This document shows positions 1 through 64,000 of a DNA stretch of 64,000 nt, one piece after another. Positions within the stretch are counted from its first letter, which is position 1. Every line of letters begins with the position of its first letter. The notes under the pieces were generated by a model. The model ran no database searches, was not told where the DNA came from, and saw only the letters and a list, made by a program, of their open reading frames with translations. A program made the translations under genes and the position numbers. This DNA is from a virus. The stretch is from IMG/VR virus record IMGVR_UViG_3300045257_000207, positions 1 through 64,000 of that record. One strand, written 5' to 3'.

Positions 1-3000
1 ATTAACAAGCGTCGTCAATATGGTAATTTTTCCGATGTAAAGTCGGCCAACAATTCGGATTATGTTGGATCGATTAAGTTTTTTGATGATGTTGTCATCT
101 CAGAAAATGACATCGTCCGCATCGAAGTGGGCGAATATGCCAAAGCTGACATAGGTAAGGCTTCGATAGCCGTCCATACACCGGATGGTATCCGTACTGT
201 CAATTTGGTTGACTACCGTAAAATCGAACAAATCAAGACGGCACGTCATCAATATCCGCTGTTCTCCGAGTTCGATATCCATGCTAACCCACTGGATTCT
301 GCTTCAGAACTGTTCCGCTTTACTCCTGACCAATCGGCAGATATTGATGCGAATTTAAGTATGCGCGTCAAGATCAACACGGCCACGAACGATTACGGAT
401 TTGAGCAAACGTTGCTCGGAGACAAGAACGAATTGTTAGCATATCAAGATAATGCGCAGCCCTTTGAACCGATCCAAACAATCTGGAAACGCGGTACAAA
501 CTCAGAAATCTATCAGCCGATAAAGGTGGATGGAGACTGGGAACTACCTAATCCATTGTTTTACAATGTACACCATGAGAACCGTGCTGAAGTTTCCTAC
601 TCGGAACTATTCAGACATTTCAAGAGTATCATAGCCGCACAGACAACTCCTACTGGGTTCTCTGTAGATTTGCGCAGCTTCCAATTCGATGATAACCCAA
701 ACTTCGGTTTGGGTGGTACTATCAAAGAACACAATGGGGGATTCGATAAACTCATCTCCGCGACCTTCCTTGACATTTTGACACCGCTTGATGTCATTCA
801 GTTCGCTCATAATCAATACGAGAATCAACTCCTGTGGATTAAGGACGAATTCCTAAAGTCTTTCGTCTCTCAACTGCTTAATGGGACGGCTGCAACCGCT
901 AACGACGTTTTACAAAACATCATCTCGGATGTCATCACAAACTTCGAAGAAAATACCAAATTTGACGAATGGTTCGGCGATAGTTCCACATTCCATGATG
1001 GCGTTGGTGTAAAGAATTTTGTATCCACGTTGCCGTTCTTGGGTCTTGGCGCGAAACACGTTCCATTTGTGGTGTTCGATGAGCTACTTCATATTCACGA
1101 AATACACCACCATGACGGACACTTCCGCAGTGTACAAATCGAACTGGCACAGCTTGACAGCATCTATCGCCAACTTCTGTTGATCGGCACGAACGTCGCG
1201 AGTACCAGTTTCGCTACGACATTGCTCCCGATGCCAACCACACATTTAGGTCGAGAATTGCGTGAAGGCGACATTCTAATCCGTAAGAATTTGGACGTAC
1301 AGACAACACTCCTATACCGTGTCAATGCCAGTTTGGCATGGGAACGTTTGTACCCGACAGCAATGATGGCAAACGTGTATTTGACATTTGAACGTCGTCT
1401 CTACGCTGCTCTTCCAGATTCCACACTGCCAGCCAACTTCGTTTCGAAATTTGATACTGCATTGACATTGGCCGATGCAAACTATTCTTCCTTGATCGAA
1501 ACTCAATTCACCAACTTTGTGCTTGGTTCCGGGGTAACTTCTCCGCTTACCAACAAGATGAATTATTCAACGTCCAACCCCTTCACATGGAACTACAGCC
1601 ACACAAACATTCGTTTACATCCTAAGACGATGACTTCCGCTATCAATACATGTGGTAGCTGGCAGGCATTGTATGAGTCAGTCTATGGAACGGCCTATCC
1701 ACATCTGGAACCGTGGGTACTTCAGGGCTATACAGAGCAACCGAATTGGTGGGATGGAACCTACCGCGATACCAATGTCATTACGCCTCGTAGATGGACA
1801 TCTACGATGTGGGACAACATTTTCTCCGGAAAGGTGCCACTAACCGGATTTACTCCAGCCGGAATCCGTGGAACAGACCATATTGGGCAGGTTCCGGTAT
1901 TGTTCCACTTCGTGCCAGTCAATATTGATATAGTACCAACTGCGGATAGAATCGGTACAGATTGTCTCATTCCGCCATATTGGAACAGTGGAAATACAAC
2001 AAATAACCGTATCAAACCACTGTTTGACGCCAACCTCCAAGATGCAATCGTTTCTCCTGAGTTGGACTTCGAATTTGGTCAAATTGGCCAGCAAGAATGG
2101 ATATGGAACCATTCTTCCCAACGCTTGTACGATGGCTTGATCGTTTCATTCTTGACGCAGCCGCTGCGTTTTTTGGATGCGACGTTTGATGGGACGCGTT
2201 CCACCATCACATGCCTCAATGTCAACGACGCGACCCAGAAGGTATATTCCCACAAGGATATTATCTTCCACGGTGATTTCATCGATGACTCCTCGAACGT
2301 GGTATACACCTCTACTGGATTGAATCAGTGGTATGTCTGTATGGCACGTTATTTCGGTCTTGACGCATCAGGATCAGAGTTCCGTGCGAAGTGGCGCAAT
2401 TGGGAAGCTCCGCTTTCCTATAGCTTTGGTGCCTTTGTCAATACGGAAAGTTTCACTGTCGCTACTCCAATCGTGGATATCACAACGAAAGACTACAATA
2501 TCAATTTCAAGAAAACCAAGAACCTTCTATCGCACAAAATCAGTGCGCTACAAGGAACTGTTTTAGCGGTACCTTCGAAATATTCCAAACTTCGCGACTC
2601 GGGAATGGGATGGACGGTGGCGTTTGACCGCATGGCCCCTATCAAGGGAGATATCAACTATTACGAAGTCCAGAATTACAGTTTCCGTGCTGAAGCAAAC
2701 TCTGATGTGTTCGAAGTATATGCCTACGACGTAACAGGCGCGTCACTAGACTTCCCACGATCCAAAAGAGTGATCAATTATTCACAGTCGTTGGCTTTGT
2801 CCGACACATCATCCTTGATCAGTGGACAGACATACACTGCCGTTGTGACCTTTGATGGTTCGGTTGTCAAGAATTTGTCCATTGTCGCCACATCTGACAT
2901 GACGTTCAACGCCATACTCGACTTAATCAATCAACAATTCGGTGCGGCTGGCACCGCAGAAATCGAGAATGGCGATCTAGCCATCAAGAGTTCGACCAAT

Positions 3001-6000
3001 GGGGGATCGACTAACGTAGCTATCGTGGATACCAATCTATTTGTTGGTATGAACCCAGCCGGTTTTGAAGGTATCGGTGTATTACAAACCGAAAGTTACA
3101 AGTTCAACAAGGTATTCACTGTTGAAGGCAACCAAACATCCAACTTCCGCATCAAGTCTCGTTTCACCGTAGCCGGGTCTACCCAGTTTAATGGAACCTA
3201 CACTACCCTCAAGTCCGTATTCGATGTACAGAATTCGGAAACGTTGATCTATGTCGCTGAATCTGTCACGGTAACAAGCCAGACCGTGGATGGTATTATT
3301 CGCCCGCTCGACAAAAAAACACTTCCACCAGAGTGGCATACTGGGACTCAAATATTCCTCAATAGCTTGTCTTTCTTGCCATCACCATTGGATGAGTTCA
3401 CGCCTTATTTCCTGATTCGCTTGTCGGATACCACATTTTCTTTAGCTGTCTCTCCGGCCTACGCCGAAACCGCAACAACGATATCTGTAACCACTTCCGG
3501 TAACAATTTATCGTTCATAGGAAAGATCGATTCTACGTTCAAAGCATTGGCAGGAGCGTCGTCCAATTATATCTGGAGACAGCATGCTGTCGATAGACGT
3601 TATGTGTCCACTCTTCCTTCAGGTTACACGATTTCCGGTATTCAACAAATGGTGGATTTCGTGTTGGCGTATGGAGCATATCTCGAAGATAATGGATTCG
3701 CTTTCAAAAACACAGACGGTTCAAACCGTGACCCAGAAACCGGCAACATCAATAGCTGGCATTTGGAACTCGAAAAGCTGATCACATGGTTGTATAACAT
3801 TCGTAATACCCGTCAAGAAGACGAGTTGCTCAACAACATCACATACAATTTTTCTACCAATTCCTTCACTGGTGTCGGAATCTCCAATCTTGGAACAGGT
3901 ACTGCCGTTGTTCTTGGTTGTGAAGATGGCGGAAGCTTGCCAGTACGCTTTAGCGGAATCGAAGCATCGATCATCCCGTATTACTTGATCCGGAACTTAA
4001 ACGGTGTCAGCTTCCAGTTGGCCGCTTCTAAATTAGATGCCAATCGTGGGATTGCAATCCCATTCGACGACAATGGAACCGGACAACAGTTCTTCAAGTC
4101 ATATCGTTCGCTTCAGGCGTCTCCGCAATACGAATTGAACCCATTCCGTAGTAACATTTGTTTGTCACATGAACAGGGACTCTTGTCGGACATTTTTGCC
4201 TACAATCGTCTTGGAGGTGAATATCAGGCGATTTTCGATAACAACGGAGATTTGCTGGACGTATCCAAGCTGGTGATAGTCCGTAGCGACGCTGAGACCA
4301 ATTTATCGCTCACGGATGACCAAGAAGCCGTGAACGTATCATCTTACTCCTATAATCGCCTAGACGGCCTGACAAAGCGAACTACAGCCAAGTCACAACA
4401 GCGTTACATGGCTGGTATGCAGCTTTACGTGGATGGTTACGAACACATTTTGGTGTTCAACAACTATTCCACAGGGGGCGGCTTGATCTATGACGCTTTC
4501 TTGGGCCTACGCACATCACGCTTCTTCGCAGAGTTTGATAGACAGCACGGTTCAACCTTGCGGCCATCGGTCGGAGGTTTTGTAATCCGCGATAACAAGC
4601 TTGTCGTCAACATCGAGAACAGCGTGGATCGTTTGCGTTATGCCTATGGAACCGGCAATGGCGACGATTTCAATTCGATGACAAGTTCCGCACGTCAATC
4701 AATCGGATACGATGGCCCATTCGATTATATGACCGCTATCGGCATAAACACCAAGACACAGTTCAGTTTCTGGAAAGCAATGATCCAGAATAAGGGCACC
4801 AACTTTGCTGTCAAAGCCTTCACCAATCAGACCCAATTTAATGACGCACAAGTTGACGAATTCTGGACATATAAAGTAGCAGAATTCGGAAGCACGGGCG
4901 AATATGCATACCCGGAAGTAAAGTTGTTCGTCGGTGATTCAGTCCGTTCGGAGCTTCGTTTAGAATTTACTACACCGGATGGTGGCGTTTTGGATGGTTC
5001 TTTCGAAGCAGTTGGCCTTAACGATGTGTCGCGTTGGTGGGATCAGCCAGATCAGATAGTCGCGTTGGCTCCAAAGCGCGCCTTCTATTTTGATGTAAAC
5101 GTGCTGCTCATCATGCAGAACATCGAAACCGTAGTTGTTAATGGTAAAACACTTCTCGAACTTCCTATCCTGTCCGATGGCGCAATCGTAACCTACGTTG
5201 ACGCGTCCCAAAACAAGACGAAACTCTTGGTCGAATATGTCGATTTCAAGTTCATCAATAGTCAGGTCATAGAGTTTTTTGATACGACATTGGCTGACAT
5301 TGACATGACCTCGGTCATTGTTTCTTTGCTCGGTGTCAACGATAAAGCACATAGCCCATGTCGTCTTATCGACAAGACTAACGGAAGCAGCGTTGCGCAA
5401 ATCCCTATCTGGCATCCTGCCGCTGGGATTCACAATCCGTTGGGCGAGTACGTGATCAATTTTACGTCCTCAACCGACCCTGCGCTGTACACACATGAAG
5501 TTAGCGGTGATACATCATCAACCGCGTTCTGGGGTACTGATAAAGTAGGAACGGTATGGTTTGACAATTCATTGGCACAGTACGTGCCATATTACGACAA
5601 ACGCGTTTTCCCTACTGTCGATTTACGTTTGTTCAACTGGGGTAAATTGGCTGAATGGGCTGATGCTAAATTGTATCAGTGGACAGAATCAACCACCAAT
5701 CCGATGGATTGGGACACCAAGGTTCTACAAAACCAACTCGATTTCAGTGTCAACTCGAACTCTACTCTGTCCGGTACACCTTACAAACTTACCTATATCA
5801 ACACGGCAAGTAGCTCTGCCGTACCACCGATTTGGGTTCCTATACATGACGTTCATGTCGATGTATTTGCATGTTTGGTTACATCGTCCACGTCACTGTC
5901 TGTAGGTGGTGATTTGGATATGTATGTCAACGGTGCTTTCCGTGCCGTTGTCAATTTTGACACTACTTCGCTCAACTATTACATTCTAAACCAAGCCAAC

Positions 6001-9000
6001 GACATAACAGACGCTGACTATCTACATTTCGTCAAAAAGGCACATGTACCGACTCCAGACGAAATTGTAAACAAACTCTACAAGGTAGACGTACCATACA
6101 CAAGTATCCAACGGTTCGATCCGGTCAGTGAAAGCTCTTTCACTGTGTATTTCTTCTGGGTGACCAATTCGACCAATTTGATCAATATCAACGGGAAAAA
6201 ATACACCACCATCACAGATTCTGAGCGTCGTCTCAAGAACTTTACCGAACCGTATATGATTCTTCAGGGCATCCGTCCGGGGGGTAGCGGGTATGGTGTG
6301 GTCTATGGCGTATCGTTTGATGAAAATGATTACTCGTTGCCATATCGTTACACGCAATTGATAGTCAAGGGATTGTCAGGGGCTATCAATGACAATGAAC
6401 GCTACGCTTTACGTTTGTCACGCGACTTCACCTTACGTGACTCTTTGCCAACAGGCGCGGGACTGGAAGATTACCTACCAGTCAAAAACCGTCACGAAGA
6501 GTGGAAGCTATTCCGTGAAAAGCAGCTAAACAAAATAGACCAAGGATTGTGGGAGAAAGTAATTCAATCGATGGTCGGATATGTTGTGACTGGCGGACAA
6601 GCTGACAAGACTGTGGTACTTCCGTCATTGAATAGAGTTGTATTCGACAATATTTACGGTGCTGATTCCAGTTACGGTATAGGTGTTGATCAAGTAATGG
6701 TTCCACAAGACATGGCGACTTCTACGGTCTTGACCATATTGAACGACCCAACCATTTCGTACACTAATGTCAACATACGCGACTTCTTGAATACGAGCGA
6801 TTTTGCCTCAGTTGATGGAATTGTTGCAGCCATGTATCAGATTTACGAAAGCTTCAAGGCTGAAGAAATCAACCGCATTTTCTTCGCTGTTCTTTTGGAT
6901 TCATTCTCTGTCAAACAAAATTATCGCGATGTTTTCAAAACCTCGTGGGTAGCTTTGCAGGTTTCTCAGAACGTTGCTATTCCGACAAATGGAACATTAG
7001 CAAACTTGCGTTTGGTTGCAGGCCCGCCTTGCATCAGTTTTGATAACACAGGCGAGCCGGTTGTGCCAACGCCAACACCGCTTCCTTCACAGTCGCCTAC
7101 TCCTTCGCCTACAATTACCCCAACGATTACAGTGACACCGACGCCTTCAAGTTCTCTCGCAACTCCAACACCAACGCCGACAATTACAGTAACACCGTCA
7201 CCGACAATTACTGTGACTCCGACCGTTTCTGTGACACCGACGGTAACCGTAACGCCAACGATAACTGTAAGTCCAACCATGACCTTGGGAGCAAGCCCTA
7301 CTCCAACTCCTACGGTGACTCCAACAATTACAGTGACACCGATGATTACGGTAACGCCAACTGTAACGCCAACGATTACGCTAACACCTTCACCAACCGT
7401 AACACCGACACCAACTGTAACGCCGACACCAAGTTCTGGCGGCGGTGGGGGTGGTGGCAGTTTCACTACGTTCGATCCTGCCACGGTCACTAACGATTCC
7501 TCAGTAATTACGTTATCGAACGGTAATCTCGTCGCAACTCATACGGCTGGTAGCTGGGCAACCTGCTTCGGAAATACTTCACATGATGCAGCTACGACTG
7601 ATGCATATTTTACAATTACAACAAGTGCTGATCAAAATTTTGCAATAGGTATTTCTGCAACTGATGTAACGCGTGCCGGTGGAACGAGCATCGCATCTGC
7701 ATCGGATGCTTATGCCGTGTATGATCTAACCGGAGACATATACAATAATGGAACTATAATTGCAAATGTTGGCACCATACCAGCGTCCGCAGTTGTTGGT
7801 GTGTTACTTAAGAACGGCAAATTATATTTCCGCAGCAACGGTACATGGTTGAATGGGGCTGACGTAATAGCCGAAACTGGATATGTGGTTAGTGGATTAA
7901 CTGGGCAATATTTCCCAGCAGTTAGTATTTTTGGTAGTTCTCAAGTTGCAACTGCAAGTTTCAATTCTGTAAGTTCATTACCAACCGGAGCAGTTTCATG
8001 GGGTAATGATGATGAAACTAATCTTATCGCGGATATCGTTGCAGATTCACCATGGGCTTATTGGCGTCTAAATGAAACTAGCGGAACCGGCTATGCGGAC
8101 TCTTCTGGCAATAGCCGCCCTACAAATGCCGGTGGTGACGCATCGTATGACAATCAAACAGCACTAATTAATGGGTTGAGTGGCTGTTACGGTAATCCAA
8201 GTGGTCAACTTGCCAGTGTATACAATAATGCTTTAGCCGATTTTGTTGACGGTGATCCTATTTCCATGGTCGGTTTGATAAAAATCAATTCGTTCACAGC
8301 AGCGAGCGGGTGTTTACATATAGGGAACTTCGCTGCCGGTGGTCAACAAGGCGTAGCATTGTTTGTACAAACTGATGGTTCTATTCGAGGCCAATACAAT
8401 TATAGCGGGTATCATACAATCACATCAGCACCCGGTATTGTAGCTTTAAACACTTCAATAATGATCGGATTATCTTATGATCCGAGCTTGAAAATGTTCA
8501 AACTATACGCTAACGGCGTAGAAGTGGCTAGCCAGATAGAATCAGCGCATTATGCGATTACAGGCAATACATATGTACTTGCTGGACAGATAACCGGTGC
8601 TGGAAATTTGATGTACGGAGAAATTCAACACGCAGTATTCTACAAATCGACTCTAGCCGCATCCAGATTTGCGGCATATGCAACCGACTGTGGGCTGAGT
8701 TATACCCCTGCCAGTGATCCAAATTTCTCCTCTCTTGTAACAGGTCTCCATTTTAATGGCACCAATGGTTCTACAACATTAACAGATGTGTGTGGAACAG
8801 GGAGTGGTTGGGTATTCTTTAGTTCGTCTGCAATTGGTACAGCAAATTATGTATTTGGTGGAGCGAGTGGACATTTCACTGGCGGCTGGGCTTATACGAC
8901 AAATCTTTCTGCCTTTAATTTTGGAACGTCTGATTATTGTTTCCGAGGCTGGGTATATAGCACAGCTTCTGGAGATAGATGTCTTGCTGACACCAGATAC

Positions 9001-9354
9001 GGCGGACAAGGAATTGGTATTTACGCTAGCACAACGGCAGGCGGTCAAGTACTAGCAGTAACAGATAATGGTTCCGTTTTGTCATACGGTACAACAACCA
9101 TTCCATTAAATACATGGGTTTATATAGAAGTAGGAAATACTGGCGGAACCCTCAGAGGATTCGTCAACGGTAATCTAGAATTTAGCGTTTCCGATACAAG
9201 AACTTTGGCCTCAACTACTCCTCTACTATTGATGGCGAACTATCTAGGATCACAAAACCTCACTGGTGACCTCGATGATGTCCAACTGTACATTGGCTAT
9301 GGTGGTCATACATCAAGTTATGCCGTTCCTGTAATACCGTTCCCAAATTCGTAA
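1..9354 (+). CDS. Giant virion structural (tail/baseplate) protein, 5' end outside window
   Basis: The frame is open from base 1, so the protein starts upstream; about 3,117 residues are visible. I recognise no named family for the first 2,300 residues. A segment at about bases 2824-3060 resembles a domain inserted in the tail sheath. After residue 2355 comes a Thr/Pro-rich stalk of about 125 residues (repeats like PTITVTP), then seven glycines, then two LamG/concanavalin-like modules (about residues 2680-2895, motif AYWRLNETSG, and 2910-3105, motif ITV-free beta-rich with FRGWVYS). LamG-like folds usually bind carbohydrate, so the C-terminus is probably an exposed, surface-binding tip. It sits immediately before the gp15-type and sheath genes, which supports a tail or baseplate role. 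The GTG at 127 is an internal codon, not the start. Confidence 0.8.
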   Translation: MNKRRQYGNFSDVKSANNSDYVGSIKFFDDVVISENDIVRIEVGEYAKADIGKASIAVHTPDGIRTVNLVDYRKIEQIKTARHQYPLFSEFDIHANPLDSASELFRFTPDQSADIDANLSMRVKINTATNDYGFEQTLLGDKNELLAYQDNAQPFEPIQTIWKRGTNSEIYQPIKVDGDWELPNPLFYNVHHENRAEVSYSELFRHFKSIIAAQTTPTGFSVDLRSFQFDDNPNFGLGGTIKEHNGGFDKLISATFLDILTPLDVIQFAHNQYENQLLWIKDEFLKSFVSQLLNGTAATANDVLQNIISDVITNFEENTKFDEWFGDSSTFHDGVGVKNFVSTLPFLGLGAKHVPFVVFDELLHIHEIHHHDGHFRSVQIELAQLDSIYRQLLLIGTNVASTSFATTLLPMPTTHLGRELREGDILIRKNLDVQTTLLYRVNASLAWERLYPTAMMANVYLTFERRLYAALPDSTLPANFVSKFDTALTLADANYSSLIETQFTNFVLGSGVTSPLTNKMNYSTSNPFTWNYSHTNIRLHPKTMTSAINTCGSWQALYESVYGTAYPHLEPWVLQGYTEQPNWWDGTYRDTNVITPRRWTSTMWDNIFSGKVPLTGFTPAGIRGTDHIGQVPVLFHFVPVNIDIVPTADRIGTDCLIPPYWNSGNTTNNRIKPLFDANLQDAIVSPELDFEFGQIGQQEWIWNHSSQRLYDGLIVSFLTQPLRFLDATFDGTRSTITCLNVNDATQKVYSHKDIIFHGDFIDDSSNVVYTSTGLNQWYVCMARYFGLDASGSEFRAKWRNWEAPLSYSFGAFVNTESFTVATPIVDITTKDYNINFKKTKNLLSHKISALQGTVLAVPSKYSKLRDSGMGWTVAFDRMAPIKGDINYYEVQNYSFRAEANSDVFEVYAYDVTGASLDFPRSKRVINYSQSLALSDTSSLISGQTYTAVVTFDGSVVKNLSIVATSDMTFNAILDLINQQFGAAGTAEIENGDLAIKSSTNGGSTNVAIVDTNLFVGMNPAGFEGIGVLQTESYKFNKVFTVEGNQTSNFRIKSRFTVAGSTQFNGTYTTLKSVFDVQNSETLIYVAESVTVTSQTVDGIIRPLDKKTLPPEWHTGTQIFLNSLSFLPSPLDEFTPYFLIRLSDTTFSLAVSPAYAETATTISVTTSGNNLSFIGKIDSTFKALAGASSNYIWRQHAVDRRYVSTLPSGYTISGIQQMVDFVLAYGAYLEDNGFAFKNTDGSNRDPETGNINSWHLELEKLITWLYNIRNTRQEDELLNNITYNFSTNSFTGVGISNLGTGTAVVLGCEDGGSLPVRFSGIEASIIPYYLIRNLNGVSFQLAASKLDANRGIAIPFDDNGTGQQFFKSYRSLQASPQYELNPFRSNICLSHEQGLLSDIFAYNRLGGEYQAIFDNNGDLLDVSKLVIVRSDAETNLSLTDDQEAVNVSSYSYNRLDGLTKRTTAKSQQRYMAGMQLYVDGYEHILVFNNYSTGGGLIYDAFLGLRTSRFFAEFDRQHGSTLRPSVGGFVIRDNKLVVNIENSVDRLRYAYGTGNGDDFNSMTSSARQSIGYDGPFDYMTAIGINTKTQFSFWKAMIQNKGTNFAVKAFTNQTQFNDAQVDEFWTYKVAEFGSTGEYAYPEVKLFVGDSVRSELRLEFTTPDGGVLDGSFEAVGLNDVSRWWDQPDQIVALAPKRAFYFDVNVLLIMQNIETVVVNGKTLLELPILSDGAIVTYVDASQNKTKLLVEYVDFKFINSQVIEFFDTTLADIDMTSVIVSLLGVNDKAHSPCRLIDKTNGSSVAQIPIWHPAAGIHNPLGEYVINFTSSTDPALYTHEVSGDTSSTAFWGTDKVGTVWFDNSLAQYVPYYDKRVFPTVDLRLFNWGKLAEWADAKLYQWTESTTNPMDWDTKVLQNQLDFSVNSNSTLSGTPYKLTYINTASSSAVPPIWVPIHDVHVDVFACLVTSSTSLSVGGDLDMYVNGAFRAVVNFDTTSLNYYILNQANDITDADYLHFVKKAHVPTPDEIVNKLYKVDVPYTSIQRFDPVSESSFTVYFFWVTNSTNLININGKKYTTITDSERRLKNFTEPYMILQGIRPGGSGYGVVYGVSFDENDYSLPYRYTQLIVKGLSGAINDNERYALRLSRDFTLRDSLPTGAGLEDYLPVKNRHEEWKLFREKQLNKIDQGLWEKVIQSMVGYVVTGGQADKTVVLPSLNRVVFDNIYGADSSYGIGVDQVMVPQDMATSTVLTILNDPTISYTNVNIRDFLNTSDFASVDGIVAAMYQIYESFKAEEINRIFFAVLLDSFSVKQNYRDVFKTSWVALQVSQNVAIPTNGTLANLRLVAGPPCISFDNTGEPVVPTPTPLPSQSPTPSPTITPTITVTPTPSSSLATPTPTPTITVTPSPTITVTPTVSVTPTVTVTPTITVSPTMTLGASPTPTPTVTPTITVTPMITVTPTVTPTITLTPSPTVTPTPTVTPTPSSGGGGGGGSFTTFDPATVTNDSSVITLSNGNLVATHTAGSWATCFGNTSHDAATTDAYFTITTSADQNFAIGISATDVTRAGGTSIASASDAYAVYDLTGDIYNNGTIIANVGTIPASAVVGVLLKNGKLYFRSNGTWLNGADVIAETGYVVSGLTGQYFPAVSIFGSSQVATASFNSVSSLPTGAVSWGNDDETNLIADIVADSPWAYWRLNETSGTGYADSSGNSRPTNAGGDASYDNQTALINGLSGCYGNPSGQLASVYNNALADFVDGDPISMVGLIKINSFTAASGCLHIGNFAAGGQQGVALFVQTDGSIRGQYNYSGYHTITSAPGIVALNTSIMIGLSYDPSLKMFKLYANGVEVASQIESAHYAITGNTYVLAGQITGAGNLMYGEIQHAVFYKSTLAASRFAAYATDCGLSYTPASDPNFSSLVTGLHFNGTNGSTTLTDVCGTGSGWVFFSSSAIGTANYVFGGASGHFTGGWAYTTNLSAFNFGTSDYCFRGWVYSTASGDRCLADTRYGGQGIGIYASTTAGGQVLAVTDNGSVLSYGTTTIPLNTWVYIEVGNTGGTLRGFVNGNLEFSVSDTRTLASTTPLLLMANYLGSQNLTGDLDDVQLYIGYGGHTSSYAVPVIPFPNS
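7066..7458 (+). repeat. Coding Thr/Pro repeat stalk ending in a glycine run
   Basis: Inside the giant protein, short degenerate units encoding PTxTVTP follow one another for about 125 codons and end in seven consecutive glycine codons (7438-7458). The composition changes abruptly on both sides. This is the pattern of an extended, flexible linker separating a particle-bound body from the LamG-like modules. Units differ at the nucleotide level, so this is a diverged tandem repeat rather than a fresh slippage product. Confidence 0.85.
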
Positions 9355-9377
9355 TACATCAAGACAACGTAACACGT

Positions 9378-9385
9378 TCTAAATA
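9378..9385 (+). promoter_or_regulatory. Possible late promoter box (TCTAAATA)
   Basis: Near-match to the T4 late box TATAAATA in the 49-base gap before the gp15-like gene. It is one of many such boxes in this window; this copy is imperfect. Confidence 0.4.
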
Positions 9386-9403
9386 TAAGAAATAGAGACC
9401 AAA

Positions 9404-10192
9404 ATGAACGAAAGTCCAAATCCATATAATGAATTGACGTACTTCTACGATAATCAGTTAGAAGATTACATTATACAATTCATGGCCATCTTCGCCGGTC
9501 TTCAGGTCAAGATAGGAAAAAACGATTTCAATTCTGCAAGCAATCTTGTCTATGTGCCTATTCATCATGGCAGCATGGACAGAGTTGTAGCATCGATCAT
9601 GTCCGAAAATACTACAAACAAACCAATCCGTGTACCCGCGATGGCTGTCACGTTGGCTAGTATTGAAATGGCTCCAGAAAAGCGAAAAGGTATCGGTACA
9701 CATACAAGATATCCAACAATGCCACGTGGCGGGTCATTTCCGGATGACCTCAAAATAGTGGAACTCGGAATGGCTATCCCATATACGGCTGTTTTTGAGT
9801 TGGCTATTATCGTCAGTAATACCCAGCAGCATCTTCAGATAATGGAACAAATACTGATGTTGTTCGACCCAACCTTACAAATCCAACTTTCTGACGATCC
9901 CCATGACTGGCGCAAGATTTCACTCGTTGAATTAACTAAAATCAACCTAGATGAGCATATTCCTGCTGGAACGGATGCCAGATTGATTACATCGTCGCTG
10001 ATTTTCCAGACGACATGCTACTTGTCTCCACCCGCCGTCATCAAGACCAATTTCATTAAATCCATTCGGTTACGTCTGGATGCCATCAAAAACAGTGACA
10101 ATTTGTATGATGTCGTCAACGATGTTAATAGGGCATTACCACCATACGAAGAACTGATTAATGTGGACAAGCTGAACTTCCCTAAATCGTAA
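9404..10192 (+). CDS. 15: Proximal tail sheath stabiliser / tail completion protein, gp15-like
   Basis: 262 residues, close to T4 gp15 (272). The N-terminus (YFYDNQLEDYIIQFMAIFAG) and the central stretch FELAIIV...LQIMEQILMLFDP match the remembered gp15 pattern YELSIFTR...FQIVEQILPYFQP. In T4, gp15 forms the hexamer that caps the sheath and tube and joins the tail to the head. Its place directly before the sheath gene is the usual arrangement. A purine-rich AGAG lies before the ATG. Assignment is from family pattern and synteny; no search was run. Confidence 0.78.
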   Translation: MNESPNPYNELTYFYDNQLEDYIIQFMAIFAGLQVKIGKNDFNSASNLVYVPIHHGSMDRVVASIMSENTTNKPIRVPAMAVTLASIEMAPEKRKGIGTHTRYPTMPRGGSFPDDLKIVELGMAIPYTAVFELAIIVSNTQQHLQIMEQILMLFDPTLQIQLSDDPHDWRKISLVELTKINLDEHIPAGTDARLITSSLIFQTTCYLSPPAVIKTNFIKSIRLRLDAIKNSDNLYDVVNDVNRALPPYEELINVDKLNFPKS

Positions 10193-10217
10193 ATTCGGCT
10201 TCGATAATGACACAGAA

Positions 10218-10225
10218 TATAAATA
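10218..10225 (+). promoter_or_regulatory. Late promoter box TATAAATA (sheath)
   Basis: Exact match to the T4-type late -10 element, 33 bases before the sheath ATG, leaving room for a short leader with the Shine-Dalgarno sequence AAGGAG at about 10246-10251. Confidence 0.75.
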
Positions 10226-10258
10226 CTTTCAACCAAATGTTTTCTAAGGAGATGCACG

Positions 10259-12409
10259 ATGTCAACATTGATTAGCCCCGGCGTAGACGTACAAGTTAGT
10301 GACGACGCCTTCTATCCTCTAGCTCAAGCATCCGGGGTGCCACTACTTTTCATTGCTACTGGCGATGAAAAGCTACAGGCCGATGGTGTAACTCCTGCAA
10401 TCGGTACGTTTGAGAGCGGTGTTCTCCGTACTGTTACTTCCATCAAGCAGGCATTACAGCTTTACGGTATTCCTGAATATCTAACTTCTGCTTCTGGCCA
10501 ACCATTCCACGGCGACTGCCGCAACGAATACGGCTTGGATGCTCTTTTGAAGGTTCTCGACGTTGCCGATTTGGCTTATGTAATTCGTGCCAATGTCAAC
10601 TTGAACGATTCTCTTGCCGATTTGAAGGCAATGTGGGCATCTGTTATCGCCGACGCTGGAGCATATCTCGAATCTTTGGTTACCGATTGGTTGACGCAGT
10701 ATAACGATCTGAACGGGTTCATTCCAGCAGATGGTGGTTATAAAACCAGCATCTCCAAAGCTACAATGAAAACACTTGTTGACGAGGCGTTGGTTGTTCC
10801 TTTCTCCAAGTATTCGTTCAGTAGCGACCGTTTCATGAACGCGTTTCTCATGGATCACAGCATAACACAAGCCGGATATCAAGACGTTCTTTTCAATCAG
10901 ACATTCGGTTTGATTACTGCAACCGATCTTACTGGGTTAGTGGCTAGCAAGACCTACGAAGCGCACGTTTCCGTTGTTACTGGTACCGGCACGGTTGTTA
11001 CCGATTTCTCGTTCCTTGGTTCTGACGTAGTCACTTTCGGTGACCTCGTTGCGGCGATGAATGCGAGCATGGGTTCAGATGGTACCGCATCCATCGTGCA
11101 GGGTAGATTGCGTATCACCAGTCCATTGACAGGTTCTACATCGGTAGTTGCGATTACAGACGGTGCCCTGAGTTCCAATGACGGTGCTTTGGCATTGTTC
11201 GGTAGCTTGAATTTGTACCGTTCCATAGCAACAGCTTTCCATGGCGTCGGCGCAGCAACATTGTCCATTTATGACGACTCGTACAATACCATCACAGGTT
11301 CTTATGATGGATTGTATGGCATCATCACTAACTGGTCTACTGGTTCTATCGTAGGTACCGAATTTTCTCCAGATGAAGCAGATGCCGTATTGGTAGCTGC
11401 CGCAGGAGCATTCGATAATACCAAGGAATTCAGGGGTCTTACGTCGTTGGGAAGCAACGATGCTACACGTCGTGCAGCAGTCGTGGCTCAAATGCAGGCA
11501 GCCATCAATAACGTAAGTGCTATCGGTGACTTGGCAAGCTTGGAATACGATCTTGTTGCCGCTCCCGGTTTCCCAGAAGTATCTGATGAGTTGGTTTCGT
11601 TGTCCATCGGCAACTTCGAAGAAGTTCAGGTCATCGGCGAATTGCCGTTCGACAAGCCACCAGTTGGCCCGAACAGTGCAGTTTCGTGGGGTCTCAGCAC
11701 CGCTAAGGTTTCATCCAAGGATATCGGTTATTACTACGGACACGGACTATCGTCAAACATCGATGGTGCTACCATCCTGACAACTTCTGCCGCTACCGCA
11801 TTGCGTACTTACGCATATAGCGACAGCGTATCAGAAGGCCCATGGATCGCTCCAGCCGGTGCGACACGTGGTACTTGCCCACACTTGACCGACGTTGGTT
11901 ATGTGTCCGGTACGCTCGGTGGCCCAACAACGTTCGTTTCGAACCATTTGGACAGAGGTTCATGTGACGCGTTGTATCAGTTCCCGGTCAACATTAACCC
12001 AATTTCATTTGTACCGGGTCGTGGCATCTTGGTCATGGGACAGAAAACAACAAGCCCATTGGCAAACCCAGAAGACCGCGTTAACGTTGCACGTTTGGCA
12101 AAATACTTGAAGAGAACGTTGCGTAAGGAACTCTTCTCCTTCACATTTGAACCGAACGATGACATCACACGCAAGAACATCAAGTCGTCCGCTGATAACA
12201 TTTTGGCCAGCTTGGTTACTCGCCGTGGGTTGTATGACTTCGCTTCCATCTGCGATTCGTCCAACAACGTTCCGGGAACAATCGATGAACATATCATCTA
12301 CTTGGATGTTGCTATCAAGCCGGTGATCACGGGTGAATTCATCTACGCTCGTATCGCGATTGTAAACACGGGTGCCAACATTGGTACAGGTGCTACACTC
12401 AACAACTGA
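10259..12409 (+). CDS. 18: Contractile tail sheath protein, gp18-like
   Basis: 716 residues, near the 659 of T4 gp18. The N-terminus (MSTLISPGVDVQVSD) is the classic sheath start, in which the first strand contributes to subunit interlinking. The C-terminal domain carries NISFVPGRGILVMGQKT-like sequence (NPISFVPGRGILVMGQKT) and an RVNVARLAKYLKR helix, both typical of sheath domains. Sheath subunits surround the tube and contract to drive it through the host envelope. Residues about 220-320 look like an inserted, surface-exposed beta domain also found in the giant upstream protein. A strong Shine-Dalgarno sequence and a perfect late box precede it, and a hairpin terminator follows. Confidence 0.93.
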   Translation: MSTLISPGVDVQVSDDAFYPLAQASGVPLLFIATGDEKLQADGVTPAIGTFESGVLRTVTSIKQALQLYGIPEYLTSASGQPFHGDCRNEYGLDALLKVLDVADLAYVIRANVNLNDSLADLKAMWASVIADAGAYLESLVTDWLTQYNDLNGFIPADGGYKTSISKATMKTLVDEALVVPFSKYSFSSDRFMNAFLMDHSITQAGYQDVLFNQTFGLITATDLTGLVASKTYEAHVSVVTGTGTVVTDFSFLGSDVVTFGDLVAAMNASMGSDGTASIVQGRLRITSPLTGSTSVVAITDGALSSNDGALALFGSLNLYRSIATAFHGVGAATLSIYDDSYNTITGSYDGLYGIITNWSTGSIVGTEFSPDEADAVLVAAAGAFDNTKEFRGLTSLGSNDATRRAAVVAQMQAAINNVSAIGDLASLEYDLVAAPGFPEVSDELVSLSIGNFEEVQVIGELPFDKPPVGPNSAVSWGLSTAKVSSKDIGYYYGHGLSSNIDGATILTTSAATALRTYAYSDSVSEGPWIAPAGATRGTCPHLTDVGYVSGTLGGPTTFVSNHLDRGSCDALYQFPVNINPISFVPGRGILVMGQKTTSPLANPEDRVNVARLAKYLKRTLRKELFSFTFEPNDDITRKNIKSSADNILASLVTRRGLYDFASICDSSNNVPGTIDEHIIYLDVAIKPVITGEFIYARIAIVNTGANIGTGATLNN

Positions 12410-12427
12410 TGCATTGTAGAACAAAAG

Positions 12428-12451
12428 AAAAGGGGCCGAAAGGCCCCTTTT
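12428..12451. terminator. Bidirectional hairpin terminator
   Basis: Perfect stem AAAAGGGGCC / GGCCCCTTTT around a GAAA loop, lying between the convergent sheath gene and the reverse-strand gene at 12473-13195. It has T-runs in both directions, so it can end both transcripts. Confidence 0.9.
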
Positions 12452-12472
12452 CGTTTCTATGATTGTCTGTTC

Positions 12473-13195
12473 TTATTCGATGTCTGCGATCTTCGAAACA
12501 TACAAGGACTTCAGGCGGGATTCCATTTTTTCTTTCATGTCCTTATTGAGATGCTCGACTTCTGGAACTTCCTTCATAAACTTCGTGGCAAATTCAGCTT
12601 CATTCTTTCCAAACGCTTCATTTCTTAATATTGAATGAGTGATCTTCTGGGTTTCTTGTTTGCCTACGTTGAATTTATTAAATAACTGCTCTCCTTCTCC
12701 ACGGGCCTTTCGATAAGAATCGATAGCCGCGTCTACAGATTTGACGATGGTGTTGTACATCTCTTCGAACTTCTGATCGTTGTTGACCACGTGAACCATT
12801 TCATCCTTGGTTTTGTGGGCATTTTTCGGTTCTTGGTGAACATAAACTAAATACTTCTCAAACGCGGAGATAAATGGTTTGGCTGTTTCTACATTCTCAA
12901 GGAAATCCACCAAATGTTCCTTGGTCGGCACCTCCGGAGTTTCAATTATGATGTATTTTTTCTGATTGACTTTGTGGATGCCTAATTTTGTTGAACTGAC
13001 CGCGCCCTGTCGAATCTTGACCACGAGATTGTTATAGGAACTGGATTTGATAACTGCTCCAACATTGAAGGTTACGTCCGTAGCAGTGACATCGACGTGA
13101 CCTTTGTCGAGCATTGAAAGGAGTTTGTGGAATACAAGAGTGGCCTCATTTCCGGCACCTTTGAATTCTAACAAGAAGGTTTTGAAGTTTTTCAT
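12473..13195 (-). CDS. Putative internal head protein with capsid-targeting peptide
   Basis: 240 residues of unknown family. The N-terminus MKNFKTFLLE closely follows the T4 capsid-targeting sequence of internal proteins IPI-IPIII (MKTYQEFIAE) and ends in an L-x-E triplet, the cleavage signal of the T4 prohead protease gp21. The rest is charged and helical with no membrane segment. The inference is that the protein is packed in the prohead core, trimmed after LLE and perhaps injected with DNA. It is a lone reverse-strand gene between sheath and tube with its own late box and AAGGA ribosome site, an arrangement that suggests insertion as a cassette. Function beyond the targeting peptide is unknown. 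Confidence 0.6.
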   Translation of the reverse strand: MKNFKTFLLEFKGAGNEATLVFHKLLSMLDKGHVDVTATDVTFNVGAVIKSSSYNNLVVKIRQGAVSSTKLGIHKVNQKKYIIIETPEVPTKEHLVDFLENVETAKPFISAFEKYLVYVHQEPKNAHKTKDEMVHVVNNDQKFEEMYNTIVKSVDAAIDSYRKARGEGEQLFNKFNVGKQETQKITHSILRNEAFGKNEAEFATKFMKEVPEVEHLNKDMKEKMESRLKSLYVSKIADIE

Positions 13196-13219
13196 CGAGG
13201 GTTCCTTAACAGATACAGA

Positions 13220-13227
13220 TATTTATC
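13220..13227 (-). promoter_or_regulatory. Late promoter box GATAAATA (internal protein gene)
   Basis: Reverse-strand match to the late box 24 bases before the start at 13195. It forms a divergent pair with the box at 13263. Confidence 0.6.
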
Positions 13228-13262
13228 TTCGATTTCTTTTTTCGTTTTAATTCCACGAACCA

Positions 13263-13270
13263 CATAAATA
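13263..13270 (+). promoter_or_regulatory. Late promoter box CATAAATA (tube)
   Basis: Seven of eight positions match TATAAATA; it lies 36 bases before the tube ATG, with AAGGAG between. Confidence 0.65.
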
Positions 13271-13306
13271 CTTATATCCAAATTTGAGCAAGTAAGGAGT
13301 TCTAAG

Positions 13307-13921
13307 ATGGCATTGATTACCGATATGGGCGTAACACCAGAAGCTGGTGGTATCCTTCACCCAATGGTCAAAAACAAGTGGCAGGTCGAGTTTTATAACA
13401 TCGGCGGCACACGAGGAGCGGCCAGTGGAAATACTGACACTGAAATTCTTACTTTGCAAGCAGTAACCGGCTCGCGCCCAAAATTGAGCTTCGACGAAGT
13501 TGAACTCAACCGTTACAACTCACGCGGATGGATTGCTGGTAAGCACAAGTGGGAAGCTGTTGACTTTACATTTGAAGCTGATATCGGCGGTCGTACTTCC
13601 CGCGTATTCCAGCAGCAGCTTGAAAAGCAACAGGCGTTGATCGCTTCGCGTGCTGGTCGTGTATTGAATACGGCGCGTTCTGGACAAGAGTATAAGTTTG
13701 GCATGATCGTATCCATGATGGATGGTGACATTACACCGCTTGAACAGTGGGGTTATGAAGGCACATGGATCAGCAGCATGCAATGGGGTGAAATCGACTA
13801 CACGTCGTCTGACGCCATCAAGCTTCAGGTCACATTCCGCTTCGATCATGCACGTCAGTTGATCCTCGGTGAGACTGGTAACGCTACAGGCGGTATCGCT
13901 CCTCTTCCATACACAAGCTAA
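13307..13921 (+). CDS. 19: Tail tube protein, gp19-like
   Basis: 204 residues against 163 in T4 gp19. It has the tube pattern: an N-terminal ligand-like segment (MVKNKWQVEFYNIGG), a strand-rich core with LQAVTGSRPKLSFDEVELN, and a C-terminal AIKLQVTFRFDHAR strand. Rings of this protein stack into the inner tube through which DNA passes. It follows the sheath (interrupted only by the reverse-strand cassette) and is closed by its own strong terminator, as expected for a very highly expressed structural gene. A good ribosome site (AAGGAG) sits before the ATG. Confidence 0.88.
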   Translation: MALITDMGVTPEAGGILHPMVKNKWQVEFYNIGGTRGAASGNTDTEILTLQAVTGSRPKLSFDEVELNRYNSRGWIAGKHKWEAVDFTFEADIGGRTSRVFQQQLEKQQALIASRAGRVLNTARSGQEYKFGMIVSMMDGDITPLEQWGYEGTWISSMQWGEIDYTSSDAIKLQVTFRFDHARQLILGETGNATGGIAPLPYTS

Positions 13922-13945
13922 CGGAAGACGTACCCACAAGGATGT

Positions 13946-13973
13946 AAAAAGCCCCCGTCATGGGGGCTTTTTT
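13946..13973 (+). terminator. Hairpin terminator after tail tube
   Basis: Stem AAAAAGCCCCC / GGGGGCTTTTTT around a GTCAT-type loop. The loop contains an ATG that opens a longer reading frame into the next gene; that ATG is unlikely to be used. Confidence 0.9.
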
Positions 13974-13974
13974 G

Positions 13975-13982
13975 TATAAATA
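13975..13982 (+). promoter_or_regulatory. Late promoter box TATAAATA
   Basis: Exact late-box match just after the tube terminator. If transcription starts about six bases downstream, the next gene at 13996 would have a leader of only about eight bases, so either the leader is unusually short or transcription from here mainly serves the genes beyond. Confidence 0.6.
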
Positions 13983-13995
13983 CAAAGAGGGCTAT

Positions 13996-14541
13996 ATGGC
14001 AGACATCAAACAAATTGCTGACAAATTTCTTGCGTTACCAAATCCGAATGATTCTACGGTTCGGACTTTTACGCATGATATTCTTGCGGCAGAGGCAGCT
14101 AAACAATCCGGTCAATTTAGACTACCATTGCCGACCGATATCCTTGCCTCGGAGTCCACCTTTGCATTCCTCAATGATACCGGGAATGGCCCAATCAGTG
14201 TCGGACTACAGTCCTTGGAATTGATGTCTCGCGTTCTGGCTAGAATCCCGTTGACAGCCCTTGTTTTGTTCGACGTTAAAATCGTTGCGTATTCTGCCCA
14301 AGATATTGCAAACGCTGACACCGACCATGCTAGAACTATTGTGCTAGCCAACTTGCTCGTTGAACCATATTACAGAATCGTTCAATTTAACGATTCACCT
14401 TTGGTGACTAAATACAATACGTTCCTAGATGCTGTCGCTGTAGAAGTTCGTTCTGGATTCTTTAGAGCGGTGAGCAGACAAGCGGAAGCTATTACTCTAA
14501 CAAGAGAATTCATCACATTCGTCGTACACTCGGCAAGGTAA
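13996..14541 (+). CDS. Unassigned tail-region protein
   Basis: 181 residues from the ATG that follows AGAGG; a longer frame opening at 13960 starts inside the terminator loop and is rejected. I do not recognise the family. It is soluble, mixed alpha/beta, with no cysteines, signal or membrane segment. It sits between the tube and a tube-like protein and lies three bases from the next gene, so it is probably a tail or baseplate assembly component of the same operon. Confidence 0.7.
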   Translation: MADIKQIADKFLALPNPNDSTVRTFTHDILAAEAAKQSGQFRLPLPTDILASESTFAFLNDTGNGPISVGLQSLELMSRVLARIPLTALVLFDVKIVAYSAQDIANADTDHARTIVLANLLVEPYYRIVQFNDSPLVTKYNTFLDAVAVEVRSGFFRAVSRQAEAITLTREFITFVVHSAR

Positions 14542-14544
14542 TTT

Positions 14545-15246
14545 ATGCAATATTGGCGTCTGATTAAAGAGGTGACAGGTGCAGGATTGCTTAATGATCC
14601 GGGAGCAGATGCGTGGGGAGACCAGCAGATACCAGATGATTTTCTAGCTGCTGATCATCCAAAATTTGCGTTCAACTTTACCATGGAAGTTGAATTTGCG
14701 AATGGTGTTCTACAGAATAACATCTTGGGCAATGAAGACCCAACGATCATGAACATGGCACTCAAAACGTGTTCCCGCCCGTCGCCTACCGTAACGTATA
14801 TCGATGCCAACTATTACAACTACCGTACCAAGGTTGCTACCAAAATCGATTTTGGCACAATAACAGCCGTATTTTATGATGACGGCACGAACTTAGCACA
14901 CGATTTCTACACAACTTACCTGAAAGCTATCAGTCCCATAACAAGTCTGACTTCGATCCCGAGTTGGGGTGACCCTAACGGCCTAACGGCTTCGACCATC
15001 GGGGTCTTAGATCGAGCGCAAGGCATTCTTCAGTCTATCACCGTATATCATTACTATCGAACAGGCGGTCAAGACCGTCGCACGATTTACAGATACATCA
15101 ACCCCAAGGTGGTCAACTTTGTGTTAGATGACCTCAATATGACTCAAAGCGATGTCAACGTAGTCTCCCTAGCGTTTACGTTCGATTCGGTGAACATCCA
15201 AACCGAAGGACTGGAATCTGTCGGTATAGGCACGGGGCCTGCCTAA
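14545..15246 (+). CDS. Tail-tube-fold protein, probable tube initiator (gp54-like)
   Basis: 233 residues. The body repeats the order of elements in tube proteins: NFTMEVEFANGVL near residue 45, CSRPSPTVTYID, KIDFGTITAVFYDDG...HDFYTTYL, and at the end YINPKVVNFVLDDL followed by VVSLAFTFDSVNI. In T4 the gp54 and gp48 proteins share the tube fold and start tube polymerisation on the baseplate. The gene is directly linked to the tube region and overlaps the start of the gp4-like gene by one base (TAATG). It could instead be gp48-like or a second tube protein. Confidence 0.5.
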   Translation: MQYWRLIKEVTGAGLLNDPGADAWGDQQIPDDFLAADHPKFAFNFTMEVEFANGVLQNNILGNEDPTIMNMALKTCSRPSPTVTYIDANYYNYRTKVATKIDFGTITAVFYDDGTNLAHDFYTTYLKAISPITSLTSIPSWGDPNGLTASTIGVLDRAQGILQSITVYHYYRTGGQDRRTIYRYINPKVVNFVLDDLNMTQSDVNVVSLAFTFDSVNIQTEGLESVGIGTGPA

Positions 15247-15701
15247 TGGCCATGCGAGAAGCTCGAACCGGTTTCTTTATGCCTAAACACTTGGAAAAGT
15301 ACATCGGTGAAATCCTACCTTTGAAATATCGTTCATCGTGGGAATTGACGACGATGAAGTTTTTGGACACAAACCCGAACATTGTTCGCTGGTCATATGA
15401 GTCAATCCAGATTCCATATTACAAACCGATGCCTAATGGCATCATGCGTCCTGCAATCTATTACCCGGACGTGTATGTCGAGTACACCGACAAAAATGGG
15501 ATTTATCATCGAGAATTGATAGAAATCAAACCCAAGAAGCAAACCAGACAGTCGCGGTCACGGAACACTAGGGTCAAGATGGCTGAGAGTTATACATTTT
15601 CCGTCAACACAGCCAAATGGGAAGCCGCTAAACGCTGGTGTGCCCATCACGGGGATATAGAGTTTCGGCTTCTGACAGAGACTTCGATTTTTGAACGATA
15701 A
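15246..15701 (+). CDS. 4: Head completion protein, gp4-like, TnsA/PD-(D/E)XK nuclease fold
   Basis: 151 residues, the same size as T4 gp4. It shows the family pattern: a GFF-P-H-KY start, LKYRSSWEL (E33), a YYPDVYVEY strand (D75), and IEIKPKKQT (E93, K95), followed by TAKWEAAKRWC. E, D and E-x-K together form a PD-(D/E)XK nuclease site as in TnsA-type enzymes. In T4, gp4 (also called gp50) completes the filled head before tail joining. Start and stop overlap with the gene before it as TAATG. Family assignment rests on recalled T4-like phage sequences. Confidence 0.85.
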   Translation: MAMREARTGFFMPKHLEKYIGEILPLKYRSSWELTTMKFLDTNPNIVRWSYESIQIPYYKPMPNGIMRPAIYYPDVYVEYTDKNGIYHRELIEIKPKKQTRQSRSRNTRVKMAESYTFSVNTAKWEAAKRWCAHHGDIEFRLLTETSIFER

Positions 15702-15722
15702 ATACACCTTTGTGAATAAATA
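15697..15722 (+). promoter_or_regulatory. Two tandem late promoter boxes
   Basis: GATAAATA at 15697-15704 overlaps the end of the gp4-like gene, and AATAAATA follows at 15715-15722, with the next ATG at 15760. Confidence 0.55.
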
Positions 15723-15759
15723 TATCCACAAACCGTAAAAATGAGAATAGGATTCATCA

Positions 15760-17382
15760 ATGTCCAAGCCTACAGAACTAAACGAAGATGCCGCAGCCGG
15801 TTCTACCAGTGCAGGTAACATCGCCTCCAATTATTCCGCACATGGTGAAACCCGCCAGCGTGATAAGGGTGGCGAACATGAATGGCATCGATCAGTTGCG
15901 GATAGGAAGTCTCCGGAAGGCCAACGCCGTGAAGAACTACGTGCCAAGGCTCGAAAGAATCTTGATGACGCTAAAGCCAAGATGAAGAAAAAGAAAGGAC
16001 TCGTAGGACGTTTCAAGAGCTTCTTGTCATCGACCAACGAATCTGTTTTCAATGATAGTCTGGTCTTGCTCAAGCCAGCAACCCAGTTCAAAATTTCGGA
16101 AAGCTTCAACATGCAAGACGTGGTTTCCCGTCTTAAGGGTGTTGAACATTCCAACAATCCAGCACCGAATGTATCATATGGTGTGGAAGACGATTCTGGT
16201 AATATGATGAAAATTACGGTAAAGTCTGATGACTCAAAGGATTTCGAGAGCGCGTTGGCCACTGCATTGTCTGATGCACAAGATTACAAGAAAGTCACGG
16301 GTGAGACTCGTGAACTTTCCATGGCAGAGTTACTGTTCAATCTCAAGGACAAGTTTGACATTCTGGATGTCGAGTTTCCGACCATTCCAAAGGATGCCAT
16401 ATACAATGCAGATAAAGTCACTTATGGCGATGCGACCGGTACCGAACAGGGAATGGGAGCAGGCGGGCCAGATGACCTATTAGGTGATCCGAATGGCGCT
16501 CCACCGCCAGATGATGGCATGATCGATGGTCTTGATCCCAATGCCCCCAAAGATGGTTCTATGCCGCCTCCAGTAGGCCCAGATGGATTACCGGCCCCAG
16601 ATGCTGCCGGTGGTATGGGAAATCCTGAAGGTGTCCCCGGAGAGGCTGGAGAGCCTCCTATTGGTGGTGAGATGGGCGACGATGCTTCGGTATCAGATTT
16701 TCCACCAGACACAGGCGAAACAGACGAAAAGAGTTTGATCATTTCCGTGCTTAACATGCTCAAGGCCGACGCCGAAGCTAAGATTGCCGTGGCAAACGCT
16801 GAAGCAGAAAAAGCCAGAGCGTTACAGGCGCAATATTCCAAGGAAGCCGCTGAAGGACAATTGTCCCGCGAAGAGGAAAATGCCCGCTTGGAAGCAGAGA
16901 TGGATCGCCAAAAAGATAAAGAAAAGGAAGCCAAGAAAATGGCAGACCTTGCACGTTTCCGTGTCAATTCTATGGGTGAGAACACCAAGCCACGTTTCGG
17001 AACATTCCTGATGGAATTTGTCGAACAGGGTGAAGACTTGAATTCTCTAACTAAAGCGAAGCAAGCGTTGAATCAGCAGTATATGGTAGTTCAGGGTGAT
17101 GACCCGGAAACTATCCAATACAAGCGAGCAGCCTTTGTAGCGGCAACACGCGAAATCGATGCCAAGATCGCCTTGGCACGTTTGACAGCCAATTTCAAAC
17201 AAAAGCAGGACGCTAAACAACAACAGCAGCAGAACCCACAGAACAATCAGCAACCGAACCAGAACAACCAGCAGAACCCACAGAACAATCAGGCTCATCC
17301 ACAACAACAGCCTAATCCTTCTGCGCCGGGAACCAACACCCAGTCGGCGGTCGCTCCTTCCAACAACCAACCGGTGAGATAA
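15760..17382 (+). CDS. Large acidic, low-complexity structural protein (possible head core/scaffold-type)
   Basis: 540 residues, family not recognised. Regions in order: a polar N-terminus with a basic stretch (residues about 45-85, KKKKGLVGRFKSFL), a globular part to about 225, an acidic Gly/Pro/Asp linker (about 227-320), a charged coiled coil rich in Glu/Lys/Ala (about 325-405), PRFGTFLMEFVE near 408, a short helical part, and a Gln/Asn/Pro tail. Several L-x-E triplets (LNE near residue 8, LME near 415) could be prohead protease sites. A coiled, acidic, cleavable protein next to a head-completion gene fits a head core or internal component, but this is inference only. Confidence 0.7.
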   Translation: MSKPTELNEDAAAGSTSAGNIASNYSAHGETRQRDKGGEHEWHRSVADRKSPEGQRREELRAKARKNLDDAKAKMKKKKGLVGRFKSFLSSTNESVFNDSLVLLKPATQFKISESFNMQDVVSRLKGVEHSNNPAPNVSYGVEDDSGNMMKITVKSDDSKDFESALATALSDAQDYKKVTGETRELSMAELLFNLKDKFDILDVEFPTIPKDAIYNADKVTYGDATGTEQGMGAGGPDDLLGDPNGAPPPDDGMIDGLDPNAPKDGSMPPPVGPDGLPAPDAAGGMGNPEGVPGEAGEPPIGGEMGDDASVSDFPPDTGETDEKSLIISVLNMLKADAEAKIAVANAEAEKARALQAQYSKEAAEGQLSREEENARLEAEMDRQKDKEKEAKKMADLARFRVNSMGENTKPRFGTFLMEFVEQGEDLNSLTKAKQALNQQYMVVQGDDPETIQYKRAAFVAATREIDAKIALARLTANFKQKQDAKQQQQQNPQNNQQPNQNNQQNPQNNQAHPQQQPNPSAPGTNTQSAVAPSNNQPVR

Positions 17383-17807
17383 TGGATTTTCAGAGTAAAC
17401 TCGAAGCGATAAAATTCATCATCGAAGCTGATGATGCAGCAACGTTCAATATTGAAGTAACGTCTCCGGAAAAGGAAATACCGGATGAAACGGTGGATTC
17501 TCCTGAAAACGTTGACGAGTTGCCGATTCAAGTTGGCGAGTCGCAATATGTTGCCGGTTTCTCCGATCAATTGACAACCAATGTCATCTATGTTGAACTG
17601 TGCGAAGCTGTTGAAAATTCATGCGGTACCGGTCGTATCGTGTTCAACGGAAAGACATTGATGCTCAATATGTGCCAAATGGATAACAAGACCACTGTAC
17701 ACATGCCGACAATCATCGAAGGCGTTGAACATTTTGACACGGAATTTGAAGTCAAGATAGCCAATGCCTCTCACCCAGAGAAAATCGTTCTAGCTAGAAA
17801 AAAATGA
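17382..17807 (+). CDS. Unassigned acidic protein
   Basis: 141 residues overlapping the previous stop by one base (TAATG) and the next start by four (ATGA), so it is translated as part of the same unit. The N-terminus (residues about 1-17) ends in IKFIIEA, with an I-x-E triplet like prohead protease sites. An acidic linker (residues 27-50) precedes a beta-rich part with four cysteines or near-cysteine positions (CEAVENSCG, MCQMD). I do not recognise the family; a virion component is likely from its position. Confidence 0.7.
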   Translation: MDFQSKLEAIKFIIEADDAATFNIEVTSPEKEIPDETVDSPENVDELPIQVGESQYVAGFSDQLTTNVIYVELCEAVENSCGTGRIVFNGKTLMLNMCQMDNKTTVHMPTIIEGVEHFDTEFEVKIANASHPEKIVLARKK

Positions 17808-18424
17808 GAAATCAATCCCGGTCACCGTTCTTCATCGTCGAAGAATTCGTGTCCCCCTTGACATGTGAACGTATAGTTGATAGCATCGAGTTTGGTTTCC
17901 CCGAAACCACGTTAGATGGGCGTCCGTTGCCAACACGGACTTACAACAAGTTGGTGGAACTGCGGATAGCAGATGTTATAGAAGAGGTTTTGCCAGACCT
18001 TGAAGCGTATTACAAGGTTCAGGTGAAGGGTGTGGCACCTCCGGAATTTGAATGGTATCCGGAAGGGTGTGCAGCGACAAAACCCAAATGCGAGAATAGT
18101 ACCTATTCCAACAATCGTTGGACTCGCGTCAACAATAGAGATTTTGTAGGAATTCTTTTCCTGTGTGACTATCAGGAAAGGGCACCTTTTGACCCAGAGT
18201 TTGAAGTCAGAGGCGGAAAATTGCAGTTCCCCAACCACGGGTTCAGCTTTAATCCAAAACGAGGAATGTTAGTAATATTCCCCGGTAGTCCTAATTTTGT
18301 CAATTCGGTTGGCAAGGTTGAAGTCGGTGACCTCTATCAAATGAGGATTCCGATAACAACCGAAACACCGTTTGTTTACAATTTCAAGGATTATCCCGGA
18401 AACTATGAGGAATGGTTTGGGTAA
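17804..18424 (+). CDS. 2OG-Fe(II) oxygenase-fold protein, iron ligands apparently lost
   Basis: 206 residues with the outline of phage prolyl-hydroxylase-like proteins: FFIVEEFVSPLTCERIV at the start, then a double-stranded helix region with GGKLQF (about 137-142), PKRGMLVIFPGSP (151-163) and a final strand. The usual H-x-D is N111-R-D113, the distal His of the HxV motif is N167, and the Arg that binds 2-oxoglutarate is Leu177 by my alignment. With both histidines and the arginine absent it is probably not an active oxygenase. A structural or binding role is likely. Four-base overlap with the upstream gene. Confidence 0.6.
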   Translation: MRNQSRSPFFIVEEFVSPLTCERIVDSIEFGFPETTLDGRPLPTRTYNKLVELRIADVIEEVLPDLEAYYKVQVKGVAPPEFEWYPEGCAATKPKCENSTYSNNRWTRVNNRDFVGILFLCDYQERAPFDPEFEVRGGKLQFPNHGFSFNPKRGMLVIFPGSPNFVNSVGKVEVGDLYQMRIPITTETPFVYNFKDYPGNYEEWFG

Positions 18425-18472
18425 CAGTTCATAAACCATTTCTCTAACAACCCTTTCTAGGAGAAAGAGAAG

Positions 18473-19048
18473 ATGAATGGTTTGAAGATTACACTGTTAC
18501 TATGCTGCATCGCTTTATCGGTTTCGTTACACGCTAGAGAGTATAAGTTCGACTTGTTGGACAATCTTCCCCCGGATGCGATGGTCATTGTACCGCCTGA
18601 CCTCCAGACCGTCATAGTCGCTCCTGAAGCGACATCAGACCCAAATACTGTTCCCAATGCTATCCATCCTACACCGAAGACGGCAGCGTGCTTGGCGCAA
18701 GCCATGTACCACGAGGCCAGAGGCGAAGGCCGTGTCGGAATGGAAGCTGTGGCGTTCGTAATCTACAACCGAACCCAACAGCCCTATTGGCCGCATGACA
18801 TCTGCTCGGTAGTGTTCCAACGTCATCAATTCACGTTTACAAGCCGACACTATACCATTCGCCAACGCGATGCTTATGATAATGCTATCATCATAGCAAA
18901 CAACCTATTAAGTGGCGGCTTTGAACATCAAAATTCACCATGTAAAGATGCAACGTATTTCGATTCGCTTGCACACAAGAAGAAAAGAGGATACTCTAAT
19001 GGACGGCAATTCATAACAACGATTGGCCACCACCATTTCTTCAAATAG
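18473..19048 (+). CDS. Exported cell-wall hydrolase, SleB family
   Basis: 191 residues. A signal peptide (MNGLKITLLLCCIALSVSLHA) is followed by a linker to about residue 68 and a Hydrolase_2/SleB domain: LAQAMYHEARGEG (E81 is the likely catalytic acid), MEAVAFVIYNR and a Phe/His-rich end. SleB enzymes are lytic transglycosylases that cut peptidoglycan glycan strands. The signal peptide suggests Sec export to the periplasm, so it may act as an endolysin not needing a holin pore, or help virion release. A strong AGGAG ribosome site precedes the ATG. No holin or spanin is adjacent. Confidence 0.82.
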   Translation: MNGLKITLLLCCIALSVSLHAREYKFDLLDNLPPDAMVIVPPDLQTVIVAPEATSDPNTVPNAIHPTPKTAACLAQAMYHEARGEGRVGMEAVAFVIYNRTQQPYWPHDICSVVFQRHQFTFTSRHYTIRQRDAYDNAIIIANNLLSGGFEHQNSPCKDATYFDSLAHKKKRGYSNGRQFITTIGHHHFFK

Positions 19049-19061
19049 GAGTCAACTTCAA

Positions 19062-19349
19062 ATGAGCAGTTCCACCGACAGCTACACCTTGCCAAGCAGC
19101 CCAGCCGACCGCAAGAAGATCAAGGATGCGATACACGAGATTGCTGGCGCTCTGCAACAGATGGAAGACAAGCGATCCTTTATCAACGATATCAAGAAGT
19201 CGTTGAAGGAAGATTTCAAGCTTCCGCCATCCGTCACAGCCAAGATGGCGAAGACCCTTTACAAGAACAACTATCAGGAAGTTCTTGGTGAGTCGTCAAC
19301 ATTTGAGGTAGTGTACGAGAACATCATCGGTACCAGCACCGACGCGTAA
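19062..19349 (+). CDS. dsbA: DsbA-like dsDNA-binding late transcription factor
   Basis: 95 residues, starting at the ATG preceded by GGAG; a longer frame from 19023 lies inside the previous gene. The pattern ADRKKIKDAIHEIAGALQQM...FINDIKKSLKEDFKLPPSVTAKMAKTLY...FEVVYENI follows T4 DsbA (89 residues), a small helical dsDNA-binding protein that promotes late transcription. In T4, dsbA lies beside rnh and the late co-activator gene 33; here the polymerase follows. This fits the late boxes seen throughout the window. It is followed by its own terminator. Confidence 0.78.
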   Translation: MSSSTDSYTLPSSPADRKKIKDAIHEIAGALQQMEDKRSFINDIKKSLKEDFKLPPSVTAKMAKTLYKNNYQEVLGESSTFEVVYENIIGTSTDA

Positions 19350-19358
19350 TGGCATTAC

Positions 19359-19395
19359 AAAGGGGCATCGTCTTATCTGGACGATGCCCCTTTTT
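19359..19395 (+). terminator. Hairpin terminator between dsbA and DNA polymerase
   Basis: A 14-base stem (AAAGGGGCATCGTC) with its exact complement around a seven-base loop, ending in TTTTT. It lies immediately before the polymerase ribosome site, so polymerase transcription must read through it or start within the dsbA region. Confidence 0.88.
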
Positions 19396-19407
19396 ATAGG
19401 AGTTTCA

Positions 19408-22011
19408 ATGACATATATTTCATCAGCTTTGACATACGAACGTGACAAGGTCATCGTTTGGGAAAGAGAACCAAATGGTGGTAGAAGAATCCAGAAACGC
19501 TACGACGCTCCATATTATTTCTACGTTAAAGACGATGCTGGTACTGACAAAGACATCTACGGTAATTCGATCACTAAGATCGACTTTGATAATTACGACG
19601 ACTTTAACAACGCCGTAAAGCGCCGCAAGGAAGACGGTGAATTATTGTATGAATCCGACATCCAAGCGGATTACAAGATTCTCTCGGAAAAATATTTCGG
19701 CAAGATTCCCGGCAAACTCAACACCACTTTCTTCGACATCGAGGTCGATTACGACCCGGCCAGAGGCTTCTCCAGCCCCGAGAACCCATATGCGCCTATC
19801 AGTGCAGTCGCCATCTATCACCAGCATACCAACGAAATGTTGGTCTATGCAGTACCGCCAGATAAATCGTGGTTTCAGAAGACCATTCCCAACGAATTGA
19901 CAAGCCTCGCAAAGATCGTTCTGTGCAAGAACGAGAAGGAATTGCTCGGATACTTGTTGGACGAATTTGAAGATAGCGATATTCTTTCAGGGTGGAACTC
20001 GGAAGGATACGATATTCCTTACGTCTATGAAAGACTCAAGAAGGTCTTGGGGCAACATGCTGCCAATCGCCTTTCCTTCAAGGACGCTCGCGTTCCAAAA
20101 TACAAAGAAGTAAAGCAAAAGCACGGCAAGGTTCTCCAGAAGCTGGAAATCTTCGGGCGTGTGCATATAGATTACATGATCCTCACCCAGAAGTTTGAGC
20201 CGGGGGAACGCGATTCATCCGCATTGGAAAACGTTGCAGAGGAAGTGCTTCCGCATTTGAAGAAATTGACGTATGAGGGGTCACTGGCGCAACTCTACCA
20301 CAATGACTTCCTGTATTTCTTACGATACAACATTCGCGATTGTGAAATCCTGCAAGGCTTTGAAGAGAAGAAAGGCTTCATGGCACTCGCCGTGATTCTG
20401 TCGCATATGGATGCAGGACAGATCGAAGACGTTATCGGTACAATCAAATTGACCGAATTGTCCATGATCAACCACTGTCACCATGTCTTGAATCAGAGAG
20501 TACACGATACCAAGAAGGATTTCGATATAGTAGAAGGCAAGTACGGTGGCGCAATCGTGTTGAAACCACAAGCTGGTTTACACGAAAAGGTAGGCTCCAT
20601 CGACGCAAGGTCGCTGTACCCGTCCACCATGCGTACCATCAACATCAGCCCAGAAACCATCATCGGGCAGTTCTTGAATGATGACGCTGATTACACTTTC
20701 CTACGAAAGGGTGCGGCATATAAAGACTTGACTGTCAGGTTTGAAGACGGCAGTGTCGAGACGCGGTCGAACGCTGAATGGATCGAATTCTTCCGCGAAG
20801 TCGGATATGCGGTCAGTGGATTTGGCACCATCTTTGATCAGAATCGTCAGGGAATTCTCCCCGCACTACTTACTTCGTGGTTCAATCAACGTAAAGAATA
20901 CCAAAAGAAAGCAGCCGAAGCGGAAAGAGAGTATTTACGTCTGAAAGCTGCCGGTCTTGATTACAAAGAAGTACGAGACCAGTACCAGTATTTCGACAAG
21001 GTACAGAACATCTTCAAGCTGAAATTGAACAGTACATACGGTGCGTGCGGTAGCAGGTTCTTCAAATTCTATGATATTCGTCTGGCAGAATCCACGACCA
21101 AGACAGGTCGCGAAATCCTGTACCACATGGCGAGAATGATAGGATTGCTGACAGAAGGCACATATCAATATCCAAACGATGCCGTCATCTATGGCGATAC
21201 CGACTCCAACTATTTCAAGACTTACGGTACTGATATCGAAGACGCGTTTAATATCGCCATTTATATCACCAGAAAGATTAACGAATCCTTTGCACAGTTC
21301 TGTGCAGACTCGTTCTTCACTTCCGAAGCAAACTCGAAACTGATTGAAGTATCTCAGGAAGTAGTTGCAGATAGGGCGATCTTTACTGCCGGTAAAAAGG
21401 GTTACATGATGCGCGTCTTGAAAAAGGACGGCAACAATGTTGACAAAATTAAGGTAACCGGACTACCGATCAAGAAAACTAGCACTCCAAAACCTATCCG
21501 TGTTAAACTGACTGCATACATGGAAGGATTTCTTAAAGGAACCGAGTGGAGCGATGTCGGCTTGAAGATGCTCGAATTGAAGGAAGCTATCATAGAATCG
21601 CGTGACGTTTCCCTGATCGGGCTTCCGGGTAACGTGAATAACGTGGAAGATTACGTCTCACGTTTCAACGCCAAGGAACCGGGGTTGTGTCTGCCGTTTA
21701 GAGTCAAGGCTTCTATGTTTTGGAACAAGTGTCTTGAGCAATATGGTGATACTGAGTCCTATCAGATAGTTTCCGGGATGAAGATTCGCGTGTTGTACCT
21801 CAAAAAGGAAATCGATGGGTATGATGCAATCGCGATACCGGTCGATTTGGCTATAGTTCCGCCTTGGTTCAAGGAGCATTTCTTGACTAATCTTGACATG
21901 CAAAAACAAGTTCTGCGTTTGGTTGATATGCCGATGAAATCATTGTTACTAGCCATCGACCAGAGTATACCTTCCAGAAAATCACTATTAACCGATGAGT
22001 TATTTTCCTAA
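19408..22011 (+). CDS. 43: Replicative DNA polymerase, family B (gp43-like)
   Basis: 867 residues from the ATG after ATAGGAG; the upstream frame to 19384 runs through the terminator. It has a complete proofreading exonuclease, with FDIEVDYD near residue 108, GWNSEGYDIPY near 193 and YNIRDCE near 306. It has a complete polymerase site, with DARSLYPS near 398, KLNSTYGA near 540 and YGDTDS near 594. It is slightly shorter than T4 gp43 (898). It copies the phage genome with the clamp encoded directly behind it (one-base overlap TAATG). All catalytic aspartates are present; no intein or split is seen. Confidence 0.96.
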   Translation: MTYISSALTYERDKVIVWEREPNGGRRIQKRYDAPYYFYVKDDAGTDKDIYGNSITKIDFDNYDDFNNAVKRRKEDGELLYESDIQADYKILSEKYFGKIPGKLNTTFFDIEVDYDPARGFSSPENPYAPISAVAIYHQHTNEMLVYAVPPDKSWFQKTIPNELTSLAKIVLCKNEKELLGYLLDEFEDSDILSGWNSEGYDIPYVYERLKKVLGQHAANRLSFKDARVPKYKEVKQKHGKVLQKLEIFGRVHIDYMILTQKFEPGERDSSALENVAEEVLPHLKKLTYEGSLAQLYHNDFLYFLRYNIRDCEILQGFEEKKGFMALAVILSHMDAGQIEDVIGTIKLTELSMINHCHHVLNQRVHDTKKDFDIVEGKYGGAIVLKPQAGLHEKVGSIDARSLYPSTMRTINISPETIIGQFLNDDADYTFLRKGAAYKDLTVRFEDGSVETRSNAEWIEFFREVGYAVSGFGTIFDQNRQGILPALLTSWFNQRKEYQKKAAEAEREYLRLKAAGLDYKEVRDQYQYFDKVQNIFKLKLNSTYGACGSRFFKFYDIRLAESTTKTGREILYHMARMIGLLTEGTYQYPNDAVIYGDTDSNYFKTYGTDIEDAFNIAIYITRKINESFAQFCADSFFTSEANSKLIEVSQEVVADRAIFTAGKKGYMMRVLKKDGNNVDKIKVTGLPIKKTSTPKPIRVKLTAYMEGFLKGTEWSDVGLKMLELKEAIIESRDVSLIGLPGNVNNVEDYVSRFNAKEPGLCLPFRVKASMFWNKCLEQYGDTESYQIVSGMKIRVLYLKKEIDGYDAIAIPVDLAIVPPWFKEHFLTNLDMQKQVLRLVDMPMKSLLLAIDQSIPSRKSLLTDELFS

Positions 22012-22727
22012 TGGCATCACTACAATTAAGCAAAAACACGGTACAGATCATCAAACAAGCTTTGTTGGTTGCGACCGTCACAAAGACTGAAGAAATCCTT
22101 TTGGATGATTTCGGTATCAGCGGACGATCCAAGACCACCGGAATCTTGATCATTCAAGGTCGCGATGAGGTCTTCGAATTTACTGCATTGGGTATCGGTC
22201 GAGTGTCAGAGTTGAAGTCTCGACTGAACTTGATCATTGATGATCCGTCGCTGGTAGTGGAATTCGTTGAACCAGTCATGGAACCCGGTTCCGGTAACGT
22301 TTTCAAGCTTATTTTCAAGACAACGAAGACCAAGATCGAATATCGTTGCATGAAACCAGAACGCATCAAGACCAAGAAAAATCTAGAAGACAAGCTGATT
22401 TTTCATTTCAAGCTGGATGAAGAGTCTGTCAAATTCATGACTACCGGTTGCAATGCCATGGGCAGCAACACGGTGACCTTCAGGTTGGATGAGAATGACC
22501 ATTTATACCTTCAGATCAAAGACGATGAAGGTGATGTATTGGAACATCTTGTGTCCAAAGACGTGAAACGATATCCAGAACAGGAAGGCGTACCGTACAC
22601 TGCAAACTATAACGTTCCGAAGCTGACGCCATTGCTCAAATCGGGCGACGTGACGGTACGAGTGACCCGCCGTGGAGCGTTCAACCTGATTTCTGACGGG
22701 CTAAATATCTATCTACTCCCCGAATAA
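22011..22727 (+). CDS. 45: Sliding clamp, gp45-like
   Basis: 238 residues (T4 gp45 has 228). The start SLQLSKNTVQIIKQAL matches the KLSKDTTALLKN start of gp45. Two similar halves rich in beta strands follow, ending in a short hydrophobic strand, as in the trimeric clamp fold. The clamp tethers the polymerase to DNA and in T4 also activates late promoters, linking replication to late transcription. It is translationally coupled to the polymerase. No clamp loader gene is in the window. Confidence 0.8.
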   Translation: MASLQLSKNTVQIIKQALLVATVTKTEEILLDDFGISGRSKTTGILIIQGRDEVFEFTALGIGRVSELKSRLNLIIDDPSLVVEFVEPVMEPGSGNVFKLIFKTTKTKIEYRCMKPERIKTKKNLEDKLIFHFKLDEESVKFMTTGCNAMGSNTVTFRLDENDHLYLQIKDDEGDVLEHLVSKDVKRYPEQEGVPYTANYNVPKLTPLLKSGDVTVRVTRRGAFNLISDGLNIYLLPE

Positions 22728-22737
22728 GGAATCGTCA

Positions 22738-23109
22738 ATGTTTGTCACTAAGAAGCAAATGGAAGCAGAAATCAAGAGGCAAATGGACGCCCTTAAAGAC
22801 GCATGTCTGGCGGACATGGAAGCTCATAAACAAGCAATCACGGCCTCTATCGATCAAGCCATTACCCTGCGAACCGCAGCAGAAAAACAGAAGCGTTATG
22901 AATCCGAGGAACCATACGTGGAAATCGTTTGCGAACGGTTATCTACGGATGGGAGCGTTGAGTTGAATCTCGACTGGAACGATGCGTTCATTCGCCTTCT
23001 CAAGACGAAAGGCTACAAGGCTCCCACTGAGGACAAGCTGATTGAACTGTGGATGGCGTCGCTCAGTCAAAACACTGCTGACAACATAGGCAAAGAATCC
23101 TTCCAATGA
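22738..23109 (+). CDS. Unassigned small protein in replication operon
   Basis: 123 residues. Residues 1-55 are a predicted helical coil rich in Lys, Glu, Gln and Ala; the rest is an alpha/beta piece with WNDAFIRLLKTKGY. A GGAATCG ribosome-like site lies in the ten-base gap after the clamp, and the end overlaps the nuclease start by four bases (ATGA). I do not recognise the family. Its place between clamp and 5' nuclease suggests a replication accessory role. Confidence 0.7.
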   Translation: MFVTKKQMEAEIKRQMDALKDACLADMEAHKQAITASIDQAITLRTAAEKQKRYESEEPYVEIVCERLSTDGSVELNLDWNDAFIRLLKTKGYKAPTEDKLIELWMASLSQNTADNIGKESFQ

Positions 23110-24074
23110 AGACCAACGTCATCCTTGACATTAGCAACATCCTGTATAGCAATTTTTACATGGCTACCAAGGACAAGCTGGATATCATTCTGGCGAAAGC
23201 CCATGTTGCGGCGTTCGATAGTATCAACAAATATTTCCGCGAGTACCATTGCGACGAAACCATTGTCGCATTCGACGGCAAATTCAACTGGCGTAAGCGA
23301 TACACCAGAGAAGACCCGAATCGAGTTACCCACAAGAAATACAAGGGGCAACGTCGCCAGAATCTGACCGCCGCAGAAACGGCAAAATTGGAACAGTTCG
23401 ATGAGCATGTCGTGGAGTTTCGTGAAATCCTGAAGAATTACACGGGATTGTTGGTCTTACATCACGAAAATCTTGAAGCCGATGACTTGATCGCCGGTTA
23501 CATTCAGTCACACCCAAACGAAAAGCATCTGATCGTATCCCAAGACAGGGATTATTTACAACTGCTCGGGCAAAAGCATGTCATGATGCTCGACCCCAGA
23601 ACAAAGGCCCAATTGACCCTCAAGGAATACTATGAAGACCATGAATACTTCATGTTCCAGAAATGTATCCGAGGCGATCAGGGTGATAACGTGATGTCCT
23701 GTTTCCCTCGCATCAGAAGTACAAAGATTGAAGCGGCATACACTGATGCCTTCGCATATCAAGCATTGATGGCTAACGAGTTCGAGGTAGAATTTCTAGA
23801 TGACAACGGAATCCTACAAAAAAAACGATATAAAACCAAGGAAGTCTATTGGGAAAATCGACTTTTGATGGATTTATCCAGACAACCGAAAGTGATCCGT
23901 GCGATGATGACGGATGCCATCGAAAGGTGCAAGGCCAATCGTGGCACGTATGACATGTTCAAGTTCTTGAAATTCTGCGGTCGCAACGACCTTCAGATCA
24001 TCGTCCAGAACATTTCCAAGTATTCAAAACTGCTTCAGGGGCCGATCAACCAAGAGGCTGCTCAGGAGGCTTAG
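23106..24074 (+). CDS. rnh: 5'-3' exonuclease / flap nuclease, T4 RNase H-like
   Basis: 322 residues (T4 RNase H has 305). The metal-binding acids of the PIN/FEN fold are in order: ILDISN (D8), VAFDG, LEADDLIAGY, VSQDRDYLQL and RGDQGDNV, followed by the helix-hairpin-helix region around IRSTKIEAAY. The enzyme removes RNA primers and 5' flaps during lagging-strand synthesis. It is coupled to the preceding gene and follows the polymerase and clamp directly. Its last 29 bases overlap the reverse-strand membrane protein. Confidence 0.9.
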   Translation: MKTNVILDISNILYSNFYMATKDKLDIILAKAHVAAFDSINKYFREYHCDETIVAFDGKFNWRKRYTREDPNRVTHKKYKGQRRQNLTAAETAKLEQFDEHVVEFREILKNYTGLLVLHHENLEADDLIAGYIQSHPNEKHLIVSQDRDYLQLLGQKHVMMLDPRTKAQLTLKEYYEDHEYFMFQKCIRGDQGDNVMSCFPRIRSTKIEAAYTDAFAYQALMANEFEVEFLDDNGILQKKRYKTKEVYWENRLLMDLSRQPKVIRAMMTDAIERCKANRGTYDMFKFLKFCGRNDLQIIVQNISKYSKLLQGPINQEAAQEA

Positions 24075-24453
24075 TACCATCATCCGGTGGCTTTGCCGCA
24101 CTCGAAGGACTAAAGTCTTCCCAGCGGCGTCCTGTGGCCGTGTACAGTCCAAAGATGCCGGTGGACAACCCGATAATGGTTGTAACAAAGGCCGACTGTG
24201 CAGTCGTTGGGCCACCCACAACACCAGATGCCGTGCAAGCTAAAAGTCGCATTTGATCGAAAGAGATATGATTCGCAAGAGCGGTCGTGATGATGGCCGG
24301 GTCGCATTTTTCTTGTACATATGTAGGGATACTTTTGAACCATATATACAGTTGGAAGACAAGCCATCCGTAACAAAATAGCATCATGCGTGGCACAATG
24401 CGCCACGAGTCAATTAACTCTGACGCTATTAACAAATTGTCTCGGATTCGCAT
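24046..24453 (-). CDS. Small membrane protein (holin-like topology, function unknown)
   Basis: 135 residues with two hydrophobic segments, about residues 22-40 (MMLFCYGWLVFQLYIWF) and 86-106 (AFVTTIIGLSTGIFGLYTATG), separated by a polar loop with two cysteines, and a Pro/Lys/Asp-rich tail. The start has AGGAAA before the ATG and a late-type box 30 bases upstream. The topology would suit a class II holin, and an exported wall hydrolase is encoded 5 kb away, but no family match is claimed. It runs against the replication genes and overlaps the nuclease end by 29 bases. Confidence 0.7.
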   Translation of the reverse strand: MRIRDNLLIASELIDSWRIVPRMMLFCYGWLVFQLYIWFKSIPTYVQEKCDPAIITTALANHISFDQMRLLACTASGVVGGPTTAQSAFVTTIIGLSTGIFGLYTATGRRWEDFSPSSAAKPPDDGTKPPEQPLG

Positions 24454-24482
24454 GATTTTCCTAAAAGTTCAGTTTCCCTACA

Positions 24483-24490
24483 TATTTATT
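24483..24490 (-). promoter_or_regulatory. Late promoter box AATAAATA (membrane protein)
   Basis: Reverse-strand variant of the late box, 29 bases upstream of the start at 24453. Confidence 0.5.
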
Positions 24491-24517
24491 TGACCTTACA
24501 TCGTTTCGGAGAATTTT

Positions 24518-25219
24518 GTGGCCAAGCTAGGTCGTCCTAGAATCAGTTTTGAATACGACGAGGCCTGCGAATACGTCCAAGGGGAGATGTTAAAGTCGAA
24601 GGGTGAATATGACAAATGGTGGCTCTACAACAAGCCAGCACGCATTCCTAAGAACCCTGATCGAGCCTATAAGGTCGAGTGGATAGGATGGGGAGACTTT
24701 CTTGGTGTGTATAACGATTTCCCGAACGTTCGCACTAAACGACGAGACTTCAAGGAAGCCAGAGCATGGGTACATTCCCACCACATCAATAACGTGGAAG
24801 AATGGAGAGTTTTCTGCAAACGTGCTGATTTCCCGGCAGATATACCGAAACGGCCCGACGTGTATTACCGGGATTCATTGGAATGGTTGACTTGGAAAGA
24901 TTGGCTAGGTTATAAAGTAATAGATAAAATAGCCAAGATCGGAGAAACGGATCACATCATTTTGATTACGAAACACAGTAATCGCCCCAACAATGTTTAT
25001 GACATAGGGATGACGAATCTCGGAAAAGATAACATCCTCTCACACCAACAGAAGACAGGATTCAAAATCGTGGCAGCGTTCTACCACGATAAGGAAAGTA
25101 ATTGGGTAGAACCCATCGCCAAATACATGCAGCAATATGATGAAACATCGTTCATCGTACCAAATATTGCTGACATTCTCAGCTACTTGTCGCTCCATTA
25201 TCTACCGGTTCGATGGTAG
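24518..25219 (+). CDS. Phage-integrase-repeat protein with possible GIY-YIG-like C-terminus
   Basis: 233 residues, GTG start after CGGAG. Two copies of a tryptophan-rich motif occur: ARIPKNPDRAYK...WIGWGDFLG (residues about 42-66) and DIPKRPDVYYR...WLTWKDWLG (about 107-133). This is the pattern of the phage-integrase repeat unit, seen next to integrases and nucleases. The C-terminal part has VYDIGMTNLGKDNILSHQ, which resembles the core of GIY-YIG/T5orf172 domains, but the match is weak. No integrase catalytic domain is present. It overlaps the Nudix gene on the other strand by 41 bases. Confidence 0.6.
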   Translation: MAKLGRPRISFEYDEACEYVQGEMLKSKGEYDKWWLYNKPARIPKNPDRAYKVEWIGWGDFLGVYNDFPNVRTKRRDFKEARAWVHSHHINNVEEWRVFCKRADFPADIPKRPDVYYRDSLEWLTWKDWLGYKVIDKIAKIGETDHIILITKHSNRPNNVYDIGMTNLGKDNILSHQQKTGFKIVAAFYHDKESNWVEPIAKYMQQYDETSFIVPNIADILSYLSLHYLPVRW

Positions 25220-25649
25220 ATGGTCGGAAGAGTTCTTCTAACTGGATGAACGTGTGAGCGGCTCTGATGATATGTCCCTGTAGTTCCCTACCATGTGCGG
25301 AAAATTCGTCCACAGTCATCCATGTGGTCTCTCCAGTCTCGAAATGCGGTTCTTTGAACTCACATTCTCTACTGACTCGACCGATATAAACCGTCATGCG
25401 ACCGAGGAACACTCCCAACTTTTTCACGCCACTAACGCTGGACGCAATGAGTCCAAGTTCTTCCGATGCCTCGCGTAGGGCCGCAACAGCGGCGGTTTCC
25501 CCGTCGTCTATTTTACCCTTAGCGATTTGGAATTGATCCCCACCGTATAACGAGTTAGACGGCTTCATTAGATAAAATTCGTAATCATCACCACTTTCGG
25601 TGAGCCGATAGGGGATAAATCCGGCACGGTAAACTACATCCTTGGACAT
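25179..25649 (-). CDS. Nudix hydrolase
   Basis: 156 residues, starting at the ATG preceded by AGGAG; the longer frame to 25682 lacks a ribosome site. The Nudix box is complete at residues 45-67: GKIDDGE, then seven residues, REASEELGL, with the glutamates that bind magnesium. Nudix enzymes split nucleoside diphosphates linked to another group, for example NADH, ADP-ribose, mutagenic dNTPs or nucleotide sugars. The substrate cannot be read from sequence. It could serve nucleotide-pool cleaning or, given the many sugar enzymes here, nucleotide-sugar turnover. Confidence 0.88.
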   Translation of the reverse strand: MSKDVVYRAGFIPYRLTESGDDYEFYLMKPSNSLYGGDQFQIAKGKIDDGETAAVAALREASEELGLIASSVSGVKKLGVFLGRMTVYIGRVSRECEFKEPHFETGETTWMTVDEFSAHGRELQGHIIRAAHTFIQLEELFRPSTIEPVDNGATSS

Positions 25650-25692
25650 ACATTTCTCCTGATTTTGTATCGTGACACACACTTTTTTCGAA

Positions 25693-25700
25693 TCTAAATA
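25693..25700 (+). promoter_or_regulatory. Possible late promoter box (TCTAAATA)
   Basis: Seven-base match TAAATAC context, 43 bases before the ATG at 25744, in the gap between divergent genes. Confidence 0.45.
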
Positions 25701-25743
25701 CTTCTAAGCACAAAACCAATTACATGATCTTAAGGAGATTCAC

Positions 25744-26211
25744 ATGGCCGCACCAAAGTTTCAACACGTAAGATGGATCGATTTGACCGGAAATGGCATT
25801 GCAAAAGAAATTCTGGTCTTCCACGAAGATCAGTCAAACGGGGATATTTACTTTATTCCAGTGGAGCATTTGGATGCAATCGACAAGCGCCGCATCGTTA
25901 TGATGCTTCGTAGTCGTGATGCCAGCACATATCCTCTTTGGGAAGTTATGTCTAACACCACGTTGGGCAACGGGCAGAACGCACTCCTGCTCTATCATCA
26001 GCTTGTCAAGGTTCGTACACGCAACGGTCAAATCTTGCCTCCGGGTAAGGGTCGCGGTATTTCCAACGCTCCAGTGAGGTCTCTCACTGAGGAATTGGGT
26101 GGTAATTCTCCTGCCGCATCGGTAGGGCCAGTTACCGCCCCAGCCCCAACCGCTGCACCGGAAGATGCACCGGTAAAGCGTGGAGCCGGTCGTCCACCGA
26201 AACAGCAGTAA
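25744..26211 (+). CDS. Unassigned protein with AT-hook-like tail
   Basis: 155 residues with an AAGGAG ribosome site. Residues 1-105 form an alpha/beta part I do not recognise. A Pro/Ala-rich linker then leads to KRGAGRPPKQQ, an AT-hook-like GRP flanked by basic residues. AT-hooks bind the minor groove of AT-rich DNA, so DNA binding is plausible but unproven. It stands alone between its own promoter-like box and a strong terminator, a layout suited to high expression. Confidence 0.7.
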   Translation: MAAPKFQHVRWIDLTGNGIAKEILVFHEDQSNGDIYFIPVEHLDAIDKRRIVMMLRSRDASTYPLWEVMSNTTLGNGQNALLLYHQLVKVRTRNGQILPPGKGRGISNAPVRSLTEELGGNSPAASVGPVTAPAPTAAPEDAPVKRGAGRPPKQQ

Positions 26212-26236
26212 TACAGGATAGCATAAGTTAGAACAA

Positions 26237-26271
26237 AACGGGAATGTTCTCTGAGCATTCCCGTTCTTTTT
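26237..26271 (+). terminator. Hairpin terminator
   Basis: Ten-base stem AACGGGAATG / CATTCCCGTT around a nine-base loop, then CTTTTT. It lies directly upstream of the glycosyltransferase gene. Confidence 0.88.
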
Positions 26272-26283
26272 AGAGGAAAATAA

Positions 26284-27657
26284 ATGAATTCGATCTTTGT
26301 ACAGATGGCCAGCTATCGTGATCCTCAACTTATTCCAACACTCCAGAATTTGATCAGTCAAGCCGAACATCCAAAGAATTTGAGAATTGTTGTCTGTTGG
26401 CAACATGGGGATGATGAATCCACAGAAGATTTTCTAGGTGCGGATTTCGATATCCAAGGGTATCGCACGTCAGAAGGAAATGATCCGCGTGATATCATTG
26501 AGGCCATCCACAAAGGTGCCATCGTTGAACTTATCGATGTGCCACATTTCGATTCACAAGGAGCATGCTGGGCACGTAATAAAATTCAGCAATGCTACAA
26601 TGGAGAGAAATACACTCTTCAACTTGACTCACATCATCGTTTCGTTAAGCATTGGGATACAAAGGTTATCGAAATGTTGGAGAGTGTACGCTATAAAAGC
26701 AAGAAGCCGGTCTTGACCGCCTACATTCCAAGCTTTGATCCGGAAAATGATCCACAGGGTCGCGTCACGGTGCCGTGGAAAATGGACTTTGATCGATTCA
26801 TCCCGGAAGGGGCAGTTTTCTTTATGCCAGCATCTATTGATGACTGGAAAGAAAGAAAAGAACCGATGCGAGCTAGGTTTTATTCTGGACATTTCGCATT
26901 CGCGGACGGCTCCTTTGCCGTAGAAGTGCAACACGATCCCGACTACTTTTTCCATGGAGAAGAAATCTCCATCGGCGTCCGGGCCTTTACACACGGATAC
27001 GATCTTTATCATCCAATAGGGTTGATAGCATGGCACGAATACACACGAAAGGGTCGTACCAAGGTTTGGGATGATCACACAACACCAGAAAAGAAGAACG
27101 GTAAAATCAAGCTCGACTGGGTGGAACGTAATAACCTGTGTCATCGTAGAAACCGAATCTTGTTCGGAATGGACGGTGAAGACCCACGTCAAATAGAATT
27201 CGGCAAATACGGCTTCGGAACGGAACGAACGTTACAAGAATTTGAACGGTTTGCCGGGATGTCATTCAAATACCGTGCCGTACAACAGTACACCATAGAT
27301 AAAAAGGAACCCGTCTATCCGGTGGAAAACGTGTATGATACAGAACAGGCTTGGCGTGACAGCATGACAACTTCGAATGATGTACGAATATGCTTCCACA
27401 CCAATCATCTAAAACATCCAAAACTGGACAAGATTCCATCAGACTTTGATTTTTGGTATGTGGCGGCACACGACGCAGATGGCGAAATCTTCCGCAAAGA
27501 CCCAGTGGAAACAGAAATCAAAAATATGATGCAGCACGATTGGATCGACTACCGTTTGATTTTTCTATCAAATCGACGCCCGACCAAGTTCGTGGTTTGG
27601 CCACATAGCAAAACTGTCGATTGGGGAGAACGATTCGAAATCCCGATCAAGGATTGA
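26284..27657 (+). CDS. Glycosyltransferase, GlcNAc-transferase (PF11397-type) family
   Basis: 457 residues. The N-terminal domain follows the family: IFVQMASYRDPQLIPTLQNL at the start, then GACWARNKIQQCYNGEKYTLQLDSHHRF..HWD near residues 85-120, where DSH is the metal-binding triad in place of DxD. Members include UDP-GlcNAc:polypeptide transferases. The C-terminal 120 residues are less clear. It is a single-gene unit: a terminator lies just before it and another just after. Acceptor and sugar are unknown; a phage virion protein, a host surface glycan or modified DNA are all possible. Confidence 0.8.
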   Translation: MNSIFVQMASYRDPQLIPTLQNLISQAEHPKNLRIVVCWQHGDDESTEDFLGADFDIQGYRTSEGNDPRDIIEAIHKGAIVELIDVPHFDSQGACWARNKIQQCYNGEKYTLQLDSHHRFVKHWDTKVIEMLESVRYKSKKPVLTAYIPSFDPENDPQGRVTVPWKMDFDRFIPEGAVFFMPASIDDWKERKEPMRARFYSGHFAFADGSFAVEVQHDPDYFFHGEEISIGVRAFTHGYDLYHPIGLIAWHEYTRKGRTKVWDDHTTPEKKNGKIKLDWVERNNLCHRRNRILFGMDGEDPRQIEFGKYGFGTERTLQEFERFAGMSFKYRAVQQYTIDKKEPVYPVENVYDTEQAWRDSMTTSNDVRICFHTNHLKHPKLDKIPSDFDFWYVAAHDADGEIFRKDPVETEIKNMMQHDWIDYRLIFLSNRRPTKFVVWPHSKTVDWGERFEIPIKD

Positions 27658-27684
27658 AAAGGCCCCCGTAAATCGGGGGCTTTT
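27657..27684 (+). terminator. Hairpin terminator
   Basis: AAAAGGCCCCCG / CGGGGGCTTTT around TAAAT, immediately after the glycosyltransferase stop. Confidence 0.9.
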
Positions 27685-27688
27685 CTTG

Positions 27689-27696
27689 CATAAATA
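27689..27696 (+). promoter_or_regulatory. Late promoter box CATAAATA (carbamoyltransferase unit)
   Basis: Seven of eight late-box positions, just after a terminator and 24 bases before the ATG, so the carbamoyltransferase and the next gene form an independent late unit. Confidence 0.65.
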
Positions 27697-27720
27697 CAGA
27701 TACCTCAAAAGGCACAGTCA

Positions 27721-30027
27721 ATGTCACGTTCCGATGAATTAATCATCTCTGCATACGGTTCACACAATGCCACGATTAGCATGTTTTACAAAGGCAAATA
27801 TACCGTTGTAGAGGTAGAACGTTGGCTTAATAGAAAGAACGCTGGCCTCGCCAATTACAACCCAGTCCAGAACATCCAACTCGTATTCGATCAAATTTGT
27901 GATTATCTGTTCGGATTGACAGATAGGAGCGAAGCAGATGTTTACATTTCCGGATACATGGGACAATACAAGCCGAAGTTCTTTTATAAGAAGCACCTGT
28001 CATGTGATCATCACATGGCACACGCAGCGACCGCATTTTACCAGTCGCCATACAAAGAAGCCTTGATCTATACCTATGACGGCGGCGGAGATAGTTCTTA
28101 CTTCAATGTGTATCTCGCAGACAAGAACGGTATTAACTTAACCCACAAACACAATCTCGATCTGGGATTTCCTTATATGATCTTGGCCCATTATCTGGCA
28201 GATATCAAGAAAGAAGTTCTCACGGTCGGTAATCTCGTGTATGCCGGTAAACTGATGGGGCTTTGTTCTTACGGAAAGGTCAATCAAGAATGGCTCCCAC
28301 ATTTTGAAACGTTCTACGAGAAATTTCGCTATACGGGAGATGCGTATGCTGGTGGAGCAGAAAAGGCACGAGTGGCAGTTCCTGCTCTGTTCAAGTCAAT
28401 CGGTGTCGAGTTTGACGATGCCAATTCACGTTATGAGGGTCAAGTAGCGTGGGACATTGCAGCCACAACACAAGCAGCATTTGAAAACGTTTTCCTCAAA
28501 TATGCAACAAGAACGCTGGAGGAATTTCAGAATCTTCCAGTATGTCTAGCGGGTGGTTGTGCATTGAACGTTCTCTTGAATACGAAACTCTTAGAGATGC
28601 GAAGCGGGAACGTGTTCATTCCTCCGAATACAAACGATTGCGGTATTTCTGTTGGGGCGCTAATGTGGTATTTGGCTCCATCTAGCCAAGTCGATTTGAC
28701 ATATTCCGGTCTTCCTGTGCTTGATGCTGACAGATTGTCAGAGTACATTGAAGATGGCGACTTTCAAGTGGTAAGGGATGTCACATTAACGGAACTTGCG
28801 ATATATCTCAACGAAGGTCATATCGTTGGTATCATTGAAGGAGATTCAGAACACGGAAGCCGCGCACTTGGTCATCGAAGTATCCTATGTGATCCGGTTG
28901 CTGGCATGAAGGACACACTGAACAAAAAAGTCAAGGATCGTGAATGGTATCGTCCGTTCGCTCCCATGGTTAGATTGGAAGACGCGAATACATACTTCCA
29001 TTTTGAACGAGGCGAATCGCGTCACATGACTTTCGTCGGAACCGTCAGGGACGAATGGAAAAGCACTCTGCCAGCTATTACGCATGAAGACGGAACCGGA
29101 CGACTACAAACAGTCACACGCGCCCAGAACGAGTTCATCTACGACTTGTTGGGAGAGTTTGAGAAACAGTCTGGACATGCTGTCTTGTTGAACACCTCTT
29201 TCAATGTCAACGGTAAACCTATCTTAACGAGATTGTCTGATGCCTTCGAAATGCTCAAAAAGACGAAATTGGATGCAGTCTATTATCAAAACAATCTGAT
29301 CTTCAGAGGGCGCGAGGCTAGTAGTTTCATTTCCATACGCGAAGGTTCTCCTGAAACCGAAACTGGGACTGCGGACGTGCATAAAGTGGACTTCAATGTC
29401 TTCGTTTTTGAAACCCCGCAGACGGTAATGGATAAATGCTACCGCGCCATGGCGTTGCATTTGAAATCCAAAGGAATCGTCCCACATTTCATGACAGATG
29501 CAGTGAACGCTGCAATACTTGAGAAAGCTTTGAAAGATGTTCCACATAGTATAGAAATCGTAGGCGAACCTCGTCACTATTACAAAAACTTGACCATGAT
29601 CCCAGACGCCGCATCTACAAGGGATCATTCACAATTGTTAAGACTTCTGTGGGCCAAGGAATCAGTTCGCGACCGAGCTATGGTCGGCATGCAGCAAATT
29701 TTCGTGAATGGCCCAATGGTTCAGACTGAAAAAATCGATCAACTGCTTGAAGATGTAGAAAATCATGTGCGAAGTGAACGTGATACCGTATTCATCCAGA
29801 AACAACCAGCGAAATCTGCTCGTAAATCCAGAGCGTTTCATCATAAATTGCCAGCCTTTCGTCTCGTGCCAAGTATCATGTACGGGAGCCGAGATGCGGT
29901 AGTCTGGGCGTTCGACTATTACGAAGCCATCATGATGGGGTATTTAAAGGATGGAGTGCAAATGGTAGAAGAAGACTATCTCACGGCGGCTTTCGTAGAT
30001 CATCCGACAAGGTTCAAACTGATATGA
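27721..30027 (+). CDS. NodU/TobZ-type O-carbamoyltransferase with C-terminal extension
   Basis: 768 residues. The family landmarks are all present: DHHMAHAATAFYQSP near 95, YDGGGDSS near 120, LAGGCALNV near 275 with PPNTNDCGISVG, GDSEHGSRALGHRS near 373, REWYRPFAPM, and LLNTSFNVNGKPI near 488. Such enzymes make carbamoyl-AMP from carbamoyl phosphate and ATP and pass the carbamoyl group to a hydroxyl on a sugar or similar acceptor. Residues about 555-768 form an extra domain I do not recognise. It overlaps the two-domain glycosyltransferase by four bases, so the carbamoyl acceptor is probably that enzyme's product. Phage members have also been tied to DNA base hypermodification. Confidence 0.9.
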   Translation: MSRSDELIISAYGSHNATISMFYKGKYTVVEVERWLNRKNAGLANYNPVQNIQLVFDQICDYLFGLTDRSEADVYISGYMGQYKPKFFYKKHLSCDHHMAHAATAFYQSPYKEALIYTYDGGGDSSYFNVYLADKNGINLTHKHNLDLGFPYMILAHYLADIKKEVLTVGNLVYAGKLMGLCSYGKVNQEWLPHFETFYEKFRYTGDAYAGGAEKARVAVPALFKSIGVEFDDANSRYEGQVAWDIAATTQAAFENVFLKYATRTLEEFQNLPVCLAGGCALNVLLNTKLLEMRSGNVFIPPNTNDCGISVGALMWYLAPSSQVDLTYSGLPVLDADRLSEYIEDGDFQVVRDVTLTELAIYLNEGHIVGIIEGDSEHGSRALGHRSILCDPVAGMKDTLNKKVKDREWYRPFAPMVRLEDANTYFHFERGESRHMTFVGTVRDEWKSTLPAITHEDGTGRLQTVTRAQNEFIYDLLGEFEKQSGHAVLLNTSFNVNGKPILTRLSDAFEMLKKTKLDAVYYQNNLIFRGREASSFISIREGSPETETGTADVHKVDFNVFVFETPQTVMDKCYRAMALHLKSKGIVPHFMTDAVNAAILEKALKDVPHSIEIVGEPRHYYKNLTMIPDAASTRDHSQLLRLLWAKESVRDRAMVGMQQIFVNGPMVQTEKIDQLLEDVENHVRSERDTVFIQKQPAKSARKSRAFHHKLPAFRLVPSIMYGSRDAVVWAFDYYEAIMMGYLKDGVQMVEEDYLTAAFVDHPTRFKLI

Positions 30028-31685
30028 ACAAAAGCAATCTAACTATCGTGACCGGTCTCTTTGATATAGGACGTGGCAATATTTCCGATTCTTTCAAGCG
30101 ATCATTTGATCACTACCTCGAATCATTTAAAAGCTTCTTGGAAGCCACGAAAGACCATCAACTTCTAGTGTATATCGAAGCAAAAAACGAACACGTGGTT
30201 TGGGAAACGCGCAATCGAACGAACACTGTCGTGGTCGTAAAAGAACTTGACTATCTACGTTCCTTTCCATTTTATTCTCAGGTTCAAACCATTCGTCAAA
30301 ATCCTGAATGGTACGGGCAGGCCGGTTGGCTGCAAGAAAGTCCGCAGGCTACACTGGAACTATACAATCCACTTGTCATGATGAAGCAATTCATGCTTAA
30401 TGATGCTTCACTGATGAACCATTTTGATTCCAAATATTTCCTGTGGATGGATGCTGGATTGACCAATACTGTCAACCTGTCGCAATACCTCGATGCAAAC
30501 TTCGAACGTAGAGTCACTTCCAAAATGAAAAAAATGCTCTATCTATGTTTTCCATATGACGGAACCGTAGAAGTTCACGGCTTCAAGAAATCGGAGATGA
30601 ATCGTTACGCCGGAAAAGAAACAACATATGTCGCCAGAGGTGGTTGTTTTGGAGGATCAAAAGACAGCATCAATCGCATCAATGAGGTGTACTACAGCTT
30701 GTTGAATGCCACCTTATCCAGTGGATTGATGGGCACCGAGGAAAGTCTCTTTACACTGATGACATATCGCAACATGGAAATATGTCACACGCACATGATC
30801 GAACCGAATGGCTTAGTGTATAAGTTCTTCGAAGATATCAAGGCAATTCCAGTCAAACAAAACATGGCAGAAGAAGTCGCAATTTACGCATTGACATTCA
30901 ACACCCCAGAACAGTTCAGTCTGTTTGCCAAATCATTGAAGGACGCATACCCAAAGGCGTACAAGACTTACAAGAAATACGTTATCAACAATTCAAATAA
31001 TGATGCTGTAAACGTTCCATACGCACAACTATTTGAAGATCATGGGTTCACAGAATTCAAATTTGACAATATCGGAATCAATAATGGTAGACAATTCGCG
31101 GCAGAACACTTCGACCAATCTGACCATGAATACATGATCTTTTTTGAGGATGACATGCTTTTACACCCAGAGGAACCGAGTGTACGCTGCAAAAATGGAT
31201 ATTCCGGGTGGCAACCGGGACTGTTAGAGAAGGCGATCCACATTGTTCAATCCGAAGAGTTGGACTATTTGAAACTTAGCTTCAGTGAGTTTTTCGGATC
31301 AAATGAACAAAACTGGGCGTGGTTCAACATCCCGGACGACGCTCGTCGTGCCGAGTATTTTCCAGCGTCCAATAGTGAAGAAGAGGCACTTCGCAAGTTT
31401 ACGAAGATTTCGTACATTTCAGCATATCGTGGACTACCGTTTGCGGTTGGTCAGTTCCATTATTGTAATTGGCCACTTGTGTTCAGTAAGACCGGAAACA
31501 AGAAAGTCTTTCTCGATACAAAGTGGGAACATATGTACGAACAGACGCTGATGAGCAACACCATGCGATTGATGCATGAGGGCAAGATGAAGGTTGGTTG
31601 TCTTCTAGCTTCGCCTATCAACCATTTCCGCAAATATCACTATGCAAAGGGCACGCGCCGAGAGAATAAACACTACAAAAACTAA
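30024..31685 (+). CDS. Two-domain glycosyltransferase: HtrL/YibB-like plus GT-A-like
   Basis: 553 residues. Residues 1 to about 285 follow the HtrL/YibB pattern: TIVTGLFDIGRGN at the start, YFLWMDAGLTN near 140, and GGCFGGSKDSI near 210. Residues about 290-553 are a second transferase-like domain, with TFNTPEQF, INNSNN, GINNGRQFAAEHF and FFEDDMLLHPE near 375, whose EDD resembles a metal-binding DxD. The start overlaps the carbamoyltransferase stop (ATGA), so they are made together. Likely adds two sugar units to one acceptor; the sugars are unknown. Confidence 0.75.
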   Translation: MNKSNLTIVTGLFDIGRGNISDSFKRSFDHYLESFKSFLEATKDHQLLVYIEAKNEHVVWETRNRTNTVVVVKELDYLRSFPFYSQVQTIRQNPEWYGQAGWLQESPQATLELYNPLVMMKQFMLNDASLMNHFDSKYFLWMDAGLTNTVNLSQYLDANFERRVTSKMKKMLYLCFPYDGTVEVHGFKKSEMNRYAGKETTYVARGGCFGGSKDSINRINEVYYSLLNATLSSGLMGTEESLFTLMTYRNMEICHTHMIEPNGLVYKFFEDIKAIPVKQNMAEEVAIYALTFNTPEQFSLFAKSLKDAYPKAYKTYKKYVINNSNNDAVNVPYAQLFEDHGFTEFKFDNIGINNGRQFAAEHFDQSDHEYMIFFEDDMLLHPEEPSVRCKNGYSGWQPGLLEKAIHIVQSEELDYLKLSFSEFFGSNEQNWAWFNIPDDARRAEYFPASNSEEEALRKFTKISYISAYRGLPFAVGQFHYCNWPLVFSKTGNKKVFLDTKWEHMYEQTLMSNTMRLMHEGKMKVGCLLASPINHFRKYHYAKGTRRENKHYKN

Positions 31686-31703
31686 GGGCCTTTCGGCCCT
31701 TTT
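31684..31703. terminator. Bidirectional hairpin terminator
   Basis: AAGGGCC TTTC GGCCCTT followed by TTG on the forward strand, between convergent genes whose stops lie on either side. The reverse-strand T-tract is short. Confidence 0.75.
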
Positions 31704-31705
31704 GT

Positions 31706-32896
31706 TTATGGTGAAATGTACGTGGCTGATGTACTGCCAGTGATAGAGACTGTCAACTGGTAAGTGATTTCCAATGCTCGATCTTTCGACTTGAGAATAG
31801 GATCGAAGATGAAATGCGTCAACAGACGTTCACGCTCTTTAGAAGGGTCGATAGGGTTGTTAGCGATACCAGCATTCACACCATTGACCGAAGCGTAATT
31901 CACGTTGGCACAGATACCGGAAGTCATCACATTGAAGATATTGGATACGTCGTCAGAGGCACACTGCATAACAACGGCAGACCCCGGCCCAATCGTAAAG
32001 CTTTGGAATGTGATAAGCCCGAAACTCTGTTTTCCAGTAATGGATGGATACGTGCCGCCGCTGCGGTCGGTCACATAAACATACACTAGTGTGTTAAGCG
32101 GATCACCACTAAGAATCCATGCTCCAGTGTTAAACCCTTCACAGAAGTCACCATATGTCAATTGTCCGGATAGTCCAGTGCCGGATGATGGTGTACGAAT
32201 CGCACAGTTGTAGAATGTGCCATCAACACGAATGGACATACTATAAGTTGTATTCGTGGCCAAAGTGGAATTGTCGGTGGAAATGACATCACCCAAATTG
32301 ACTGACGCAAGACCGGCAGTCGAAACCGCCTGTAGACCCGGACTGTATAATCCAATTTCATCGAACCGGAAGAAGATTTCATCGGTACTTACATCAATGC
32401 CCAAATCTTGGGTAGGCATCTGACCGCTTGGCTCATTTTGATTGAGAACGACGACTACTGTGATATTTGATTTCTTGCCGACTTCAACAGAAGTGACACC
32501 CCCGCCTGACGGGTCATCGGCAGGGTCGGCTCCGCCGCCCGGACGAATTACGTTGTTATCCGCTGAACCGGGGTCTGAACCGAACAACGTGCTGGATTCG
32601 TCAATGATTTCTGAATAGGTTTCATTATACAGACGAGATTCCCAACCTGCATCAGAACCATCGTTTGGAGGATTGAAAACGGTGTTACCTGCCGCATCAG
32701 TATACGAACCACCATTACCAAAAGCCATACGGTAAAAGAATGAATTTGGTTCGTTTGCCAACGCTCTGGCAATGATTCTGCTCATGTTCTGGGGATGAAT
32801 ACGATTTCCCTTATCCACCAAGACTTCATTGGTCGCCATGTCTCGAATGCGGACGCGAGTGTGAATGTTAATTCCCATTTTTTCATCGTATTGCAT
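31706..32896 (-). CDS. Putative virion structural protein
   Basis: 396 residues, beta-rich, with a Gly/Asp/Pro-rich loop at about 105-135 and few charged residues in the second half. The N-terminus (RVRIRDMATNEVLVDKGNRIHPQNMSRIIA, bases near 32800) and RMAFGNGGSYTD look like phage tail or fibre-associated proteins known to me only as 'structural'. A perfect reverse-strand TATAAATA box and an AGGAG ribosome site precede it, which fits late structural expression. No enzyme motif is seen. Confidence 0.65.
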   Translation of the reverse strand: MQYDEKMGINIHTRVRIRDMATNEVLVDKGNRIHPQNMSRIIARALANEPNSFFYRMAFGNGGSYTDAAGNTVFNPPNDGSDAGWESRLYNETYSEIIDESSTLFGSDPGSADNNVIRPGGGADPADDPSGGGVTSVEVGKKSNITVVVVLNQNEPSGQMPTQDLGIDVSTDEIFFRFDEIGLYSPGLQAVSTAGLASVNLGDVISTDNSTLATNTTYSMSIRVDGTFYNCAIRTPSSGTGLSGQLTYGDFCEGFNTGAWILSGDPLNTLVYVYVTDRSGGTYPSITGKQSFGLITFQSFTIGPGSAVVMQCASDDVSNIFNVMTSGICANVNYASVNGVNAGIANNPIDPSKERERLLTHFIFDPILKSKDRALEITYQLTVSITGSTSATYISP

Positions 32897-32917
32897 CGAA
32901 TTCTCCTGACTTTGATC

Positions 32918-32925
32918 TATTTATA
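32918..32925 (-). promoter_or_regulatory. Late promoter box TATAAATA (reverse)
   Basis: Exact reverse-strand match, 22 bases upstream of the start at 32896. Confidence 0.75.
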
Positions 32926-32933
32926 GGAACAAC

Positions 32934-33647
32934 TCAAACGTTATTACTTGCTACCTTTTTACATAAACGAATAAAATGTTCGCTTGAGAATTTTTGCTTC
33001 ATGAAATTGATGTCCAATAGCAACCATTGGATGTTCCCTTTCACATACCCTTTAGAACTATCGATACGATCAATGGATGCAGTTCTTTGTTGTCGATGCC
33101 CATTTTTGTATGCAAATTGAATAGGTAATCCGCTTAGGGCGCATCGACCATTTTGTTTTATGTAGATATCCCAAACATACGCTAAATCGATCTCAAATAC
33201 ATGTCCTCTCGATTTAGCACCGGCTTGAATGTTTTTCCAATATTTTCCATCAATATCTTTATATCCTGTCCAATTTGGACTATTGTTCCCGGTCTCTCCA
33301 TAACAACCGCATGATTTAGCTTTTCTTAATTTAGAACCATTCACGAGTACAGTGTTGCCGCAATCACATTCACACTCCCACCATGTGGGACGTTTGGGCA
33401 TAGAATGTTTAACGAGTAATCTACCATACCTATTACCAGTCTCGTCGTCCGTTCCTTGACGATCAAATTTAACACACCCGCATGAGGTGGTTGTGCCTCT
33501 TTTTAGATTATTGCTCGTGGTTTGGGTAATAGTTCCACAATCACATTCACACTGCCATATAGCTTTGTAATGTTTATCGGTGCCGAGACATTGGATCGGT
33601 GTCAATTTTCCAAATTTTTGGCCTCTTAAATCTTTGATCTTAGCCAT
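32934..33647 (-). CDS. HNH endonuclease with zinc-ribbon repeats (homing-type)
   Basis: 237 residues. Two to three N-terminal repeats of the form WxCECDCG...L..G/A..SCGC (residues about 30-115) are zinc-ribbon-like DNA-contacting modules seen in phage HNH enzymes. An HNH core follows at about 165-215: GRCALSGLPIQF, then SIDRIDSSKGYVKGNIQWL with D-R-I-D and N-I-Q-W. The DNA is more AT-rich than its neighbours. A free-standing gene like this is usually a mobile homing endonuclease that cuts related genomes lacking it. AAGGA and a perfect late box precede it. Confidence 0.82.
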   Translation of the reverse strand: MAKIKDLRGQKFGKLTPIQCLGTDKHYKAIWQCECDCGTITQTTSNNLKRGTTTSCGCVKFDRQGTDDETGNRYGRLLVKHSMPKRPTWWECECDCGNTVLVNGSKLRKAKSCGCYGETGNNSPNWTGYKDIDGKYWKNIQAGAKSRGHVFEIDLAYVWDIYIKQNGRCALSGLPIQFAYKNGHRQQRTASIDRIDSSKGYVKGNIQWLLLDINFMKQKFSSEHFIRLCKKVASNNV

Positions 33648-33674
33648 ACGTGGGATTCCTTGAATGCATAATTC

Positions 33675-33682
33675 TATTTATA
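33675..33682 (-). promoter_or_regulatory. Late promoter box TATAAATA (HNH gene)
   Basis: Exact reverse-strand match 28 bases before the HNH start. Confidence 0.65.
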
Positions 33683-33695
33683 CCACGTTTACTTC

Positions 33696-33724
33696 TTGAT
33701 CTAGATTCGTAAAGAGTGTATATT
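33696..33724 (+). promoter_or_regulatory. Possible sigma70-type promoter for nucleotidyltransferase
   Basis: TTGATC and TATATT separated by exactly 17 bases, 29 bases before the ATG at 33753. Matches are four and five of six, so this is plausible but not strong. Confidence 0.4.
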
Positions 33725-33752
33725 TGTTCGGTTCATCAATAAGGATTGCGCC

Positions 33753-34646
33753 ATGAGCAGCATCATCAAGAAACTCAACAAAATGGAACTCCTCACTACA
33801 CCGCCAGCGTGTGTAATTGAGCCAGAGTTTGAGGTTATTATGGGCAGTACGGCCTATGGCGTCACTGGGTCTTCAAGTGATGTTGACGTTTATTCGGTCT
33901 GCATTCCTCCTGTCGAAGAGGTGTTCACCCACATGAACGGTATGGTTCCGGGTTTCGGCCCGAAGCCTAGCGTGTTCAAGACGTGGCAGCAGCATCACAT
34001 CAAGACCGAGGCTGGAACCGTTCAGGAGAAGGAATACGACCTGTGTTCATATTCCATGGTTGAATTCTTCAATCTTGCTGCCGAAAACAATCCGAACATC
34101 ATCGATTCCTTGTTCGTTCCTGACAGGTGCATCACCCATGTTACGGAAGTTGGCAAGGTCATGCGGGAGAGTCGTCGTCTGTTCCTTCATAAAGGTGCGT
34201 ATCACAAGTTTAAGGGTTATGCGTACTCGCAACTGTCCAAAATCAAGACCCGCAAACCGGTGGGAAAACGTGCCGAGTTGGTTGAAAAGTTCGGATACGA
34301 TGTCAAGTTCGCTTACCATGTTGTTCGTCTTGCTCAAGAATGTGAACAAATCTTGATGGAAGGCGACCTCGACCTAGAACGTTGCCGTGAAATGCTGAAG
34401 GTCATCCGCAAGGGTGAATGGACGCTGGAACAGCTTGAGGAATGGTTCCGTAACAAGGAACTCATGCTTGACCAGTTGTACATCGACAGCAAGCTACAAC
34501 ACAAGCCAGATTACGCCAAACTAAATCGTTTGTTGATGGTCTGCTTGGAGAGTAAATTTGGGTCGCTTGACAATCTAATGAAAGGCGGAGTTGACCAGAA
34601 AGCCTTGCGCAACTACGAAAAGATTGTTAGAATCATCCAAGGTTGA
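33753..34646 (+). CDS. Predicted nucleotidyltransferase (RlaP/YcgL-like)
   Basis: 297 residues. The nucleotidyltransferase core motif is clear near residues 30-46: IMGSTAYGVTGSSSDVDVYSV, that is GS followed by DxD on the next strand. The remainder is helical and ends with a region rich in acidic and Leu residues. Members of this group (PF10127-type) sit beside RNA ligases and repair genes and are thought to add nucleotides to RNA ends or other acceptors. The substrate is unknown. It has a ribosome site (AAGGA) and its own terminator. Confidence 0.82.
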   Translation: MSSIIKKLNKMELLTTPPACVIEPEFEVIMGSTAYGVTGSSSDVDVYSVCIPPVEEVFTHMNGMVPGFGPKPSVFKTWQQHHIKTEAGTVQEKEYDLCSYSMVEFFNLAAENNPNIIDSLFVPDRCITHVTEVGKVMRESRRLFLHKGAYHKFKGYAYSQLSKIKTRKPVGKRAELVEKFGYDVKFAYHVVRLAQECEQILMEGDLDLERCREMLKVIRKGEWTLEQLEEWFRNKELMLDQLYIDSKLQHKPDYAKLNRLLMVCLESKFGSLDNLMKGGVDQKALRNYEKIVRIIQG

Positions 34647-34647
34647 G

Positions 34648-34675
34648 AAAAGGGCGACCTAAAGTCGCCCTTTTT
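34648..34675 (+). terminator. Hairpin terminator
   Basis: AAAAGGGCGAC / GTCGCCCTTTTT around CTAAA, directly after the nucleotidyltransferase stop and 16 bases before the next start. Confidence 0.9.
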
Positions 34676-34690
34676 CTTTGGAGATTCTGT

Positions 34691-35815
34691 ATGGCATGTA
34701 ATTGTATGGGGCCGCAAAACGGCGACCCACTTTGTCCTTGCATGATGGGTAATAGATTCCGATTCCCCCCGGTGGACTTTGATAGCCACCTTTTATGGCG
34801 ACACCCGGCTCCGGATGCCGCACCGCCATCGAGTATTGGGCCATCTAAAACCTATTTCGCTTCACCTACCCTACCCTACATTTCACTTCCAACTGTCGAA
34901 GAACTTGCGCTGTTGACCAAACATCGCCAAGTCAAGAACAATCCGGATTATATCTTGATGGACTTCGATCAGAAGTTGGAACTCGTGTTAAGAACAGGTA
35001 GCAACATGATCGACCGTACCGGCGTAGGTGTTCGCTATTTGCCGGGGATTTCCACCACCATGGATATATCGTCTCGCATTCCTATTCCAACACGTCGCAA
35101 GACGAATTGGAAGAGTATGTTGAAGGAGTATTTGTGGTTCTTGACAGGTTCAGACAATATCAACGATCTAAACAAAATGGGATCGAAAGTTTGGGATTTC
35201 TGGAAGGATGACAAATTCACAGAAGCGGGTGGCTTCGATAACGGCTCCATCGGGTATGGATATGGCCCTAACCTCATCCACTACGGTGGTGACCTCAAGG
35301 ACTTAGAAAACAACCCCGGCGTCAACCAAATAGAATACGTGCTGAACGAACTACGCACCAATCCATTCTCCCGTCGCATCTTGTTCACCTTTTGGCGTCC
35401 AGACAAGATAGGCAAGTTGGACTGTAAGCTCCCACCATGCCACCACACCTATCAGTTCGTCGTAGAACCGGATGAAACAGGTGAGATGACCCTACTATCG
35501 TGTGTCATGTACGCTCGCTCCACAGACGCGTTTGTGGGCGCTCTGGCGACCAACCTACAAGGTGCAGCCTTCTACACTCATATGATCGCCCAGCAAGTAG
35601 GCATGACTCCGAACACTTTAACTTTCTGTTCAGGCCACTTCCACATATATAACAATCATATCCCCCTCGTTGAAGAGTACCTAGCGAGACCGATAGTTCC
35701 GTCGCCGATTCTTAAACTCAACAAGGCTGCATCAATCTATGACTATGTTCCCGATGATTTTACGTTATCTGAATATGAACCATTACCCGCAATGCGCGTT
35801 CCTATCGCGGTGTAA
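34691..35815 (+). CDS. Thymidylate synthase-family enzyme with Cys-rich N-terminal extension
   Basis: 374 residues; start chosen at the ATG after GGAG and the terminator, giving MACNCMGPQNGDPLCPC. The extension of about 90 residues carries C3, C5, C15 and C17 and then a Pro-rich part. The synthase domain has DRTGVG, LKEYLWFLTGSDNINDL, FSRRILFTFWRP, the catalytic LPPCHH (C250), RSTDAF and HFHIYNNH. N288 in ATN aligns with the Asn that selects uracil over cytosine, so the substrate should be dUMP. The product may be dTMP or 5-hydroxymethyl-dUMP; the usual PFN context is altered and one residue is inserted, so the activity needs testing. Confidence 0.85.
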   Translation: MACNCMGPQNGDPLCPCMMGNRFRFPPVDFDSHLLWRHPAPDAAPPSSIGPSKTYFASPTLPYISLPTVEELALLTKHRQVKNNPDYILMDFDQKLELVLRTGSNMIDRTGVGVRYLPGISTTMDISSRIPIPTRRKTNWKSMLKEYLWFLTGSDNINDLNKMGSKVWDFWKDDKFTEAGGFDNGSIGYGYGPNLIHYGGDLKDLENNPGVNQIEYVLNELRTNPFSRRILFTFWRPDKIGKLDCKLPPCHHTYQFVVEPDETGEMTLLSCVMYARSTDAFVGALATNLQGAAFYTHMIAQQVGMTPNTLTFCSGHFHIYNNHIPLVEEYLARPIVPSPILKLNKAASIYDYVPDDFTLSEYEPLPAMRVPIAV

Positions 35816-35820
35816 CTGAT

Positions 35821-36033
35821 ATGTTTTCCAAGACACAATTCATATCATTCGGGGTTGGAGTCATATTTGGCAGTTTGTTGGCCATTTCGATTCATTATCC
35901 GGTTAAACAGACTACCATCGAAGAAGTCAGAGCCATTTGTCGGCAACAGACTTTCCTCAGCTTCAAGATAGGTATCACCGGGAAAGTCTACGAAATTACA
36001 TGCCAAGACGGCCAAACATATTACTTGAAGTGA
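35821..36033 (+). CDS. Small single-pass membrane protein
   Basis: 70 residues: one N-terminal hydrophobic segment (about residues 6-26, FISFGVGVIFGSLLAISIHY in shortened form) and a small polar domain with two cysteines. The gene starts five bases after the thymidylate synthase stop and has no strong ribosome site, so translation is probably coupled. Its stop codon abuts the stop of the reverse-strand gene (TGATCA). Family unknown. Confidence 0.6.
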   Translation: MFSKTQFISFGVGVIFGSLLAISIHYPVKQTTIEEVRAICRQQTFLSFKIGITGKVYEITCQDGQTYYLK

Positions 36034-37089
36034 TCAGTGAGGGGCTAACTCTGTCAACGGATAGGTTTTCTCTATAAGTGATTGATCCAAATAGAAATCT
36101 CCGTTGTGATACGTGAAATACCCGTTCGTCATATCCACAAGTTCACCCAAATCGATCAATTGATCCCGCGTCTTGTCAGACGTTTGGTATGGGGCTTTAG
36201 AAAGTAATATGAAAAGACCCTCTGGCGCAATAGGGGTCTTGATTCCGGTACCGTAATCTACGCGAGTAAACCGTAGTTGCGTGCCTTCTGGAATATCATC
36301 GAACACCAACTGACTATCATTGAATGTGGTGAACTTGAGGACATTTTTGTTTCTGGTGTAGTAGTTGCGTCTCTTACGAATCAAAATCTCATCCCACCCA
36401 GCCCATGCAGTTACTTCTTGCAGCATCGGCAACGATTCAAAACAGACCAACGCTTCTTCGTTCGGTTTCTGGATACTTACTTCGATTTGGATAGAATCGA
36501 AGTAATTTGCCAAGTCCATGGGCAATGGGAGAGGAGAACCGCTGAATGTGGTTTTGGTAATGTACTTAGGAAGAGCGAAAACGAAGGTGCCATTTGTGGT
36601 CACTTGTACCGATGCGAATAGTGGAGAAATGAACTTCGGCTTTAGAGCTACAGAAGTACGAGCAACACAGTGCGCCACACCGTATGCCTGTCGGTTCAAG
36701 ACGATAGAAACGGTATTTTGATCAACGATTGAAACCGAATAATCTTCTGGAGACACCTTCGAAGGATAGACTTTATTTGTCGGAGAAACCAAATATTCAA
36801 AAACTGAAATAGCTGGAGATACACCTAAATTGTGAGGTACAACCCATTCCGTAGCGGGAGACGGTTGAACAAAGTTGAAAAACGAACGACGTTGTTCATA
36901 ATTCTGAAAACGAGGATCGAACTTCGGGAAGGATTCACGGATACTGTCACGATTACGCTTCGTTTTATATAGTTTTCCGATGCAACCTTTAGTAATGATA
37001 CACGAAGATACGATATCAAGACCTTTGGCATTTTCCAATACCTCTATATTTCGCTTACAGAGGTTGCACTTGTATGAATTGGTTGCCAT
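36034..37089 (-). CDS. Putative virion protein with N-terminal zinc-ribbon-like motif
   Basis: 351 residues. The first 45 residues hold CNLCKRN, a later C and GC, a possible zinc knuckle. Residues about 68-90 read FNFVQPSPATEWVVPHNLG, the W-V-HNLG motif typical of phage fibre and virion attachment domains; the remainder is beta-rich. No enzyme motif is visible. A reverse-strand late box lies upstream. A structural role, perhaps a head or tail decoration, is the best guess. Confidence 0.6.
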   Translation of the reverse strand: MATNSYKCNLCKRNIEVLENAKGLDIVSSCIITKGCIGKLYKTKRNRDSIRESFPKFDPRFQNYEQRRSFFNFVQPSPATEWVVPHNLGVSPAISVFEYLVSPTNKVYPSKVSPEDYSVSIVDQNTVSIVLNRQAYGVAHCVARTSVALKPKFISPLFASVQVTTNGTFVFALPKYITKTTFSGSPLPLPMDLANYFDSIQIEVSIQKPNEEALVCFESLPMLQEVTAWAGWDEILIRKRRNYYTRNKNVLKFTTFNDSQLVFDDIPEGTQLRFTRVDYGTGIKTPIAPEGLFILLSKAPYQTSDKTRDQLIDLGELVDMTNGYFTYHNGDFYLDQSLIEKTYPLTELAPH

Positions 37090-37114
37090 TAGGTTAATGC
37101 CTCGTGTGATAACC

Positions 37115-37122
37115 TATTTATC
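37115..37122 (-). promoter_or_regulatory. Late promoter box GATAAATA (reverse)
   Basis: Seven-base match 26 bases upstream of the start at 37089. Confidence 0.6.
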
Positions 37123-37130
37123 GACAAACA

Positions 37131-37156
37131 AAAAAGGAGGCTTTCGCCTCCCTTTT
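37131..37156 (-). terminator. Hairpin terminator for the small reverse-strand gene
   Basis: On the reverse strand AAAAGGGAGGC GAAA GCCTCCTTTTT lies just after the stop at 37173, with a T-run; on the forward strand the tail is also T-rich. Confidence 0.82.
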
Positions 37157-37172
37157 ATGAGTCATCCGAACA

Positions 37173-37454
37173 TCAAGGTCGCTTTTCTACCGAATTCAAC
37201 ATTGAAATCAGATCATTCGCAATGGCAATCTGTTGGGTTGCGAAGAAGACCGGCCCGCGTTCGATTTCGTTGATAATGTACGAAAAATCATTCTGGGCAG
37301 CATAAAGCACTGTGCCCTTCACGTTTTTTGTATCATTGGTACGATGCCGATAAGCGTCACATGCTTCTTTGAACTTATGCGAAAGGAACTGTACGCTCTG
37401 GCGGATTTGATCACTGTTCAGTGACTTACTGTTGCTGCTGTTAACGTTGCTCAT
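37173..37454 (-). CDS. Unassigned small protein
   Basis: 93 residues, polar and helical, with a Ser/Asn-rich start and no cysteines except one, no membrane segment. It has a consensus-like sigma70 promoter 58 bases upstream and a clear terminator behind, so it is a self-contained early-type transcription unit. The ribosome site is weak. Family not recognised; small early proteins in phages often target host functions, but nothing in the sequence says so here. Confidence 0.6.
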   Translation of the reverse strand: MSNVNSSNSKSLNSDQIRQSVQFLSHKFKEACDAYRHRTNDTKNVKGTVLYAAQNDFSYIINEIERGPVFFATQQIAIANDLISMLNSVEKRP

Positions 37455-37511
37455 GAAATTACCATATTAGGTAATGGCTGCCCTGAATCGGGATGAATCA
37501 GGTGAATTGTC

Positions 37512-37540
37512 ATTCTACTCGTACCCATTTTACGTGTCAA
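37512..37540 (-). promoter_or_regulatory. Sigma70-type promoter (reverse)
   Basis: Reverse strand reads TTGACA, 17-base spacer, TAGAAT. Six of six and five of six matches. It points at the small gene ending at 37173 and separates it from the glycan operon, whose last stop it overlaps. Confidence 0.65.
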
Positions 37541-38234
37541 CAGTTTTCCAATTATTTGATATTATCGGGTGAGTTATGTTATGCGGTTTCGGTATCCCGT
37601 GAAAGCAAATGACACTAGCCCCGTTGGGGATGCCAACGATTTCTCTGGGGTTACGATTCCTGCAACAATGTTTCTTGAAAGACACGAACTTACGCGGAAA
37701 GAGAGTTTGAAACCTATCATATTCCCCACCAAGACACTGCTTAATCCACGTTTGATCGCCGGTAGGAGTATTACGCATCACACTGGTCGGGTCTTCCATG
37801 AACTTCTGATAGATGAAGTCATACTCTCCACCGACAAATTTCATAATTCCGCTCCCAAGATTTTCTGCCACATAAAAGTCTTCAAGAGCCACCAACCGGG
37901 TTGTATTCTTTTCAAAAACGAAGTCTAAACTATTAACAATTACCGTATCAAGATCGAGGAAAAATATGTTACAACGAGCGAAGGTTGGCTGGTTGAACAA
38001 CTCCATCTTGCTCCACCAGCCGGGTAAATCATCTTTCAGTGGGATCACTTTATCGACAGACGTATCGAACGCCTGTGTAGTATCTGTTAAGCAGACGAAT
38101 TCGTAGAGGATGTTAGTTAAATGACGCTTACAAGCCAATGCCAAAACATTAACGTATTCAACATCATAGGTACTACCACCAGTTTTAAGAACACAGACGA
38201 CTAGATTTTTTTGTGTTATGAAATTTTGCGACAT
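37530..38234 (-). CDS. Glycosyltransferase, GT8-like
   Basis: 234 residues. The start LVVCVLKTGGSTYDVEYVNVL is followed by NIFFLDLDTVIV near residue 90, where DLD is the metal-binding DxD of GT-A enzymes, then GDQTWIKQCL and a final CFHGIPKPH, the His-Gly-x-x-K/P pattern near the C-terminus of GT8-like enzymes. It is the last gene of the reverse-strand glycan operon and overlaps the PglD-like gene by 19 bases. Donor and acceptor are unknown. Confidence 0.78.
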   Translation of the reverse strand: MSQNFITQKNLVVCVLKTGGSTYDVEYVNVLALACKRHLTNILYEFVCLTDTTQAFDTSVDKVIPLKDDLPGWWSKMELFNQPTFARCNIFFLDLDTVIVNSLDFVFEKNTTRLVALEDFYVAENLGSGIMKFVGGEYDFIYQKFMEDPTSVMRNTPTGDQTWIKQCLGGEYDRFQTLFPRKFVSFKKHCCRNRNPREIVGIPNGASVICFHGIPKPHNITHPIISNNWKTVDT

Positions 38235-38803
38235 GGTGTTCCGATATATGTCCCCCGCTCGTGAATATTCTTAACTACTCCGGCATTCAATCCAATCGTT
38301 ACATCATCGCAGATAACAAGTTTTTCTTTAGCACACGAGTTCGTCCCGAAATACACGCGATGCCCGATATCACAATTCCCGGAAATGGCGACATGTGGTG
38401 CTGTGGTGAAAAAATCGCCTATAACACAATCATGTCCGATAGTGGTCTGTAGGTTCAGATGAGCATGTTTACCGATGATAATGTTGGTGGTCAGTATCGA
38501 CCCAGCACAAACGATTGAACCTTCCCCGAGAATTAAATCGTCTAGGACGATAACACTGGGGTGAATGAACGTATCAAAAATAGTGTTCGGTGGTAACCTG
38601 TTGACCATAGCTTGGCGTTTGGCAGGATCACCAATTGCCACCAAAACCTTACAGGACGTGACATCTAAGGATGACAGTGGTTTGGCATCATCGGTGCAAT
38701 ATTCGTCGTCTACATAGAACTCTATGACTCCTGCAACATGATATTTCATGTGGTGGAACACTTCACGTCCGAACCCTCCGGCTCCAATAATTGCATGTTT
38801 CAT
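38216..38803 (-). CDS. PglD-like sugar O/N-acyltransferase
   Basis: 195 residues from the ATG after AAGGAAAGG; the frame extends 12 codons upstream but overlaps the previous gene. The N-terminal Rossmann-like part (KHAIIGAGGFGREV) binds the nucleotide sugar in this family. The left-handed beta-helix follows with hexapeptide repeats; GHDCVIGD holds H124, the catalytic base in PglD, and the end reads GTYIGTPCRKI. The enzyme likely acylates an amino sugar made by the DegT enzyme two genes upstream. Four-base overlap with the gene before it. Confidence 0.88.
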   Translation of the reverse strand: MKHAIIGAGGFGREVFHHMKYHVAGVIEFYVDDEYCTDDAKPLSSLDVTSCKVLVAIGDPAKRQAMVNRLPPNTIFDTFIHPSVIVLDDLILGEGSIVCAGSILTTNIIIGKHAHLNLQTTIGHDCVIGDFFTTAPHVAISGNCDIGHRVYFGTNSCAKEKLVICDDVTIGLNAGVVKNIHERGTYIGTPCRKIS

Positions 38804-40728
38804 GCGACCTTTCCTTTGTTGGTGATCGTTGCGTGCCACGGTCTACTGTTGACTTCACAGTATACATCCAACGCGGCCCCAATATCTAGTTGAGTTACTT
38901 TATCTTGATACGTCTTGTGGAATTTGTCGATCAATACCTTGGCAACAAAAGAACAGGCATAAAGTACGACCGGTTTATCGAGTTCATCGATTAATAGTTT
39001 CGTTCTAGCGTGAATTTCATCGAAATGATTCCACACGGCATCAGGATGAGTTACGACCAACCTAAGAGGAAAATGTTTGTTCAATTTTGACATATATGCT
39101 GGCCCAACGATGATCACGTTGCGACCTTTCAATAGTTCAAAAACCTTCAATAGTGATCCATCGATAGACATTTTGGCGAAAAGTCCACCATCAAAGACCT
39201 GCAATTTTGACATATATGGTAGAATTTGTTCCATCATATACGGCTTTTTCATAACTTCCGAAGAGATTCCGATAGGGTAGTCAATTGTCGATTGAATGAT
39301 CGGCATTATATTGGCATCTACAAATTTCTGCCCAGACTCTTTCCATTTTGGAAAATGAACATCATATAGTCCATTAGCTTTGATTTTCAGTGCAGCAATC
39401 CATTCGCCATCATTGTAACGTGCCAGTGAAAATGGGGTCTGTGTTTCAAGATTAGTGAAAATGAATTGGTAAATATCAGGTTCGATAATCGAGACTTCAC
39501 GGCCTATCATTGGGGACGTGCAAGCGGGCTTTAGACGAAAAATAGTGCTTTCGTGGTCGTACTCTGGACATACTGTCCTGTAGTTGTTCATGCTCCGTCT
39601 ACTATTAATCTCATCTACAAAATCGAAAATTTTCTGCTGCTGATTTTGATATGAAAATACCTGTACTGAGTGATCTTGGATTTTTTGTGACATTGACAAT
39701 AGCAAATCCCGATCATCATATAATGTTTTTATGTGTTTAACGATTTGATTGTAACCCTCTGAAGGTATGATTTGCAACATATCTTCTGTGTATTGGAAAT
39801 GCTTGTTCGCTCGGTGAACATCGGTCGTAAGTAGTACGACGCCCTGTAGTGCTGCTTCTATTCCTAATGGCCAACCATTGAGTGCCGCTCCATTTTCTAC
39901 GTTGATTAGAATGTCTATTTTCTCATGGTAGAAGGAGTCAAGATCAGATTGTGACATCGGTTTTAGGAATGTCATTGGGAGCAAAGATTTGGTTAAACCT
40001 GCGGTGCTTCCGATGAAGACGAATTCGATATCATCGTTCGGGTGAAGTTTTTTGTATGTCTCAGCAACGGTTGCATATGAATTGCTGCCTTTATGAACAC
40101 CTTGTCCCATAGTGGCAAAACAAACTCGTAACGTTTTATCATTGCGACGTTTTCTTGATATAGTGTGGTGTTGGGGGAGCAAACTGCTACCGTATACATT
40201 AACGTAACTTTTTATGCCGTGTTGTCGCACGTCAAATGTGCAAAATGGCTGAGTACATACAACATTAATGTTCTTCGGAAGATCGACTAACGATTTGGGA
40301 CTGGAGTATCCTCCGCCCGGATACAGGTGAATTATTTGCTTCTCAGGAGGCGCTCTAAACTCCGCCTTAAATCTGTTATACGATGAAAGGAAGATGTGGT
40401 AGATGGTATCGTATTGTCCAATATTGAAAGTTTCCGACAACGTGTACATGTAACTTTGGCTACATTTATGATTGAACCTCATACCGTTGATTTTGGTGTT
40501 GTATTTGTTTAGATAATTGTATCGCGGGTCAAAAATCAAAATGTTGTATCGATCAAGACCATAATATTCTCTCATGATATCATGATCAACCTCATAGCTC
40601 ACTCCGGCAAAGTAATCGACTTTGCTCACTAAAATATCGGCGTCCCCTGCATCGATAAATGCCTTTATCTCTTCAATGCGCCATTTGGCGTATTTGGAAG
40701 GAAACAGAACATCATTGATCAAGATCAT
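38800..40728 (-). CDS. Fusion: GT4-like glycosyltransferase plus GT-D-like domain
   Basis: 642 residues. Residues 1 to about 390 look like a GT-B (GT4-type) enzyme: LYPGGGYSS, FATMGQGVHKGSN, FVFIGSTAGL, then ENGAALNGWPLGIEAAL..VLLTTDVH as the donor-binding E-x7-E region. Residues about 425-642 carry FSLARYNDGEW and, at the end, QLDIGAALDVY..SRPWH, which match the single-domain GT-D-like protein encoded at 41738-42499. A linker rich in Asn and Arg separates the two. Start and stop overlap both neighbours by four bases. Probably adds two successive sugars. Confidence 0.78.
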   Translation of the reverse strand: MILINDVLFPSKYAKWRIEEIKAFIDAGDADILVSKVDYFAGVSYEVDHDIMREYYGLDRYNILIFDPRYNYLNKYNTKINGMRFNHKCSQSYMYTLSETFNIGQYDTIYHIFLSSYNRFKAEFRAPPEKQIIHLYPGGGYSSPKSLVDLPKNINVVCTQPFCTFDVRQHGIKSYVNVYGSSLLPQHHTISRKRRNDKTLRVCFATMGQGVHKGSNSYATVAETYKKLHPNDDIEFVFIGSTAGLTKSLLPMTFLKPMSQSDLDSFYHEKIDILINVENGAALNGWPLGIEAALQGVVLLTTDVHRANKHFQYTEDMLQIIPSEGYNQIVKHIKTLYDDRDLLLSMSQKIQDHSVQVFSYQNQQQKIFDFVDEINSRRSMNNYRTVCPEYDHESTIFRLKPACTSPMIGREVSIIEPDIYQFIFTNLETQTPFSLARYNDGEWIAALKIKANGLYDVHFPKWKESGQKFVDANIMPIIQSTIDYPIGISSEVMKKPYMMEQILPYMSKLQVFDGGLFAKMSIDGSLLKVFELLKGRNVIIVGPAYMSKLNKHFPLRLVVTHPDAVWNHFDEIHARTKLLIDELDKPVVLYACSFVAKVLIDKFHKTYQDKVTQLDIGAALDVYCEVNSRPWHATITNKGKVA

Positions 40729-41729
40729 AAATTGTTCTTGTCAATGGCAGCACATATAAATAAAATCTCATCGCACGTCATGTCTTCATTTAAAGGAAAA
40801 TTGATGATACGATCATACAGATTCTTTGAGTTGGGGAAATCGGCTAGCGGATTGTAATATTTGTTGGCCTCTATTCCGAGATTTCTAAAGACTGAAGGTT
40901 CGATAGGATTCTTGAAAACGACAGGAATATTGCCGTAGAACACATTAGAACTATCATTGAATAGCTCAGCATTTGTCAAACTATGTCTGAACAAGTCTTG
41001 ATGGGCTTGATGCCGATCCAGATCATAGCTTTCTAGGTGTTGCAGAATGTACGCAGCGGCGACATCAGACATTTTGTAGTTCGATGCTGCTACATCATGA
41101 GTTCTGGCACCTAAACGGAACCCGAACCCGCACAGAGCTTGCATATCGTCATACATGGTATCGTCAACAACCATGAAGCCGCCTTCACCGAAACCGAGAA
41201 ATTTGGTATGATGTAATGAGCCAAATGACGCGTCCCCTAAGAGGCAAATGTTAATACCATCCTCGGTTTTGCTCATAAATGATGATGCGTTGTCATAGAT
41301 GACGATTTTATCAGGAAATTGACTTACGTCAAAATCTACCACGGAGCCGAACAAATTTGTGATGATGATACCATCCGCATCTTGAATAGCGGTAGCATGT
41401 AACGTATATGTTGTTGGATCAATATCCACAACACGCGTATTTGAATGGTTCATCAAACAGCTTGGGAAGGTAAATGATGGAGTAACCCATCTTAACGTTC
41501 TGCAATTGAGCTTATCGTAATAGGCTATCAAAGCATGTAGAGCGATTGTCCCGTTAGCTACGCACAAGACACGTTTGTTTGCCGGAAGGCATATCATCTG
41601 TCCGATTTTATCTTCCAATAATGCCTTTACTGGCCCGGCATTAGTGTAATGGTTTTTGCTTTCGCATATGGCTAGAAGTTCGTTAATACGAACGTGATTT
41701 ATGGACTTGCGCTGAATATACGGAATCAT
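40725..41729 (-). CDS. DegT/DnrJ/EryC1-type sugar aminotransferase
   Basis: 334 residues. Family landmarks: YTNAGPVKALLEDKIG at the start, VANGTIALHAL, DIDPTTYTL, IYDNASSF (D146 contacts the PLP ring), and SLHHTKFLGFGEGGF with K176 as the Schiff-base lysine. Such PLP enzymes convert keto-sugar nucleotides to amino sugars. No sugar dehydratase is in the window, so the keto substrate would have to come from the host or from genes outside. AAGGTG precedes the ATG. Together with the acyltransferase it suggests an N-acylated amino deoxysugar. Confidence 0.88.
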   Translation of the reverse strand: MIPYIQRKSINHVRINELLAICESKNHYTNAGPVKALLEDKIGQMICLPANKRVLCVANGTIALHALIAYYDKLNCRTLRWVTPSFTFPSCLMNHSNTRVVDIDPTTYTLHATAIQDADGIIITNLFGSVVDFDVSQFPDKIVIYDNASSFMSKTEDGINICLLGDASFGSLHHTKFLGFGEGGFMVVDDTMYDDMQALCGFGFRLGARTHDVAASNYKMSDVAAAYILQHLESYDLDRHQAHQDLFRHSLTNAELFNDSSNVFYGNIPVVFKNPIEPSVFRNLGIEANKYYNPLADFPNSKNLYDRIINFPLNEDMTCDEILFICAAIDKNNL

Positions 41730-41737
41730 AAATCACC

Positions 41738-42499
41738 TTATTGGATGTGATATTTATCATTCTGATTTCGTATTAGACAGTAATCTTGCTCTGATCCGGG
41801 GGAAAACCACGGTCTCGTGCATAATCCGGCCCAACCATCTAGAGTTGCTCCAAAATCGATGGCGATCTTCCTGTATGATTTCATTATGACGCCTATATCC
41901 TTCCCGTAAAGACTTGCTCCAAACAAGACAATATCGTCTTGGATCAATTTCAAAGAATCCAGCATCGTTTCGCGGTGATTGTCAATTTGTGTGTAGGTAA
42001 CATGAGTCTCTAATAGGCGTTCTATTTCATTATTTTGTAGCTGTTCTACGTTTGGTGATATGATATTAACCGACCTACCCTGTAACAGTTGTTTGAAACT
42101 GTGAATGTCTCCGAAAAGTCTATTACGGGTTATTTGGTGATCACATACCAACACGGCAGCGTTCTTGATCTTATCCATCGGAAGCGACCATTTTCGCTCA
42201 TCGTATTTGAGCTTTTTGCATATGATGTTATTTGGATCGAGTAGTCCAATGATATCTGAATCCAAAGCAGAAGCCAAAATATTACAAATGTCAGTTCTGA
42301 CTTTATCGAAATCTCCGGGCCATGCGTAATTCCACAACTGACAGACTTTCTGTTGTAATGCTATGGGCACATTATTGTTCAGAAAAAAGATTTCAGCATC
42401 ACCGAAACGTGTTAAGCAAAACGGCGTTAGTGTTCTAATTCTCTCATGAATTATTTTATAAACGTCATGGTCTGATACGGATGGTATGAGATACTTCAT
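41738..42499 (-). CDS. GT-D-like glycosyltransferase
   Basis: 253 residues. TPFCLTRFGDAEIFFL (residues 25-40) with D34-x-E36 and the closing AIDFGATLDGWAGLCTRPWF match the signature of the GT-D fold (formerly DUF1792), in which a D-x-E motif binds the metal. It is clearly related to the C-terminal domain of the 642-residue fusion two genes downstream. The start overlaps the pyruvyltransferase stop (ATGA). Donor unknown. Confidence 0.72.
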   Translation of the reverse strand: MKYLIPSVSDHDVYKIIHERIRTLTPFCLTRFGDAEIFFLNNNVPIALQQKVCQLWNYAWPGDFDKVRTDICNILASALDSDIIGLLDPNNIICKKLKYDERKWSLPMDKIKNAAVLVCDHQITRNRLFGDIHSFKQLLQGRSVNIISPNVEQLQNNEIERLLETHVTYTQIDNHRETMLDSLKLIQDDIVLFGASLYGKDIGVIMKSYRKIAIDFGATLDGWAGLCTRPWFSPGSEQDYCLIRNQNDKYHIQ

Positions 42500-43269
42500 A
42501 TTTTTACAGGAAAGGCTCGCAGAAGTTTCATGTCGTCGAATTTATCCGGGAGGAAATAGTTCAATTTGATTAATTCATCGAGAGATAGTTTATTATGTAT
42601 TTGAACAAAGGATTGTTTGGCGTTCTGAGATGCGAAATAGTCGTGGAATTTTATATCATCACCTGATAACTTTTCATCAAATTTAACCCATGTAGCGGGA
42701 ATGTTGTATGCATGTGCAACGATAAGGCCATGGAGGGAGCTACTAACAATACGCTCGCATTCGAGCATCTGATCGATGACTTGTGTTACATCTTGATTAA
42801 TGGTCGAAATGACCTTTACCTCGCCCTCGGGATACCAAGGCGAAACCTGATTGAAATTGACATAATGAGGTATGATTCCTACTTTGTACTTTTTCGATAT
42901 CGACGGGGTATACACTCTAGGAAGTAACAGAGCGGGGTCGCCGAAAATATGAGGGCATCGTATACCACGAGCCTTAAGGATTTCATATGTCAATGGGCCT
43001 CGCACTGCAAGATAGGTCGAATGTAGAGATGCTATGGTGGACTGACTCATACAACCAGACCCCCACACCGTTGTCCTTGGAGTGGTTTTCTCGATAATGC
43101 TCCCTATGCCTAGCAAGACTTTGCTAGGGTTATCGATAAGAGGGGTGTGTCGTGCGGTATACTTGAATAGACGTTTAATCAGCCACGGGGTTAATATGTC
43201 ACCAAAGTTGCCCGGTAATGGCGTTCTTGACCACCATACATTAATGATTTTGTTGTTGCTATCAATCAT
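42496..43269 (-). CDS. Polysaccharide pyruvyl transferase
   Basis: 257 residues from ATG at 43269; the frame extends to a TTG at 43320 inside the preceding gene, which is less likely. Features of the family are NVWWSRTPLPGNFGDILTPWLI at the start, VRGPLTYEILK near 100, HIFGDPALLLP, and CERIVSSSLHGLIVAHAYNIPATWV near 200. These enzymes transfer pyruvate from phosphoenolpyruvate to sugar hydroxyls as ketals, adding negative charge to surface glycans. It lies 14 bases after the MAF-like gene. Confidence 0.85.
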   Translation of the reverse strand: MIDSNNKIINVWWSRTPLPGNFGDILTPWLIKRLFKYTARHTPLIDNPSKVLLGIGSIIEKTTPRTTVWGSGCMSQSTIASLHSTYLAVRGPLTYEILKARGIRCPHIFGDPALLLPRVYTPSISKKYKVGIIPHYVNFNQVSPWYPEGEVKVISTINQDVTQVIDQMLECERIVSSSLHGLIVAHAYNIPATWVKFDEKLSGDDIKFHDYFASQNAKQSFVQIHNKLSLDELIKLNYFLPDKFDDMKLLRAFPVKI

Positions 43270-43283
43270 CTTGTCTGGCAACC

Positions 43284-43931
43284 TTATAGGTACTTCTCTA
43301 CTACTATTTTTGGGAAGCAAAGTAACCGACTTTCAATCGAACAGTTAATGACTTCGATATTTCTATCTGCCAACGGTTTAGCCATCGACTCGATGCATGG
43401 TATGAAACTGTTGGTGTAAATATCTCGGTGAACCGGTAAAGTTTGTAAATCGTGCCAATGGCTCTTTTTGTTGATATGACACATGTCGAATCCAAGCAAG
43501 AGGATACGTTTAGGTTTCATATTTGCAATCAAATTCAACGCATGCGCTCCACTATTGTTCCCATGCACGTTGTCTCTGTTGTCGTCTAATCCAAATATAC
43601 CGGTACGTCTAAGGTAAGTACATCCAACGATTCCTTTACTGTGCGCTAACATAGCATCTGTTACATTGAATCTTGCCATAAATCGACGTTTACATGGATG
43701 TCGAACTAGGTTATCATAGTTCTGTGCTGCCCACGGCTCATCACACCAATACAACACACTCGCATTAGGTAATTTCAGATATGCAGAATTGATCGCTACT
43801 GTCACTTTATCATGGAGCAGACCGAAGTCGAAATTGGTGAGACTAGAACCACCTCCAACGATGAACACGTCCTGTTGGAAGGTCAGCTTGAACAGTTTTT
43901 CAATTTCTTCACGCATCGACATGGCTCTCAT
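43284..43931 (-). CDS. MAF/DUF115- or GT42-like glycosyltransferase-type protein
   Basis: 215 residues, first gene of the glycan operon. VFIVGGGSSLTNFDFGLLHDK near residue 22, VAINSAYLKLP, LYWCDEPWAAQNY and NSGAHALNLIANM...ILLLGFDM follow the pattern of phage and bacterial MAF/DUF115 proteins and are reminiscent of sialyltransferase family GT42. Related proteins transfer nonulosonic acids to flagellin, so a transferase role is plausible. An AGAGG site lies 11 bases before the ATG. Exact activity cannot be told. Confidence 0.65.
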   Translation of the reverse strand: MRAMSMREEIEKLFKLTFQQDVFIVGGGSSLTNFDFGLLHDKVTVAINSAYLKLPNASVLYWCDEPWAAQNYDNLVRHPCKRRFMARFNVTDAMLAHSKGIVGCTYLRRTGIFGLDDNRDNVHGNNSGAHALNLIANMKPKRILLLGFDMCHINKKSHWHDLQTLPVHRDIYTNSFIPCIESMAKPLADRNIEVINCSIESRLLCFPKIVVEKYL

Positions 43932-43954
43932 AAATAATCACACCTCTATTTAGA
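43929..43954. promoter_or_regulatory. Divergent late-type boxes
   Basis: CATAAATA at 43929-43936 points forward to the gene at 43963; TCTAAATA (reverse complement of 43947-43954) points back to the glycan operon. The latter leaves a leader of only about ten bases, so it is less certain. Confidence 0.45.
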
Positions 43955-43962
43955 CAAGAAAA

Positions 43963-44490
43963 ATGATACCTACCCTGTCACATGAATGTAGTCAGTTCCT
44001 TGCCGACTCTAAAGGAAACCCGATCTTGAAGCATTTGCCCATACCGGGACAAGGCTTTCGAAGAGTAAAGGTACGGCAAAAAAAACATATCGATCAATTC
44101 AGTAGCACATTCAGTGAAGCGTTCTATCAAGAGCGCAAAAATCTGTTGCGACGCGCTGTCATAGCTCGTAACGAAAGCACACTTTTGCCAGCCCCTCCGG
44201 GAATGGAACCATTTTACGTGTTTCCTCGTAATGGATTTCGGTTCATGTATTGCCAAAACCCGGAAGTAACGACTGAAGCGTACAAGGACATTTTGACTCA
44301 GATGATCAAGGCCGTTGGTACCGAATCCGGCCTATCGGTTTTTCATGAAGTAGTCAAATATCAATATACTTTTTCTGACTTGGATTGTGGTATCATGAGT
44401 GGTGCCGAAGTGATTTTTTATCAAATACCTTGGTATTACGCCATCCGAAAATCATTGGTACTAGACTACCAAAAATTTATATACACTTAA
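43963..44490 (+). CDS. Unassigned protein upstream of nrdA
   Basis: 175 residues, aromatic-rich in the middle (MEPFYVFPRNGFRFMYC) and C-terminus (IFYQIPWYYAIRK). No membrane segment or motif I know. The ribosome site is weak. The gene stands alone 88 bases before nrdA. Sequence style suggests a conserved phage protein of unknown role. Confidence 0.65.
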   Translation: MIPTLSHECSQFLADSKGNPILKHLPIPGQGFRRVKVRQKKHIDQFSSTFSEAFYQERKNLLRRAVIARNESTLLPAPPGMEPFYVFPRNGFRFMYCQNPEVTTEAYKDILTQMIKAVGTESGLSVFHEVVKYQYTFSDLDCGIMSGAEVIFYQIPWYYAIRKSLVLDYQKFIYT

Positions 44491-44533
44491 CCTGTTGATA
44501 TCCTTGTCAATTGTCGGTTAAGTGTCTGCGTCG

Positions 44534-44541
44534 AATAAATA
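44534..44541 (+). promoter_or_regulatory. Late-type box AATAAATA upstream of nrdA
   Basis: Seven-base match 36 bases before the nrdA ATG. For a metabolic gene an early or middle promoter would be more usual, so this may be an additional or chance box. Confidence 0.4.
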
Positions 44542-44577
44542 AAAAATAACAAGAAAATTTCATAGCGGAGAGAAATA

Positions 44578-47013
44578 ATGGTAAGTAAGTCACTGAATTT
44601 TAAGGATATTGTTGTAAAGAAACGCGATGGAACCACGGAACTTTTCAACGCGGATAAGATACACAAAATCCTTGAAAGGGCTTGTGACGATATAACCGGA
44701 GTTTCGATTTCTGATGTGGTCATGGCAGCACATTTGACCTTCTTCGATGGCATGACATCAAAAGAAATCCATGGTGCCGTTACCATGGCAGCAGCAGACC
44801 TCATTTCCGAAACGTCACCGAACTATCAGTTCGTTGCAGGACGGTTGCTCAACTTCGATTTGCGTAAGACAGCATGGGGTGGAATGAACCCCCCGAACCT
44901 CTATGACCACATCGTCAAGATGGTTTCTTTGGGTTTCTACACCGAAGAGCTTCTTACCATGTACGATAGCGCCATGTGGCACAAGATGAACGATATCATG
45001 GATCATGCACGCGATCTTAAGATGAGTCACATCGGTGTCATGGAATACGCTACTAAATACGCCATACGTGATCGCAGTGAGATAGACTTCACTCCACTGG
45101 AGACACCCCAACTTACCTATATGTTGATCGCAGCCATCATGTGCAGCGATACGAAGAACATCAAGGATATCAAGAGCTACTACAACGACATTTCCAGTTG
45201 GAACATCAGTCTTCCTACTCCCATCATGGCCGGTGTTCGAAGCAAAGTGAAGCAATTCAGTTCATGCGTATTGCTCGAATGTGGCGATGATCTGAATAGC
45301 ATAAGCGACAATTCTGCTGCCATTATCAAGTACGTGTCCAAGAAAGCGGGCATTGGAATCGGTGCATCCGCAATTCGTGCCGAAGGGTCAAAAGTAGCCG
45401 GTGGCGAAATAAAGCATACTGGCGTTATCCCGTTTTTCAGGCTCTTTGAGTCGTCCGTGAAGTCTTGCTCTCAAGGTGGTGTTCGCGGCGGATCAGCCAC
45501 GTTATACACCATGTTGTGGCATCTGGAAATGGAAGATATTCTCGTGTTACGCAACAATAAGGGCACACCAGACGCACGCGTTCGTAAGATCGATTATGCT
45601 ATTCAAATCAATAACTTCCTGTACAATCGGCTTGCCACAAATGGAAACATAACCCTATTCTCACCAAATGAGGTTCCGGGGTTGCTGGATGCCTTCTTTG
45701 CAGACCAAACCAAGTTCGCGGAATTGTATGTGCAGTACGAAAACGATCCAACAATTCGAAAGAAAACCGTACCTGCCCATGAATTGTTCAGCAAGTTGAT
45801 GATCGAACGGAAAGACACTGGCCGCATCTACATTTTCAATGTGGACAACGTCAATGACCATAGTTCCTTCCTCGAACCCATCAAGATGTCGAACTTGTGC
45901 TGTGAAATTACTTTACCTACGGTTGCATTAGGTAGCACCGAAACTCAACAAGAACTCCACCACCCACTCGGAGCGTTGGTACGATTAGAAGAACTGTCCA
46001 ATGATCCGGCAGTCCAAAATGTCAAAGTTGCCAAGATATCAGACGATTTCAATGACTGTATGCGATTGACTGTACAGCGTGATACATCACGAATTGCGTT
46101 ATGTACCCTTTCCGCGATCAACCTTGGCAACATTCGCGATCTATCTGACCTCGAAGGATGGATGTACAACGCTGTCAAGGCGCTGGACAACCTCCTCACC
46201 TATCAGGACTACCCTCTCGTGGCCTCCAGAGAGGCTACACTGGACTATCGTCCTCTGGGGATAGGTGTCATCAACCTCGCCTATTACCTCGCTAAGAACA
46301 ACGTCAAGTACGGTGATCCGGAAGCTAATCAGTTGATCCATGATACCTTTGAAGCGATTCAATTCTATGGTATCAAGGCATCAATCCGTTTAGCCAAGGA
46401 ACGCGGGCCGTGTCGTCTGTGGAAAAAAACCAAATATGGTCAGGGCATCTTGCCAATCGATCATTACAATAAGAATGTTGACCAACTCATTGCGCCAAAG
46501 TACAAACTGGATTGGGAATCGCTTCGTCCTGACTTGATCCAATACGGCATCCGCAATGCAACGATAACGGCATTGATGCCAGCCGAATCCAGCGCCAAGA
46601 TTAGCAACAGTACAAATGGCATGGAACCTGTGCGAGCGTTGATCACGGTAAAAGGCAACAAATCCAATATTTCAAAGCAAGTCGTTCCAGAAATAACGAA
46701 ACTCAAGAACAAGTACCACATGTTGTGGGACATGGATTCCATGAGCGGTGTCATCAAGACTATGGCCATCATCCAGAAATTCGTTGATCAGGCCCTGTCC
46801 TCAAACCTCTCATACAATCCGGCACATTGGCCAGAAGGTAAAATTTCATTGTCAGCGATGTTGAAAGACCTTCTGCTTTGCAACAAGTTCGGCCTCAAGA
46901 CTTTGTACTACCACAATACAAACGATCAACGCGACGTTTCAATGGTAGACGTTCAACGCGAAGTCGTAGAAGAGCCAGTTTTAGAGGAAAGTTGTGAAGC
47001 TTGTACGATATGA
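44578..47013 (+). CDS. nrdA: Aerobic (class Ia) ribonucleotide reductase large subunit
   Basis: 811 residues. An ATP-cone lies at about 11-95 (VVKKRDGTTELFNADKIHKIL). Active-site residues match E. coli NrdA: C230 (SSCVLLECGD), N439, C441 and E443 (NLCCEI), C509 (IALCTLSAINLG), YYHNTND near 780 for radical transfer, and a C-terminal SCEAC pair for reduction by a thioredoxin. About 45 residues are inserted between C441 and C509 compared with E. coli (23 residues apart there). The enzyme makes dNDPs for phage DNA synthesis with NrdB downstream. GGAG precedes the ATG. Confidence 0.95.
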   Translation: MVSKSLNFKDIVVKKRDGTTELFNADKIHKILERACDDITGVSISDVVMAAHLTFFDGMTSKEIHGAVTMAAADLISETSPNYQFVAGRLLNFDLRKTAWGGMNPPNLYDHIVKMVSLGFYTEELLTMYDSAMWHKMNDIMDHARDLKMSHIGVMEYATKYAIRDRSEIDFTPLETPQLTYMLIAAIMCSDTKNIKDIKSYYNDISSWNISLPTPIMAGVRSKVKQFSSCVLLECGDDLNSISDNSAAIIKYVSKKAGIGIGASAIRAEGSKVAGGEIKHTGVIPFFRLFESSVKSCSQGGVRGGSATLYTMLWHLEMEDILVLRNNKGTPDARVRKIDYAIQINNFLYNRLATNGNITLFSPNEVPGLLDAFFADQTKFAELYVQYENDPTIRKKTVPAHELFSKLMIERKDTGRIYIFNVDNVNDHSSFLEPIKMSNLCCEITLPTVALGSTETQQELHHPLGALVRLEELSNDPAVQNVKVAKISDDFNDCMRLTVQRDTSRIALCTLSAINLGNIRDLSDLEGWMYNAVKALDNLLTYQDYPLVASREATLDYRPLGIGVINLAYYLAKNNVKYGDPEANQLIHDTFEAIQFYGIKASIRLAKERGPCRLWKKTKYGQGILPIDHYNKNVDQLIAPKYKLDWESLRPDLIQYGIRNATITALMPAESSAKISNSTNGMEPVRALITVKGNKSNISKQVVPEITKLKNKYHMLWDMDSMSGVIKTMAIIQKFVDQALSSNLSYNPAHWPEGKISLSAMLKDLLLCNKFGLKTLYYHNTNDQRDVSMVDVQREVVEEPVLEESCEACTI

Positions 47014-47017
47014 CATC

Positions 47018-47046
47018 GTGACAATCGAATGGTGTCATGGTAAGAT
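47018..47046 (+). promoter_or_regulatory. Possible sigma70-type promoter before nrdB
   Basis: GTGACA, 17 bases, TAAGAT in the 61-base gap between nrdA and nrdB. Moderate match only. Confidence 0.35.
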
Positions 47047-47074
47047 GGATTCCAACTTTCCTTTGAGAAAATAA

Positions 47075-48199
47075 ATGATCAAGTCGTTCAACCGCATCAA
47101 AAATGAACCGATGAAAGAGTTCATGTTTTTCGGGAACCAGCCGAACGTATCGCGTTTCGATATACAGAAATTTGATATCTTCAAGAAGCTGTACGAGAAA
47201 CAACTTGGTTTCTTCTGGAAACCAGATGAAATTGATCTAAGCAAGGACAGCCGAGACTTCAAAGGTCTACCGGCCAACGAGCAGCATATCTTCATCAAGA
47301 ATTTACTTTTCCAAACTCTTCTAGATTCCGTCCAGTCGCGAGGCCCACAGCTAGCTCTGTTGCCACACGTTTCGCTGCCTGAGTTAGAAAGCATGATCGA
47401 ACTGTGGTCGATGATCGAATCGCTTCACAGTTTCAGCTATTCATGGATCATCCAGAACGTGTTCGCCAATCCGACAGGAATCCTAGACGGTATCATGGAA
47501 GACGTGAACATCATGAATCGAGCGGATTCAGTAACACAATACTACGACGATTTCATTGAATATTCGACGCTGTTCCGTGCGCTTGGAAAAGGCGAACACT
47601 CCGTTAACGGAGTTCCGGTTCAGTTGAGTCTTCGCGAGTTAAAGCGAAAAATGCTTCTTTGTGTGGCATCTATCAACGTGTTGGAAGGAGTACGCTTCTA
47701 CGTTTCTTTCGCTTGCTCGTTTGCATTCGCAGAACGTTCACTGATGGAAGGCAACGCCAAGATCATTACTTTGATTGCGAGAGACGAGAACCTTCATCTA
47801 GCTATCACTCAGAACATTCTACGAAAGTGGGCGAACGGCGAAGACGATCCTGAGATGCAAGAATTGTTCACTGAAGAAACGGATACCATTGTAAAGATGT
47901 ATACTGATTGTGTCGATCAAGAAACCGAATGGGCATCCTATTTGTTCAATGATGGCCCAATGCTTGGACTGACTGAAGACATCTTGAACGAATATGTCAA
48001 GCATATCGCTGGAAAGAGAATGCGAGCCATCGGCCTCAAACATACCTATCCAAGCAAGAATCCGTTGACATGGACTGAAAAGTATCTCAGTGGGTCAGGC
48101 ACCCAAGTCGCTCCACAGGAAGTTGAAATCACTTCCTATGTGATCGGTGGCGTCGATAATGATGTTCAAAGCGGCAATTTCTCCGACCTTACATTCTAA
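47075..48199 (+). CDS. nrdB: Ribonucleotide reductase small subunit
   Basis: 374 residues, as in E. coli NrdB (375). The di-iron ligands fall at the same numbers as in E. coli: D84, E115, H118, E204, E238 and H241, and the radical tyrosine Y122 is present (ESLHSFSYSW). The C-terminal tail (DNDVQSGNFSDLTF) is the flexible part that docks on NrdA. It supplies the radical for dNTP synthesis. It is a fully conserved class Ia subunit, with no sign of the metal- or tyrosine-changed variants. Confidence 0.95.
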   Translation: MIKSFNRIKNEPMKEFMFFGNQPNVSRFDIQKFDIFKKLYEKQLGFFWKPDEIDLSKDSRDFKGLPANEQHIFIKNLLFQTLLDSVQSRGPQLALLPHVSLPELESMIELWSMIESLHSFSYSWIIQNVFANPTGILDGIMEDVNIMNRADSVTQYYDDFIEYSTLFRALGKGEHSVNGVPVQLSLRELKRKMLLCVASINVLEGVRFYVSFACSFAFAERSLMEGNAKIITLIARDENLHLAITQNILRKWANGEDDPEMQELFTEETDTIVKMYTDCVDQETEWASYLFNDGPMLGLTEDILNEYVKHIAGKRMRAIGLKHTYPSKNPLTWTEKYLSGSGTQVAPQEVEITSYVIGGVDNDVQSGNFSDLTF

Positions 48200-48208
48200 G
48201 GAACTACA

Positions 48209-48838
48209 ATGCGACACTTACCGAAATACCGTACTGTTCTTGAGACGCGTTCATTTTTGTCTCAACTTTATGCCGAATCGCACCGCAAATACCATACGAT
48301 GAATCATATCATGCAATGTATGGCGGCAAATGTTACATTCTTTGAAAACGAAAGGAGCTTAGGAACGCATTCTAATCGCAACGAGATGCTTGTCGGAGCG
48401 ATGGTATGGTTTCACGACTCCGTTTACAACCCATACGCCCCCTTCGGCTTTAATGAGCGTTGGAGTGCAGAACTATACAAAGATTACGCTGAACAATACT
48501 ATTCTCAGTTACCTGATGAAGATGTTCAAGAGGTCTACGATGGTATCATCGCTAGCAGTCTACATCATCGCGACCAGCCGAACTTGACCAAAGCGCAACA
48601 GGCTTTTCTTGATATTGACTTGGCCGAAATGGCATGCGACTACAGCACTTTCACTATCAATGGTCAAAACATTCGTGAAGAGTACGCACATGTTCCGTTT
48701 GAAACATTCCTTGAAAAACGTATTGAGTTCTTCAAGACGATGTTGAAGCGTAAGTCCTTGTATTACACAGACTTTTTCAAGGAAAAATGTCAAGAAAAGG
48801 CAGTTGCCAACATTACCAAGTATCTGTCTACTCTCTGA
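48209..48838 (+). CDS. HD-domain metal-dependent phosphohydrolase
   Basis: 209 residues. YAESHRKYHTMNHIMQCM (H29, H33) and MVWFHDSVYNP (H69-D70) followed by IIASSLHH and DIDLAEM form the HD metal site, in the style of the COG4339 group of predicted HD hydrolases. Known members of related groups act on nucleotides. Its place right behind nrdAB, after AAGGA, suggests a nucleotide-pool role. Substrate unknown. Confidence 0.8.
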   Translation: MRHLPKYRTVLETRSFLSQLYAESHRKYHTMNHIMQCMAANVTFFENERSLGTHSNRNEMLVGAMVWFHDSVYNPYAPFGFNERWSAELYKDYAEQYYSQLPDEDVQEVYDGIIASSLHHRDQPNLTKAQQAFLDIDLAEMACDYSTFTINGQNIREEYAHVPFETFLEKRIEFFKTMLKRKSLYYTDFFKEKCQEKAVANITKYLSTL

Positions 48839-49128
48839 TGTCAACGATCAATAACTCATTGGTCAAACTTCTTGTTCTTTGCCTCGAAGGTGCCATCATC
48901 AGTTACATATGGGATGGATTGCAACCGACCTTCCATTGGCCGGAAATAACGTTCGGACAAAGCGTCGGACTGTTGATCATCGCTAGAATCTTATGCCGTC
49001 CCCTTCTGAAGACCGAATCAGAGAAGACGCTGGAAAGGATAGAGAACCTGATTTTCTTCCAAATTCAGATGCAATCCGTAAGCATGTCAACAAAAACAAA
49101 AACTGACGAATCTGGAAAGCCAAAATAG
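48838..49128 (+). CDS. Small membrane protein
   Basis: 96 residues from the ATG that overlaps the previous stop (TGATG); a longer frame lies inside the HD gene. Two hydrophobic stretches, about residues 8-24 and 42-54, and a charged C-terminus of about 40 residues with a short helical part. It could be a holin-like or envelope-modifying protein; no family is recognised. Translation is coupled to the HD hydrolase. Confidence 0.6.
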   Translation: MSTINNSLVKLLVLCLEGAIISYIWDGLQPTFHWPEITFGQSVGLLIIARILCRPLLKTESEKTLERIENLIFFQIQMQSVSMSTKTKTDESGKPK

Positions 49129-49141
49129 TTAAAGCGGTAGT

Positions 49142-49149
49142 AATAAATA
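49142..49149 (+). promoter_or_regulatory. Late promoter box AATAAATA (first fibre-region gene)
   Basis: Seven-base match 24 bases before the ATG at 49174; it opens the long tail-fibre region. Confidence 0.6.
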
Positions 49150-49173
49150 TCTCCATGTCCACGGAGATATTTG

Positions 49174-50100
49174 ATGTCAACTCACCAATTCGGCTATAAT
49201 TTCCACCCTAATGACCGGGTTTGGTCGTATGACTCTGCCAGTTCCTCCTTCAATGAAGGAACATGCTACCAAGTTTACATAAAAGTCTTTACGAAGGCTG
49301 ATCTTTCGATTGATTCGAAATTGATCTATCTCATCATGTTTGATGACAACCCAACGCCTCTTCGTTTAACAGAAGACAAATTGTATATATTGTCCTCTGG
49401 CGGGTTAGTACGCCCTCCGCTTGATCCGATTTATCAAGTCAGTTACGATTTCTATCCGAATGACGTGGTTTGGGTGATCAATCGTACAGAAACATCTGTT
49501 AAATATGGAATTGTTTATCAGGCCGATATTGAAATTTTCCTCAAGGCTGACCTGACCTCTGAAATAAAAACTTCCTATTTGATCAATTTTAGCGATGCAT
49601 TATTAGGCACACCGCGTCTTAGTAGTTCGGATATTTTTCTAACATCAACAGATGCATGGGCCGCACTCGGCATCGTAATCGGGCCACCTCCTACTCCGGT
49701 TCCTACTGGTACTCCTCTGCCAAGTACAGAGAGCATAACTGTTACAAAAACAAACTCTGATAATGTCATTCTATATAAAGGAACTCCGGTTTATATCAAA
49801 GCTAATGGGACAGTTGGGCGCTCCAATAGTGATGCAACTGCATTGGTTTTCTTGGGATTTGTAGCAGATGCGTTAATCCCGATCAACGGTTCCGGACTGA
49901 TAATGACAGAAGGCACTGTCGATACAACATGGGGGTCAATTATTGATGGCGGGGTATTACAAAGTGGATCGATTTATTATTTGTCTCACCTTGGAACGAT
50001 TTCAGCTACCGCTCCGGACACCGGTTTCTCTAAACAAGTGGGAATCGGCGTTTCATCCACTGAACTTAATATCACCTTAATGCCGACTTACGAACTATAA
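49174..50100 (+). CDS. Virion/fibre-associated protein with duplicated N-terminal domain
   Basis: 308 residues, starting at ATG 49174 after GGAG; the TTG just before is not needed. Residues about 7-75 (YNFHPNDRVW...YQVYIKVFTKADL) and 89-155 (YDFYPNDVVW...YQADIEIFLKADL) are two copies of one small domain. A short Pro/Thr linker (GPPPTPVPTGTP) leads to a beta-rich C-terminal domain, with YKGTPVYIKANGTVGRSN, which is common in phage fibre bases. It is first in the fibre region and probably attaches fibres. Confidence 0.7.
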   Translation: MSTHQFGYNFHPNDRVWSYDSASSSFNEGTCYQVYIKVFTKADLSIDSKLIYLIMFDDNPTPLRLTEDKLYILSSGGLVRPPLDPIYQVSYDFYPNDVVWVINRTETSVKYGIVYQADIEIFLKADLTSEIKTSYLINFSDALLGTPRLSSSDIFLTSTDAWAALGIVIGPPPTPVPTGTPLPSTESITVTKTNSDNVILYKGTPVYIKANGTVGRSNSDATALVFLGFVADALIPINGSGLIMTEGTVDTTWGSIIDGGVLQSGSIYYLSHLGTISATAPDTGFSKQVGIGVSSTELNITLMPTYEL

Positions 50101-50111
50101 ATGAGTAAATA

Positions 50112-51395
50112 ATGGCAAACGTAAAACCATTTAAACTCGTAAGAGGCCAAGGCGTCCAATTTAAGACAGGGGACACAGTCGATCCCGTATTCGGTGGAAC
50201 TGGATTATCGTCTTATCATATAGGCGATATTCTCGCTGCATCGTCTACTACTGTATTGGCTCCCATTGTTGCAGTAACCGTAGGTAATGTGTTGCTGTCT
50301 AGTGGGGTATCAACCTTACCTGTGTGGGGAAAAGTAGATTTAACCATTCACGTTTCGGGTACATTACAAGCACCTAATGGCGGAACTGGTATTTCCACGT
50401 ATACAATCGGCAATTATCTAAATGCTGCCTCATCATCAACACTTCAGCAACGTACACCGGCCCAAGTTTTATCAGATATTGGTGCTGCCAGCGTTTCTCA
50501 TAATCATGATGGCAGCAACATAACAACTGGAACAATAGCTCCAGCAAGACTTGGTACTGGAACTCTATCAGCGTCCACCTTTCTTTCCGGAAATGGCACA
50601 TGGCAAGCCGTATCGGTTGTTTTAGGCTCCACCACGATAACAGTAGGGGCCGCACCAACTCTAGTAATCGCCGGATTGACTTCCGTTACGGCAACTAACT
50701 TTATAGGAAATTCCTCCTCATCAACCAACATAGCTGTAACAACAGATAACAGTTCCAACGTGACGTTCTATCCATTAATAGCTTCTGCTTCTAATGGAAC
50801 TTTACCAGTTTTTTCATCTTCAAATGGATTACAGTATAATCCTTCTACCGGTCGTTTGACTGCGACAGCAGGCCAGTTCGGAGCAGTTACACTAACTGGC
50901 GTTGCTCAAATCACAAATTCCACCGATTCGACCAATTTGTCAACAGGAGCATTACTAGTTTCCGGTGGAATGGCCGTAACAAAGGCAGTCAATATTGGTG
51001 GAAATTTAAGTGTTCAAGGTGATGTGGAACTCGGAAATGCGGTAGGTGGGTTTATCGAAATCGGTGTTATCGGTGGAATGACTACATTTCTTTCATCCAC
51101 CGCTTCTATGGCCACCAATCAAGTTCTAGCTACCGTTTCTGGGTTACTTTATCGATCTGCTGAATTCAGAATTCAAGCCGTTGATATAACTGACCAAATT
51201 TACCATACAGCAACGATACTCGTGGTACATAACGGAACTGTTTCAGATTTTGTGGAATTTGGAGACATTGCACTCGGAGGTCGCTGTGGAACTTTTTCTG
51301 TAGGTTATGCAGCAGATACTTTCACTTTAACGGTAAGCCCATCCTCATCAAACGTGATAGCGTATAAAATTGTAGCAATGTTAACGAAAGTATAA
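50112..51395 (+). CDS. Tail fibre protein
   Basis: 427 residues, rich in Ser, Thr, Gly and Ala with few charges. It has typical fibre motifs: FGGTGLSSY, PNGGTGISTYTIGNYL and FLSGNGTWQAV. The C-terminal 85 residues (LYRSAEFRIQAVDITDQIY..ATILVVHNGTV...) are related to the C-terminus of the 1,395-residue fibre and to modules known from T4-like cyanophage fibres. It is probably a trimeric fibre segment or receptor-contact piece. Confidence 0.8.
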   Translation: MANVKPFKLVRGQGVQFKTGDTVDPVFGGTGLSSYHIGDILAASSTTVLAPIVAVTVGNVLLSSGVSTLPVWGKVDLTIHVSGTLQAPNGGTGISTYTIGNYLNAASSSTLQQRTPAQVLSDIGAASVSHNHDGSNITTGTIAPARLGTGTLSASTFLSGNGTWQAVSVVLGSTTITVGAAPTLVIAGLTSVTATNFIGNSSSSTNIAVTTDNSSNVTFYPLIASASNGTLPVFSSSNGLQYNPSTGRLTATAGQFGAVTLTGVAQITNSTDSTNLSTGALLVSGGMAVTKAVNIGGNLSVQGDVELGNAVGGFIEIGVIGGMTTFLSSTASMATNQVLATVSGLLYRSAEFRIQAVDITDQIYHTATILVVHNGTVSDFVEFGDIALGGRCGTFSVGYAADTFTLTVSPSSSNVIAYKIVAMLTKV

Positions 51396-51410
51396 AAAAC
51401 TGCCATCATT

Positions 51411-51418
51411 CATAAATA
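51411..51418 (+). promoter_or_regulatory. Late promoter box CATAAATA (long fibre 1)
   Basis: Seven of eight positions; 38 bases before the ATG at 51457. Confidence 0.65.
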
Positions 51419-51456
51419 CATGAGCACGAACCAATGAATGATCAGGGAGCTTCAAA

Positions 51457-54400
51457 ATGGCTGTAAAAAGTTTTAATGCCCGAACTGGCATATCAGTCGG
51501 TACCACCCCATTTGAATTGGTCGATGTTAACGGTGCAATAGTATTACCGGCATCTACAACAACCAAAGCCGGATTGAACGTAGCTCCCGGTTCGGCTCCG
51601 ACTTCTCCTGTAAACGGTGACCTGTGGTCAACGACTACAGGCTTTTTTGGTCGGGTAAACGGTGCAACGGTAGGGCCATTCTTAGACTCAACAGGTTCTG
51701 TCACTGGTAGTGCAGCTAGCTTGTCAATTGCCGGTCAATCTGGCCTATTGACGGTAACCGGTTTACTCAGCACAAACCGAGTTAAAACTGTAAGAGACGC
51801 AGCAGATACGATCCTTGAACTAGGTGGTTCATATACCCCAACAGGTACGTGGACGAACATGCCTCTCACAACTCCGGCAATTACCGGATTGGCGACTGGT
51901 AGCGGCGTTGCATCAGCGGCAACTGCGTCCACCTTAGCAGCACGTGATGCCAGCGGTAGTTTAACCGCAGTAAACCACATTGAAGGTTGGACAACTACAG
52001 CTACTGCTGCCGGTACAACCACAATGGCAGTGGGCGACAATTATCAACAGTTTTGGACTGGTTCGTCTACTCAAACTGTCAAACTCCCAACAACAAGCGT
52101 TGTAGCTGGTCAGCAATGGATGATCACCAACAACAGCACTGGTCTGGTCACAGTTCAGTCGTCTGGTGCGAACACCATCTTGATCCTTGGTGCTGGTACG
52201 TCCGCCGTTTTCACTTCTCTTGTAGCGACTCCAACAACAGCAGCTAACTGGAACGCCCAATATAACGGAACCAACGTTCAAACTGGTAAAGTAGCTACGA
52301 TCAATGGAACGATCACCCTAACCGGTACTGATGCGCAGACTTATACATTCCCGACAACATCAGCTACTTTAGCAAGAACAGATGCCGCCAATACATTTAC
52401 TGGCGTGCAGACGATGACTTCGCCAAACTTTACGACTCCGGTTCTTGGTACACCGACTTCTGGTAACTTAACGAACTGTACGTTCCCAACGCTCAACCAG
52501 AACAGCACAGGTAGTGCAGCAAGTTTGTCTATTTCTGGACAATCTGGTCTATTGACAGTAACAGGTCTTACCAGCACCAACCGAATCAAAACTGTAAGAG
52601 ACGCGGCAGATACCATCCTTGAATTGGGCGGTTCTTACACGCCAACAGGTACATGGACGAACATGCCTCTCACGACTCCGGCAATTACCGGATTGGCGAC
52701 TGGTAGTGGTGTGGCCTCTGCGGCGACAGCATCAACTCTTGCCGCTCGCGATGCGAATGCTAGCTTAACCGCTGTAAACATGATCGAAGGTTGGACAACC
52801 ACTGCTACAGCAGCAGGTACAACGACAATGGCGGTTGGTGACAACGCCCAGCAATTTTGGACTGGTTCTTCTACTCAAACTGTCAAACTCCCTACAACAG
52901 GTGTAGTTGCTGGGCAGCAATGGGTAATTACTAACAACAGCACTGGTCTGGTCACAGTTCAGTCGTCTGGTGCGAACACAATCCTGACTTTAGGTTCTTT
53001 GACTTCTGCGGTCTTCACTGCCGTTGTAGCAACTCCTACCACTGCGGCTAACTGGAATGCCCAATATAATGGCGTGAATGTTCAAACCGGTAAGGTAGCG
53101 ACAATCAACGGTACAATTACGTTAACTGGTACTGACGCACAAACCTATACATTCCCGACTACGTCCGCAACGCTAGCTCGTACTGACGCTGCCAACACCT
53201 TTACTGGTGTGCAGACAATGACATCGCCAAACTTTACGACCCCAGTTTTGGGAACGCCAACGTCAGGTAACTTAACGAACTGTACGTTCCCAACGCTCAA
53301 CCAGAACAGCACAGGTAGTGCAGCAAGTTTGTCTATTTCTGGACAGAGCGGCTTATTGACTGTAACCGGTTTGCTTAGCACCAACCGAATCAAGACCGTA
53401 AGAGACGCGGCAGATACCATCCTTGAATTGGGCGGTTCTTACACGCCAACAGGTACATGGACTTCCTTGACGATGGTGACGCCAGTTCTTGGTACTCCGA
53501 CATCTGGTAACTTAACGAACTGTACGTTCCCAACGTTCAACCAAAACACGACTGGTAGTGCAGCAAGTTTGTCTGTCTCTGGCCAGTCTGGGCTTATTAC
53601 GCTAACAGGCATCACCAGCACCAACCGAATCAAAACTGTAAGAGACGCAGCAGATACATTACTTGAGCTAGGTGGTTCATATACCCCAACCGGTACGTGG
53701 ACGAATATGCAGTTGACGACTCCAACTGTTACCACCAACATCACGGTTCCACTTGTACAAGGTACTAGCGGTACAGGTGGCACTGTCACGATTCGCGGTG
53801 GTACAGACACAACAGGCACTGTTGCATTAAATGCTGCGACAGTGAACTCCAGCGTATCTTCTCTTGTATTGTTTGGCACTCCAACATCTGTAACAGCGTT
53901 CGGTGCTGCTACATCACTCGCGATGGGTGCCACAACAGGTACCACGACTGTCAACAACAGTTTGGTTATTACCGGTCAATTGATCGTCAAGGGTGGAAGC
54001 ACGATCACCTTGAACGAAGGTACGTTGAACATTGAAGATAAGATATTGTACTTGGGTGCAGTAGCTTCAACTTCAGGCTTGGTAGGTACATCCGCGAATG
54101 GTTCTGCTGTAGTTACAGCATTGACTTCTACCGCAGGAATCATACAAGGAATGGTTGTCACTACATCCGCTGGTTCCTTGACTCTTGCGGCTAACACGAC
54201 AGTTCTAAGTGTTGATAGTTTGACCCAGATCACATTGAGCAATAACTTTGGCGGTTCTGGTACTACTACAACGTTGACATTTAGCATCAGCGGTTCTTCT
54301 TCAAATGGTTCTGCCGTTGTAACAGCAATGACAACCACTGCCGGATTGATTCCGGGTATGGGCGTAACAGTTACATCCGGTTCGTTGACCTTGGCCGGTG

Positions 54401-55644
54401 GTACAGTTATCAGCAGCGTCGATAGCGCAACACAGATCACATTGAGCAATAACTTTGGCGGTTCTGGTACACCGACAGCCTTGGCATTTGGTGGCGCTAC
54501 AGATACGACGGCCAATGGTGGCGGGTTGACAATTCGCGGAACGTCCGATAAGACGATTCTATGGGATAGCACGAACAGTAACTTCACATCTTCTGAAAAT
54601 TGGAACTTGGTCACTGGTAAAGTATACAAGATCAACAACGTTTCAGTATTGAGTGCAACTACTCTTGGTTCTGCCGTTGTCGCTTCTTCGTTGACAAGTG
54701 TTGGCACATTAACATCGTTGACTACTTCTGGACAGATTACATCTACCCTTTCAACTGGTACGGCTCCATTCGTTGTTTCATCTACCACTTTGGTAGCGAA
54801 CTTGGCAGCACAGACAGCCGTTACTGCAACGAATATTGCTAGTGGTGCAATAGCACAATTAGTTTATCAGACCGGTGCGGGGGCTACTGGATTCATTTCT
54901 GCTGGCTCTACTTCACAGGTATTGGTAGGTTCTGCAACGACGCCTACATGGTCGAATACTCCAACGTTGACAGGTACTAACTTCACAGGCATTCCACTCG
55001 CTACTGCGGTTACCGGTAACCTTTCAGTCAACAATCTTAACTCTGGTACTTCTGCATCGTCCTCCACATTCTGGCGTGGTGACGGTACATGGGCAACTCC
55101 GGGCGGTGGTGGTACTGTTACATCTATTCCTGACGGTTCAACCAACGGCGTAACGTGGACAGTTGCAACTCGCACTTCGACACCTACCTTCACTTTCTCT
55201 CTTGGTGCAATTACCCCATCTTCAGTGGTCGCCTCCGGTTCGATAACCGCAGGTACAGGCGGATTGATTGCGGGTTCCGGAACAACAACTTCCGATGTTA
55301 TGACTTCTGGTGCAATGTATTTGCAGCGTGCTGGCGCTCTAACAACTTCCGCCGTTACATTGGTCAACTTGGATACGTGGGCAGCCGCTACTTATCGCAG
55401 TGCCAAGTATGTCATTCAAGTCATTGACACGGTATCCGGTAATATCTATATAAGTGAAGTCTTGGTAGCCAAGGATAACTCGAATACCGTTTACATTACT
55501 GAATACGGTGTTATTCAAAGTGCGTCCAGTTTGGTTACGTTCTCTGCCGACTATGACGGTTCAACCAACATTCGTCTGCGTATAACCCCAGCTTCCACGA
55601 ATAGCACTCAATTCAAGTTCCAAGCAGTGATATTTAATATCTAA
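51457..55644 (+). CDS. Long tail fibre protein with 268-residue tandem repeats
   Basis: 1,395 residues. After an N-terminal [22 protein letters not shown] motif come two near-complete repeats of 268 residues beginning [18 protein letters not shown], then two shorter partial copies. A second duplication of 69 residues (NGSAVVTA...[11 protein letters not shown]) follows near residue 880. Near the end is [17 protein letters not shown], then a C-terminal module related to that of the preceding fibre. Fibres recognise the host surface; the repeats give length. GGGAG precedes the ATG. Confidence 0.85.
51706..53712 (+). repeat. 804-bp coding tandem repeat (2 full, 2 partial copies)
   Basis: Copies begin with GGTAGTGCAGC at 51706, 52510, 53314 and 53554. 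The first two are 804 bases long (268 codons); the third is cut to 240 bases and the fourth is also partial. Identity at the nucleotide level is high, with long unchanged stretches, so the array is young or kept alike by recombination. Confidence 0.85.
54097..54510 (+). repeat. 207-bp coding tandem duplication
   Basis: Two adjacent copies, beginning AATGGTTCTGC at 54097 and at 54304, encode the 69-residue unit NGSAVVTA...[11 protein letters not shown]. Confidence 0.75.
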
Positions 55645-55671
55645 TAGAGTTTTGCGCATTTATTGGTGGCG

Positions 55672-55679
55672 CATAAATA
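55672..55679 (+). promoter_or_regulatory. Late promoter box CATAAATA (long fibre 2)
   Basis: Seven of eight positions; 40 bases before the ATG at 55720, with ATGGAG between. Confidence 0.65.
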
Positions 55680-55719
55680 CTACCATACAAAAATAGTCAT
55701 TTAATGGAGAGTGAAGTTA

Positions 55720-58700
55720 ATGACAACCGTAAATTCGAACTTCAAGGTTAAGTATAACCTTGACGTTCTAGGGACAGGCTTATCTACGATAGCCGGTTCA
55801 TTAACTATCAGTTCTTTATTAACTACAGCAGCCTCAGCCACAGGTTCTGCTGGTCTAAATTTGCCCCATGGTGCAGCACCAACAAGTCCAGTTAATGGAG
55901 ATTTTTGGTCAACGACTACAGGATTTTTTGGTCGAGTAAACGGTGCAACTATCGGCCCGCTTTTAGATTCTACAGGTACCATCACAAATGCAACAAATGC
56001 AGCAAACGCGGCAACGGCGGACAGTTCTAGCAATTCCGTCATGTTCCCGACGTTTGTATCGGCAACAGGTGGCAATGAAGCTCTAAAAACAGCCAGTTCA
56101 TTATTCACGGTCAACCCCTCAACTGGTCATCTAGGCATCGGCGGCAATGCTGGTGGCAACAACAGCCTGTACATCACTGGTACTTCCTTCGGCACTGCTG
56201 CCACCGTCTACGGGATGATGAATGACGCTACTATCCCCGTGACTGCTACCTCTGCCTGCAATGTGTATAGCACGAATACCTCAACGACGGCAGGTACCTA
56301 CACGACAGCAAATATGCGACACTTCATCGCCCAGTTTGGTACTGTTGGGCAGGGCAATACAATCACCAATATGTATGGGTTCCAATCCCCGGCAACAACG
56401 GCTAACAATGCGACGGTGAACTATGGTTTCAATGGTGGCCTTGCAGTCAATACGAACGTCAACAACGGGCAGGCAGCAGCGACCATAACCAACGTAGCGG
56501 TGACTTCTAACGTAGCTACTCTGACAGTATCAGCACCTCATGGTTATACAACAAACACTGTAATCACAGTTGCAGCCACTACCCACACTCAATTGAACGG
56601 CTCTGGCATTGTTTGCATCGCAGGCACTACGGGTTCAACAATTGTCTATAACTGGACGACGGCAAACATCAGTTCTGTTGCAGATACGGGTTCTGTTACC
56701 CCGGCTTTTAACTGGAACTTCTATGCAGCAGGTACTGCTCCCAATTACATGCGTGGCAACCTGATTATCGGTACCTCCAACACGGATAACGGTACTGACA
56801 AACTTCAACTTACTGGGTCTGCCACGTTCACAGATCAAGTCAAGAGTACCCTATCGACTGGCACTGCACCTTTCGTAGTAGCCAGCACTACACAGGTAGC
56901 AAACCTGAACGTCGCTACCGCTGGTAATATTGCATCTGGTGCTGTTAATCAAATTTTATATCAAACTGGCGCAGGAGCCACAGGTTTCATCGCAACTGGA
57001 AACAATGGTGTACTTGTCACTGACGGTTCGGGTGTACCTACTATCAGCAGCACTTTACCTACCGGGTTGTCTATACCGGGTGCGTTGATGTCTACAAGCA
57101 ATGCGGTAACTGCTGCGGGTACTACGCAAGGCACTGCTACCGCGCTCACGAGCGACTTCAACGTAGTGACCACGGTAGGTTCTGGTCAAGGTGTTGTACT
57201 GCAAACTTCGGTGGCAGGTAAGACAGTAGTTGTTGTCAACAAAGGTGCAAATGCACTGCTCGTCTACCCAGCAACAAGCGGATTTATTGATTCTCTACTC
57301 GTGAACGTAGCCATCAGTCTACCAGTCAACTGCTGGATAGAATTCAATGCCTCGTCTACGACCCATTGGCAATCTACTGCAAATGCTCTAATCAATGCCA
57401 GTGGAGTATCAGGTGTTCTTTCAACCGCCAACTTAGGCACTGGCACGCAGACCAGTGTTACTTTCCTACGTGGTGATGGAACTTGGTCATCGACGCTCAC
57501 GGGTAACAGTTTTACTCAGGACAACACTGGCGCAGCCGCACAGTTGTCCCACATTTTCAATACGGACACGGGCCAGATTGCTCAGTTTTCGTGGAAAACA
57601 GGCAACTCTGCTCGCTGGACAATGGGTAAGAATGGAACAGCAGAAGGCGGGTCTAACGCGGGATCAGACTTTTTCCTTACTCCATTCGACGATAGTGGTT
57701 CATCGTTGGGCAATGCGTTCAAAGTCACTCGTTCTACCGGCCTAGTGTCAATAACTAATCAGGCCACTGTGGGTATAAACACCCTGACGGCGACTAGCGG
57801 CCCAATCGCCACTCTCAGTACGCTGGTCGCAGGTACCAGCTACACTAATGGCAGCTACACCAACGTCGCCCTGACTGGTGGTTCAGGTAGCAAGGCCCTT
57901 GCCAACATCACCGTCTCAGGCACAGTGGTCACGGTCTGCACCTTGGTAAGAGGCGGCTCGCGTTACTCCGTGGGTGACGTTCTCAGTGCGGCAAACACAG
58001 ACATTGGTGGTACTGGTTCAGGTTTCACTATCACGGTAGCAACGACCACTCCTGCAACCCTATATGTGACAGACGCAAGTACCGCCACGATTCGCCTTGA
58101 ATCACAGGTAACCGCAGCGACCGCCAACCAACAGATGGGTGCAATCTACTTCGCCACCCGTGACGTTAACGCTGGTGCTACGGGCGACATTGCTTACATT
58201 GAGGGTGTAACTGTAGGTACGACGGGTGGTGGTGCGCTTAGGTTCTATACGGCACCCGCTGCGTCTGCTACTGCCCTTGCGTTGACTGTCAACTCGGACA
58301 AGAGCCTAACCTTCGGTGGTACATTGGGTGCTGCTACATTTACTGGCCTCGTAACGACAGTAGCCTCTGCAACGGGCACTGCTGGTTTCAATCTTCCTCA
58401 TGGTGCAGCACCAACAAGTCCAGTCAATGGTGATATGTGGACTACCTCTGCAGGTGGTCTATTCACTAGGATCAATGGCGCGACGAAAACATCGGCATTC
58501 CTAGAGGGTGCTACATTCACTGGACTCTTGACGACAGTAGCCTCTGCAACAGGCACAGCTGGATTCAACGTACCTCATGGCTCTGCCCCAACCTCACCTG
58601 TCAACGGAGACGTTTGGACTACGACTGCAGGCATGTTCGCGCGGATCAATGGCGGTACAATCGGACCGTTCGGTGCAGCAGGATCAACCGCGAACATCAC

Positions 58701-59751
58701 TGGCGGTACAACAGGACAGATTCCATATCAGACTGGAGTAAGCACAACTGGATTTACCGGCCCCGGCTCTGCTGGACAAGTGCTGCAATCTGCTGGTGCT
58801 GCGCAGCCTGTGTATTCGACTGCTACCTATCCTGCAACTGGCGGCGCCAACCTGACGCACCTAGCATCCAACGGCACCAACTGGGTCAACACAACCAGCA
58901 CGTATGCAGACACTTTCTCAGCAGGTACAGTTTTGGTTGCAGCAACTGGCAATACTGTCACAGGTGTCTCAACTCTACCATCAGGTCTTACAGTTCCGGG
59001 ATTGCTGACCGCAACAAACAACGCTGTGGCGGCGGCAGGATCAAGTCAGAGTGATGCAACAGCTTTGACAAATGATTTCAACGTAGTTACCTCCAGTACA
59101 AGCACACAGGGTGTGGTGCTGCAGACTCCTGTGGCTGGTAAGACGGTTGTCGTTGTGAATCAAAGCAATTCCTACACGACCGTCTACCCACCGTCGGGTT
59201 GTACGATTGACAAGCTAGGCACGAACGTCGGAATCAGGCTGCTTGACGGCCAGCGCGCAGAGTTTAACGCGATGGACGCCACCCACTGGTATTCCACGCT
59301 GGCCGGGATCCGAATCGTCGGACCGTTCCTTAGCGTCGACAACTACCAGTCAGCGGGTACCTCGGCAAATCTCTATGTAGTATCCGACGCCACCCAGATG
59401 GCCGCAGTACGTTTTGCAGTAGGTTCAGGTCCGTCACTGCGCTGGTCTGTCTACAAAGACACAACAACTGAGGCTGGCTCAAATACAGGCTCAAACCTTG
59501 TCATTGCCACCCACGCTGATGGTGCTGGTTCGGCTCCTGTAGCTGGCACGCCAGTCGTTACTGTCAGTCGAGCCGACGGTTCGGTAGTTGCGACAGGTAG
59601 CATCCAAACGCCCATGGTAATGGGACAGCATGTGTTGGGCGCGAACTACATAGTCACAGCAGGATATTACGTTGTTGTGTCACGCTACCTTGAAATTGCA
59701 TCAGGATTCACCTTAGAAATGGGCATTGACGCCGACTTGGAGATCGTATGA
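55720..59751 (+). CDS. Second long tail fibre protein
   Basis: 1,343 residues from ATG 55720 (GGAG ten bases before); the frame extends three codons to a GTG. The [22 protein letters not shown] motif found once in the previous fibre occurs three times here (near residues 50, 905 and 960). A module of about 110 residues (TALTSDFNVVT..GVVLQT..GKTVVVVN) occurs twice, near 470 and 1110. The C-terminus differs from the other two fibres. Codon choice becomes more GC-rich from about base 58,200. Overlaps the next gene by four bases (ATGA). Confidence 0.82.
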   Translation: MTTVNSNFKVKYNLDVLGTGLSTIAGSLTISSLLTTAASATGSAGLNLPHGAAPTSPVNGDFWSTTTGFFGRVNGATIGPLLDSTGTITNATNAANAATADSSSNSVMFPTFVSATGGNEALKTASSLFTVNPSTGHLGIGGNAGGNNSLYITGTSFGTAATVYGMMNDATIPVTATSACNVYSTNTSTTAGTYTTANMRHFIAQFGTVGQGNTITNMYGFQSPATTANNATVNYGFNGGLAVNTNVNNGQAAATITNVAVTSNVATLTVSAPHGYTTNTVITVAATTHTQLNGSGIVCIAGTTGSTIVYNWTTANISSVADTGSVTPAFNWNFYAAGTAPNYMRGNLIIGTSNTDNGTDKLQLTGSATFTDQVKSTLSTGTAPFVVASTTQVANLNVATAGNIASGAVNQILYQTGAGATGFIATGNNGVLVTDGSGVPTISSTLPTGLSIPGALMSTSNAVTAAGTTQGTATALTSDFNVVTTVGSGQGVVLQTSVAGKTVVVVNKGANALLVYPATSGFIDSLLVNVAISLPVNCWIEFNASSTTHWQSTANALINASGVSGVLSTANLGTGTQTSVTFLRGDGTWSSTLTGNSFTQDNTGAAAQLSHIFNTDTGQIAQFSWKTGNSARWTMGKNGTAEGGSNAGSDFFLTPFDDSGSSLGNAFKVTRSTGLVSITNQATVGINTLTATSGPIATLSTLVAGTSYTNGSYTNVALTGGSGSKALANITVSGTVVTVCTLVRGGSRYSVGDVLSAANTDIGGTGSGFTITVATTTPATLYVTDASTATIRLESQVTAATANQQMGAIYFATRDVNAGATGDIAYIEGVTVGTTGGGALRFYTAPAASATALALTVNSDKSLTFGGTLGAATFTGLVTTVASATGTAGFNLPHGAAPTSPVNGDMWTTSAGGLFTRINGATKTSAFLEGATFTGLLTTVASATGTAGFNVPHGSAPTSPVNGDVWTTTAGMFARINGGTIGPFGAAGSTANITGGTTGQIPYQTGVSTTGFTGPGSAGQVLQSAGAAQPVYSTATYPATGGANLTHLASNGTNWVNTTSTYADTFSAGTVLVAATGNTVTGVSTLPSGLTVPGLLTATNNAVAAAGSSQSDATALTNDFNVVTSSTSTQGVVLQTPVAGKTVVVVNQSNSYTTVYPPSGCTIDKLGTNVGIRLLDGQRAEFNAMDATHWYSTLAGIRIVGPFLSVDNYQSAGTSANLYVVSDATQMAAVRFAVGSGPSLRWSVYKDTTTEAGSNTGSNLVIATHADGAGSAPVAGTPVVTVSRADGSVVATGSIQTPMVMGQHVLGANYIVTAGYYVVVSRYLEIASGFTLEMGIDADLEIV

Positions 59752-61001
59752 GTTACCAGACCTTTACAAAAACCGCAGCACCCGCTGCACCCGCTGCAAA
59801 CAAACTAACACAGTACGTCGATACTGCTGATCGTCGGCCAAAAGCCATCGATGACAACGGTGTGATCTCTGTGATGACGACAGGAGCATCGTTCGATCGA
59901 AACATCATCGACAACGGTGGCTTCACCGTACAACAGCGTGTTGCTACAGCATCGACAGCGATCGCCGGTGTCTCTACAACAACTCGGGCCGGCGTGGTCG
60001 CAGATCGCTGGGCAGTAACGACATCCGTTGCGTCCAACCTGAACTGGGCGCAGATCGATACCAACGGTGCCCAGGACACTGGCTTACAGTCTCGTTACTA
60101 CGGTTCGATCATCTCCTCATCTGCTGGTAAGAAAGTAATGATCTCACAGTGGGTGATCGGCTCAGCGATGGCTCACCTGAGAGGTCAAAAGGTTCGCGTC
60201 AGCATCAAACACAACCAGAAGGTGGGTACCGGTCAGACTTTCAGAATGGGCCTGCTGCAACTCAATGCATCAGGTACTGTCGATGTATCGCCAGCGTTTC
60301 TGACAGGTGCATGGTCAACTACAACTGGTGTTGATCCAGCATGGGGAACCAACCTTGCTGTGATTGCTCCCGATGCAAGCCCGACCGCTGAAAACGGAAC
60401 CAACGGCGCCTCGTGGTGTACAGTGACATCCGTCGCGACCACGTGGACTAAGAGTTCTGCCGTGTTCACGATCCCAACCAACGCGAAGAACCTTGTGATG
60501 GTGTTCTTCTCTGATGCTACCGGTGGTACGACTGATAACATCAGTATTGCGGAAGCCCAAATTACACAAGGCACGGCGATTGTGGATTATGCAGAACCTC
60601 CGCTTGCTGAAACTCTTGTAAGATGCCAAAGATTCTTTTGCAAATCTTTCCCGCTTACTGTAGTGCCTGCCGCATCCCTGTCAGAAGCTACGGCGGGTTC
60701 TGGAGTGTGCAGTATTATTGGATTAGCGGGTGCAACTGCGCTCGCTGTGCATATTCCCATTCAATTTCCCGTGCAGATGTGGAAAACTCCTGTTACCTTG
60801 ACGTACTTCACTCCTACCGCCTCTGGCGCACAGGCGTTCAGATTAGATGGAACCTCCCCTGCCGCGCAAACCGCAACCGCCTCAAGAACTAGCTCTCTTA
60901 CTGATCGCGGCGTTCTTTGTACTGCAACTGGTGATGCTAGTGGTGTAGTTGGTAACTTGGTAGGTGTGCATTACACAGCCGATGCAGAAATAGTCGCCTA
61001 A
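59748..61001 (+). CDS. Fibre-tip protein with carbohydrate-binding-like domain
   Basis: 417 residues, coupled to the long fibre by an ATGA overlap. Residues about 50-85 read NIIDNGGFTVQQR and later VVADRWAV, then a beta-sandwich to about 290 (KVRVSIKHNQ, AQITQGTAIVDYAEP). This N-GGF-x-QR...DRW pattern is common in phage tail proteins with CBM-like sandwich domains that bind sugars. The final 120 residues are an unassigned beta-rich domain. It is a good candidate for the receptor-contact subunit. GC-rich codon use suggests recent exchange. Confidence 0.72.
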   Translation: MSYQTFTKTAAPAAPAANKLTQYVDTADRRPKAIDDNGVISVMTTGASFDRNIIDNGGFTVQQRVATASTAIAGVSTTTRAGVVADRWAVTTSVASNLNWAQIDTNGAQDTGLQSRYYGSIISSSAGKKVMISQWVIGSAMAHLRGQKVRVSIKHNQKVGTGQTFRMGLLQLNASGTVDVSPAFLTGAWSTTTGVDPAWGTNLAVIAPDASPTAENGTNGASWCTVTSVATTWTKSSAVFTIPTNAKNLVMVFFSDATGGTTDNISIAEAQITQGTAIVDYAEPPLAETLVRCQRFFCKSFPLTVVPAASLSEATAGSGVCSIIGLAGATALAVHIPIQFPVQMWKTPVTLTYFTPTASGAQAFRLDGTSPAAQTATASRTSSLTDRGVLCTATGDASGVVGNLVGVHYTADAEIVA

Positions 61002-61015
61002 CAGGAGAAATAAAC

Positions 61016-61330
61016 ATGGCAACAGCACTATCTGATTTAACCTCGCTTGTAACTTCTTTGTTGAGAGGAACTGCCCCGACCAATCAACAGCTTCTCAACA
61101 TAGGTACATCATATTTGTACTATATGACGGATGCGGATGTAGCCAATTTGTTAAATAATCAGGGACTTACAAAAGCAACTCTTACCAACGAACAAATTGC
61201 TAATATAGTATTGATAATAATGCGGACTAACTTGAAATCTTATTGTGTTCAAGCTGGACGTGATGCCGCCAATGCAGCAAATGCGGCGGCGGCGCAATCG
61301 GCAGGCGATAGCAATGCTACAGGTTTCTAA
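61016..61330 (+). CDS. Unassigned small protein
   Basis: 104 residues with AGGAG before the ATG. Mostly helical, with an Ala/Asn-rich tail (RDAANAANAAAAQSAGD). It sits between the fibre tip and the cysteine protease, 17 bases from the latter, and is probably co-expressed. It might be a virion or fibre assembly factor; no family is recognised. Confidence 0.65.
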   Translation: MATALSDLTSLVTSLLRGTAPTNQQLLNIGTSYLYYMTDADVANLLNNQGLTKATLTNEQIANIVLIIMRTNLKSYCVQAGRDAANAANAAAAQSAGDSNATGF

Positions 61331-61347
61331 CTAATCAAGGACAACAC

Positions 61348-62184
61348 ATGATAGACCAAACCACAACTGATACTGTAATTAATGGGGCAATTCCATCCGT
61401 TAAGGATTCAAGGGATCATGTTTATATAGCAAAGACTACAACACAACCTGTTTCTAGTGGCCTTTTCTCATCTTTACTAAAAGCGTTACTGAATTTGTTC
61501 AGTCTAAGCTGGTGGAAAAGTTTGTTCTCAGGTGGTACTTATTCGCCATCTTCAACTACATTGCCTACATCCTTTTCTTGTGATATTAGTAAATTGCCAC
61601 CAGCGTTCAATCAATTAGAAATGGACTGTGTGGCCAATGGACTCGCTGTTATGATGTTACAAGCGGGAACAATTATGCCATCGCGACTTGCCTTGTGGTG
61701 GGGTGCTAGAGAGATAGCAGGAACACAAACGCAAGACGTGGGTGTGAATATCAAGGATGTATTCAAAACTGCGGTAATCGGCGTACCTTCGGAAATAGAA
61801 TGGCCTTATGACAAGACAAAATGGATGGATGAGCCACCCTCTCTGCATACCGTATCTATTAGCGAATACAAGGCAGTCAGTCAAACTCAACATGATATCA
61901 TGGATGCCATATACAACGGATTCCTCGTTGGAATTGGGTTCACCATGCATAAATCATTCATGACATTATGGACAGATCACACGAACATATTGATACCCAT
62001 GCCTACATCTAGTGATCCAGTAATGGGAGGACATTTTGGCGTTCTCGTAGGATACACGCCAGACTATGTTATTATGCGCAATAGTTTCGGCCCGAAGTGG
62101 GGACAAGTAGGTTACTGTCATTTGCCGTGGGCTTTTGTACTTGATTACATTGTGACTACGGATTTGTGGGTAATTTCAAAATAA
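61348..62184 (+). CDS. Papain-like (C1A-type) cysteine protease
   Basis: 278 residues. The papain triad can be placed: FNQLEMDCVANGLAV gives Q89 and C94, GGHFGVLVGYTPDY gives H229, and VIMRNSFGPKWGQVGY gives N245, with the usual W-G-x-x-G-Y closing. Residues 1-75 are a Ser/Thr-rich pro-like or linker region with one hydrophobic stretch (about 40-60). A complete triad in a phage gene at the end of a fibre operon suggests processing of virion or fibre proteins, or an action on host proteins. AAGGA precedes the ATG. Confidence 0.8.
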   Translation: MIDQTTTDTVINGAIPSVKDSRDHVYIAKTTTQPVSSGLFSSLLKALLNLFSLSWWKSLFSGGTYSPSSTTLPTSFSCDISKLPPAFNQLEMDCVANGLAVMMLQAGTIMPSRLALWWGAREIAGTQTQDVGVNIKDVFKTAVIGVPSEIEWPYDKTKWMDEPPSLHTVSISEYKAVSQTQHDIMDAIYNGFLVGIGFTMHKSFMTLWTDHTNILIPMPTSSDPVMGGHFGVLVGYTPDYVIMRNSFGPKWGQVGYCHLPWAFVLDYIVTTDLWVISK

Positions 62185-62197
62185 CATAATCAAACGC

Positions 62198-62226
62198 TTG
62201 ACAACGTAATAAAAGTCAAATATAAT
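62198..62226 (+). promoter_or_regulatory. Perfect consensus sigma70 promoter
   Basis: TTGACA, 17-base spacer, TATAAT: full match to the bacterial vegetative consensus, 27 bases before the ATG at 62253. It should be recognised by unmodified host RNA polymerase immediately after infection. Confidence 0.88.
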
Positions 62227-62252
62227 CCACCAAACCATCAAAGGAGATTTAC

Positions 62253-62480
62253 ATGGATCAGGCAAAGCAGAACGAACTCAATGCACTACAAATCCTAGCC
62301 AAGGCTGGAGAATTTTACGTCAATACGTTGGATGATCTTGCAAAGAATTTTGTTGGCCCACAGGTTAATGCGGCAGTTCAGATTTTCAATCAAATTTTGA
62401 CAGAACGGCACGGAGTGCAACCGGCCCCGGTTGACGCACCACCGGCTCCAGTTGCACCAGCAGCAAGCAACGACGAGTAA
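62253..62480 (+). CDS. Unassigned small early-type protein
   Basis: 75 residues with AAGGAG. Residues 1-50 are a predicted amphipathic helix pair; the rest is a Pro/Ala/Val tail. It has no recognisable family. Its consensus promoter implies strong early expression, and the tRNA and next gene are on the same strand behind it. Confidence 0.7.
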   Translation: MDQAKQNELNALQILAKAGEFYVNTLDDLAKNFVGPQVNAAVQIFNQILTERHGVQPAPVDAPPAPVAPAASNDE

Positions 62481-62503
62481 GATCGAGCAGTTGCACACTA
62501 CGA

Positions 62504-62511
62504 TATAAATA
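62504..62511 (+). promoter_or_regulatory. TATAAATA late-type box directly before the tRNA
   Basis: Exact late-box match ending seven bases before the tRNA 5' end. With the usual spacing the start of transcription would fall at or next to the first base of the tRNA. Confidence 0.5.
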
Positions 62512-62517
62512 GATGAT

Positions 62518-62593
62518 GCGGTAGTAGCTCAGTTGGTAGAGCGGAACCTTGCCAAGGTTCAGGTCGTGGGTTCGAGTCCCATCTACCGCTCCA
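62518..62593 (+). tRNA. tRNA-Gly (anticodon GCC), CCA encoded
   Basis: Full cloverleaf: acceptor GCGGTAG / CTACCGC, D-stem GCTC / GAGC, anticodon stem GAACC / GGTTC with loop TTGCCAA (anticodon GCC at 62551-62553), T-stem GTGGG / CCCAT with loop TTCGAGT, discriminator T and encoded CCA. It reads GGC and GGT codons. Confidence 0.95.
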
Positions 62594-62607
62594 TTTTGGA
62601 GTACCGC

Positions 62608-62814
62608 ATGAAAGAATCTCTTCTCGCCTTGATTGATAAGTGCATCTTCCACACTGAAGAAGAGATTCGTTTGGTTTTGGAACCATTGGGTTATATCGTG
62701 GAGATAGGAGATAATGGAATATCTGCACATATCTTCGATCAAGATGGTAAGAAAATAGCTTCCGTAATATCCATTCCAGATCACAGTGTTACAAAATCCA
62801 AGAAAAAGAGTTGA
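62608..62814 (+). CDS. Unassigned small protein after tRNA
   Basis: 68 residues from the ATG after GGAG; a longer frame begins inside the tRNA and is rejected. It is acidic in the middle (HTEEEIRLVLEPLGY) with a basic end (SKKKS). No family recognised. It lies 15 bases after the tRNA and ends at the next promoter, whose -35 overlaps its stop. Confidence 0.65.
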   Translation: MKESLLALIDKCIFHTEEEIRLVLEPLGYIVEIGDNGISAHIFDQDGKKIASVISIPDHSVTKSKKKS

Positions 62815-62839
62815 CAACCATATTTCCTTTGTGTACAAT
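62811..62839 (+). promoter_or_regulatory. Strong sigma70-type promoter
   Basis: TTGACA, 17 bases, TACAAT (six and five of six). It serves the HTH/NUMOD-like gene at 62885 and overlaps the stop of the gene before. Confidence 0.85.
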
Positions 62840-62884
62840 CGTTGATAATTGAACAAACAATTACAACCCAAAGGAGTCCTTAAT

Positions 62885-63349
62885 ATGACCACAGTCAACA
62901 AGTACGTTCGCTACTCGTCACAGTCCAATCTACGCGACACCGACGTGATCGATATGCGCGAAAAGTATCGGAGCAGCAACGCAAGTATTCAAGAAATTGC
63001 CGAACTGTTCGGTGTGAACCGTAGCACAGTGGAGCGTATTATCTCTCATCGTACATGGTCACACATTCCATCCCCAACCACGATCAAGAACGGTCGCTAC
63101 TCAGTCTATCCGGACGGTCGCATCTGGTCAACGGCCAGCAAGAAGTTCTTGACCCCGCGTACCACCGCATCGGGCATTCCACAAGTTCAACTTTCCACAC
63201 CAACCGGTAAGGAAACTGTGCCGGTAGCCCTCTTGGTAGCGAAGACATTCATTTCTCCGAATGTTCGCTCAATGTCAAGCATCGCATATGCCAATGCGGA
63301 TACCATGGATACCCACTTCATTAACCTTTCGGTTAAGACCAAGAAGTAA
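62885..63349 (+). CDS. HTH plus NUMOD4-like DNA-binding protein
   Basis: 154 residues, starting at the ATG eight bases after AAGGAG; the upstream frame passes through the promoter region. Residues about 15-56 contain a helix-turn-helix (IQEIAELFGVNRSTVERIISHRTW). Residues about 68-125 (YSVYPDGRIWSTASKKFL..., PVALLVAKTFI) resemble the NUMOD4/HNH-associated beta domain found with homing endonucleases. No HNH catalytic core is present, so it may be a regulator derived from a homing endonuclease. It has a strong early promoter and its own terminator. Confidence 0.7.
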   Translation: MTTVNKYVRYSSQSNLRDTDVIDMREKYRSSNASIQEIAELFGVNRSTVERIISHRTWSHIPSPTTIKNGRYSVYPDGRIWSTASKKFLTPRTTASGIPQVQLSTPTGKETVPVALLVAKTFISPNVRSMSSIAYANADTMDTHFINLSVKTKK

Positions 63350-63375
63350 GTTGAGCGTAGAAGCCATTGTATACA

Positions 63376-63403
63376 GAAACGGCCCATATGGGCCGTTTCT
63401 TTT
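63376..63403 (+). terminator. Hairpin terminator
   Basis: GAAACGGCCC / GGGCCGTTTC around ATAT, followed by TTTT, closing the HTH gene unit. Confidence 0.9.
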
Positions 63404-63420
63404 GCAGTCTCAAAAGCTTG

Positions 63421-63428
63421 GATAAATA
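63421..63428 (+). promoter_or_regulatory. Late promoter box GATAAATA
   Basis: Seven of eight positions; 23 bases before the ATG at 63452, right after a terminator. Confidence 0.6.
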
Positions 63429-63451
63429 TCTGAACCTTCCGGATTAAGCCA

Positions 63452-64000
63452 ATGAAACTCGCTGACCTAGCTCTTCACAATAATATCAAGTACCATGATG
63501 AACTCGACCCGAAATTGTGGGAAAACGAGAAATTGAAGAAGGAAGTCCGTTCCAAATTGTTGGAAATCGGAGAGGCATTCTTAGAATTCCTCGAAATAGA
63601 CGAAAACGCTCTACAAGACTATCTTCTGGTAGGCTCAGCGGCCAATTACAATTGGTCACAATTCTCTGATATCGACTTGCATGTCGTTTTGGACTATGAC
63701 ATCGTTGGGCAATCGTGTAACATGGATATCGTGGAAGAATTCCTTTTCGCAAAACGCGGTGTCTGGAAGTTGAAGCAAAAAATTACTATCATGGGGATGC
63801 CGGTTGAAGTCGGCCCACAGGATAAGAATGCCGAGTTAGAAAGTTCCGGGGCATTCTCATTGTTGGAGAACGATTGGATCAAGAAACCTGCACACAAAGA
63901 ACCCAAAGTCGATGAACACGAATATGAAGCGAAAGTTCTTGACATGAAGAAGAAAATCGACCGTATCTTATCCGGGAAGTACACGTCAGAAGAAGCTGAC
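63452..64000 (+). CDS. Predicted nucleotidyltransferase, 3' end outside window
   Basis: 183 residues are visible with no stop before the window end. VGSAANYNWSQFSDIDLHVVLDY (near residues 60-82) is the GS..DxD nucleotidyltransferase core, followed by MGMPVEVGPQD with a likely third acidic partner upstream of it. The N-terminus is acidic and helical. It is a second, different member of the superfamily besides the gene at 33753. The substrate may be RNA or small molecules. The ribosome site is weak (GGATTAAG). Confidence 0.8.
   Translation, partial: MKLADLALHNNIKYHDELDPKLWENEKLKKEVRSKLLEIGEAFLEFLEIDENALQDYLLVGSAANYNWSQFSDIDLHVVLDYDIVGQSCNMDIVEEFLFAKRGVWKLKQKITIMGMPVEVGPQDKNAELESSGAFSLLENDWIKKPAHKEPKVDEHEYEAKVLDMKKKIDRILSGKYTSEEAD

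What the first reader, a model, noticed from the sequence alone, without database searches (positions are those of the whole stretch)
12473..13195. Capsid-targeting peptide on a reverse-strand gene between sheath and tube
MKNFKTFLLE mirrors T4 internal protein leaders (MKTYQEFIAE) and ends in L-x-E, the gp21 cleavage triplet. T4 internal proteins are injected and can protect phage DNA or disarm host defence. A single gene inserted against the strand of an otherwise conserved sheath-tube pair is a typical place for variable cargo.
Basis: partly seen in the sequence, partly recalled or inferred. Interest (0 to 1): 0.62.

Follow-up and report, generated by a model that had tools for sequence, protein, structure and literature searches.

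The report
Likely head-packaged protein of giant phages
This gene of a giant bacterial virus encodes a conserved protein whose first ten residues match the 'ship me into the head, then cut me off' tag of phage T4 internal proteins, so it is probably packed into the virus head and injected with the DNA; the protein behind the tag belongs to no described family and may be a dead relative of metal-dependent proteases.

Summary
In detail: window 12473-13195(-) is a real 240-aa gene between sheath and tail-tube genes, starting MKNFKTFLLE. Relatives at 28-36% identity occur in XacN1, RAS14/CM1 and three IMG/VR contigs. All six distinct members keep a T4-type capsid-targeting leader. It is the most conserved segment (47% pairwise identity) and is followed by the least conserved linker (17%). 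In T4 the same N-terminal scan finds only internal proteins IPII and IPIII. Four relatives with longer genomes encode a gp21 protease and a gp23 capsid protein. The gene and the divergent tube gene each have a T4-type late promoter element (NATAAATA) in all six. The mature part matches no curated family. Weak but concordant profile, fold and structure evidence suggests an inactive (HExxH-less) zincin-like domain; active zincins with LxE leaders are virion proteins in related jumbo phages. Best reading: a late-made, head-packaged, gp21-trimmed, ejected protein. Presence in virions, cleavage and host target are untested.

The parts
12473..13195 (-). 240-aa gene of the leader-bearing, probably head-packaged protein
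   Evidence: homologs
13166..13195 (-). Capsid-targeting leader MKNFKTFLLE (residues 1-10); predicted gp21-type cut after E10
   Evidence: position-by-position match to T4 IPII/IPIII (PMC9026906); scan; conservation; isolated helix 4-10 with pLDDT <50 in the model
12836..13156 (-). Alpha/beta domain (residues 14-120): helix, strands, helices; zincin-like topology suspected
   Evidence: AlphaFold models; Foldseek; VIA-align
12836..12892 (-). Helix (residues 102-120) aligned by hhalign to the HExxH helix of the SCTP-2 zincin; here F-x-x-A-F-E-K-Y, no zinc motif
12476..12808 (-). C-terminal helical part (residues 130-240), with a conserved K-x-E/D-S-R-L segment near its end
   Evidence: alignment, model
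13220..13227 (-). T4-type late promoter element GATAAATA, 32 nt upstream of the gene; present at -31 to -37 in all six phages
   Evidence: local chance 0.03-0.10 each
13263..13270 (+). T4-type late promoter element CATAAATA, 44 nt upstream of the divergent tube gene; present in all six phages
13307..13921 (+). Tail tube gene, invariant divergent neighbour
12423..12451 (.). GGGGCC-TTTC-GGCCCC hairpin flanked by A and T runs, between the convergent ends of this gene and the sheath gene: bidirectional terminator candidate
   Evidence: sequence read
10259..12409 (+). Tail sheath gene, neighbour here but moved away in two relatives

Best explanation
The gene encodes an internal head protein of a T4-type assembly pathway in an XacN1-like jumbo myovirus. 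It is transcribed late from a T4-type late promoter placed back to back with that of the tail tube gene. Its ten-residue leader (aromatic residues F4 and F7, then L8-L9-E10) docks the protein in the prohead core. The gp21-type prohead protease then cuts after E10, leaving a 26-kDa, cysteine-free protein in the head, to be ejected with the DNA. What it does in the host is inferred only: its body looks like a zincin-like domain that has lost the zinc-binding HExxH, so it would act by binding a protein rather than cutting one. Shown: gene, leader, conservation, late-promoter elements, protease and capsid genes in relatives. Inferred: packaging, cleavage, ejection, fold, activity.
For: Leader: strict N-terminal scan finds only IPII and IPIII in T4 (0.25 expected) and this gene in the window (0.04 expected). 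Six of six homologs have [FY]xx[FY][LI]x(1,2)E. Pairwise identity is leader 47%, linker 17%, domain 37%. T4 mutagenesis assigns targeting to residues 4 and 7 and processing to 8 and 10 (PMC9026906). Machinery: gp21 family PF03420 and gp23 family PF07068 in RAS14, XacN1 and two IMG/VR relatives; three of their gp23s have LLE or LAE followed by TA in the N-terminal pre-domain region. The neighbouring 540-aa protein family keeps L-x-E before a conserved small-residue start (MSKPTELNE-DAAAGS, MSFKTFLQE-TAAGGS, MTKSLNE-TAGAGA, MTKQKLNE-TAGGGA). Late expression: NATAAATA upstream of the gene and of the tube gene in 12 of 12 cases; ATAAATA is the proposed late promoter before structural genes in CBB and GAP32 (PMC5259590). 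Virion precedent: zincins with LxE leaders in a related jumbo phage are annotated ESI-MS/MS virion proteins (PA5oct gp104 and gp105), and the zincin CBB_322 was found with 30 peptides (PMC5259590; sequence). Zincin-like body: a SCTP-2 HELTH protein is the best non-family hhalign hit among 390 proteins (score 32.0, next 23.8); leaderless pair profile score 38.5, equal to the zincin-versus-zincin control 38.0; a BFVD entry of the same length is a top Foldseek hit (E 4e-5); 23 of the 50 top VIA-align rows are zincins.
Against: No proteomics of this protein or a homolog was found; the XacN1 virion paper's main text does not mention ORF352, and its figure and supplements could not be read. The window's 74-kb record holds no gp21 or gp23, probably because it is a fragment. 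The residue after the cut would be a bulky Phe. T4 IPs are basic; this family has pI 5.9-8.4. The gene sits by a tail gene, not by head genes. All zincin evidence is weak: Z at most 3.7, low-pTM models (0.45, 0.58), HMM E 0.31, no curated family, and a broader zincin profile scored low (25.5).
Confidence: 0.72

Rival explanations
1. Prohead core or assembly factor: the leader brings the protein into the core, but it works during head or neck assembly (core component, assembly chaperone) and is not an effector.
For: Conserved within the lineage rather than variable, invariant linkage and late-promoter pairing with a tail gene. Among T4 IPs, loss of IPIII slows head assembly (PMC9026906).
Against: Seven outgroup jumbo phages with the same tail genes lack a detectable homolog, so it is not a general assembly need. 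Unlike T4 gp22, gp67 and gp68, the leader supplies one clear N-terminal cut site.
Confidence: 0.15
2. Tail-associated protein or tail-tube chaperone, whose LxE N-terminus is an incidental amphipathic helix.
For: Always next to the tube gene with a paired late promoter; stays with the tube when the sheath gene is elsewhere.
Against: The leader matches the T4 targeting and processing positions and is more conserved than the rest. The same kind of leader occurs on unrelated proteins away from tail genes in RAS14 and XacN1.
Confidence: 0.08
3. Ordinary cytoplasmic late protein; the leader resemblance is chance inherited by descent.
For: One short motif; the residues after the cut vary (F, N, V, Y, T, G).
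Against: Six homologs at 28-36% identity to the window protein keep it over a variable linker; T4 calibration shows few false hits, although PA5oct, GAP32 and RAS14 give a few short or doubtful ones.
Confidence: 0.05

Closest known systems
T4 internal proteins IPII/IPIII (and IPI, Alt) with capsid-targeting sequences
   Same: 10-residue N-terminal leader with aromatic 4, Phe 7, Ile/Leu 8, Glu 10; gp21 and gp23 pathway in relatives; late-promoter element
   Different: No sequence similarity in the mature part found; larger than the IPs, not clearly basic; conserved in its lineage; divergent to the tail tube gene
XacN1 ORF352 (BBA65500) and RAS14 WAX21621, unnamed hypothetical proteins
   Same: Same family, full length, same leader, same divergent position next to the tail tube gene
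   Different: About 29% identity to the window protein; in XacN1 and RAS14 a block of accessory genes separates it from the sheath gene
Virion zincins of RaK2-like and other jumbo phages (CBB_322, GAP32_316/317, PA5oct gp104/gp105, RAS14 282-aa protein, SCTP-2 ASV44477)
   Same: LxE-type leader on most and a similar helix-sheet-helix layout; SCTP-2 ASV44477 is the best distant profile and fold match
   Different: They carry HExxH; the window family does not. Homology is suggested, not proven
Polyvalent proteins with zincin-like metallopeptidase domains (Iyer et al. 2017, PMC5512222)
   Same: Proposed to be packaged and injected; zincin domains are their commonest domain
   Different: Single small protein without the multidomain architecture and without the catalytic motif

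Membership tests
T4-type capsid-targeted internal head proteins | N-terminal leader with the residues needed for targeting (4, 7) and processing (8, 10) | tested here: met
   PMC9026906
T4-type capsid-targeted internal head proteins | gp21-type protease in the same phage | tested here: inconclusive
   PF03420 in four relatives; absent from the 74-kb fragment that holds the window
T4-type capsid-targeted internal head proteins | Late expression | tested here: inconclusive
   T4-type late promoter element present in 6 of 6; transcription not measured
T4-type capsid-targeted internal head proteins | Present inside heads with the leader removed | not testable with these tools
   no virion proteomics of a homolog readable
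T4-type capsid-targeted internal head proteins | Sequence similarity of the mature part to IPI/II/III or Alt | tested here: not met
   no Pfam or PHROG family match; tblastn in phages finds only XacN1, RAS14 and CM1. IPs themselves are not conserved, so this is not disqualifying for the kind
Zincin-like metallopeptidases | HExxH motif | tested here: not met
   none in any of six members
Zincin-like metallopeptidases | Zincin fold | tested here: inconclusive
   hhalign score 38.5, Foldseek E 4e-5 to one SCTP-2-type entry, VIA Z 2.3-3.7 to several zincin families
Polyvalent proteins | Several disparate domains in one chain | tested here: not met
   240 aa, one alpha/beta part plus helices

The most novel reading that the evidence does not exclude
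Jumbo phages of this group load their heads with a set of LxE-tagged zincin-fold proteins, and the window family is a catalytically dead member kept as an injected binding or decoy protein, or a partner of active virion zincins, co-expressed with the tail tube.
Probability: 0.3. Interest if true: 0.65.

Novelty: new member of a known kind. Interest (0 to 1): 0.45.

Why it matters
It gives a family of unannotated jumbo-phage proteins a testable destination (the head interior) and a predicted cleavage point. The N-terminal leader scan could list head cargo in jumbo phages from sequence alone: in RAS14 and XacN1 it also flags a 346/351-aa family of unknown function, and in RAS14 an HEVQH protein. 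If the body is a dead zincin, it would be an example of an enzyme fold reused as packaged, non-catalytic cargo.

Tried and rejected
Near-identity search of phages for the locus: no match. The search for related loci with the single sequence: none. Genome contigs: none. Second profile scan of viral contigs: no new members. Pfam, PHROGs and PDB sequence search: only chance-level hits. PDB Foldseek with the full model: nothing significant; VIA with the full model: generic helix matches to RNA polymerase and CorA. Scan of viral contigs for more SCTP-2-type zincins: none. A broad zincin alignment (RAS14, GAP32, CBB etc.) against the family: weak, score 25.5. Mixing PA5oct and SCTP2_40414 zincins into the profile destroyed the match. 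Considered and rejected: 'recent insertion or variable cargo' (conserved locus), and 'leader by chance'. Whether XacN1 ORF352 was seen in virions could not be learned.

Full report
Observation. The ORF at 12473-13195(-) is real: ATG start, AAGGA upstream, 240 codons, between a tail sheath gene and a tail tube gene that both lie on the plus strand. Its first ten residues are MKNFKTFLLE. T4 IPII and IPIII begin MKTYQEFIAE. T4 mutagenesis, as summarised in PMC9026906, places head targeting mainly at residues 4 and 7 and processing at residues 8 and 10; the window protein has F4, F7, L8 and E10.

Is the leader more than chance? A strict N-terminal pattern (M, 1-3 residues, aromatic, two residues, aromatic, aliphatic, 1-2 residues, Glu) was run over ORFs of seven phages or fragments. 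In T4 it hits exactly IPII and IPIII with 0.25 expected. In the window it hits only this gene with 0.04 expected. In RAS14 it hits this family, a 346-aa family, a 282-aa HEVQH protein and two short ORFs with 0.32 expected. The outgroup genomes PA5oct and GAP32 give a few doubtful hits, so the pattern is informative but not perfect.

Relatives. tblastn finds XacN1, RAS14 and CM1; profile scanning of viral contigs adds three IMG/VR contigs. Counting RAS14 and CM1 once, there are six distinct members, the others at 28-36% identity to the window protein. Their leaders are MKNFKTFLLE, MRFSTYLTE, MLTFKKFILNE, MRSFKQYILNE, MRFTSYLIE and MSFKTFLIE. Pairwise identity is 47% in the leader, 17% in the following linker and 37% in the domain. 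This is the pattern expected of a functional tag joined by a disposable linker. No member has a cysteine in its mature part.

Locus. In every member the gene lies directly beside the tail tube gene in the opposite direction. In XacN1 and RAS14 a block of accessory genes separates it from the sheath gene. In the two larger IMG/VR relatives the sheath gene is about 24 kb and 91 kb away. So the constant partner is the tube gene. Outgroup jumbo phages (PA5oct, Phosso, SCTP-2, Atu_ph07, PBECO4, GAP32, XbC2) have no detectable homolog apart from one sub-threshold match in SCTP-2, and where sheath and tube are neighbours their interval holds nothing or other genes on the same strand. The gene is a conserved, lineage-specific fixture, not variable cargo.

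Expression. The sequence NATAAATA lies 31-37 nt upstream of the gene and 32-52 nt upstream of the tube gene in all six phages, 12 of 12. Its chance in 60 bp of the same local composition is 0.03-0.10 each. The T4 late promoter is TATAAATA, and ATAAATA was proposed as the late promoter before structural genes in CBB and GAP32 (PMC5259590). The gene and the sheath gene converge on a GC-rich hairpin flanked by A and T runs at 12423-12451, a bidirectional terminator candidate.

Machinery. RAS14, XacN1 and two IMG/VR relatives carry gp21-family proteases and gp23-family capsid proteins; in the three gp23s read, LLE or LAE followed by TA occurs in the N-terminal pre-domain region. The window's own 74-kb record has neither gene and is probably a fragment. 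The nearby 540-aa protein (15760-17382) keeps an L-x-E at its N-terminus across its relatives although surrounding residues vary, as expected of a protease site.

What is the body? No Pfam, PHROG or PDB sequence family matches. AlphaFold with four sequences gives a loose leader helix (residues 1-15 under pLDDT 50), an alpha/beta part and a helical C-terminus; pTM is only 0.45 full length and 0.58 for residues 14-178. Foldseek against BFVD ranks a 250-aa entry third (E 4e-5). Its accession could not be checked, but its length fits SCTP-2 ASV44477, a protein with HELTH; one other 250-aa SCTP-2 ORF exists. Independently, ASV44477 is the best non-family hhalign hit among 390 proteins of SCTP-2 and RAS14 (score 32.0, next 23.8) and the sub-threshold HMM hit. 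With leaders removed, the family against ASV44477 plus a homolog scores 38.5, and a control between two true zincin families scores 38.0. The aligned register puts F-I-S-A-F-E-K on F-V-H-E-L-T-H, so the zinc residues are absent. VIA-align of the domain model lists zincins of several families in 23 of 50 rows, but Z is at most 3.7, a range that can mean only a common arrangement. I rate a zincin-like, inactive fold at about even odds.

Why packaging is plausible beyond the leader. HExxH proteins with LxE leaders occur in related jumbo phages, and several are virion proteins: PA5oct gp104 (MKILEFNLTE-KAS) and gp105 (VRLNEINLIE-TSD) are annotated ESI-MS/MS; CBB_322 was identified with 30 peptides and 43.6% coverage (PMC5259590), although its LxE is internal, just before the conserved domain. 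GAP32_316 (MRYNQLQE-AII) is annotated a virion structural protein.

Mechanism. Made late, docked in the prohead core by the leader, trimmed after E10, packaged with DNA and ejected. Packaging, trimming and ejection are inferred. The role in the host is unknown; a binding role is my best guess if the fold is a dead zincin. An assembly role is the main rival.

Verdict. It is a new family within a known kind.

Noticed in passing
window 15760-17382 (+): 540-aa protein with several L-x-E sites; its N-terminal LNE/LQE is conserved in its relatives, two of which have the full aromatic leader (MSFKTFLQE, MGFKTYLQE). Candidate multi-cut head core protein.
   Followed up: partly
L032:2221-3258 (RAS14 138721-139761) and XacN1 190362-191417: 346/351-aa family of unknown function with leader MSFVQFLIE / MRFVQYLIE, found only in RAS14, CM1 and XacN1: candidate head cargo.
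   Followed up: partly
L039:8509-9357 (RAS14), XacN1 ORF117, SCTP-2 40414, 47818, 243350, 380169, PA5oct 260677-262099: HExxH (zincin) proteins with LxE leaders; homologs or counterparts in PA5oct and CBB are mass-spectrometry-confirmed virion proteins. Looks like a widespread class of packaged metallopeptidases.
   Followed up: partly
window, both strands: NATAAATA late-promoter elements occur 20 times, many about 30-45 nt upstream of gene starts (e.g. 10218, 15715, 27689).
   Followed up: partly
SCTP-2 229694-230827 (L130): 377-aa protein whose C-terminal part resembles the window family's alpha/beta domain (hhalign rank 5); a BFVD entry of the same length is also a Foldseek hit. N-terminal part resembles a nucleotidyltransferase.
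   Followed up: no
G002 and G003 (L006, L007): Tail sheath gene lies 24-91 kb away from the tube gene, while the sheath-stabiliser homolog remains next to this gene.
   Followed up: yes

What the first reader, a model, noticed from the sequence alone, without database searches (positions are those of the whole stretch)
37530..43931. Seven-gene phage glycan operon with amino-, acyl- and pyruvyl-transfer
Overlapping reverse-strand genes encode a MAF/GT42-like protein, pyruvyl transferase, GT-D, DegT aminotransferase, GT4+GT-D fusion, PglD-like acyltransferase and GT8-like enzyme. Four of the junctions are ATGA-type or longer overlaps. Family knowledge says DegT plus PglD makes an acylated amino sugar; pyruvyl transferase adds acidic ketals. 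No dehydratase is present. Inference: the phage builds and charges a decorated glycan, on its own virion or on the host surface (for example to block superinfection). The set inside a T4-like genome is unusual.
Basis: partly seen in the sequence, partly recalled or inferred. Interest (0 to 1): 0.78.

Follow-up and report, generated by a model that had tools for sequence, protein, structure and literature searches.

The report
Phage viosamine-type glycan operon
This large bacterial virus carries enzymes predicted to make and attach an unusual decorated sugar (an acylated viosamine, probably with pyruvate on the glycan), using an aminotransferase type that is found almost only in viruses and that the giant amoeba virus mimivirus uses to build the sugar coat of its own particle.

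Summary
All seven genes and four overlaps are real. The 'operon' is two joined modules. (1) The outer pair, a sialyltransferase-fold (MAF-like) protein and a GT8-like glycosyltransferase, is an old phage cassette: homologues are P1 PmgO/PmgQ, and in jumbo phages XacN1 and RAS14/CM1 it lies between ribonucleotide reductase and a fibre-like protein, as here. (2) The inner block PvT–GT-D–DegT–GT4/GT-D–NeuD recurs in related phage contigs, three of which hold the cassette separately. The aminotransferase's best solved relative is mimivirus L136 (viosamine synthase); the acyltransferase's is VioB. Other phages place this aminotransferase beside a dTDP-viosamine formyltransferase or dTDP-glucose dehydratase. 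Predicted product: nucleotide-linked N-acyl-viosamine from a ketosugar that host RmlB can supply, explaining the missing dehydratase. The aminotransferase motif occurs in 82 viral contigs but 2 prokaryote contigs. Active-site motifs are intact, no protein looks membrane-bound, and a T4-late-like promoter precedes the operon. Likeliest target: virion proteins (XacN1 virions carry glycoproteins); host-surface modification remains possible. Phage glycan clusters are known; the viosamine–pyruvate toolkit shared with mimivirus was not found described in the open papers searched.

The parts
43284..43931 (-). MAF/PmgO-like protein, sialyltransferase (GT42/GT29)-like fold, 215 aa; first gene of the unit
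   Evidence: phrog_4603 7.8e-36; 45.8% to XacN1 ORF375, 26% to P1 PmgO; model pLDDT 94.7; Cst-I TM 0.55, MptE-type HPPK E 6e-4
42496..43269 (-). polysaccharide pyruvyl transferase (PvT); earliest frame start is TTG 43320, likely start ATG 43269
   Evidence: PF04230 57.1 bits; 61% to L196 homologue, invariant SSLHG motif
41738..42499 (-). GT-D-fold glycosyltransferase
   Evidence: PF22882 40.5 bits; DxE motif at RFGDAE and 62% to L196 homologue
40725..41729 (-). L136/VioA-type nucleotide-sugar 4-aminotransferase (DegT family)
   Evidence: PF01041 89.3 bits; mimivirus L136 161 bits against 40 for the next protein; HHTK Lys176 aligns with the residue altered in the 7mfp chain; phage clade 99/99
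38800..40728 (-). GT4-like + GT-D fusion glycosyltransferase, 642 aa
   Evidence: weak Pfam; same fusion at 45-57% identity in L196, L197, L199, L200, YNDGE invariant
38216..38803 (-). VioB/NeuD/PglD-type sugar N-acyltransferase; likely start ATG 38803 (ATGA overlap)
   Evidence: TIGR03570 156 bits; VioB 7txp 103 bits, best solved match; GHD His136
37530..38234 (-). GT8-like (PmgQ-type) glycosyltransferase, last of the seven
   Evidence: phrog_1962 3.8e-42; profile hits Skp1 galactosyltransferase 6e-9 and glycogenin; invariant DLD and HG.P
37173..37454 (-). small ORF between the operon and the fibre-like gene, function unknown
   Evidence: ORF only
36034..37089 (-). fibre-like virion-type protein, candidate acceptor
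   Evidence: 38-42% to N-termini of XacN1 ORF370/372 and RAS14 protein 604, each downstream of the cassette; 37 strong IMG/VR relatives; model shares a ~75-residue domain with phage fibre and tropism-determinant proteins
43947..43954 (-). T4-late-like promoter element TCTAAATA upstream of the first gene
   Evidence: the same kind of element lies at -32 in XacN1 and -28 in L016

Best explanation
It is a composite phage glycosylation locus. Shown by sequence: an inherited MAF(PmgO)...GT8(PmgQ) cassette beside a fibre-like gene, with a recurrent five-gene block (PvT, GT-D, DegT, GT4/GT-D, NeuD) set inside it. Inferred mechanism: host RmlA/RmlB provide dTDP-4-keto-6-deoxyglucose; the L136/VioA-type aminotransferase makes dTDP-viosamine; the VioB-type enzyme N-acylates it; the glycosyltransferases assemble a short glycan on a protein in the cytoplasm, and the pyruvyl transferase adds an acidic ketal to one of its sugars. 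Most likely acceptor: a virion protein, the adjacent fibre-like protein being the first candidate, late in infection, so that the particle carries a charged sugar coat analogous to mimivirus fibrils. The identity of the sugar is the better supported part (about 0.75); the virion as target is weaker (about 0.55-0.6).
For: L136 and VioB are the best solved relatives. A relative sits beside an equivalog-level dTDP-4-amino-4,6-dideoxyglucose formyltransferase (265 bits, cut-off 238) and others beside RmlB/RmlC/RmlD-type genes. L136 is described as making UDP-Vio4N and accepting UDP- and dTDP-sugars, and the mimivirus cluster also has an N-acetyltransferase, a pyruvyltransferase and several GTs for the fibril glycan. 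The block is conserved in order in other phage contigs with active-site motifs invariant. The cassette lies beside the fibre-like gene in XacN1, RAS14 and several IMG/VR contigs. XacN1 virions contain at least two glycoproteins. No protein of the unit has a membrane-segment-like stretch. A late-type promoter element precedes the first gene here, in XacN1 and in L016. In L197 the DegT-to-NeuD genes directly follow a T4-gp15-type tail gene.
Against: No glycan, activity or expression has been measured. XacN1 lacks the five-gene block as far as the phage collection shows, so its glycoproteins support at most the cassette or another locus. XacN1's glycoproteins are not identified in the text, and the fibre-like protein is not shown to be in any virion. 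The promoter element also precedes the RNR gene, so 'late' is not proved. The 74-kb record is a fragment, so flippases or other partners elsewhere cannot be excluded. The acyl group and the pyruvylated sugar are unknown.
Confidence: 0.55

Rival explanations
1. The locus remodels the host surface (O-antigen, capsule or flagellin) during infection, for example to exclude competing phages; the phage enzymes feed viosamine and pyruvate into host glycans.
For: This is the prevailing reading of sugar clusters in cyanophages, pelagimyophages and jumbo phages. Viosamine occurs on Pseudomonas flagellin and in E. coli O-chains. GT8 and pyruvyl transferases are common in bacterial surface polysaccharide loci (family knowledge).
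Against: No membrane protein, lipid-carrier transferase, flippase or polymerase in the unit; the cassette is tied to a fibre-like gene, and the block in L197 to a tail gene; late-type promoter; a late change of host surface would have little time to act in a lytic infection (inference).
Confidence: 0.27
2. The glycosyltransferases decorate phage DNA (hypermodified cytosine or thymine) with a viosamine-containing glycan against restriction.
For: Phage glycosyltransferases that modify DNA are well known; the window also has a carbamoyltransferase and a thymidylate synthase.
Against: The thymidylate synthase scores as an ordinary one and no hydroxymethylase was identified; carbamoyltransferase best solved relatives act on small molecules such as TobZ; none of the seven proteins matched a known DNA glucosyltransferase family.
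Confidence: 0.06
3. The two modules act separately: the MAF/GT8 pair glycosylates a virion protein, while the five-gene block makes an unrelated glycan for another acceptor and sits here only by chance insertion.
For: The modules lie apart in G003, G004 and G013, and L196 has the block with neither MAF nor GT8 within the 18 kb examined.
Against: All three separated cases are co-inherited in one contig, and in the window the block replaces the tailoring genes (PmgP and TylF methyltransferase) inside the cassette, as a change of sugar would.
Confidence: 0.1

Closest known systems
Mimivirus fibril glycan cluster (R132-L143: L136, L142, L143, R141, GTs)
   Same: L136-type aminotransferase, VioB/NeuD-type N-acyltransferase, pyruvyl transferase and several glycosyltransferases in one cluster; L136 is the best solved match of our DegT
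   Different: No dehydratase or methyltransferase here; different GT families; bacterial host; the acceptor is not the fibril protein; one compact transcription unit
P1 pmgO-pmgP-ppp-pmgQ / P7 hdm genes and the XacN1 ORF375-374-373 cassette
   Same: Homologous outer genes in the same order; XacN1 also shares the RNR neighbour and the fibre-like downstream gene
   Different: P1 has a phosphatase, and XacN1 a PmgP-like protein and a TylF methyltransferase domain, where our phage has the five-gene block. P1 pmgO/P/Q are reported nonessential, function unknown
Bacterial viosamine (vio) genes, e.g. Pseudomonas syringae vioA/vioB for flagellin
   Same: Aminotransferase plus VioB-type acyltransferase making an N-acylated viosamine for a glycoprotein
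   Different: Our aminotransferase belongs to a mainly viral branch and no flagellin is involved
'LPS' gene clusters of cyanophages, pelagimyophages and other jumbo phages
   Same: Nucleotide-sugar enzymes and several GTs in T4-superfamily phages
   Different: Those are proposed to change the host surface; here the set is compact, viosamine-type, tied to a fibre-like gene and without membrane components

Membership tests
DegT/DnrJ/EryC1/StrS aminotransferase | Family profile above cut-off and PLP-binding lysine | tested here: met
   89.3 bits vs 19.8; Lys176 in HHTK aligns with the L136 lysine that is changed in 7mfp
Viosamine synthase (L136/VioA type) | Closest characterised relative is a viosamine synthase | tested here: met
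   L136 161 bits, next protein 40 bits
Viosamine synthase (L136/VioA type) | Genomic partners act on dTDP-viosamine or its precursor | tested here: met
   VioB-type partner here; dTDP-4-amino-4,6-dideoxyglucose formyltransferase 265 bits (cut-off 238) beside the L003 relative and RmlB-type genes beside others
Viosamine synthase (L136/VioA type) | Converts 4-keto-6-deoxyglucose to viosamine | not testable with these tools
   needs enzyme assay
NeuD/PglB/VioB acyltransferase | TIGR03570 above cut-off; catalytic histidine | tested here: inconclusive
   156.0 bits vs 160.8, 5 bits short; PglD_N and Hexapep above cut-off; GHD His136 conserved
Polysaccharide pyruvyl transferase (PF04230) | Profile above cut-off | tested here: met
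   57.1 vs 25.3 bits
CsaB S-layer pyruvyl transferase | Equivalog TIGR03609 above cut-off | tested here: not met
   25.9 vs 213.1 bits
GT-D glycosyltransferase | PF22882 above cut-off and DxE motif | tested here: met
   40.5 vs 27 bits for 41738-42499; RFGDAE. The narrower NF040628 is not met (27.5 vs 75)
GT8 | Family profile and DxD | tested here: inconclusive
   no Pfam match; profile A1 hits Skp1-GalT and glycogenin; DLD and HG.P invariant
MAF / DUF115 (PF01973) | Profile above cut-off | tested here: not met
   22.3 vs 34.6 bits; the fold resembles Cst-I and MptE-type HPPK: 'MAF-like' only
P1 PmgO/PmgQ cassette | Homology of both outer genes and their linkage | tested here: met
   a MAF/PmgO/PmgP gene lies in 27 of 80 GT8 loci against 0 of 82 DegT loci
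Mimivirus-type fibril glycan cluster | Aminotransferase, N-acyltransferase, pyruvyl transferase and GTs together | tested here: met
Mimivirus-type fibril glycan cluster | Own 4,6-dehydratase | tested here: not met
   none among the seven genes; not sought in the whole phage, whose record is a fragment
Host-surface (lipid-linked) polysaccharide pathway | Membrane initiating transferase, flippase or polymerase in the unit | tested here: not met
   no stretch of 19 residues above mean hydropathy 1.52 in any of the seven

The most novel reading that the evidence does not exclude
A viosamine-type aminotransferase lineage belongs mainly to viruses: tailed phages and mimivirus share it (by gene exchange or common viral ancestry), both pair it with an N-acyltransferase, and in our phage and mimivirus also with a pyruvyl transferase, to put a charged, bacterial-looking sugar coat on their own virions.
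Probability: 0.3. Interest if true: 0.85.

Novelty: new variant of a known kind. Interest (0 to 1): 0.62.

Why it matters
Phage sugar clusters have been set aside as LPS modifiers or filler DNA. This locus gives a chemically specific, testable prediction: N-acyl-viosamine plus pyruvate, made by soluble enzymes and probably put on a virion protein. It links the unexplained P1 pmgO/pmgQ genes, the reported XacN1 virion glycoproteins and the mimivirus fibril toolkit, and it suggests that a branch of sugar aminotransferases circulates mainly among viruses.

Tried and rejected
Single-sequence scans with PvT and DegT, and the two-row DegT alignment, found almost nothing because the chosen peptide patterns were poor; a motif pattern worked. 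CsaB identity for the pyruvyl transferase was rejected. The idea that the motif-bearing contigs are giant-virus contigs was rejected for those with T4 portals; the capsid search had no positive control, so it proves nothing. A classical T4-like identity was rejected. Tree claim that L136 nests inside phage sequences: the full tree places it there (95/78 and 93/57), but an AU test does not reject L136 outside the phages (p 0.34), so it is reported only as suggestive; the virus rows as one clade are not rejected (p 0.505). A 5-carbamoyloxymethylcytosine-type DNA modification was considered because of the carbamoyltransferase (a lead from memory) and not supported. The fold search of the fibre-like protein against PDB found nothing.
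Full report
1. The observation. The window is part of a 74,058-base IMG/VR virus record, a linear fragment. With corrected starts there are three ATGA overlaps and one 19-base overlap. G+C at third positions is lower than in RNR and polymerase (0.41-0.45 vs about 0.54), so part of the set may be a newer arrival.

2. The phage. The DNA polymerase (42-45%) and a glycosyltransferase (58-62%) have their best matches in the jumbo myoviruses Xanthomonas phage XacN1 and Stenotrophomonas phages CM1/RAS14. It is T4-like only in the wide sense.

3. Two modules. The MAF-like and GT8-like proteins are homologues of P1 PmgO and PmgQ. In XacN1 and RAS14 the order is RNR - small gene - MAF - PmgP-like - methyltransferase+GT8 fusion - fibre-like protein; several IMG/VR contigs show the same order or a shortened version of it. 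In RAS14 the MAF match lies in two pieces. In the window the ends of this cassette and its neighbours on both sides are kept, but the middle is replaced by PvT, GT-D, DegT, GT4/GT-D and NeuD. That inner block is found with all five genes in the same order in G001 (57-70% identity), as four genes in G003 and G004, as DegT-GT4/GT-D-GT-D-NeuD in G002, and as GT-D-methyltransferase-PvT-DegT-NeuD in G013. G003, G004 and G013 also carry the MAF/GT8 cassette at a separate place. As a control for linkage, MAF/PmgO/PmgP genes lie in 27 of 80 loci chosen by GT8 but in 0 of 82 loci chosen by DegT.

4. The sugar. Among solved structures the aminotransferase matches mimivirus L136 at 161 bits over nearly its whole length; the next protein scores 40 bits. 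The chain 7mfp, which has alanine at the position of our Lys176, marks the catalytic lysine. The acyltransferase's best solved match is VioB, 103 bits. L136 is described as a viosamine synthase that accepts UDP- and dTDP-sugars, and its cluster makes the fibril glycan with an N-acetyltransferase, a pyruvyltransferase and GTs. Independent support comes from relatives: in the 735-kb phage LR756501 the same aminotransferase type follows, one gene on, a protein above the equivalog cut-off for dTDP-4-amino-4,6-dideoxyglucose formyltransferase, and in T4-superfamily contigs such as L201 it lies beside RmlB-, RmlC- and RmlD-type genes. Hence N-acyl-viosamine is the best reading, and the absent dehydratase is explained if host RmlB provides the keto sugar (inference). 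Which sugar receives pyruvate is unknown; in mimivirus it is GlcNAc.

5. A mainly viral lineage. The motif HHTK..GFGEGG occurs in 82 stretches of IMG/VR and in 2 stretches of a collection with one genome for each of 84,980 prokaryote species; all 82 viral ones are full-length or edge-cut relatives. The motif was taken from viral sequences, so it favours them. An unbiased check in 596 genomes of two phyla gives best cellular scores of 130 and 126 bits, against 548 in phages. In the tree the window falls in a 13-row phage clade (99/99); five cellular rows are nearest outside the viral rows. L136 lies among phage rows, but an AU test does not exclude other placements.

6. The target. For the virion: the cassette's constant neighbour is a fibre-like gene whose model shares a small domain with phage fibre and tropism-determinant proteins; XacN1 virions contain at least two glycoproteins, while its authors counted only ORF328 and ORF334 as glycosyltransferases; the enzymes look soluble. 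A T4-late-like element [AC]TAAATA lies within 60 bases upstream of 19 of 49 genes against 0.66 expected (largest of 2000 draws 5; antisense 3), including gp15, sheath, fibre-like and MAF genes here and MAF in XacN1 and L016; it also precedes RNR. In G002 the DegT-to-NeuD genes follow a T4 gp15-type tail gene. For the host surface: precedent and proposals in the literature. The evidence favours virion proteins but does not decide.

7. MAF-like fold. A confident model (pLDDT 94.7) resembles MptE-type HPPK (E 6e-4) and, with the higher TM-score 0.55, the sialyltransferase Cst-I; human sialyltransferases follow. A sugar-transferase role is inferred from the company it keeps.

8. A second sugar locus. 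Genes at 26284-31685 encode a PF11397 GlcNAc-transferase (259 bits), a TobZ/NolO-type carbamoyltransferase and an HtrL/YibB protein; the first two are adjacent in XacN1 too (ORF334-ORF333). PF11397 is, from family knowledge, the Skp1 GlcNAc-transferase family, and the GT8 profile's best solved match is the Skp1 galactosyltransferase; this hints at protein glycosylation but is only a lead.

9. Novelty. Sugar clusters in T4-superfamily and jumbo phages are known, mostly read as host-surface modifiers. In the open papers searched I found no report of viosamine enzymes in phages or of the link to L136; subscription papers were not searched. I call it a new variant of a known kind.

Noticed in passing
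window 26284-31685 (+): Second glycan locus: PF11397 GlcNAc-transferase (259 bits), NolO/TobZ-type carbamoyltransferase, HtrL_YibB protein; the first two adjacent in XacN1 ORF334-ORF333.
   Followed up: partly
whole window: [AC]TAAATA, like the T4 late promoter, lies within 60 bases upstream of 19 of 49 genes (0.66 expected).
   Followed up: partly
L003 6551-9020: 735-kb phage LR756501 places a dTDP-4-amino-4,6-dideoxyglucose formyltransferase, a GT2-like gene and an L136-type aminotransferase side by side.
   Followed up: partly
L206 10960-12406: NeuB/PseI-type and PseF-type genes near the aminotransferase in a T4-superfamily phage contig: possible phage nonulosonic acid synthesis.
   Followed up: no
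L009 14001-14637: The MAF-like gene of RAS14 (and CM1) matches in two pieces, so it may be frameshifted or mis-sequenced.
   Followed up: no
window 34643-35815 (+): Thymidylate synthase with an N-terminal extension of about 107 residues before the family match.
   Followed up: no
window 61348-62184 (+): Papain-family cysteine protease (PF00112, 28.6 bits); XacN1 has one near its cassette.
   Followed up: no
L010 (P1 pmgO-pmgQ): P1's unexplained, nonessential pmgO/pmgQ genes are homologues of this cassette, which makes P1 a laboratory model for it.
   Followed up: partly
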